DNA of 26,458 nucleotides. It comes from a virus. Shown here one piece after another: positions 1 to 26,458 of the stretch; the stretch's first letter is position 1; every line of letters begins with the position of its first letter. The notes under the pieces were generated by a model. The model had not been told where the DNA came from. It saw nothing but the letters and a program-made list of their open reading frames with translations, and ran no database searches. Position numbers and translations under genes: made by a program. The stretch is from IMG/VR virus record IMGVR_UViG_3300008050_004398, positions 1 to 26,458 of that record; one strand, 5' to 3'.

Positions 1-2
1 AG

Positions 3-3000
3 AATAAAAAATTACGGAACCGGATTAGAAACAAGAAAAGAACTATCATCGAAAGAAATATCCGCTTGCAGGCACAGGGATCTGAGGCCGAGAGAGCATG
101 GAAAAGGGCGGAAAAGCTGGCAGAGGGGGAGGACCCGAAGGTAGGCCGTATCAGGGCAGAGTCCACCGAGGGACTGAGGCCCGGCATGAGCCGCATCGAA
201 AGGGCGGAAGCAAGGCTGGAGGACGCGGCATTCTACAACCACTCAGACCTTGTTGCGGCAAAAAACCTTGTCAGCCAGTCGATAACAGCGGGCAGGCGCA
301 TCATGATGGATGTGCAGAAGAACCTCGACGATCTCAAGGAAGCAGGGAAGACGTTCCGCGGTTCGGAGAAGGTGATTCAAAAACACCAATCACAGCTCGA
401 TGAGATCGTCGCAGAGGCAGAGAAACTCAAAGAAACATTCGATGACGATATCGTGAAGTTCGTTGAGACCTGGGAAGGCGCTGTGTTACCCGGTGATATG
501 GGCAGGAAATATTACAGGCTACTCAAAGAGGCAGACAAAATAGACGACAAAATTGATGTACTGGAGACGGCGCATATCAAGTTGAAAAAGCGCATTAATG
601 ATATGCGTGACCGCGACCAGTTCCTCAGAGATGAGGACAAGGCCACCACTGCCGCTCGGCGGGAGTTTCAGAAGGAGATAGACGACTCATACGAGATAGA
701 GATAATGAACACACGGCTCAAGACCGAACTCGTGATGCTTGAAAAGGAACAGGCACGGTCAATGAAGCTGCTCGAAAAGATAGAAGCAAGGGATATCAAA
801 AGACTTCAGAAAGAGGTATCTGACGCCACAGCGGACGCGATCAACCTCGACGAGAGGACTGCAAAAACCCTCCTCTCCGTCCATGAGGCACAGGCCGATC
901 TTGCATTGATGAAACAAAATGTAAGCAATATACAGAGCAAACTTGCAAAAGAGATACGGGCCACAAGCCGCATACCGGGAGACAGGAGTGTGATAGACCT
1001 GCCGGGTCTAAGGGGATATTCCTTCCCGACAGAGATGGCAAATGTCATAAACAAGCAGATCCTGAAGGAAATGCCCCTCCAGTCGAAAACGAAAATTCCC
1101 ATATTTAGCCAGATGTTGAGTTATTTTGACTTTTACCGCTCTATCAGGGCAACGGGTGATGATAGCGCTGTGGGGATACACGGGCTGTTGATGGCATTTG
1201 ATAACCCGAAGGCCACGGCAGAGACTTTTCTCCAGCACTGGAAGGCATGGGGAACTGACGGGGAAAACCTGCTCGGCAGGGCCATTGTAGATTTTAATGA
1301 CCGTGCCATCAGAGAGGGCCGTCTCACATCGGAAGACTGGGCGAGACATGGAGTGCGTATAGGCGGGGAGGAAACTGAATTTTATCTCAGGGGTGCGGGT
1401 GGTCGTATACAGAAATTGCCAATCATCAAGCAGGCCAACAGGGCTTTCGGGTTTTACGGTGATAAGTCACGCCTTGAATGGGCAGACGACTTGCTACAGG
1501 AACAGTTGAGAAACGGCAAGACCCTTACGGAACTTGAGCAGAGTGGGAAACTGAGAGAGATTGCTGAAGGTGTCAACACGGCCACGGGCTGGAACGGTTC
1601 CGACTTTGGTGACATCGGACGGCTCCTGTTGTTTGCCCCACGCTTTTTAGGTGCAAGACTGAACAACCTGCAACGCACGATACAGGCCACGGTCACAGAC
1701 CCTGTGGGTACCGTGGAGGCACTTCCCGGCGTGGGCAGGGCTGCACGGCGTGCGCTGGAAGGTAAGGGTGTAAGGGATATTCCGTTGCAGAACCGGATAG
1801 CCCGCCGTTCCATGCTGCGGTTTATCGGTGGTGCGGCAATGCTGACTTACGGTGTCAACTGGGCACTCGGCAATGAATCGGATTTCCGTGTCCTCGTAAA
1901 GGAGGAAGATAAGGACAGACCCGGTGTGCTGGGCACAAGATGGGTATACAACCCGCAATTCGGACGTATCAGGTTCCGCGGCTCTGAGTACAGTTTTTTC
2001 GGCACATACGACTCCCTTATAAGGGCGATAATCATGAGCGGCACAGGATGGAAAGGCGGCATTGACTCATGGCGCAGCATGGGGTCTGCCGGTGTTGTCC
2101 ACATGTTTGACCAGATAACCGGGGAAGATGTCATGGGCAAATCGGTTGACGCCGACTGGATACCCGACTGGATGCCGGGCAATAGCACAGCCCTTGCGAG
2201 GATCGGAGGACTGCTCCAAGAGCATGTGCCATTTTCCCTTGAAGATTTACCCGATGCTATCAGCCGTGCAGGGGAAGGCGATTATGCAAGTGGAGCGGTA
2301 AAGGCAGGATCGCAGTTCTTTGGTATCCCGAAGGAAACACCCCTCGGCTATAACGATTTAGTCGATGTGATCGCAAGGGAAGAAGGGTTGAATCCCGAAG
2401 AGCTCTCAAGGGGTGATAAAAGAAAGATACATAGTGAACCACGGATGGTGGAATATCTTGATGCTCTCGATATTGAAGAGGTCGGGGTAGATCTCAGTTT
2501 TGAAAATCTCAGGCAGGCTTTGCATGCGGCAGAACAGGATTTGGTTGCCATGATAGAAGCTGGTGCCGATTTAGAAAGGCTGAGTGTTGGGATTGCAAAG
2601 GTAAAGAAACAGAGATGGTCGACCTATGATACCTGGGAGAGGATGGAGAATAACAAGGAAGCTGTAGAGGATATGGAGGAGTGGAAGCCCAACCACATAT
2701 CAGACCATTACGGCCATAAATACTGGACTATCGAGCTTGAGGAAAATCTCGCCACGGGATGGCAGAACTGGGACAAGTTCGAGGCCGATAGGGCCGCAGT
2801 GCTGAGAGAGGCACATGAAGTCGGCGGGGACAAGATGATCAATTACATCCTCAACCCGTCAGGGCCAAACGAACATAACTACCGTAGTATACGTTTTCAA
2901 GACGAGAGGGTAAGAGCCCTTGTTGAGGAATATGAGACAGACCAGGAGATTATGCGGGAATATTTCAACTTTCCCCGTGAGCTCACAGAGGCTGCCCTCG

Positions 3001-3500
3001 CGTACGCTACAGAAGCAGGAATAGATAACGAGATTATGCGTTACCAGGGCTGGCTTGATCTGGGAAAACTCTCCCGTACAGAAAGAAATCAGTTCCTTGA
3101 TTTGGCTAAATGGGACCCGGCAGAATTTCCGAAAGATCCCGCCAAGCAGGCTGAGATTGAAAAAGCCAGAGAGGTCAAAAAAGCAATATCGGACCTAGAT
3201 AAATATAAAATAGCTTTCCGAGCAGACCCTGAGAACTGGTATATCGAAGCGAAATTATGGAAATGGGGCAAGCTCACCGCACCACAAAATCCCATTGTAA
3301 AAAATATGAAAAGATTAATGATGGAAAGATCAGATGCGGAGGGCAACCTTGGCTATTACCAACTTGCAGACATAGAGGAATTGATACAGTCAGTAAGGGC
3401 GGCGATTGAACAGAACACTGATCCGGATAAACAATTGGAAGAGATTGTTGACGAACACCTGTTACAGTTAAGCCAACAACTGGGTGTAGGTGGTGATTGA
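3..3500 (+). CDS. Giant phage polyprotein, C-terminal part (5' partial)
   Basis: The frame is open from the first bases of the window, so the true start lies upstream; the TTG at 66 is only the first in-frame start-like codon. About 1,165 residues are visible. Counting from position 3, roughly residues 90-320 are charged helical or coiled-coil sequence. A conserved core follows: a segment containing LRGYSFPTEMANVINK, then LLLFAPRFLGARLN (near 541-555), a hydrophobic stretch (near 605-625), and QFGRIRFRGSEYSFFGTYDS. From memory, this order matches the C-terminal module of very large proteins in environmental phages, often fused to other enzymatic domains. It lies directly before the scaffold and capsid genes, so a virion or head-morphogenesis role is inferred. 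No catalytic motif is visible in this part. Confidence 0.8.
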   Translation, partial: NKKLRNRIRNKKRTIIERNIRLQAQGSEAERAWKRAEKLAEGEDPKVGRIRAESTEGLRPGMSRIERAEARLEDAAFYNHSDLVAAKNLVSQSITAGRRIMMDVQKNLDDLKEAGKTFRGSEKVIQKHQSQLDEIVAEAEKLKETFDDDIVKFVETWEGAVLPGDMGRKYYRLLKEADKIDDKIDVLETAHIKLKKRINDMRDRDQFLRDEDKATTAARREFQKEIDDSYEIEIMNTRLKTELVMLEKEQARSMKLLEKIEARDIKRLQKEVSDATADAINLDERTAKTLLSVHEAQADLALMKQNVSNIQSKLAKEIRATSRIPGDRSVIDLPGLRGYSFPTEMANVINKQILKEMPLQSKTKIPIFSQMLSYFDFYRSIRATGDDSAVGIHGLLMAFDNPKATAETFLQHWKAWGTDGENLLGRAIVDFNDRAIREGRLTSEDWARHGVRIGGEETEFYLRGAGGRIQKLPIIKQANRAFGFYGDKSRLEWADDLLQEQLRNGKTLTELEQSGKLREIAEGVNTATGWNGSDFGDIGRLLLFAPRFLGARLNNLQRTIQATVTDPVGTVEALPGVGRAARRALEGKGVRDIPLQNRIARRSMLRFIGGAAMLTYGVNWALGNESDFRVLVKEEDKDRPGVLGTRWVYNPQFGRIRFRGSEYSFFGTYDSLIRAIIMSGTGWKGGIDSWRSMGSAGVVHMFDQITGEDVMGKSVDADWIPDWMPGNSTALARIGGLLQEHVPFSLEDLPDAISRAGEGDYASGAVKAGSQFFGIPKETPLGYNDLVDVIAREEGLNPEELSRGDKRKIHSEPRMVEYLDALDIEEVGVDLSFENLRQALHAAEQDLVAMIEAGADLERLSVGIAKVKKQRWSTYDTWERMENNKEAVEDMEEWKPNHISDHYGHKYWTIELEENLATGWQNWDKFEADRAAVLREAHEVGGDKMINYILNPSGPNEHNYRSIRFQDERVRALVEEYETDQEIMREYFNFPRELTEAALAYATEAGIDNEIMRYQGWLDLGKLSRTERNQFLDLAKWDPAEFPKDPAKQAEIEKAREVKKAISDLDKYKIAFRADPENWYIEAKLWKWGKLTAPQNPIVKNMKRLMMERSDAEGNLGYYQLADIEELIQSVRAAIEQNTDPDKQLEEIVDEHLLQLSQQLGVGGD

Positions 3501-3558
3501 CATGAATTTGATGGGAGTTTTAAACTAGGGACAGTACAGACCCTAAAGGGGACGATGT

Positions 3559-4380
3559 ATGACAATGGAAAACGGAACGGCGGGTTTTGATACCCCGCCA
3601 CCGGAAGCAACAGTTAACGGAGCTGGCCAGCTTGCTCCCGAACCTAACGCTGTTACAGGGTTAGCGCCCGTATCACCGGAGGGGACGGCGGAACAACAGC
3701 CCAGTTACGAGACTTTGCAGGCGCGGGTAACCGAACTGGAAGCAGAGAATGCCAAGCAGGCCAATGATTACAAGGCCATGCAGGGCAGGATGCGAAGCCA
3801 GCAGGGAGAAGAGTCAAAGATTGAACAGCTCTCTGAAGCAGTGCTTAATACGCAGGAGCTGTTACACGCGTTTATGCGACATCAGGGGACGCAGGACGAA
3901 GAGCAGTTCACGCAAGACCTTCAGAAAGTCGAGACCAATGCGACGAACCGAAGGCAGAACTCCACCTTCCAGCGCACATCCCAGTTGATGATCGACGAGA
4001 TCAGCCAGATAGTAAGAGATGCAGGGCTCTCTTTAGAGTCAGCTCCCGAACTGGAGGAATTCCGCCAGTTATGGGGGCCGGCTTATGACAGTAAGGATAT
4101 CGCAGGGCTATACCAGGCACAGGCATCATTCAACAGGGTGATGCGTGAGCTGGAGAGAACCCGGCGTGAAGAAGCTGAAAGTGGTATTGAAGGGCGTATA
4201 AGGAAGGCTCTTGAGGAGCATGGCGTCAATGCGTTGGATCTGGATTCAACACCATCGGCACCGGCTTCCATGAACGGGAACAACCTTCTTTCACGGCTTG
4301 GCAACTCTGATATGGCGGTCTCACGGGATGAGATAACACAGGCGGCGGAAATGCTTAAAAAGCAGGGAGTCCGCTTTTAG
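3559..4380 (+). CDS. Scaffold-like capsid assembly protein
   Basis: A 273-residue acidic, Gln/Glu-rich protein lies immediately before the major capsid gene, the usual place for a phage scaffolding protein. The first 50 residues are Pro/Ala-rich and probably disordered. Residues about 52-80 (ARVTELEAENAKQANDYKA) form a short coiled coil, and the rest is helical and charged. The ATG at 3559 follows an AAAGGGGA ribosome site at 3545-3552. The C-terminus is short and basic-hydrophobic (MLKKQGVRF), a plausible capsid-binding tail. The assignment rests on position and composition, not on a diagnostic motif. No protease is visible beside it. Confidence 0.7.
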   Translation: MTMENGTAGFDTPPPEATVNGAGQLAPEPNAVTGLAPVSPEGTAEQQPSYETLQARVTELEAENAKQANDYKAMQGRMRSQQGEESKIEQLSEAVLNTQELLHAFMRHQGTQDEEQFTQDLQKVETNATNRRQNSTFQRTSQLMIDEISQIVRDAGLSLESAPELEEFRQLWGPAYDSKDIAGLYQAQASFNRVMRELERTRREEAESGIEGRIRKALEEHGVNALDLDSTPSAPASMNGNNLLSRLGNSDMAVSRDEITQAAEMLKKQGVRF

Positions 4381-4402
4381 TCATATTTAAGGAGTTACCG
4401 GT

Positions 4403-5323
4403 ATGGCAGCAGGTAATACGATTACCGATAGCCTTGCTGACTCTATTCCGACGATGATCGCTTCCGCGAGAATCGTGAGAGAGTTTGCGGGCGTAATGCC
4501 TAATCTCGTCGATAGGCAAAGACTCGACGAAAACACAGGAACAGTCTGGAACGAGGTTTCCATGGCGAAACTTTCCGCACAGGCAGTCACCGAGAGCACT
4601 GAGCTTGATAACCCCCAGCAGATGAGCGACACGCTCTTCTCGATCACCCCGACAGTGATTGGTGTTCACACCATAATCACCGACAGGGTCGCATTGAGGA
4701 TTGCTGCCAACGCTTACGCGCAGACAGGGTCCCTTGCCCAGAACGCTATTGAGCGAAAGAAAGACCAGGACGGCCTCACGGCAATTGACGGGGCGACAAC
4801 ATCTCTTGGCGCCGCGGGCGCGGGGCTTGACACAAGTGACATCAGCTCGGCGGCATACAGGATCACGTCAAATACGACGGAGCCTGCTCCCGCCACGGCA
4901 CCGATTCACGGTGTGTTCCATGGTTTTCAGCTAGCAGACATCGACTTCCAGTTGACGAACCCTGGCATTTCCGTGGTTTCCAGCGGCACTATTGCGGAAG
5001 CACAGGCCGGCGCACCTCTCACGAGCGGCATTGCGGCAGAGGCTTTCCAGAACCGTTACAGGGGCAATATCGCGGGAGCCCGACTCTATGAGGACGGCAA
5101 CCTGACGATTGACAGCTCCGATGATGCGAAGGGCGGCGTATTCAGCCAGATGGCCCTTGTCCTCGTAGAGGGCAGGTCACCATATGTTGAGACGAAGCGG
5201 ATGCCCGAGCTTGGCGGTGGTGCGACTGCGCTATTCCACTATGATGAGTACGCATATGGCGAGAGGTCTTCGGGCAACTGGCTCTATGAGGTCGTCTCGG
5301 ACGCACTCGCCCCGGCTGGATAG
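4403..5323 (+). CDS. Major capsid protein, HK97-fold (N4 gp56-like type)
   Basis: This 306-residue protein has features I associate with a widespread phage major capsid family: an N-terminal stretch beginning TITDSLADSIPTMIASAR, a VDRQRLDENTGTVWNE segment, the DNPQQMSDTLFSITPTVIG block, and AQNAIERKKDQDGLTAIDG near residue 115-130. The C-terminal part is beta-rich and ends with a conserved-looking FHYDEYAYGERSSGNWLYEV segment. It follows the scaffold gene by 22 bp and has a strong AAGGAG site at 4389-4394. It would form the icosahedral shell. HK97 fold is inferred from family memory. The next gene begins 2 bp after its stop. Confidence 0.85.
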   Translation: MAAGNTITDSLADSIPTMIASARIVREFAGVMPNLVDRQRLDENTGTVWNEVSMAKLSAQAVTESTELDNPQQMSDTLFSITPTVIGVHTIITDRVALRIAANAYAQTGSLAQNAIERKKDQDGLTAIDGATTSLGAAGAGLDTSDISSAAYRITSNTTEPAPATAPIHGVFHGFQLADIDFQLTNPGISVVSSGTIAEAQAGAPLTSGIAAEAFQNRYRGNIAGARLYEDGNLTIDSSDDAKGGVFSQMALVLVEGRSPYVETKRMPELGGGATALFHYDEYAYGERSSGNWLYEVVSDALAPAG

Positions 5324-5325
5324 AT

Positions 5326-5535
5326 TTGAACGCCCGCCGCGAGGCATGGGCCGCAAGGCATGGGCCGATACCGAAGGGTTGGATTGTTCATAACATGAAT
5401 GGCAATATGGAGGATAACAGGCTGGAGAACCTGGCCTGTATCCCCCGTAAGACAGAAAACATAAGCCAAGTAGTCGCTCCCTACAGGAAGCGTATAAGGA
5501 AACTGGAGCTACAGCTTCAGAAGGAAAATAGGTAA
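5326..5535 (+). CDS. Tiny HNH-like (His-Me finger) protein, probably catalytically altered
   Basis: A 69-residue protein starts with TTG 2 bp after the capsid stop. Residues 7-35 (WAARHGPIPKGWIVHNMNGN followed by MEDNRLENL) match the core of small phage HNH endonucleases, which usually read GPIPxGxxxHHxNGxxxDNRxENL. The second His of the HH pair, the residue expected to act as general base, is Asn here. The N-terminal half of a typical HNH protein is missing, and the C-terminus (KRIRKLELQLQKENR) is a short charged helix. No ribosome site is evident, so translation is probably coupled to the capsid gene. It could be a decayed homing nuclease or a repurposed DNA-binding fold. The next gene overlaps its stop by 1 bp (TAATG). 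Confidence 0.6.
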   Translation: MNARREAWAARHGPIPKGWIVHNMNGNMEDNRLENLACIPRKTENISQVVAPYRKRIRKLELQLQKENR

Positions 5536-6290
5536 TGGCAGAAGTACATGGCGCAAATGGACGGATAGAGATATTTGAAGATTTTCTAGCAGGTGAGGAC
5601 ATCGTTGCCGCAACGGCAGCGTCCCGCACCTTCGGGAGTTCCGGCCTACGGGTTATCGGGCAGGGAATTGCGGAGACAGACTCCGGGATCACTGTTCTTG
5701 AATCTGACGGCCTCAATGGTGTCGGGGTACTTACCACGACAAACGAAGACGCACATAGCTGTGGTCTCACAACAGGGTTGGTATTTGATGTGGGCAAGAT
5801 GGCTCCCATCGTTGCTGAGTGCAGGGTGCAGTTTGCCGATATGGATACAAAGGCATTCTGGTTCGGCTTTAGTGACGTGAATGGTGACACCTCGATCCTT
5901 GAAGGTGAACAGCTTGTTGCGGCAAGCGGGACTTTAACCCTTTCAGCATCTGACCTGTGCGGGTTCCTGCTTGATGCGGAAGCCACAGATGACGAAGACT
6001 GGATCATGGCCTACAACGGTGGGACAACTACCGGGGAGACCACGATTTCCAACATCGACGCAGATGATGACGCAGTGGCTGGAGAGTTCCAGATATTGCG
6101 TCTTGAAATTGCGAATAACGGGACGGCACGATGGTACGTTGACGGTGTGCTCAAGCAGACCACGACAGGTGCCGTGTCTACAAGCACGGATCTTGCCCTG
6201 GTAACCATGATAGAGGCACGGAGTGCCGCAATTGAGTATGCTTACCTTGACTACATCTATGTCTCGGCTAATCGTGACTGGACTGTCTAG
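5535..6290 (+). CDS. Probable capsid decoration or minor virion protein, beta-sandwich
   Basis: This 251-residue protein directly follows the capsid and HNH-like genes and overlaps the preceding stop by one base. It is Gly/Thr/Asp-rich with alternating beta patterns, for example AFWFGFSDVNGDTSI and LRLEIANNGTARWYVDGVLK. The second pattern, a strand followed by a 'WYVDGV' turn, is typical of concanavalin A-like lectin/glucanase sandwiches. The C-terminal YAYLDYIYVSANRD resembles the last strand of that fold. Position suggests a head decoration protein. Function is inferred from fold-like pattern and location only; no catalytic residues are apparent. Confidence 0.6.
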   Translation: MAEVHGANGRIEIFEDFLAGEDIVAATAASRTFGSSGLRVIGQGIAETDSGITVLESDGLNGVGVLTTTNEDAHSCGLTTGLVFDVGKMAPIVAECRVQFADMDTKAFWFGFSDVNGDTSILEGEQLVAASGTLTLSASDLCGFLLDAEATDDEDWIMAYNGGTTTGETTISNIDADDDAVAGEFQILRLEIANNGTARWYVDGVLKQTTTGAVSTSTDLALVTMIEARSAAIEYAYLDYIYVSANRDWTV

Positions 6291-6298
6291 GAGGGCTG

Positions 6299-6721
6299 GT
6301 GGCAGCACTCGTTGAGCTTGAAACAACTGATATATGGAGTCATGAGCCGTGCTGGTATCTCGGTGAGTTTAACCGGGCGGCTCCTGATTCCCATGGACTT
6401 CGCAGAATACAGGCCATAACGGTGATCCGGCATGACCGCAGGGTAAAGCTGACCCGTGACCTCGGGGACGCACGGCTTTTCGGAGACGAGTTCCAGCTTA
6501 TATGCGGTGTTCCTGACGGCAAGGGCGGTGGTGAGGCTTTATACACGGTAGAAGAGGCACTTGAGATGGCAAGGCAGATGAACACAGCCCCGCCGCCGAG
6601 GCCTGAGTTGAAACCCAGGGACTGGAACAAGGTCTTCTGGGACAACGTGGAAGAAAAGGAAAAATGGAAGCGCGGTGCGAGTGTATTCGGGCCGGAATAT
6701 AAGAAGCAGAGGAATTCATGA
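6299..6721 (+). CDS. Hypothetical virion-operon protein
   Basis: A 140-residue protein with a GTG start at 6299 and a strong AGGAGGG site at 6289-6295. I do not recognise the family. The first 75 residues mix strands with Trp, Cys and Arg (LETTDIWSHEPCWYLGEF; RDLGDARLFGDEFQLICG). A helix with 'YTVEEALEMARQMN' follows, then a Pro-rich linker and a basic tail (EEKEKWKRGASVFGPEYKKQ). Its place between the decoration protein and a zinc-finger protein suggests a small head or connector accessory. The stop overlaps the next start (ATGA). Confidence 0.6.
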   Translation: MAALVELETTDIWSHEPCWYLGEFNRAAPDSHGLRRIQAITVIRHDRRVKLTRDLGDARLFGDEFQLICGVPDGKGGGEALYTVEEALEMARQMNTAPPPRPELKPRDWNKVFWDNVEEKEKWKRGASVFGPEYKKQRNS

Positions 6722-7272
6722 CGACAAATAACCAACCTGCACTTGAAGAAATGATGAGGGATGCGGAAATAGCCGAGGAGCCAGGTAACATGGCACCGGG
6801 AACGGTCATCAGTGCAACCGCTGATATGACCATGAGCGCCGCGGAGCTTCAGTCGGCAGGCTATGTCTATGTCTACGACACAAGGACGGGGGACCGTTCA
6901 GTTGTCAACCGTAATATGCTCCAGCAGCAGTTGGAGAAGCGCCGTGATGACAACTCCTATGCCTTCTCAACGAGGAAACCCGAAGGGGTTGAGCCCATCA
7001 GGGGGGCGCTGAAGTGCTTCCTCCATGATGACGAGCCCGACAGGGAAAAGTACAACAGAATGGGATTTGTCCATTGCACAAAATCCAATTTCCTGACGGA
7101 GATGGACAGGGAAAGGCATCTCAGGACAAGGCACCCGAGGGCATATGCCGCCCTTGAGAATGAGAGGACAAGGGCAGACCGTGACGCCGAGAGGCTTGAG
7201 CGGATAGCCCTCACAGAGACCATCAGGAACATGGCAGGGCCAGAAAACAGAGGTGGCAAGAATGGTAAGTAA
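6718..7272 (+). CDS. Zinc-finger-containing phage protein
   Basis: A 184-residue protein begins at an ATG overlapping the preceding stop. Residues 100-139 carry C100, H103, C120, H134 and H139, with MDRERHLRTRHP ending the unit like a C2H2 finger (His-x4-His). A strongly charged helix (ALENERTRADRDAERLERIA) follows. The N-terminus is acidic and the middle contains a beta stretch (YVYVYDTRTGDRSVVN). Such a finger in a structural operon could stabilise a small fold or bind nucleic acid or another virion protein; which is unknown. The gene overlaps the next one by 11 bp if that starts at 7262. Confidence 0.65.
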   Translation: MTTNNQPALEEMMRDAEIAEEPGNMAPGTVISATADMTMSAAELQSAGYVYVYDTRTGDRSVVNRNMLQQQLEKRRDDNSYAFSTRKPEGVEPIRGALKCFLHDDEPDREKYNRMGFVHCTKSNFLTEMDRERHLRTRHPRAYAALENERTRADRDAERLERIALTETIRNMAGPENRGGKNGK

Positions 7273-7573
7273 CAGTTTTTCACCGTTACCAGGGACATTA
7301 GTACAGCAGGCGGTCACCGACACCGCCAGTGGCATCGGTTCAGGCAATATTCCCAGCGGAAGCAGGTATGCGGAGGGGTTCGTCAGGACTGCCGCCATCG
7401 TGGAAACACGGGACGGCACTACTCCGACAGCCACGAAGGGAACGCAGTGGGATGCGGGTGATTTAATTATCCTGCGAAGCAGGCGTGAGATAGTGAACTT
7501 CAGCGCAGTAGAGCAGACATCCACGGATGCCTCTATTGACTGGCAGTTCTACAACAGGGCTCCGGGTAAGTAG
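7262..7573 (+). CDS. Small virion-associated protein, unknown
   Basis: I choose the ATG at 7262, which has an AGAGG site at 7248-7253 inside the preceding gene; an in-frame GTG at 7253 is an alternative. The 103-residue product is Ser/Thr/Gly-rich with beta patterns (RYAEGFVRTAAIVETRDG; GDLIILRSRREIVNFSAV) and no Cys. I do not recognise it. Size, composition and position suggest a small decoration or fibre-base protein. A fibre-like gene follows after 2 bp. Confidence 0.6.
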   Translation: MVSNSFSPLPGTLVQQAVTDTASGIGSGNIPSGSRYAEGFVRTAAIVETRDGTTPTATKGTQWDAGDLIILRSRREIVNFSAVEQTSTDASIDWQFYNRAPGK

Positions 7574-7575
7574 CT

Positions 7576-8637
7576 ATGGCAGGAGCATATATCCCGCCGG
7601 GCATTGCAGCAGCAGCATCAGGAGACATCACGGCGGTTACCGCGGGAGTCGGCCTTTCCGGAGGCGGGGCTTCTGGTGATGTAACCCTTACCCTTGATCT
7701 CTCGGAACTCAGTGCTGTTACCCCTGCAAACGGGGACAGCCTTGCGACTATAGACTCTGATGGTGCCAACGAGCAGCTCACGACAGTTGCCGCACTTGCA
7801 ACACTGTTTGCAGGTGACGGGCTTGCGGCGTCGAGTTCCGTACTGGGACTTGACCTTGTATCCAACGGCGGCCTTGAGATCTCAAGTAACAAGCTACAGG
7901 TGGCTACAGGAATCTCACAGTACGATGTCGCCCAGTTCGCGGCATCCGTTGCAGATGATGATTTCCTCAGGATAGACGGCACCGCCGTAGAGGGGCGCAG
8001 TGCGGCAGAGGTGTTAAGTGATATCTCGGCTGCTCCTGCGGCAGGGGATAGCAATATTGTCACTACGGGCGCACTAGACTCTGGTTCTATTACTTCTAAC
8101 TTTGGAACTATCAATAATGGCTCTTCAACCATTACTACTACAGGTGCTGCTGACTTAGGTGCTACAACTGTAGATAGTTTGACATCAACAGGTGATGTAA
8201 CCATTGCTGATGGCAAGGGAATTATACTCGACAGCACCCCTGCTGATGATGCATACACTGGCATATATGGCAACTTTGCCAACGCAACTGGGTCCACCAT
8301 TACAAAAGGTCAGGTCGTATACATGACAGGGACAGCGAATCAGGTGGCTCCTGCGAGGGCCAATGCTGCTGGAACTATGCCAGCGGTAGCTATGGCTATT
8401 GCTGATGTTGCAAATGGTGCGACTGGAAATTTCTTAATGTATGGATTTGCCCATGATGCGTCTGCCTTCATTTCATTGACCATAGGTGGAGAGGCATATG
8501 TATCAGATACTGCTGCCGGGGCGTTAGATGCCACCGCTCCAGCAGACGATGGTGAATTTGTACAGATTATTGGAGTGGGTATGCACGGCGACAAGCTGTT
8601 CTTCAATCCCCAACTGCCGATGGTCGAGATTGCCTGA
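7576..8637 (+). CDS. Fibre-like virion protein
   Basis: A 353-residue, Ala/Gly/Ser/Thr-rich protein with almost no Lys or Arg in its first half. Residues 16-45 (GDITAVTAGVGLSGGG and ASGDVTLTLDLSEL) are a motif very common at the base of phage fibres. The middle (TGALDSGSITSNFGTINNGS) has the strand-turn pattern of triple-stranded beta fibres. The C-terminal third (GIYGNFANATGSTITKGQVVYMTG onward) looks like a compact beta domain of the kind seen in capsid-cement or fibre-tip proteins. Codons in about 8065-8560 are clearly more A/T-rich than in the first 480 bp, suggesting recent module exchange. It may be a head fibre or tail fibre; position among head genes slightly favours a head fibre. Confidence 0.65.
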   Translation: MAGAYIPPGIAAAASGDITAVTAGVGLSGGGASGDVTLTLDLSELSAVTPANGDSLATIDSDGANEQLTTVAALATLFAGDGLAASSSVLGLDLVSNGGLEISSNKLQVATGISQYDVAQFAASVADDDFLRIDGTAVEGRSAAEVLSDISAAPAAGDSNIVTTGALDSGSITSNFGTINNGSSTITTTGAADLGATTVDSLTSTGDVTIADGKGIILDSTPADDAYTGIYGNFANATGSTITKGQVVYMTGTANQVAPARANAAGTMPAVAMAIADVANGATGNFLMYGFAHDASAFISLTIGGEAYVSDTAAGALDATAPADDGEFVQIIGVGMHGDKLFFNPQLPMVEIA

Positions 8638-9635
8638 TGGCTGACATCGAGAAGGTGATGTCAGTTGAGGACGCTGACATTGAAAAGTTCATGGGTGTCG
8701 CCAGGGCAGACATTGAGAAAATAATGGGTGTGGAAATGCCCAGTCTTGCAAATGCGTGGCAGGGTGACAGGGGAGTTTTTGGTGGTGGTTACTCAGGAAG
8801 TGCGTATGTAAATGTGATGGACTATATTTCCATCGCAAGCCTCGGCAACTCTTCCGACTTCGGTGACCTCAATAATACGATGTACTACTGCCGTGCTGAG
8901 TCGAGTGGGGCAGGAGGGCGCATCGTGTTCTATGGAGGATATGGTGGCAGTGAGATAGCCCAGATAGACTACATAACCACCGCCTCTACAGGAAACGCAC
9001 AGGATTTCGGAGACACACATGGAGTTGCTGGCTCTGCACACGGAGCGAGTTCTAATGGTACCAGAGGGGTGTTTTCCAGCGGTGTGGGAGGAGCATCAGG
9101 TGGCAGTGCACAGCCGTGGGGATATATCACATTCGCATCAACAGGTGATGCTTCTGCCGGTGGTAACCTGACTGCCGGATCTAACGCAGGGGGTTGTGGC
9201 AATGCCTCAAGAGCCCTGTTTGCCGGTGGGGCGCAGAGTGGAACGCTTCAAAACTGGATAGAGTATTTCAACATAACATCAACTGATAACGGTTCCGACT
9301 TCGGCGACCTCACAGGGGTACGGAAGAGTTTTGACATAGCTACAGATGGTACAACAGCCATTGCAGTTGGTGGAGAGAATGCCTCTGCCACACTGAACAG
9401 TATGGACAATATGACAGTAGCATCAGCGGGCAATGCCACTGATGGGGGCGACCTCTCCTCTATCCGCAACAGGACGGCGACAGTTGAGAACAACGCAAGT
9501 TGTGTCTTCTGGGGAACGACATCCAGCCATGCCAACGGACAACTGGACACCCTTAACATAGCTAACAACAGCACGGCAGACTCATCGTATGACAGGTATG
9601 CTGCTGCTGGTGGGGGAGGAGCGTCAGGGTCGTGA
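8637..9635 (+). CDS. Kelch-like repeat protein with triplicated N-terminal motif
   Basis: A 332-residue protein overlaps the preceding stop by one base (TGATG). Its first 33 residues contain three near-identical 11-12-residue units: ADIEKVMSVED, ADIEKFMGVAR, ADIEKIMGVE. The rest is made of about 50-residue repeats with a core of 'RxVFxGG-xxxxxxxxxxIxYIxIASTGNAxDFGDL', seen at residues about 45-80, 93-125, 138-170, 190-225 and 235-275, consistent with a kelch-like beta-propeller found in many phage tail or appendage proteins. The C-terminus is a Gly-rich tail. The role is probably host or glycan binding on the virion. The repeat count is by eye. Confidence 0.7.
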   Translation: MADIEKVMSVEDADIEKFMGVARADIEKIMGVEMPSLANAWQGDRGVFGGGYSGSAYVNVMDYISIASLGNSSDFGDLNNTMYYCRAESSGAGGRIVFYGGYGGSEIAQIDYITTASTGNAQDFGDTHGVAGSAHGASSNGTRGVFSSGVGGASGGSAQPWGYITFASTGDASAGGNLTAGSNAGGCGNASRALFAGGAQSGTLQNWIEYFNITSTDNGSDFGDLTGVRKSFDIATDGTTAIAVGGENASATLNSMDNMTVASAGNATDGGDLSSIRNRTATVENNASCVFWGTTSSHANGQLDTLNIANNSTADSSYDRYAAAGGGGASGS

Positions 9636-10447
9636 ATGCATTAGTAAAAATAGAACAAAGTTTGTCTGGAATGGCAAAGCATTTCTCAACTATGACTCCT
9701 GCAAAGATTTCCAGGATTTTTGGGGAGAAGATGGTTGCCGTTGAACGTGCGAACAAAACACTTGGCAGGCGTAACACCCAGCATACAAACCAGTTGATGA
9801 CCCTCACTATGCTGACCATGAGTCCTTACCGCCAGATGCGCCAGTGCCTCTCGCAGATTGAGAAGAAAAGACAGGCTATTGAGGAAGCGTATTTTAAAAA
9901 TGCCAAGACAGAAGTGCGTATCAAGGAGTGGTTGGAACAGGACACGGAGATGAGCCGTATCCGCATACAGGAAGCGGAGTTCCAGCGAGAGCGTGGTGCG
10001 ATATACATTGAAGGGGCAATCAAGGAGATTGCAACATTTCAGGACGCAATGGAAGAGATTCGAATATCTCATGGCATACCAGAGGAGTGGACTGAAAGGG
10101 ACGCAGAGGAAGATGAGGTCAAGCACCACATCATGCAGGCGTTTCGACAAAGTCATCGTGACATGATATTGACAGGGCATATTACCCAGGGCAACGCGGA
10201 ATATTTGGAGCAATACGGAATCCATCTTCAAACGGCTGAACGGATAATCGGAGATTACATTCGACAGGTCAGCGAGATGATGGATGAGGGAAAGATGCCA
10301 AGTGTTGAACATCTCTATGAGTTTTTAGACCATATGGCAAAGCAATTTTACTCAGCCCACATCATGGTGATGAACCGAATCGGCCTGAAGACAATCATCA
10401 GGGACGATTACTTATATTTGGAAGAGGCTGGAAATGCCAATCATTAG
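9632..10447 (+). CDS. Conserved helical phage protein, unknown function
   Basis: A 271-residue, mostly helical protein with a GTG start that overlaps the preceding stop. Notable blocks are MTLTMLTMSPYRQMRQCLSQ, IEKKRQAIEEAYFKNAKTEV, IEGAIKEIATFQDAMEEIR and ITQGNAEYLEQYGIHLQTAE. I have a memory of similar proteins in environmental phages, always without a function. The middle is a coiled coil (about residues 85-150). Composition is unlike its beta-rich neighbours. Position between the kelch-like protein and the adaptor suggests an internal, connector or assembly role. The next gene overlaps by 14 bp. Confidence 0.6.
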   Translation: MNALVKIEQSLSGMAKHFSTMTPAKISRIFGEKMVAVERANKTLGRRNTQHTNQLMTLTMLTMSPYRQMRQCLSQIEKKRQAIEEAYFKNAKTEVRIKEWLEQDTEMSRIRIQEAEFQRERGAIYIEGAIKEIATFQDAMEEIRISHGIPEEWTERDAEEDEVKHHIMQAFRQSHRDMILTGHITQGNAEYLEQYGIHLQTAERIIGDYIRQVSEMMDEGKMPSVEHLYEFLDHMAKQFYSAHIMVMNRIGLKTIIRDDYLYLEEAGNANH

Positions 10448-10712
10448 GTACACGCTGGATAATAAAAGAATACCCGGCTATATATCCGATGGTGGTTACT
10501 GGGGTGACGTTGATGACTCGACATTGGTTGGTGTCGGCTCTGGTGGTGGGACAACCCTGTCTCAGGCAGACCTGATAACAAGAGTTCTGAATATTCACGG
10601 TAGATATCCGTTCATAGAATATGACAGCAGCAGCCCTACAGGACGCACAAGGACAACTGACGAAGTGACTGCAATGGTCAATGACTGGTGTACGGCAAAG
10701 GGAGTGAGCTAG
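10434..10712 (+). CDS. Small conserved phage protein, unknown
   Basis: A 92-residue protein starts inside the previous gene. It has an N-terminal strand-turn section (MPIIRYTLDNKRIPGYISDG), a Gly-rich linker (VGVGSGGGTT), then a helical portion with LITRVLNIHGRYPFIEYDS and TTDEVTAMVNDWCTAKGV. I do not recognise a family with known function. The stop is followed directly by the next start. Confidence 0.5.
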   Translation: MPIIRYTLDNKRIPGYISDGGYWGDVDDSTLVGVGSGGGTTLSQADLITRVLNIHGRYPFIEYDSSSPTGRTRTTDEVTAMVNDWCTAKGVS

Positions 10713-10901
10713 ATGGATGAGCAGTCTGCAAAACCAACACAGGAAGATCTCCTGGAGTTGTTCCGCAGGATGCCTATTGCGGAGAAGGAATTGATCATCA
10801 TAACCCAGAGTCGCATAATAAGGGAGCAGCAGGGACGGATAGACTCGCTTGGCAGGATGGCCGCAGGGAAGGCAGAGAAGAAAAAGGAGAAGGTTAGCTG
10901 A
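10713..10901 (+). CDS. Small helical protein, unknown
   Basis: A 62-residue protein starts with ATG directly after the preceding TAG and ends overlapping the ATG of the adaptor gene (TGATG). It is helical with a hydrophobic segment PIAEKELIIITQSRIIREQQ and a strongly basic C-terminus (AAGKAEKKKEKVS). I see no known motif. Tight coupling on both sides supports it being a real gene in the late operon. Confidence 0.5.
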   Translation: MDEQSAKPTQEDLLELFRRMPIAEKELIIITQSRIIREQQGRIDSLGRMAAGKAEKKKEKVS

Positions 10902-12232
10902 TGCCAACTTCAACATGGTCTACCATGAGGCAGGACATACTGCGCCCGTTGGGTCTTGTGACAAGCGCCGCGACCACGACTGCCCTTACAACGAACAAGG
11001 TGGTGGTTGACACAAAGCTCACCGACAGGTTCCCTGTTGATGACTATTTCAATAACCAGTGGTTTGTCCATATAACCTCTGGAAATGATTCGGGTAAGAT
11101 CCGTCGTATTACCGACTATGCCCAGTCAACAGGAACTCTTACCCACCTCGGGGCGAACTGGACTGGTGGTGATTCCCCGTCTTTTGAGCTGACCCCATTT
11201 GATCCCACGGAAGTGCAGAATCTGTACAACGAGGCTCGTGAGATGGTCTACCCCGACATTTCCATGATCAGGGATATCGAGACTATCGTGACAGGAAACA
11301 GGCAGTTCACCTACACCGTTCCAAGCACGATGAGGAAGATAGACCGGGTATACCTTGGCAACAGGCGCAACGCGGATTCCGGTGACAACCTTCTCTTGAA
11401 CGGGGATTTCGAGGAATGGGATGCTGATCAGTTGACTCCCGGCTCCCAGAATAACTGGACCCTTGCAGGGTCTGGTGCCACTTTCAACAAGGAAGCACAG
11501 ACCTCGAATCCGGAGAACTACATGGTTCTTTCAGGGAATAATTCGGGTAGATTTGCCGTGGCCAGCGCCACTACCACGCTGTTGCAGACATTCACACCGG
11601 CGTCCTCGTCGTACACAACGGTGGCGACAGAGGGGCAGGAAGTGAACCTGTCCGCATGGGTGTATTGCAATACGGCAAGCAAGGTCAAACTTTACATCGG
11701 GGCCGCTGTCGGCTCGTTTCACGGCGGAACTGGATGGGAACTGATGAAAGCCAGCGCAACACTTGACCATGATGCGACTACCGCTGTGGTGGGGCTATCC
11801 ATCGCGGCTTCAAATGTGGCTGCGTACATAGACGAGATATGGATGACCATCGGGCAGAGTGAGATGACCGATGTTCCCTACAATGAACTGAGAAACTGGG
11901 AACATGTCCCTCCTGCGGCAGGAGCCTCTGACGGGGGCGTACTCAGGTTCCAGGAATTGTTGCCGGACAAGTACAGGATACGGATAGTCGGAAGGGACAT
12001 ACTCTCTTCCACATCGGCAGAGAGTGACACGGTTGAGGTAGACGGGGACTTACTGCACCCGTTGTATGACAAGGTAAGACAGCTCATAGCATTGAGGATG
12101 GCTGCGGCCAACCCGACATCGACATGGTCGGAGATGGCAAGACAGTATGAGGAAAGTTACATGATGGCAGTCAGGGGTGACCTTATCAGGGTAAAGGCAC
12201 CGCCTGTTGCCGTACCCCGCATGGTGTTCTGA
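10901..12232 (+). CDS. Adaptor/connector-like virion protein with inserted carbohydrate-binding-like domain
   Basis: A 443-residue protein. Residues 1-155 contain MRQDILRPLGLV and EVQNLYNEAREMVYPDISMI, followed by TYTVPSTMRKIDRVYLG. They continue logically in residues about 330-443 (FQELLPDKYRIRIVGRDILS; LLHPLYDKVRQLIALRMAAA), together resembling a phage head-tail adaptor or tail-connector. Between them, residues about 164-318 (NLLLNGDFEEWD ... NWTLAGSGATF ... GQEVNLSAWVYCN ... VAAYIDEIWM) have the signature of a CBM4/9-like jelly-roll: an 'NGDFE' start, central WxL, a 'Y.LSAWVY' strand and a final 'DEIWM' strand. The domain appears inserted into the adaptor fold. It probably sits on the virion surface and binds glycans. 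The start overlaps the preceding stop. Confidence 0.65.
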   Translation: MPTSTWSTMRQDILRPLGLVTSAATTTALTTNKVVVDTKLTDRFPVDDYFNNQWFVHITSGNDSGKIRRITDYAQSTGTLTHLGANWTGGDSPSFELTPFDPTEVQNLYNEAREMVYPDISMIRDIETIVTGNRQFTYTVPSTMRKIDRVYLGNRRNADSGDNLLLNGDFEEWDADQLTPGSQNNWTLAGSGATFNKEAQTSNPENYMVLSGNNSGRFAVASATTTLLQTFTPASSSYTTVATEGQEVNLSAWVYCNTASKVKLYIGAAVGSFHGGTGWELMKASATLDHDATTAVVGLSIAASNVAAYIDEIWMTIGQSEMTDVPYNELRNWEHVPPAAGASDGGVLRFQELLPDKYRIRIVGRDILSSTSAESDTVEVDGDLLHPLYDKVRQLIALRMAAANPTSTWSEMARQYEESYMMAVRGDLIRVKAPPVAVPRMVF

Positions 12233-14892
12233 TGGCACTTGATGTCGAGATCAACGCAAAGGGCTATTCCCTGTTATCTGACAGGGACGGCGCCAAGGTG
12301 GCTACGCGTCCCGTACAGCAGTTTGTGCAGCCGATCCGGCAGACAGGCAGGACAAGGCCTGAAGATGTCGCTCCATACGAGACCTTCATTATCCCGAACC
12401 TGACAAAGGGATTCGGACGTTTCAGGATAGATTCCGACTCCGCTTTCAACCCTGAAGAGTACAGGCGGTTCTTCAATTCCACATGTGACACACGATGGGC
12501 TGACAGCATATACCTCCCCATCCTCGCCGAGTCATCGACCCAGACGGGACTGGAAAGGATCAGGAGAAGTATCCATTTCAAGGGACAGCTTTTCGGGGCA
12601 TGGTCTGATGAATCATCGACCCTGATATCAACCTATCTCTACGATGGGAGTGACCTCACATGGGACACCGCGGGACAGGTGGCTCCCCAGATACGCATCG
12701 ACGCCACTACTGCTACACAAAATGCTTCATACGCATTTAACGAAACACATGTTACGGGAACGGATACGAACAGGCTCATGATTGTTTTACTTTCAACTCT
12801 GAGCAGGGTGCCGACAGGAATAACATATGACGGTGACGCTCTAACCAAGGTGGAAGAAGCCAACAACGGTGATTACTATTCGAGCATATGGTACAGGGTG
12901 GCTCCTGCCACAGGGTCCAACACACTGTCAGTAACATTTGGCGCTGATTCCAGTGCTGATACAAAGTGTGATGCAACAATTATGACACTTTTTGGTGTTG
13001 ACCAGTCATCTCCTGTCGGAACGGACGTGGAGCAGACGGGAAATGACACGGCACCATCTGTGGATGTGACAACTACCGTGGGTGACCTTGTGTTCGATGT
13101 CATATCCGGTGACGGCGACAACGAATCAGGGGGTTATGTGGCAAGTTCGGTGCCTGGTACCGGCCAGACCGAGGTTGCCGACAGGGTGGATCTTAGTTCC
13201 AGAGAGGTCTTCCATACTGTCACACACAAGTATGCAGACCGCACAACCACCACGATGAGTGAGACCCTCACCATCACGGGGGCATCAACGGCGGTATGGA
13301 GCCATGTCGCGGTGGGGGTGAAGGCGGTCTCAACGGCGGGAAGGGTGAATGTCCTCTTCGACATGCACGTCCATGAGGGCAAGGCATTTGCCCTGTACGG
13401 CGAGGCAAGCGACCACTATATATCGATGACTTCAAAGATTGACAATGCCACTGATGACTGGACGGTATCCAATGTCACGACGCCCCTCACCACGGGGCTC
13501 CTGTCAAATGACATCACGGCAAACGAGGACATGGACGGTGGCCTCCTGACAAGCATCGGTGGTGAGCTGGTGGCGGCTCTGTGGCATGAGAGCAACGGGA
13601 CAATAACATTTAGTTCCAGCGGGGACTCCGGGGTCACATGGACAGATGAAAGCATCGATATCGGTTCAGGCAACGGCCCGCAGGGACTTGTTGTATACCC
13701 TGATATAGACGGTGTTGACAAGCTGTATCTCGGGACAGCGGAAGGAATATGGCTCATCGACACGGCGCCATCGACATGGACATTCGATCTGTTGTTTCCC
13801 ATGTCCTACTCGACCGATAACGGCAGGGATATGGAGATACACCAGGGTGCGATATGGTTTGCACAGGGAGTGGGGAATGACTCCCCGGCACCCATATTCC
13901 GCATGACGGTGCAGGGCGACTCAAGGCAGATCGAGTCAGGATACGGATTAAATTTTGGTGACGGGGTGCCGGCAGAGATGCACGGCCCTGTCAGGCGTAT
14001 GAAGTCAAGCGGAGATTTCCTGTATATATCAGTAGGCGGCGGTGCGGCATCAAGGTTTGCCAGGATCTTATGTTGGAACGGTGGCGGATGGCACCATATG
14101 ACCAAGCATACGACCCAGAACCTGCCGATTGAGTGGATTGATGTGGGGTCAGAGGATGATGATGTCTCACGACTGCACTTTGCGGTCAAGACTGCTGCAT
14201 CGACAAGCGCTTCTGCTTTCCTTGGATATGCTGATACCAACCCGAGGTCAGGAGTGGCAATAAAGCGCGAGGCCTATTCTGACGGCAATGCGGGGCATAT
14301 TGTCCTTCCTTACTATGACTTCGGTATTCCTCATGAAGATAAAAATTTCACTTCCATACATGTCATAGCCGATGATTTGAATTCATCTGCCAGTGACGAG
14401 TATATAGACGGTACCTATGGCCATAACGGTGCCGCCGTAACATCTACCACCACGGGTAATTTCCTATCGGGAACAACAAAAATAAACCTCGGCTCTTCTG
14501 CTGGTCAGCAGGCGAAGAACATAGGCATGCGCTTCAATCTCAGGAGGGGGTCTACAAACACCGATACTCCAAAATTGAGAGACATCGTGGTAGAGGGCTA
14601 TGTTGTCCCTAACATTGCCTACGAACACCAGATGACCATTGATATCGAGGAGTCCGCCATTGCCACGGGACAGTCGGTGGAGACGGTTATAGCGAACCTT
14701 GAGACATTGATATCAACGGTCACGCAGGTGACTTTCAAGTTCGGGCAGGTCAGTAAGTATGTGGCGGTTGACCGTGAGCGGAGCAGTTTCTCTTACAGCA
14801 TCAACGCATGGGAGCCATCGGGCGCTTCCAATGCCCTCTCCGAGAGGAAGGGGACATTTAACCTTGTGTTAATAGAAAAGGCAGCCTCATGA
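12232..14892 (+). CDS. Large propeller-like tail protein with inserted beta-sandwich domain
   Basis: An 886-residue protein overlaps the adaptor stop by one base. Residues 26-125 (PVQQFVQPIRQTGRTRPEDV, FIIPNLTKGFGRFRIDSDSA, AFNPEEYRRFFNSTCDTRWA) look like a conserved phage N-terminal region. Residues about 158-363 form a separate Thr/Val-rich beta domain (NRLMIVLLSTL ... VTTTVGDLVFDVISGDG ... STAVWSHVAVGVKAV), a pattern common to many secreted bacterial proteins. From about 365 to 640 the sequence is propeller-like and contains an Asp-box-like SSSGDSGVTW at 461-470. The C-terminal 200 residues are beta-rich and end in a helical segment with QSVETVIANLETLISTVTQV. It is likely a tail tube, nozzle or spike-base component. 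No hydrolase active site is evident. Confidence 0.65.
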   Translation: MALDVEINAKGYSLLSDRDGAKVATRPVQQFVQPIRQTGRTRPEDVAPYETFIIPNLTKGFGRFRIDSDSAFNPEEYRRFFNSTCDTRWADSIYLPILAESSTQTGLERIRRSIHFKGQLFGAWSDESSTLISTYLYDGSDLTWDTAGQVAPQIRIDATTATQNASYAFNETHVTGTDTNRLMIVLLSTLSRVPTGITYDGDALTKVEEANNGDYYSSIWYRVAPATGSNTLSVTFGADSSADTKCDATIMTLFGVDQSSPVGTDVEQTGNDTAPSVDVTTTVGDLVFDVISGDGDNESGGYVASSVPGTGQTEVADRVDLSSREVFHTVTHKYADRTTTTMSETLTITGASTAVWSHVAVGVKAVSTAGRVNVLFDMHVHEGKAFALYGEASDHYISMTSKIDNATDDWTVSNVTTPLTTGLLSNDITANEDMDGGLLTSIGGELVAALWHESNGTITFSSSGDSGVTWTDESIDIGSGNGPQGLVVYPDIDGVDKLYLGTAEGIWLIDTAPSTWTFDLLFPMSYSTDNGRDMEIHQGAIWFAQGVGNDSPAPIFRMTVQGDSRQIESGYGLNFGDGVPAEMHGPVRRMKSSGDFLYISVGGGAASRFARILCWNGGGWHHMTKHTTQNLPIEWIDVGSEDDDVSRLHFAVKTAASTSASAFLGYADTNPRSGVAIKREAYSDGNAGHIVLPYYDFGIPHEDKNFTSIHVIADDLNSSASDEYIDGTYGHNGAAVTSTTTGNFLSGTTKINLGSSAGQQAKNIGMRFNLRRGSTNTDTPKLRDIVVEGYVVPNIAYEHQMTIDIEESAIATGQSVETVIANLETLISTVTQVTFKFGQVSKYVAVDRERSSFSYSINAWEPSGASNALSERKGTFNLVLIEKAAS

Positions 14893-15026
14893 CGGTAAGG
14901 CAAAAGGGAAATAAATGGGTTCTGGTATCATCTAGTGGGAAAACACTCGGTGTGCATCCCAGCAAGAAGGCTGCCCAGAGGCAGGAAAGAGCCGTAAAGG
15001 CAAGTCAGGCAAGGAGTAACAGGTAA
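14889..15026 (+). CDS. 45-residue basic phage protein
   Basis: A short gene starts at the ATG overlapping the stop of the tail protein (ATGA) and ends overlapping the next ATG (TAATG). The product runs MTVRQKGNKWVLVSSSGKTL and then GVHPSKKAAQRQERAVKASQ. This 'K.WVL.S..GK.LG.H.SKKAA..QERA..AS' pattern recalls a family of 40-60-residue phage proteins with no assigned function. It is strongly basic with no Cys. Overlaps on both sides make it convincing despite its size. Confidence 0.7.
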   Translation: MTVRQKGNKWVLVSSSGKTLGVHPSKKAAQRQERAVKASQARSNR

Positions 15027-15349
15027 TGGTTATGCCGGAAGGTGAGATACCCCTGCACCAGTTGTTGCCGGAAGAGAAGCAGGACGCCCTTGTGCGTCTT
15101 GACGGGATACTCGACGAGATGCTTGTGCGTCATGATTATCCCGAGGATGTCATCGAGGTCATCAGCGGGCGGATGAAGGCATGGATGAAGAAATGGGAGA
15201 TGAAGGGAGTTCACAGGAACCGCACCTTCGCTGAGTTCCATGACAACCAGATCCCCGGCTTTCTGAAGGAAGCATGGAATATATCCCGGCAGGTCGCTGC
15301 GCGGTCAAGGGATATAGACGGATCTGATATCCTTCCGCCGGGTAGATGA
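15026..15349 (+). CDS. Small helical protein, unknown
   Basis: A 107-residue protein with an AAGGAG site at about 15010-15016 and ATG overlapping the preceding stop. It is helical and rich in Glu, Lys, Met and Trp (ILDEMLVRHDYPEDVIEVIS; RMKAWMKKWEMKG) and ends DILPPGR. No recognised family or motif. It precedes a small membrane protein, so an accessory role in lysis or virion assembly is possible but unsupported. Confidence 0.5.
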   Translation: MVMPEGEIPLHQLLPEEKQDALVRLDGILDEMLVRHDYPEDVIEVISGRMKAWMKKWEMKGVHRNRTFAEFHDNQIPGFLKEAWNISRQVAARSRDIDGSDILPPGR

Positions 15350-15357
15350 TAGCGTGA

Positions 15358-15558
15358 ATGGCAAAGGAAGAAGAGACCAGGCGTATATTAAACTTCATAG
15401 ATGATGTTAGAAGACTACATATACCAAGGATACAGAATATGGAAAAGAGCCTGATAAGAACAAGACGTGCTGCTTATGCAGGGTTGGGAATGGGAGCTTT
15501 GGGAATAGCCCTCGGTGCTTTCGCGATGTACATCATTTATGAGCGTGGCTGGTGGTGA
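15358..15558 (+). CDS. Small single-span membrane protein
   Basis: A 66-residue protein: a charged helical N-terminal region (AKEEETRRILNFIDDVRRLH), a basic flank (KSLIRTRRAA), one transmembrane segment at about residues 39-60 (AAYAGLGMGALGIALGAFAM), and a short aromatic end (YERGWW). Basic residues before the segment predict the N-terminus in the cytoplasm. Neighbouring membrane genes suggest an inner-membrane or virion-associated role; a holin or spanin-like role is possible but not shown. Confidence 0.55.
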   Translation: MAKEEETRRILNFIDDVRRLHIPRIQNMEKSLIRTRRAAYAGLGMGALGIALGAFAMYIIYERGWW

Positions 15559-15564
15559 TAACAG

Positions 15565-16890
15565 ATGATAAGGATTAAGGTTCCCAGGGTAAAAGTTCCC
15601 AGAGTCAGGCTGCATATAAACCTTCCCATCATGTCCTTCTTTAACGTGATATTAAAGGTCGTCCTTGCCAGCCTTACCGTGGTTCTTGTTGTTACGGGAG
15701 CACTCGGGCTGGTGATTTCCTACGTGGACCCCACTCGATGGGTTTCCCCTATCCTGCCAATTCAGGTTGAAAACTTTTTCTGGACAGGACGGTGGCTGAA
15801 TATCAACGAGCCCCTTATGTCCAAGGTTATCTATTACTTTAACTACAACATGCTTCAGACTATTGGGATCTCTTCCGGGCTTATCCTACTAGGACTCTTA
15901 CTGCACATCCGTAAGTTCAAACTCTACTGGCGCAAGATACGGGCAGCTCCGATGGGAGTGATACATGCTCCTGTCAGGGCATATAAACGGATAATCATCT
16001 GGCGCAACTGGGTCATAGCCAAGATTGAATATGTTAATTCCGAATCAGCTAAGTGGCGCACGGCATTTACTATAGTCAAGTCTCCTTATTCCTTCTTGAG
16101 AATTATGGGACTGAATCAACAGACTGCATTAGCAATACTCGCTCTGGGTAGTACTGCTGGTACAGGAGTGGTGGTCAATGAAACTATACTCGCCGAAAAA
16201 AGTTTTAAGAATGGAGACAGTGGAATTTATTCTGCTCCCCTTGATGCGCCCACTTTTTATAGTGATACTGAGAATACCCTACGCATAGATTTGGGTAGTA
16301 CCCCAGTTAGGGAGATTACGATTGAGAATGTCTCAGTCGGAACGGCGTTCACTGGTAGTGCACTGCCTTCTGGAAAGACAACTGTAGTTGAAGTGACTGG
16401 CGTAACTGCGTTGGCTTCAAGTACACGGCTGGAAGTGGGCACCTTAATCTTTGAGAAGTCTAGATGTAAGACACTAACACTTAGCCAGATAAACGCACAC
16501 ACACTGATTGTCAACGGTAATGCCAGTGACGGTCAAAGCATTGCCCCTTCTCCCGGCTCTGCCCGTATGAGAGCCATAGGTGGTGGTCATCATCAAGCCG
16601 AAGCGATGGTCACATCAGGTGGTACCTACGACCGGATCTGGATACAGGCTCCAACGAGTGGTGTTAACGGAAAGGTCGGAACACTTAAGCTTTCTAATCT
16701 TTTCACAAAAGGAGGGGACTGCTTACTGTCACACATGGACATAGGCACACTTCGGGTTGAGCTTAACGAAATAGGGAATGGCAATGGATTTTCTACAAAG
16801 GAGTTTGTGATAGCCACCTCTACGCAAGCTGCCAATATGACAATAGCAGATAACGTGGAAGTCAGCATTGCTGAACCAGAAACGCAGTAA
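15565..16890 (+). CDS. Membrane protein fused to a beta-rich C-terminal domain
   Basis: A 441-residue protein. The N-terminus is very basic (IRIKVPRVKVPRVRLHIN). Transmembrane-like segments lie at about residues 25-52 (VILKVVLASLTVVLVVTGAL), 96-114 (LQTIGISSGLILLGLLLHI) and possibly 185-202 (TALAILALGSTAGTGVVV). From about 205 onward the protein switches to a beta-rich, Ser/Thr/Gly-rich domain (TLRIDLGSTPVREITIENVS; ANMTIADNVEVSIAEPE) that looks like a beta-helix or fibre. DNA from about 16,060 is noticeably more A/T-rich than the preceding part. This is either an unusual virion-membrane protein or a host-surface factor. I cannot name a family with known function. Confidence 0.55.
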   Translation: MIRIKVPRVKVPRVRLHINLPIMSFFNVILKVVLASLTVVLVVTGALGLVISYVDPTRWVSPILPIQVENFFWTGRWLNINEPLMSKVIYYFNYNMLQTIGISSGLILLGLLLHIRKFKLYWRKIRAAPMGVIHAPVRAYKRIIIWRNWVIAKIEYVNSESAKWRTAFTIVKSPYSFLRIMGLNQQTALAILALGSTAGTGVVVNETILAEKSFKNGDSGIYSAPLDAPTFYSDTENTLRIDLGSTPVREITIENVSVGTAFTGSALPSGKTTVVEVTGVTALASSTRLEVGTLIFEKSRCKTLTLSQINAHTLIVNGNASDGQSIAPSPGSARMRAIGGGHHQAEAMVTSGGTYDRIWIQAPTSGVNGKVGTLKLSNLFTKGGDCLLSHMDIGTLRVELNEIGNGNGFSTKEFVIATSTQAANMTIADNVEVSIAEPETQ

Positions 16891-16925
16891 TCGACAATGA
16901 ACAATCAATATGAAAAGGGACAACT

Positions 16926-17105
16926 ATGAACTGGGGAACTCTCAGACCGCAAATATTCATCGCGATCATCTGCGCCACTATTTTTTCTGTCGTTGCCCTT
17001 TTTGTCGGGATAGCTCTTGATGCAGTAGAAATTGTGACAGCCGTCATCGGTGGCCTGTTTGGCTTTCTGGGCGGCGTCAGTTTGAAGGTACTGGAGAACG
17101 AATAG
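16926..17105 (+). CDS. Holin-like small membrane protein
   Basis: A 59-residue gene starts at the ATG at 16926 after AAAAGGGA and ends at TAG 17103-17105. The product is MNWGTLRPQIFIAIICATIF and then SVVALFVGIALDAVEIVTAV, with a second hydrophobic stretch IGGLFGFLGGVSLKVLENE. Two predicted transmembrane helices (about residues 9-31 and 36-54) with a charged C-terminus fit a small class II-like holin. It sits at the end of the late operon, a usual place for lysis genes. Other small phage membrane proteins share this plan, and no endolysin is recognisable next to it. Confidence 0.6.
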   Translation: MNWGTLRPQIFIAIICATIFSVVALFVGIALDAVEIVTAVIGGLFGFLGGVSLKVLENE

Positions 17106-17114
17106 GAGAGTAGT

Positions 17115-17342
17115 ATGTTTGCATTAATCAGAGCCGGCCTTAAATACAGCAAGGCAATTCCTGTGGCGATAGAGCTTGTCGAGGAAATTTACAAAGCCAT
17201 GAAAGATGATGGCTCCATCACACAGAAAGAACGGTCGAGATTGATGAAGACATTCTGGAAGCTCGTTGGTGTGATACAGACAGAGGCAGGGTATGTCCCC
17301 CGGAAAAAGACTGTAAAGAAAGTTACCAACAAAGCAGCGTAG
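17115..17342 (+). CDS. Small basic helical protein at the end of the late operon
   Basis: A 75-residue protein with an AGGAGAG site just upstream of the ATG at 17115. It is amphipathic-helical (IPVAIELVEEIYKAMKDDGS; KERSRLMKTFWKLVGVIQTE) with a Lys-rich C-terminus (RKKTVKKVTNKAA). Unrecognised. It follows the holin-like gene by 9 bp and is the last plus-strand gene. Confidence 0.5.
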   Translation: MFALIRAGLKYSKAIPVAIELVEEIYKAMKDDGSITQKERSRLMKTFWKLVGVIQTEAGYVPRKKTVKKVTNKAA

Positions 17343-17413
17343 GCATAAACTAACCCTTAATCCACGCCTAGCACCCCTCTGTGCGCCCCGTAGCGCGGTT
17401 TAAATAGACTGTC
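17343..17413. other. Gap at the convergence of the late and early blocks
   Basis: The last plus-strand stop lies at 17340-17342, and the nearest minus-strand coding trace ends at 17414. GCGC-CCCGTA-GCGC near 17,380-17,396 could form only a four-pair hairpin followed by three T residues, too weak to call a terminator. No gene is seen. Confidence 0.4.
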
Positions 17414-17565
17414 CTATGTGATGGGTTGGTTCGTCTTTTTATCTTTAGGTTTTCTTGGCGCTTTTATCAGTCCACGATCCAGTGTTCGGATAAGACGGAT
17501 CAATTCGGATGCCGTTCCATCACATGTAGGGACTGAACACTCTCGAATATGTCAAATTTACTCAT
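17414..17565 (-). pseudogene. Possible small frameshifted gene downstream of the methyltransferase
   Basis: On the minus strand an ATG at 17565 overlaps the methyltransferase C-terminal stop and reads MSKFDIFESVQSLHVMERHP before a stop at 17500-17502. A different frame then continues as protein-like sequence, SELIRLIRTLDRGLIKAPRK, to TAG at 17414-17416. A single-base shift near 17,505 would join the two parts into about 50 residues. This may be a decayed small gene, or the apparent shift may be a sequence error. Evidence is compositional only. Confidence 0.35.
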
Positions 17566-17672
17566 ATAACAGCTCTTCTATTTTCAGTTCTCTCGCAAGA
17601 GTTCGAAAAGCGAGTGCTGCCACTGCCGGTACAACCCCATTTCCAACGGCTCGGAGACGGAGGTCCACCCCG
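17558..17672 (-). pseudogene. C-terminal motif X fragment of the cytosine-5 methyltransferase
   Basis: In the same reading phase as the N-terminal methyltransferase part, the minus strand encodes LRLRAVGNGVVPAVAALAFR, followed by TLARELKIEELLYE and TAA. The GN-x-V-x-P-x-V-A pattern is motif X of C5-methyltransferases, which packs against the AdoMet site. It is separated from motifs I-VIII by about 670 bp read in another frame. An upstream ATG exists at 17938 in this phase, but the intervening sequence is not methyltransferase-like. Either two compensating frameshifts have broken one gene, or the end is reached by recoding. Confidence 0.6.
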
Positions 17673-18867
17673 GCGGAAGGCCCATCAAGTGTTCTGCAAA
17701 AAGTGGGTTGAGCCTCCGGCACGATGGAGAGCAACTGTGACCATCCTTCCCTGTCTCCTGGCCCTGGTGGATAGAGGGGATATCTGGATTCGTTGAATTG
17801 CCGTCGCTCTTCCGTGACTTCCCCATCTTCTCCCTCTCTGGATAGCCCACCAACGCCGGATGATTGCTGAGAGCTACTTGGCCATAGTTCGGTCTGTTCC
17901 CTATCTTGTCGGCTTCTGCTACTGTCGGTGTCGGCCATAATGATGCCTCCGTTTCCAGTCTCCGTTTCGGATTGTTGTCTTCCAGTTCTGTTTCTGAGGG
18001 ACCATTCGCCGAGGATACTCGTGGCGTGAGCCAGTTCTCAGGGTGCATCTCTGAATGAACGAACTCTCTCAGATTATCTGGATGTTTTCGCCCTGCTCTT
18101 TGTCCCGTTGTAAACCGTTCCTTGTTTGCCGCTTCTGATCTCGGTGGTAGTTCATCCATTGTGTTTGGCGTGGGCCAGTTTTCAACTGCACCGTATATCG
18201 ATTCAGAACCCCTCTTAGAATTTGCATTTGAAGGGTTCCCGGCGGTCATGGTGGGCCAGTTAGCTGCCTGATCTCTTAATTTAATCTGAGGTGTATTGAT
18301 ATTCTGGAATCTTTGCGTTGACCAGTCTTCTATTCCCCCTTCAGGGTCTGACGCAGCTCGAGTGGGCCAGGATAAAGAGTCGTTGCCTCTTGTGAGGGGC
18401 CCCAGTCTCGGACGCTGTGAAGAGTCCTTCCGCAACCTCGTAACCCATCTCTCGTAGTTCGGGTCGTATGGTGTCGTAGTAGTATCTGAGGATTCCGGGC
18501 ACATTTTCAAGAAAGACGATTGGAACCCCAAGCCCCCTAATAAGTCTGGCTGTGTCGGGCCAGAGGTTTCTTGGATCATCTTCTCCAAGCTGCGCCCCGG
18601 CGAAGCTGAAGGGCTGGCAAGGGAACCCTCCAGTGAGCATATCCACTTTTCCACGCCACGGTTCAGTGTCGAAGGTTTTAATAGAAGACCAGATAGGCGC
18701 CTCATGGAGAGCCTTTTCTTCCATACGTTTTGCCAGGATTTCTGCTGCTGAAAGTTCGATTTCCACATAACAGACGACTCTAGTTGGGACAACTGCTCGG
18801 AGTCCAAGCTCAATTCCTCCGTACCCGGAACAGATGGAAATGGTATTGAGGGAACGTGTATCCACAT
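17584..18867 (-). CDS. Long alternate frame with Trp-Pro-Thr-Pro repeats (variable region of the methyltransferase)
   Basis: An unbroken 427-codon frame starts with ATG two bases upstream of the methyltransferase GTG and shares its ribosome site. Its first ~155 codons overlap motifs I-VIII out of phase and do not look like a protein. From about 18,390 downward it becomes protein-like, with repeats SWPTRAAS, NWPTMTAG, NWPTPNTMD, NWLTPRVSS and LWPTPTVAE, then LNPLFAEHLMGLPPGWTSVS near the end. Proteins with repeated 'WPTP' units ending 'LNP-x-x-E-LMG-P-GW' occur in phages beside or fused to C5-methyltransferases, in the region between motifs VIII and X where the target-recognition domain normally lies. 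It is therefore probably the displaced middle of the same enzyme, or a separate protein. Confidence 0.5.
   Translation of the reverse strand: MWIHVPSIPFPSVPGTEELSLDSEQLSQLESSVMWKSNFQQQKSWQNVWKKRLSMRRLSGLLLKPSTLNRGVEKWICSLEGSLASPSASPGRSLEKMIQETSGPTQPDLLGGLGFQSSFLKMCPESSDTTTTPYDPNYERWVTRLRKDSSQRPRLGPLTRGNDSLSWPTRAASDPEGGIEDWSTQRFQNINTPQIKLRDQAANWPTMTAGNPSNANSKRGSESIYGAVENWPTPNTMDELPPRSEAANKERFTTGQRAGRKHPDNLREFVHSEMHPENWLTPRVSSANGPSETELEDNNPKRRLETEASLWPTPTVAEADKIGNRPNYGQVALSNHPALVGYPEREKMGKSRKSDGNSTNPDIPSIHQGQETGKDGHSCSPSCRRLNPLFAEHLMGLPPGWTSVSEPLEMGLYRQWQHSLFELLREN
18341..18865 (-). CDS. DNA cytosine-5 methyltransferase, N-terminal catalytic part
   Basis: A 174-residue frame starts at GTG 18865, with an AAAGGAGG site seven bases upstream. 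A longer open frame to 19045 would run through the neighbouring gene and is rejected. Visible C5-methyltransferase motifs: I, SICSGYGGIELGL (residues 10-22, AdoMet binding); IV, GGFPCQPFS (79-87) with catalytic Cys83; VI, ENVPG (120-124); VIII, RQRLFIL (160-166). The frame stops at TGA 18341-18343, before any target-recognition domain and without motif X. Those parts are found downstream in another frame and then again in this phase. An intact version would methylate cytosine to protect phage DNA from host restriction. As read here, activity would need frameshift repair, recoding or subunit complementation. Confidence 0.8.
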   Translation of the reverse strand: MDTRSLNTISICSGYGGIELGLRAVVPTRVVCYVEIELSAAEILAKRMEEKALHEAPIWSSIKTFDTEPWRGKVDMLTGGFPCQPFSFAGAQLGEDDPRNLWPDTARLIRGLGVPIVFLENVPGILRYYYDTIRPELREMGYEVAEGLFTASETGAPHKRQRLFILAHSSCVRP

Positions 18868-18878
18868 TGACCCCTCCT

Positions 18879-19073
18879 TTATATTGTTCTTTTCTTGCCG
18901 ATGAAAAAATTGCGTACCTTCCGCTTCTGCCCTTTGCGTATCTCACGCCACTGGGTTTTCGGGACAATGATGTTGTAGTGTTCCTTCTCTGCCCCACAGT
19001 GCTTGCATATGCCGACACTCGTCTTCCCGCTGGTGGGCGCTTCAAGCATATAGTGGTGGATACAGTTACTCAT
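18879..19073 (-). CDS. Small zinc-ribbon-like protein
   Basis: A 64-residue protein starts with ATG overlapping the stop of the RusA-like gene (ATGA). CIHHYMLEAPTSGKTSVGIC and then KHCGAEKEH place Cys4, His6, His7, Cys23 and Cys26 as a compact metal site. The rest is basic (REIRKGQKRKVRNFFIGKKR). The 'C-HH-x(n)-G-x-C-x-x-CG' pattern recurs in small phage and actinobacterial proteins, to my memory without known function. It precedes the methyltransferase by 13 bp. The basic tail fits nucleic-acid binding. Confidence 0.65.
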   Translation of the reverse strand: MSNCIHHYMLEAPTSGKTSVGICKHCGAEKEHYNIIVPKTQWREIRKGQKRKVRNFFIGKKRTI

Positions 19074-19444
19074 GCTTCACCTACCTCCATGATCATCTTG
19101 ATCTCATTCTTATGCTTCACCCTGTGGTACTCGACCTCGATGCCCTTCACAAATTCAGGGTTGTCATCCTCTATCAGGCCGTACTCAGTCAGTGCGTCAA
19201 GTGCCGGCTTCATTCCCTTCACAAGGTTGTCTGCATCTATTGGTGTGCCACAGTAGTGCGCTATGTACTTGACCCTGACTTTATTCATCGGGTTCGGGTC
19301 TTGTTCCATGAGTCGGAAGTATGCGGATTCCTTGAACTGTTTTGTCTTTCGATGTCTCACACTCCAGTGAACACGGCTATTGCCCCTGAGTTCTTTAGGA
19401 GGCATATAGTCCCATTCAAGGCAGACGGTTGTCATACTCCGCAC
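19070..19444 (-). CDS. rusA: RusA-type Holliday junction resolvase
   Basis: A 124-residue protein, close to the usual ~120 of the RusA family. The diagnostic block is PIDADNLVKGMKPALDALTE (residues 68-87) followed by GLIEDDN (89-95). It contains the Asp70, Asp72 and Lys76 arrangement and the distal Asp93/Asp94 expected for the metal site. RusA dimers cut four-way DNA junctions and are common in phage recombination or DNA-packaging clusters. The start is GTG 19444, 12 bases after an AAGGAGG site; an in-frame ATG at 19435 is the alternative. It overlaps the following zinc-ribbon gene by 4 bp. Confidence 0.85.
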   Translation of the reverse strand: MRSMTTVCLEWDYMPPKELRGNSRVHWSVRHRKTKQFKESAYFRLMEQDPNPMNKVRVKYIAHYCGTPIDADNLVKGMKPALDALTEYGLIEDDNPEFVKGIEVEYHRVKHKNEIKMIMEVGEA

Positions 19445-19451
19445 ATACCCT

Positions 19452-19487
19452 CTAATCCTCCTTGTGACACTTGCATTGACATTTCAT
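19452..19487 (-). CDS. Possible 11-residue Cys-rich leader peptide before rusA
   Basis: In the 87-bp gap before rusA, the minus strand reads MKCQCKCHKED and stops. Its last codons contain the AAGGAGG that serves rusA, so its translation could affect rusA initiation. No ribosome site is seen for the peptide itself, and a reading frame this short may be chance. Confidence 0.2.
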   Translation of the reverse strand: MKCQCKCHKED

Positions 19488-19531
19488 TAAAGCGCAATCG
19501 CTATGCCCTCCATATAAACAAATCAAAGAAG

Positions 19532-19930
19532 TTACAGCCATCCGACAAGGCTCCTGTCATCTCTTTCAACAAGACAGATCCGATGATTGTGACGGCATAC
19601 CATGACGGTATTTTTTGTCTTCTTCTGTTTCTGTAGCTGTATCATCGGCTCAGAATCTTCACATATCGGACAGTCTGTCTCGTAGTGGATATTATTTACC
19701 TTGGAATTAGAAGGTATTAAAATTTTCAACCTCCGTCCTGAGAACACATTTCCTTTGCCAACGTATGGGACGATCATAATTGAAGGCCGCAGATCGTCCA
19801 TAAGCTCCTTGCCCGTCCACCTCTTCCGTTGTTCGGAGTAATCCGTCCACCCGCATATGATGCAGGTGTCGTGACCGTCCTGGTCGAGTTCGAACCGCCC
19901 GATTGAGCCGCATTTGTTACACCTCTTCAA
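19532..19930 (-). CDS. Zinc-ribbon protein with two Cys clusters
   Basis: The frame is open further upstream, but that part lies out of phase inside the ATPase gene. I place the start at TTG 19930, giving 132 residues and a 14-bp overlap with the ATPase. The N-terminal ribbon is KRCNKCGSIGRFELDQDGHD followed by TCIICGW, two CxxC pairs about 16 residues apart. A second cluster follows: DCPICEDSEP and, about 20 residues later, VMVCRHNHRICLVER. Single-strand or zinc-ribbon nucleic-acid binding is plausible given the ATPase upstream and the resolvase downstream. The exact start is uncertain: an out-of-phase ATG at 19913 has a better-placed ribosome site but encodes a less protein-like product. 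Confidence 0.55.
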   Translation of the reverse strand: MKRCNKCGSIGRFELDQDGHDTCIICGWTDYSEQRKRWTGKELMDDLRPSIMIVPYVGKGNVFSGRRLKILIPSNSKVNNIHYETDCPICEDSEPMIQLQKQKKTKNTVMVCRHNHRICLVERDDRSLVGWL

Positions 19931-21233
19931 ACTGGTAGGTTCGGTTGGCGAATTTGCCCTGTAGTTCAATGAAGATTCCCTTTGGCTTGCTGTTCTTGTC
20001 ATACTGGTGACGTTTAATCGTCGTGCGAATCGTTCCGTATGGCTTGTCGAGGGCGGAGGCGATATTTTTAATCTCCTGAGGAGGTTTGTTGCGTAGCCAG
20101 CCAACGATCTGATCCTTGAGATCAGCCTCTTTGTCATCAAGATCCGGGAAATCTTCAATGGTTGCCTTCCTCATTGCGGTTACGCCCATCGCGTCAAATT
20201 GCACACCGATGATCTCAGGGTTGGAAGGACCGAGGTCATTCTCACCACTCACCGTTAGCTTCACCCCCATCTCGCGGGTTGTTGTATTGTACGATTTCTC
20301 AAGGTCTATCATGACATCGCAGGCTGCTAAGAAATGAACAGAGCCGAACACATGCTCGTTACTCCATGCACGGTGGGCTATCCCGATCCATGACTTGTCA
20401 GTCTCCTCGACAAGGCCGTTCAGCTCGTCGGTAATCTTCATGGCGGGGCGGTCTTCAATGAGAGACCCCATTCCTGCCCTTGAGATCGAGTCAACAACTA
20501 TGAGCTGGATATCATGTGTTTCGATCTGCCGTTTCACGTTCTCGATGATCTCAAGAAGGCTTCTACCCCTGACGTTCATGAATCTTAACGGCCTCTCATA
20601 GTCAAGGCCGAGAGCGGTGTTGACTCCACCGAGTCTTCGGATCATTGACGATGCGCTCCGCTCAAGGTTTATGTAAAGGGCGTTGCCCTGCTGTACATCC
20701 CACAGGCGGCTCAAGCCCGCGTCCACAGAGACTGCCATTGCCATGCTGATGTAGGATTTTCCCTGTTTCGGCAGGGCGTTGATGATAGTCCCACCTCCCT
20801 TGACAACGTACTTTTTTATGAACTCGCTGAGTTCCCGGGTAGGGTCACCATAGACGAGATCGCTCTGGATACCGTGGGTGATTTTGACATCGTAGGCATC
20901 AAAGGTGAAAGTTGTGAGATCAGTCTGCAATGATTCTCGGTCATAGACTGGACTGAGAGCCTGTGCCTGTCGGGATTTAAAAATGTGCCCGGCAAAAGTA
21001 TTTCGCTGGTTCTCTTTTTCAAAGTTAAAGTTGTCATAGCCAAGAAGACTGTTGTTTAAATAGATTTCCAGCCTGCCGTGAATGCCTGTCCTTTCGGTTC
21101 GGAGATCTTTGTCTGGTGCATAGAAATGGAGGACATCAGCCGTTTCATTGTAGAGTTGCCGGAATGCCTCGACACCGTTGCCGTTTTTTTTGACTTCCAG
21201 TTCACTCGATGATATGGGGATTTCGCTTTCCAC
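19917..21233 (-). CDS. RecA-fold replication/recombination ATPase (AAA_25/RepA-like)
   Basis: A 438-residue protein with GTG start 21233. Walker A is ALPKQGKS (residues 153-160) after the strand GGGTIIN, and Walker B is IQLIVVDS (242-249). A polar segment with WIGIAHRAWSNEHVFGSVHF follows, as in hexameric RecA-like ATPases such as RepA-type helicases and AAA_25 proteins. Residues 1-120 are a variable N-terminal part. The C-terminus (about 345-415, DQIVGWLRNKPPQEIKNIAS, ALDKPYGTIRTTIKRHQYDK) looks like a winged helix that may contact DNA. A role in DNA unwinding or recombination-dependent replication is inferred from fold and from neighbouring recombination genes. It overlaps its upstream neighbour by 32 bp and its downstream neighbour slightly. 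Confidence 0.8.
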   Translation of the reverse strand: MESEIPISSSELEVKKNGNGVEAFRQLYNETADVLHFYAPDKDLRTERTGIHGRLEIYLNNSLLGYDNFNFEKENQRNTFAGHIFKSRQAQALSPVYDRESLQTDLTTFTFDAYDVKITHGIQSDLVYGDPTRELSEFIKKYVVKGGGTIINALPKQGKSYISMAMAVSVDAGLSRLWDVQQGNALYINLERSASSMIRRLGGVNTALGLDYERPLRFMNVRGRSLLEIIENVKRQIETHDIQLIVVDSISRAGMGSLIEDRPAMKITDELNGLVEETDKSWIGIAHRAWSNEHVFGSVHFLAACDVMIDLEKSYNTTTREMGVKLTVSGENDLGPSNPEIIGVQFDAMGVTAMRKATIEDFPDLDDKEADLKDQIVGWLRNKPPQEIKNIASALDKPYGTIRTTIKRHQYDKNSKPKGIFIELQGKFANRTYQFEEV

Positions 21234-21447
21234 TTACTGCTGGCCTACCTGTTATTGCTATCGGTTGCGGTGATGAGGGTCTCTCAATGTATCGTGGTTT
21301 CTCAACCACTTCAACCCGCGGTCTGAGACGTTTTTGAGGACTTTTGGGCTCCGGCTTGGGATACCAGGTGTTGGGACACCACGGTCCCGCAATGGGGCAG
21401 TCCCATTTACATGTTTTGATTTCGATACATACAGGGTCGTCACACAT
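21202..21447 (-). CDS. Small Cys- and Pro-rich protein
   Basis: An 81-residue protein with ATG 21447. Cysteines cluster at the N-terminus (MCDDPVCIEIKTCKWDCPIA, plus GPWC), at residues 2, 7, 13, 17 and 24, suggesting a metal-bound mini-domain. The remainder is Pro/Arg/Lys-rich (YPKPEPKSPQKRLRPRVEVV) and probably disordered. It overlaps the ATPase start by 32 bp. I do not recognise the family. A competing ATG at 21443 opens another frame that is less protein-like. Confidence 0.5.
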   Translation of the reverse strand: MCDDPVCIEIKTCKWDCPIAGPWCPNTWYPKPEPKSPQKRLRPRVEVVEKPRYIERPSSPQPIAITGRPAVSGKRNPHIIE

Positions 21448-21535
21448 TGGATACCTCGCTTAGAAATTGGGAGAGATTCTGGGCGGTGGCTTCCCTCTGC
21501 CCTTGCCCGAGGAGTGCAGGCAGACCACCGCCCAC
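21440..21535 (-). CDS. Possible 31-residue peptide within the structured gap
   Basis: A GTG at 21535 opens a frame reading VGGGLPALLGQGQREATAQN and then LSQFLSEVSNV, stopping at a TGA that overlaps the next ATG. It covers the large hairpin, so the DNA may be shaped by RNA structure instead of protein. No ribosome site is seen for it. Confidence 0.2.
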   Translation of the reverse strand: MGGGLPALLGQGQREATAQNLSQFLSEVSNV

Positions 21536-21552
21536 GGCTTCGCTTGGAAGCC
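21481..21552 (-). ncRNA. Structured intergenic RNA element (two adjacent hairpins)
   Basis: In the 107-bp gap between two early genes, GGGCGGTGG (21481-21489) plus TCTGCC (21496-21501) pair perfectly with GGCAGACCACCGCCC (21519-21533), a 15-bp stem with one 6-nt bulge. Beside it, GGCTTC (21536-21541) pairs with GAAGCC (21547-21552). In minus-strand RNA the small hairpin comes first, then the long one. No T-run follows, so it is not a classical terminator. It could be a processing or mRNA-stability element or a translation control site for the gene at 21447. Confidence 0.55.
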
Positions 21553-21554
21553 GG

Positions 21555-22403
21555 TTAATCCAAAAGATCTTCCCGGTTTTTGGCTCTGCAAATGATTTCC
21601 CATGCGTCCTGTCGAGTGCCTACGCCCTTGAGGTATTTCTCAAGAGATTCACCGAGAACTTCTGCTAGGTCATCATGGCTCCAGCCTTCGGCTTTGCAAA
21701 GCTGTTGCAGTTGATATGCTGTTAAGCCCTTGCTTCGTGGCTTATCAGCTTCCGGTTTTTCGGCAGAATCCTGTTCCGGCATGTTGCACCAACCATTTTC
21801 ACCCTCTATCGGATGGGCATAGTTCCGCATTTTTCCCTTCATAAACCATTCCACGCCATGTTTATTGCAGAAGTATTCTGAACTAGTGTCAACGATCGCT
21901 TGCGGAGGCATCTCGTCCGCAGGGGTCGGAGCGTATCCACCTAGTACCGCAACATATGAGAAGTTCATTCTGAAAGCCTTGCTTACAGCTCTTGTCTGAG
22001 CCATGCTCATGGCGGCATTGTGTTTTGCACCCTGGGTCTTTTGCCCCTTTGTCACATACTCGTCGAGCCCGCACATAGCGATGCCCCCGCCGCCGAGCCT
22101 TGAGCCGTCCGCTATGCTGACAAGAACCACTTTTGCCTTGTAGCCAACGATTTGATCATTGGCATTTATAGCCTCTATGCTCTCGGTCTCAGCGCGGAAA
22201 CCAGCAAAAGCCCCTATCAGTTCCCATGCTTCGACATGGAGATACTTGTTACCGTTCTGCTCAGTGTAGAGTTCCCGGGAATTTACCACATCCATGAGGG
22301 CGGTAGACCACTCTTTTGCCTGTGCAACCTTCTCCACCGGAGTGAGTTCCGATAACACAAGATCTGTTGATTGTTCGGTATATCGTTCTATCGCATCTAC
22401 CAC
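21555..22403 (-). CDS. Phage recombination-region protein, ssDNA-annealing candidate
   Basis: A 282-residue protein, GTG start with AGGAGG seven bases upstream. Recognisable blocks are GNKYLHVEAWELIGAFAGFR (51-70), then KAKVVLVSIADGSRLGGG, and the most typical, NAAMSMAQTRAVSKAFRMNF (129-148) followed by LGGYAPTPADEMP (154-166). This arrangement occurs in phage and actinobacterial proteins usually placed in recombination clusters and sometimes treated as Rad52-like single-strand annealing proteins. Residues 179-206 hold C179, H182, H197 and C206, a likely zinc site (FCNKHGVEW ... HPIEGENGWC). A helical C-terminus follows (LTAYQLQQLCKAEGWSHDDL). Function is inferred from family memory and from the neighbouring ATPase and RusA. 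Confidence 0.65.
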   Translation of the reverse strand: MVDAIERYTEQSTDLVLSELTPVEKVAQAKEWSTALMDVVNSRELYTEQNGNKYLHVEAWELIGAFAGFRAETESIEAINANDQIVGYKAKVVLVSIADGSRLGGGGIAMCGLDEYVTKGQKTQGAKHNAAMSMAQTRAVSKAFRMNFSYVAVLGGYAPTPADEMPPQAIVDTSSEYFCNKHGVEWFMKGKMRNYAHPIEGENGWCNMPEQDSAEKPEADKPRSKGLTAYQLQQLCKAEGWSHDDLAEVLGESLEKYLKGVGTRQDAWEIICRAKNREDLLD

Positions 22404-22579
22404 GGCAAAACCTCCTGTTGAGCATCAATAATGTAAACATGTTCTTCTGCTGAAGCGTCACAGTCTTCCCGCCCACAGTATGCACATATGAGACCGTCTT
22501 CAACGGCCTGATCGTGGGCGGCTACGGCTTCCTCTTCGATGACCCTTTCAGCCAGATCGTCATCGGTTAATTCAATCAT
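22397..22579 (-). CDS. Small acidic protein with a Cys cluster
   Basis: I use the ATG at 22579, with a GGGAGGA site just upstream; an open frame reaches 22636 but lies out of phase over the preceding zinc-knuckle gene. The 60-residue product begins MIELTDDDLAERVIEEEAVA, is strongly acidic, and has ICAYCGREDCDASAEEH as a possible metal site. It overlaps the next gene's start by 7 bp. Unrecognised. Confidence 0.55.
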   Translation of the reverse strand: MIELTDDDLAERVIEEEAVAAHDQAVEDGLICAYCGREDCDASAEEHVYIIDAQQEVLPW

Positions 22580-22670
22580 GAGGTCCTCCCTCGCAGTCCC
22601 GGCACTCGGGTTTGTCCCAGTTGATGTTGACTCCACCGCATTCAGGGCAACTTTTATTTGTAGTTGTCAT
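22572..22670 (-). CDS. 32-residue zinc-knuckle protein
   Basis: A short minus-strand gene starts at ATG 22670, overlapping the stop of its upstream neighbour (ATGA), and ends at TGA 22572-22574, overlapping the next ATG by 8 bp. The product is MTTTNKSCPECGGVNINWDK and then PECRDCEGGPHD, with two CxxC pairs 12 residues apart: a minimal treble-clef or ribbon-like zinc site. Tight coupling on both sides argues that it is translated. Confidence 0.65.
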   Translation of the reverse strand: MTTTNKSCPECGGVNINWDKPECRDCEGGPHD

Positions 22671-22879
22671 CTCTTATCTTCCTCCGCAAATCCCTTAATC
22701 GTGCCATCGATCAGAGCATGGACGGCCATCAGGCCGTGTTCCATTCCATCTCTGTAGTCGGGTAATTGCTCACAGGCGGGGAGCCTCCTGGCAAACACTA
22801 CGATTGCTTCAATTCTTGCGCGGATATCTATAAGCGTATTGGTTACCGCAATCCGCTCCGACCATGCAGTATCATTCAT
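22667..22879 (-). CDS. Small helical protein, unknown
   Basis: A 70-residue protein: helical N-terminal half (ERIAVTNTLIDIRARIEAIV), then LPDYRDGMEHGLMAVHALID and a charged end. No Cys-pair motif and no recognised family. It is linked to the regulator gene upstream (4-bp overlap) and the zinc-knuckle gene downstream (4-bp overlap), so it is probably co-transcribed with them. Confidence 0.5.
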   Translation of the reverse strand: MNDTAWSERIAVTNTLIDIRARIEAIVVFARRLPACEQLPDYRDGMEHGLMAVHALIDGTIKGFAEEDKR

Positions 22880-23148
22880 CTAGGGTGTACCTCAAACAAT
22901 TGATCTTGTGAAATATTGGTCATCATTTCCATCGTCTTCCGGAACTTGGGATTGGCTTTCTGATTGCCGTTTCTTATATCAGACAGGTAATGGCGAGAAT
23001 ACAATGTGCCTTGTGGCTGAGTCTCTCCCATCTTGATAAGCTGATCTATCGTAAACATCTCGAAGAGAAAGTATTCTCCCCTCACTGACTTGCCCTTGTC
23101 ATTTTCTGTCATCAGTACCCTGCGGTCTGTTTGTTCGTAAATCGCCAT
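22876..23148 (-). CDS. HTH-like putative transcription regulator
   Basis: I choose the ATG at 23148, five bases after a GAGAGGTGA site; an in-frame GTG lies at 23154. The 90-residue product has a segment TIDQLIKMGETQPQGTLYSR followed by HYLSDIRNGNQKANPKFRKT (about residues 33-72), whose 'xLSDIRNG-x-x-x-x-P' pattern is like the recognition-helix end of Cro/CI-type (XRE) helix-turn-helix proteins. It is the first gene after a promoter-like region carrying an operator-like inverted repeat, the expected place for an autoregulated repressor. The HTH call is from pattern only. Confidence 0.55.
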   Translation of the reverse strand: MAIYEQTDRRVLMTENDKGKSVRGEYFLFEMFTIDQLIKMGETQPQGTLYSRHYLSDIRNGNQKANPKFRKTMEMMTNISQDQLFEVHPR

Positions 23149-23173
23149 GTTCACCTCTCGTCTGTATCAGTTT

Positions 23174-23208
23174 AAGTAATTTTCGCATGACCTTGGTCAG
23201 ACTGTCAA
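23174..23208 (-). promoter_or_regulatory. Probable promoter of the regulator-led early transcript
   Basis: On the minus strand TTGACA (23203-23208) is a perfect -35 box. The best -10 candidate, GAAAAT (23179-23184, 18-bp spacer), matches only 4 of 6 consensus bases. An extra operator half-site AAGTA lies at 23174-23178. The start codon at 23148 is about 30 bp downstream of the candidate -10. Confidence 0.45.
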
Positions 23209-23219
23209 GTAAATTACTT
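23207..23219. promoter_or_regulatory. Operator-like inverted repeat, copy 1
   Basis: AAGTA-AAT-TACTT, five-base arms with a three-base centre, touches the -35 box of the regulator promoter. The 25 bp at 23204-23228 match 26202-26226 at 21 positions. It is a plausible binding site of a dimeric HTH repressor such as the product of the gene at 22876-23148. Confidence 0.6.
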
Positions 23220-23228
23220 ACCTATTCA

Positions 23229-23372
23229 ATAATAGCAGTCCATCACTCGGCTCCAGCACAAGTCACGCCACCCCATTCCTCGGTATCAAAGCATGACATG
23301 CCATCCCTCGGCTCCAATACATTCCGCTACATCCCATTTCTCGGCATCACTGCATGTCACAACACTGCTCGA
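23229..23372. other. Non-coding gap holding the tandem repeats
   Basis: No gene is seen between the operator region and the stop of the RAMP-like gene. The stretch holds two 61-bp tandem repeats and a fifth partial CTCGA core at 23368-23372. Open frames crossing it have no ribosome sites and carry repeat-derived residues. Confidence 0.6.
23240..23361. repeat. Two 61-bp direct tandem repeats with internal CTCGG cores
   Basis: The unit starting CCATCACTCGGCTCCA at 23240 is repeated imperfectly as CCATCCCTCGGCTCCA at 23301. Each unit has two CTCGG cores, so cores fall at 23246, 23279, 23307 and 23340 and a degenerate CTCGA at 23368, with spacings alternating 33 and 28 bp. This is iteron-like and could be a replication origin or regulatory array; no A/T-rich melting region is obvious inside it. 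Confidence 0.65.
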
Positions 23373-24071
23373 CTACAACTCTGTGATATCTGTGACTGTG
23401 TATCTTCCCCATCCCTGTGATCTCTCAGCCCCCATGCCGTGGACGGAGCCGTATTCGAGGATCGCAGAGATATGGTCTATCGTGATTATGTCCTTGGTAG
23501 TCTTGGGATTGCGAGTATCGTTCAACAGCTTGATAGTGACATCAAAGGCAGGGTTGGTAACATAATCGATGTACTTGATCGCAGATCTTGGTCCCTGCCG
23601 AGTCATCACCTGTATAAATCTGACCTCTGTATCCTCGATATCGACCAGGGTATTGCCGTTTTCGTCCTTGATCGGGATCAAGGTGTCATTAACATATAGC
23701 CGATTGACCACCTTTGACCTGAAGTTTTTAATCTCAGGAAAAAACTCTTTCACCTGAAGAGCGCAATCCTTGAGGTGTCCTCGAACACATCTTCCCTCGT
23801 ACATTAACGCTCCCTTCTGGTTTCGTTTAAACGTAGACCAACCGGGCACATACTCTTCGTCGTCTTCATCCTGTACATCGACCTGAGACGCCACCTCTAG
23901 TGCCAGCTCATCAATTGGAACCGCACCTTCCGGTTTACGAGTGGGCATTCGGTGTTCAAGCATCGTCTTTATCTCGCTCTCTGATCGTGGGATTTGCCCA
24001 CCAAACTCACCTTCGAATTGAAGGCTGATCCTATACTGGTTCCAGATTTTTACCGCATCGGTGGTAACCAT
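23373..24071 (-). CDS. RAMP-like phage protein, unknown function
   Basis: A 232-residue protein, ATG start with AAGGGGAG upstream. It contains GWSTFKRNQKGALMYEGRCV followed by GHLKDCALQVK, KNFRSKVVNRLYVNDTLIPI, VRFIQVMTRQGPRSAIKYID and, at residues 208-224, GSVHGMGAERSQGWGRY. The order 'GW.TF.R...G...Y-x-GxLK', 'R.KV...YV', 'GPR-x-S', 'G-x-G-x-x-R-x-x-GxGRY' fits a phage protein family I recall from early regions. Its final Gly-rich loop recalls RAMP-superfamily (Cas7/Cas6-like) proteins. An acidic stretch (DVQDEDDEEY) lies in the middle. No catalytic assignment can be made. It is the last gene of the upstream early group, before a non-coding gap. Confidence 0.55.
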   Translation of the reverse strand: MVTTDAVKIWNQYRISLQFEGEFGGQIPRSESEIKTMLEHRMPTRKPEGAVPIDELALEVASQVDVQDEDDEEYVPGWSTFKRNQKGALMYEGRCVRGHLKDCALQVKEFFPEIKNFRSKVVNRLYVNDTLIPIKDENGNTLVDIEDTEVRFIQVMTRQGPRSAIKYIDYVTNPAFDVTIKLLNDTRNPKTTKDIITIDHISAILEYGSVHGMGAERSQGWGRYTVTDITEL

Positions 24072-24083
24072 AAATTTCTCCCC

Positions 24084-24347
24084 TTATCTATTCAATAAAT
24101 TTTTTATCTCGTCTGCGATCTGATCGCATATAACTGACTTTTTAGGCCCTGTGTGATGATGGCCGACGTGCCATCCCTGATGTTTGTAGCACCAGTACGC
24201 TTCCAGAGTCGAGTTCGGAGTGTTCTTGCCGATAACCCCGGCTGCTAGTTGCGCTTCTTCAAAGGACATATATCTTTTCTTATTCCCACAACGCTTCATG
24301 GGCATCATGTCCTGTAGCCGTCTGCTTGAGCGTTTTCCCATTCCCAT
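24084..24347 (-). CDS. Small basic protein with Cys/His-rich C-terminal motif
   Basis: I choose the ATG at 24347, six bases after GGGGAGAA; an in-frame GTG lies at 24377. The 87-residue product has MKRCGNKKRYMSFEEAQLAA and then YWCYKHQGWHVGHHHTGPKK. The plan 'C-x-x-K-x-x-Y-x-S-x-x-EA ... Y-x-C-x-x-x-x-GWH-x-x-H' is frequent in small phage proteins and probably binds zinc. The N-terminus is basic (GMGKRSSRRL), consistent with nucleic-acid contact. It begins 2 bp after the preceding gene and is followed 12 bp later by the RAMP-like gene. Confidence 0.65.
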   Translation of the reverse strand: MGMGKRSSRRLQDMMPMKRCGNKKRYMSFEEAQLAAGVIGKNTPNSTLEAYWCYKHQGWHVGHHHTGPKKSVICDQIADEIKNLLNR

Positions 24348-24349
24348 TG

Positions 24350-24685
24350 TTATTTCTCCCCGTTTCGAGCCCACCATCGTGACTCGGTTTCCTTTTTTCC
24401 GTCTTCAAGTGTCAAGATTCTGCTATAAACATCTCCACGCGTTTTCAGGTCTGATAATCGCCGTCTTGCTTTCCCAATCTGACCGCGTGGATCATCAGGC
24501 CATAACCGTTCGCCTATCTGGGTTGCGGTTTTCCCCGGAGATGCCACTACGAGGGCCAGAACGAGATCCGCATGAGATTTACGCCTTCCAGACCGTGTGA
24601 TCCTTTTCTCAGCCTCTTTCGAGCTGGAAGGATCGCGCTTGTGGCTGGCGGGCGGGAATATAAATTCAGCCTGTTGTGGTTTCAT
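24350..24685 (-). CDS. Winged-helix-like DNA-binding protein
   Basis: The frame is open to 24841 but its first 52 codons overlap another gene out of phase. I start at ATG 24685, giving 111 residues. The N-terminal 35 residues are Pro/Ser/Lys-rich. Residues about 36-105 look like a winged helix: HADLVLALVVASPGKTATQI as the first two helices, ARRRLSDLKTRGDVYSRILT as recognition helix plus wing, ending SRWWARNG. A role in early transcription or replication control is inferred. Confidence 0.6.
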   Translation of the reverse strand: MKPQQAEFIFPPASHKRDPSSSKEAEKRITRSGRRKSHADLVLALVVASPGKTATQIGERLWPDDPRGQIGKARRRLSDLKTRGDVYSRILTLEDGKKETESRWWARNGEK

Positions 24686-24869
24686 TCGGCACCCTATCTC
24701 TGGTTGACTGAAGGTCATCAAACCATCTTTTCCACGGGTTACCGTCTTCCTGCACTGCAATAGCGTGATATTTACACAGTATCGTGCCGTTGATCGCGTA
24801 TTCGGCGGGCTTATCGCAACTCCAGTCATAATCGGGACCAATCCATGCGGGACACCTAAAATCTGGCAA
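24666..24869 (-). CDS. Small Cys-containing protein (full-length member of a duplicated pair)
   Basis: A 67-residue protein starts at TTG 24869 with AGGAG six to seven bases upstream. It reads MPDFRCPAWIGPDYDWSCDK then PAEYAINGTILCKYHAIAVQ, with Cys6, Cys18, Cys32 and His35 forming a likely zinc site. The first 14 residues are duplicated 420 bp upstream in the transcript (see 25227-25289). It overlaps the next gene by 20 bp. Family unknown. Confidence 0.6.
   Translation of the reverse strand: MPDFRCPAWIGPDYDWSCDKPAEYAINGTILCKYHAIAVQEDGNPWKRWFDDLQSTRDRVPNETTTG
24828..24869. repeat. Direct repeat, copy A (42 bp)
   Basis: Matches 25248-25289 at 37 of 42 positions, exactly 420 bp apart. Both copies cover the 5' end of a small minus-strand gene. 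The last position is the first base of the start codon, TTG here and ATG in the other copy. Confidence 0.75.
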
Positions 24870-24879
24870 TTTGTTTCTC

Positions 24880-25230
24880 CTATGCTTCCTCTATCTCATC
24901 GCCGAATTCGGCAAGTAGTTCGTCTATCTGATGGTGTTTCTCAAGCCATAGTCTTGCCCCGATTTTTTCGATTGGGTTTAATATGCCGTTTAAACCGTCG
25001 TACTTTCGGTCGTGACTGTGTATGAACTTGAAGTAATTCCCTTTCTCCGTTTTATAAAGACACTGGAAGACATCGTTTCCTAGTTCAGCGATTGTTGTAT
25101 CCTCGTCTGTGCGTTGTTGACCCATTAGTATGCCACCTGCACCTGAAAGCGGGTGCCGTTTGAATTCTACTGATGCTATAAGACGTGCCTTCGTCGTGTC
25201 GTAAAGCAGATTATTTATCACCGTTCTCAT
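24880..25230 (-). CDS. Conserved small phage protein, unknown
   Basis: I start at ATG 25230, seven bases after GGAGG and overlapping the stop of the truncated paralogue. The 116-residue product has LLYDTTKARLIASVEF near the N-terminus and FQCLYKTEKGNYFKFIHSHD in the middle, then NPIEKIGARLWLEKH and an acidic end. The 'LYDT-x-x-A-x-x-I ... LY-x-T-x-x-G-x-YF ... WLE' order recalls a common small family in mobile elements, to my knowledge without established biochemical function. Confidence 0.6.
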   Translation of the reverse strand: MRTVINNLLYDTTKARLIASVEFKRHPLSGAGGILMGQQRTDEDTTIAELGNDVFQCLYKTEKGNYFKFIHSHDRKYDGLNGILNPIEKIGARLWLEKHHQIDELLAEFGDEIEEA

Positions 25231-25289
25231 TTTTTGCCTCCGTTGATATAATCGGGACCAATCCGTGCCGGACATTTAAAATCTGGCAT
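25227..25289 (-). CDS. Truncated paralogue, 20 residues
   Basis: The minus strand encodes MPDFKCPARIGPDYINGGKK from ATG 25289 to TGA 25227-25229. The first 14 residues match the start of the protein at 24666-24869 with two changes. A GAGGTGGG site precedes it, it overlaps its upstream neighbour (TGATG), and its stop overlaps the next ATG. The remaining C-terminus is lost, so it is a remnant, or a spacer keeping translational coupling. Confidence 0.5.
   Translation of the reverse strand: MPDFKCPARIGPDYINGGKK
25248..25289. repeat. Direct repeat, copy B (42 bp)
   Basis: Second copy of the 42-bp repeat at 24828-24869, with five mismatches. Homology ends abruptly inside codon 15 of both genes. 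Confidence 0.75.
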
Positions 25290-25525
25290 CATCCCACCTC
25301 TAAGTTGGGGTATTCTTTTTCCATCTTTTGAAAAGCGTCACGGTGTTTTTCGAGGACCTCGTCTATGTCCAGATCGGCTCCGGTGTATTCCAGCGTTAAA
25401 TCGGGCGTGTATACTCCCTTGACGCTACGGCCTACGTTCAGGCGCATACGCCAGACAGGTTCCTTGTCTGTTGATACCGTTTCGAGCAATCCCAAGATCC
25501 GGTCAAGGTACTTTTTAATTGTCAT
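25289..25525 (-). CDS. Small protein, unknown
   Basis: I use ATG 25525, which overlaps the preceding stop (ATGA) and follows GGGAG; an upstream in-frame extension lies out of phase over the previous gene. The 78-residue product starts MTIKKYLDRILGLLETVSTD, has a beta section (WRMRLNVGRSVKGVYTPDLT) and an amphipathic C-terminal helix (IDEVLEKHRDAFQKMEKEYP). Unrecognised. The stop overlaps the truncated paralogue. Confidence 0.55.
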   Translation of the reverse strand: MTIKKYLDRILGLLETVSTDKEPVWRMRLNVGRSVKGVYTPDLTLEYTGADLDIDEVLEKHRDAFQKMEKEYPNLEVG

Positions 25526-25842
25526 CGTAAATCTCCCACTTCCAAACAAATTTTTTCCCATAATGTTTCTGCTATATTCTCCGCGCCGAATGAGATTGCC
25601 GCACAGCACTCATGGCTATAGCACTCATAGTTCTCGTCTTTTTCGAACCCCTCGACACATTCGTCGTGATCGTCCTGGTCACTGTCATGATCCTCTTCAA
25701 TACGAGGCCAACAGTCATCTTTGATGTATTTCAATATTGCTTCTAGCCCACCAGCGTGATGCTCTTCAGCAGTAGCAAAACTTCCCAGCCAATCCTCACA
25801 TATCATGCTTTCTGCGTAGTGATATGAACCTTGATATCTCAT
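25522..25842 (-). CDS. Acidic Cys/His-containing protein, unknown
   Basis: A 106-residue protein, ATG overlapping the preceding stop. It is very acidic (IEEDHDSDQDDHDECVEGFE) and has several Cys (YECYSHECCAAI). Acidity of this kind is seen in DNA-mimic and inhibitor proteins of phages, but there is no specific evidence for that here. Family not recognised. Confidence 0.5.
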   Translation of the reverse strand: MRYQGSYHYAESMICEDWLGSFATAEEHHAGGLEAILKYIKDDCWPRIEEDHDSDQDDHDECVEGFEKDENYECYSHECCAAISFGAENIAETLWEKICLEVGDLR

Positions 25843-26144
25843 CTATTCACGTTTTCCCTTGTAAGTTCATTCATCAATCCTTCTAATTCTGTTTCCAATT
25901 CTGTTATTCGGTCTAACTCCATCTGTACATTATTTTTTGTCTCGTCTATATCGTCCTGCACTTTGTCTATCTCTTTTTGGATGATCTCTTTTGATCTTTT
26001 ACATCTACAATATAAGAGGCATTCGATGCATTCGTTACACTGTGGAATTTCTGGTGTTGGGGTACAGATAGGGGGGTAATCGCTTGGTTTACCATTTATT
26101 TCGTATCCGCAAACGTCACATATCACACATTTTGCAACTGTCAT
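25839..26144 (-). CDS. Zinc-ribbon plus coiled-coil protein
   Basis: A 101-residue protein, first gene after the strong early promoter; the ATG at 26144 follows GGAGAACGTGAAGGG. The N-terminal half has CVICDVCGYEI, then PQCNECIECLLYCRCKRSKE, so about eight Cys form one or two metal sites. Residues about 50-98 are a continuous coiled coil (EIDKVQDDIDETKNNVQMEL). The DNA is clearly A/T-richer than most of the window. A regulatory or adaptor role is possible. Unrecognised family. Confidence 0.6.
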   Translation of the reverse strand: MTVAKCVICDVCGYEINGKPSDYPPICTPTPEIPQCNECIECLLYCRCKRSKEIIQKEIDKVQDDIDETKNNVQMELDRITELETELEGLMNELTRENVNR

Positions 26145-26177
26145 CCCTTCACGTTCTCCTTTTTTCTAGTTTTACTG

Positions 26178-26206
26178 ATTCTACACTGTATTTTCTAGCT
26201 AGTCAA
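26178..26206 (-). promoter_or_regulatory. Sigma70-like promoter for the right-hand early operon
   Basis: On the minus strand TTGACT (26201-26206) and TAGAAT (26178-26183) are separated by exactly 17 bp, each matching consensus at five of six bases. It lies 34 bp upstream of the ATG at 26144 and its -35 box touches an operator-like inverted repeat. Confidence 0.75.
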
Positions 26207-26217
26207 GTAATCTACTT
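26205..26217. promoter_or_regulatory. Operator-like inverted repeat, copy 2
   Basis: AAGTA-ATC-TACTT has the same arms and spacing as the copy at 23207-23219 and holds the same position against a TTGAC -35 box. An additional TACTT half-site is at 26226-26230. A repressor bound here would block RNA polymerase. Confidence 0.65.
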
Positions 26218-26234
26218 ACCAATTCTACTTATGA

Positions 26235-26266
26235 GATAGGGGGTATTTTGGGTGCTACCCCCTATC
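26235..26266. terminator. Strong hairpin, possible terminator or mRNA-end structure
   Basis: GATAGGGGGTA (26235-26245) pairs perfectly with TACCCCCTATC (26256-26266) across a 10-nt loop. It lies between the stop of the 31-residue gene and the next promoter. There is no T-run on either side, so intrinsic termination would be weak. It may instead isolate the two units, stabilise an mRNA end or bind a protein. Confidence 0.5.
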
Positions 26267-26280
26267 CCGGAGTAGGTTTA

Positions 26281-26376
26281 TTAATCGATCTCGTCTATAA
26301 ACTCTTCCAGTGTTAGAAGTACCGTCATATCTTCATCGCTCAGAATCACGTCAAGATCCCAATATATCGTTGGCAT
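26281..26376 (-). CDS. 31-residue acidic protein
   Basis: ATG 26376 is preceded by GAGGTGAAGTT, a good ribosome site, and the frame ends at TAA 26281-26283. The product is MPTIYWDLDVILSDEDMTVL and then LTLEEFIDEID. It is short, acidic and hydrophobic. The frame stays open upstream to the window edge, with another ATG at 26415, so a longer product is possible. Unrecognised. Confidence 0.45.
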   Translation of the reverse strand: MPTIYWDLDVILSDEDMTVLLTLEEFIDEID

Positions 26377-26458
26377 AACTTCACCTCTTATGATTGTTTG
26401 ATTGTTGGTTACCATGTGATTTGATCGGCATGTATTCCGCGAGCATGTATTACAAACC

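Follow-up and report, generated by a model that had tools for sequence, protein, structure and literature searches.

A phage C5-cytosine DNA methyltransferase probably built of separate chains encoded in two overlapping reading frames

The methyltransferase locus lies on the minus strand of the window, by which we mean the whole 26,458-nucleotide stretch of viral DNA that was analyzed (IMGVR_UViG_3300008050_004398), and it is open in two reading frames (Table 1). The first part of frame A, from a GTG at 18865 to the TGA at 18343-18341, contains C5-methyltransferase motifs I, IV (GGFPCQPFS), VI (ENV), and VIII (QRLFILA). Nine stops interrupt the frame between its two parts (18343 to 18040), after which it is open again from 18037 to its end at 17558, a stretch that holds motif X. 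Frame B, the +1 frame, is without stops across the whole locus (18942-17587), and its ATG at 18867 overlaps the frame A GTG; the WPTP region and LNPLFAEHLMGLPPGW sit in this frame. We refer to the two frame A parts as alpha1 and alpha2 and to the frame B product as beta. An earlier note on this DNA had placed motifs I, IV, VI, and VIII in frame A, WPTP in frame B, and motif X in frame A again, and this A-B-A pattern, together with its coordinates and frames, was right. However, the note had confined frame B to the middle region, whereas the frame is open over the whole locus, and the two single-base indels by which it related the frames do not fully describe a relation that includes nine frame A stops.

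Table 1. Coordinates of features at the methyltransferase locus (positions in the window)
Feature	Position	Strand	Description
alpha1	18341..18865	-	174 aa, GTG start; C5-methyltransferase motifs I, IV, VI, VIII
alpha2	17558..17938	-	126 aa, ATG start; YPPGP segment and motif X
beta	17584..18867	-	427 aa, ATG start; WPTP cassettes and motif IX-like LNPLFAEHLMGLPPGW
Shine-Dalgarno-like AAAGGAGGGG	18871..18880	-	precedes overlapping ATG (18867) and GTG (18865); equivalents in relatives
ATGTG overlapping starts	18863..18867	-	ATG for beta, GTG for alpha1
GGAGG	17946..17950	-	7 nt ahead of alpha2 ATG
Nine-stop stretch of frame A	18038..18343	-	probable lost alpha linker; read in frame B only
Six W-x-T-x cassettes in a row and linker, in beta	17713..18369	-	putative target-recognition region
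Motif IX-like LNPLFAEHLMGLPPGW in beta	17665..17712	-	conserved in alignment
Motif X RAVGNGVVPAVA in alpha2	17618..17653	-	overlaps end of beta

Alpha1 matched the Pfam DNA_methylase model PF00145 (118 bits, E=7e-34) as well as M.HhaI and M.HaeIII in the PDB, and phrog_363 matched both frame A parts, alpha1 (E=1e-44) and alpha2. Between them, alpha1 (I, IV with its PCQ, VI with its ENV, and VIII) and alpha2 (X) complete the C5-methyltransferase motif set in the window. The best PHROG match of beta was phrog_1008 (E=3e-14), which was also matched by 38 of 38 beta relatives; searches of Pfam and NCBIfam with beta found no model, and a profile search of the PDB returned a chance match only. PHROG labels both phrog_363 and phrog_1008 "DNA methyltransferase" and keeps them as separate families with no statement of an overlap or a joint enzyme.

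Since a DNA-level search of phages with the locus found nothing, relatives were sought at the protein level. A protein search of viral contigs yielded 80 loci, which together with the window and three phage records gave 84 loci for classification. Frame A is unbroken from motif I to motif X in 61 of these (continuous alpha), and in this class frame B is also open in nearly every locus, while stops abound in the third frame. Eight loci, namely the window and L012-L018 (six of them distinct), have a frame A that is broken only in its middle; in another eight motif X has moved into frame B, and the remaining seven are without clear class. The same phase relation between alpha and beta was found in phages C75C1 and Mae-JY24 and P. 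larvae phage Rani, and in bacterial contigs of Verrucomicrobia, Chloroflexi, Planctomycetota, and others. These comparisons point to a shared plan of two overlapping genes, alpha (motifs I-VIII and X) and beta (cassettes and motif IX), kept over many phage lineages and several bacterial phyla, from which the window's group departs by loss of the alpha linker.

The five distinct A-B-A relatives of the window (L012, L013, L015, L017, and L018) come from separate IMG metagenomes, carry 8-19 mid-gene frame A stops, and share 76-83% alpha1 identity with the window, the mean alpha1 identity within the group being 83%; these loci are kin and hence not independent samples. The stops are limited to the linker in all six loci, and both their positions and the linker lengths vary. 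Since the same layout was recovered from separate metagenomes, it reflects neither chance nor sequencing error. In a tree of alpha1, A-B-A rows were intermixed with continuous-alpha rows, so the alpha split may have had more than one origin or may have been reversed through exchange of the middle, the 168 residues compared being too few to decide between these. A single-protein search with the C-terminal frame A piece found no relatives; the six-sequence alpha2 alignment did find relatives when used as the query, with no further A-B-A loci among them.

In the loci with motif X in beta (L045, L049, L054, L055, L058, L059, L068, and L071), alpha ends after motif VIII, and motifs IX and X share the beta frame. 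Two further arrangements were observed: in L148 (1700-3300), alpha and beta both shift frame at once past EQGGGQQR, apparently through a single indel that is either real or a sequencing error, and L149 (1600-3200) has motifs I-VIII, IX, and X all in one frame and a WPTP-like region in the other. The records of phages C75C1 (L003, 2474-3916) and Mae-JY24 (L002, 2293-3486) annotate only one of the two frames, that of alpha, leaving the overlapping beta frame unannotated.

Evidence that frame B is itself a gene came from several comparisons. When alpha1 was subjected to synonymous shuffling in 19 lineages (<70% identity), 53.6 frame B stops were expected over alpha1 and 6 were seen; in the same test frame C had 161 stops compared with 148 expected. 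For the window by itself, the openness of frame B was not significant (P=0.18). The beta start codon followed by M-W-(I/V/L)-x-x-P or a close variant was present in 72 of 75 distinct loci, and the overlapping starts read ATGTG in 51 and NTGTG in 58 of the 75. Fourfold-site divergence was 0.26 in alpha1 compared with 0.61 in the neighboring ATPase gene, 0.58 in the RusA gene, and 0.59 in the beta-only middle, a comparison that presumes like histories of neighboring genes, which phage mosaicism may break, and in which the beta-only middle consists of shuffled cassettes. The half of beta over alpha1, taken alone, matched phrog_1008 at E<1e-5 in 7 of 10 members tested; the window's own half gave no such match. 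AlphaFold2 modeled beta with low confidence (mean pLDDT 49), and the result was too poor for a fold search. Taken together, these data indicate that beta is a separate, full-length overlapping gene with its own start, present alongside intact alpha chains.

Alpha2 likewise has the features of a gene. The reopened frame starts with ATG-GCN-GAC or a near variant (MADT/MGDT) in all six distinct A-B-A loci, and its ATG is preceded by a 5-6 nt Shine-Dalgarno match in 6/6, a conservation that partly follows from the beta Glu codons before Trp. Among the other cassettes of these genes, 3 of 29 have an ATG with such a match, compared with 0 of 18 in motif X-in-beta loci and 0 of 60 in continuous loci (0/78 for the latter two together). 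The six-member alpha2 alignment has 40 invariant columns and no stops. Substitutions in the segment shared by alpha2 and beta were 0.23, 0.07, and 0.26 at positions A1, A2, and A3, respectively. Since A3, which is beta's second codon position, has the highest value, although a low one would be expected if beta alone were constrained, the pattern indicates that alpha2 is under constraint in frame A as well as in frame B.

The structure of an intact alpha bears on what the window's group has lost. In the AlphaFold2 model of the L019 alpha, residues 1-176 and the motif X helix were confident, and the fold matched that of M.HaeIII and other C5-methyltransferases. Since residues 177-286 had pLDDT <50 almost throughout, the stretch lost from alpha is probably a linker. 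In the window's group the first stops fall at codons 172-175, where this apparently unstructured linker starts. Fragment complementation is known for ordinary C5-methyltransferases (PMC3404938), so non-covalent assembly of a cut alpha is plausible. Alpha1 ends at most about ten residues past motif VIII, and the alpha2 of L015 has just nine residues ahead of YPPGP. Since this leaves no room for a target-recognition domain in alpha1 or alpha2, the target-recognition region must, on this sequence-based reasoning, lie in beta, whose model is too weak to show it structurally.

Cassettes that begin with W-x-T-P or similar are lined up in the middle of beta, and their order and number differ among relatives. 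Comparison of positions 17713-18369 of the window with the same region of L012, L013, L015, L017, L018, L019, and L023 identified near-identical cassettes: u3 of the window and u2 of L013; u4 of the window, u2 of L012, u1 of L017, and u2 of L018; u6 of the window and u5 of L017; and u1 of L012, u3 of L017, and u4 of L015. Automatic clustering put most cassettes in one family, and it is on these near-identical cassettes that the claim of shuffling rests. The differences in order look like recombination of target modules, and the shuffled cassettes would perhaps give several specificities.

We consider it likely that the locus encodes a phage C5-cytosine DNA methyltransferase built of separate chains, alpha1, alpha2, and beta, from two overlapping frames. 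The frames, their conservation, their starts, and their recurrence, as observed in the sequences, suggest the following scheme. Ribosomes would start at the overlapping ATGTG, with the ATG giving beta, the putative target reader with its WPTP cassettes and motif IX, and the GTG giving alpha1, which would supply the AdoMet-binding and catalytic motifs I-VIII. The internal Shine-Dalgarno sequence and ATG would give alpha2, whose motif X would complete the AdoMet-binding domain. The three chains would then assemble into one active enzyme that would methylate phage DNA, probably against host restriction. Alpha1 and alpha2 are a single chain in most relatives, the linker between them having been lost in the window. 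More tentatively, at somewhat less than even odds in our judgment, this is a natural C5-methyltransferase of three polypeptides, encoded from three starts in two overlapping frames that occupy ~1.3 kb, in which the cut in alpha relieved beta's target-recognition cassettes of coding in a second frame and so allowed them to be swapped and shuffled; with several cassettes, such an enzyme may be multispecific.

The main rival to separate chains is that alpha is decaying, the stops marking a loss of function and the motif X part being a remnant kept only through the constraint on beta. While the nine frame A stops, and the variation between relatives in stop positions and linker lengths, would be consistent with decay, the stops sit only in the linker in 6/6 loci, and alpha1 retains its high mean identity within the group (83%) and low fourfold-site divergence. 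Alpha2, moreover, has its 40 invariant columns, a ribosome-binding site, no stops, and a substitution pattern unlike that of constraint on beta alone, and we regard decay as unlikely. It is less probable still that the working enzyme consists of alpha1 and beta only, with alpha2 dispensable. The presence of motif X in beta in L045, L049, L054, and L068 suggests that the number of chains is flexible, but the window has motif X solely in alpha2, whose ribosome-binding site is conserved, and the AdoMet-binding domain of known C5-methyltransferases includes motif X as a conserved element.

The three parts follow one another in the motif order of an ordinary C5-methyltransferase, and frameshifting is used elsewhere by phages, as would suit recoding into one chain by two shifts, +1 once motif VIII has been read and -1 ahead of motif X. 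However, a scan for -1 type slippery heptamers found none in the window, at the junctions or elsewhere, and none common to the six loci. Beta is open, with its own conserved start, ahead of the whole alpha1 region, neither of which recoding needs, and alpha2 also has its own start, making this reading very improbable. Sequencing or assembly indels that broke one ordinary open frame have to be considered because the record is an environmental virus contig that was taken without reads, but we give this explanation almost no weight: the frame pattern is the same in six distinct loci from separate metagenomes, there are nine stops rather than two shifts, and the seeming single indel of L148 shifts alpha and beta together, unlike the pattern in the window. 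The earlier note had listed a broken gene, assembly errors, recoding, and a split into interacting subunits as options. The first is at odds with related loci that keep the same layout and a conserved alpha2 start, the second with recurrence in independent assemblies, and the third with the lack of a conserved slippery site among the -1 type heptamers scanned. The fourth accords with the separate overlapping chains seen in sequence, although the note itself had also proposed two opposite one-base shifts that would make one enzyme, a proposal that is not supported since the middle belongs to a separate full-length beta present beside an intact alpha. Its argument that both frame A parts derive from a single ancestral chain is borne out by sister loci that keep alpha continuous from motif I to X.

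Among known systems, the best explanation appears to be that this three-chain overprinted C5-methyltransferase is a variant of the M.EcoHK31I plan, new in its cut alpha. Lee et al. reportedly found in 1995 that the M.EcoHK31I beta gene lies inside alpha, in another frame. M.EcoHK31I is a two-subunit C5-methyltransferase (YGGCCR) with motif IX on a chain apart from motifs I-VIII and X (PMC3404938). The window resembles this closest system in having motifs I-VIII and X in the alpha lineage and motif IX on another polypeptide, encoded in another frame that overlaps alpha. It differs in that alpha is cut in two by the nine stops, with an extra internal start, whereas sister loci have the single alpha chain with motifs I-VIII and X that defines this kind of enzyme, and in that beta, whose start overlaps that of alpha1 at the head of the gene, extends over the entire locus. 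Moreover, the predicted target-recognition domain of M.EcoHK31I was placed in the larger subunit (PMC3404938), in contrast with the window, where it must apparently be in beta; the split form would thus be a natural experiment in placing this region. M.AquI, a two-subunit enzyme (CYCGRG), has an alpha that ends after motif VIII and motif IX on a second polypeptide (PMC3404938), as do alpha1 and beta of the window. However, M.AquI keeps motif X together with IX in its second subunit, as is seen in L045, L049, L054, and L068, whereas in the window X belongs to a third ORF, which shares the frame of alpha. In P. larvae phage Rani, an overlapping alpha and internal beta (gp50 and gp51, the latter noted "g50 Internal gene") are both annotated; the Rani alpha is continuous, and its beta is annotated from an internal rather than an overlapping start. 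A search of the literature, short of most subscription journals, found no description of the layout in the window.

To our knowledge, there are few documented cases of overlapping genes that encode obligate partners of a single enzyme. Natural split forms also have practical interest, because split C5-methyltransferases, including M.EcoHK31I, have been used to methylate DNA at chosen targets (PMC3439449).

Elsewhere in the window, five long plus-strand ORFs (3-16890), which judging by their position and size are presumably virion genes, have no PHROG match at E 0.001, suggesting that this phage is far from described ones. Two genes of the same orientation sit directly upstream of the methyltransferase, a RusA-like resolvase gene (19444-19070) and a short ORF with CxxC residues (19073-18879), the latter stopping just ahead of the methyltransferase Shine-Dalgarno sequence, and these two genes may be co-transcribed with the methyltransferase.
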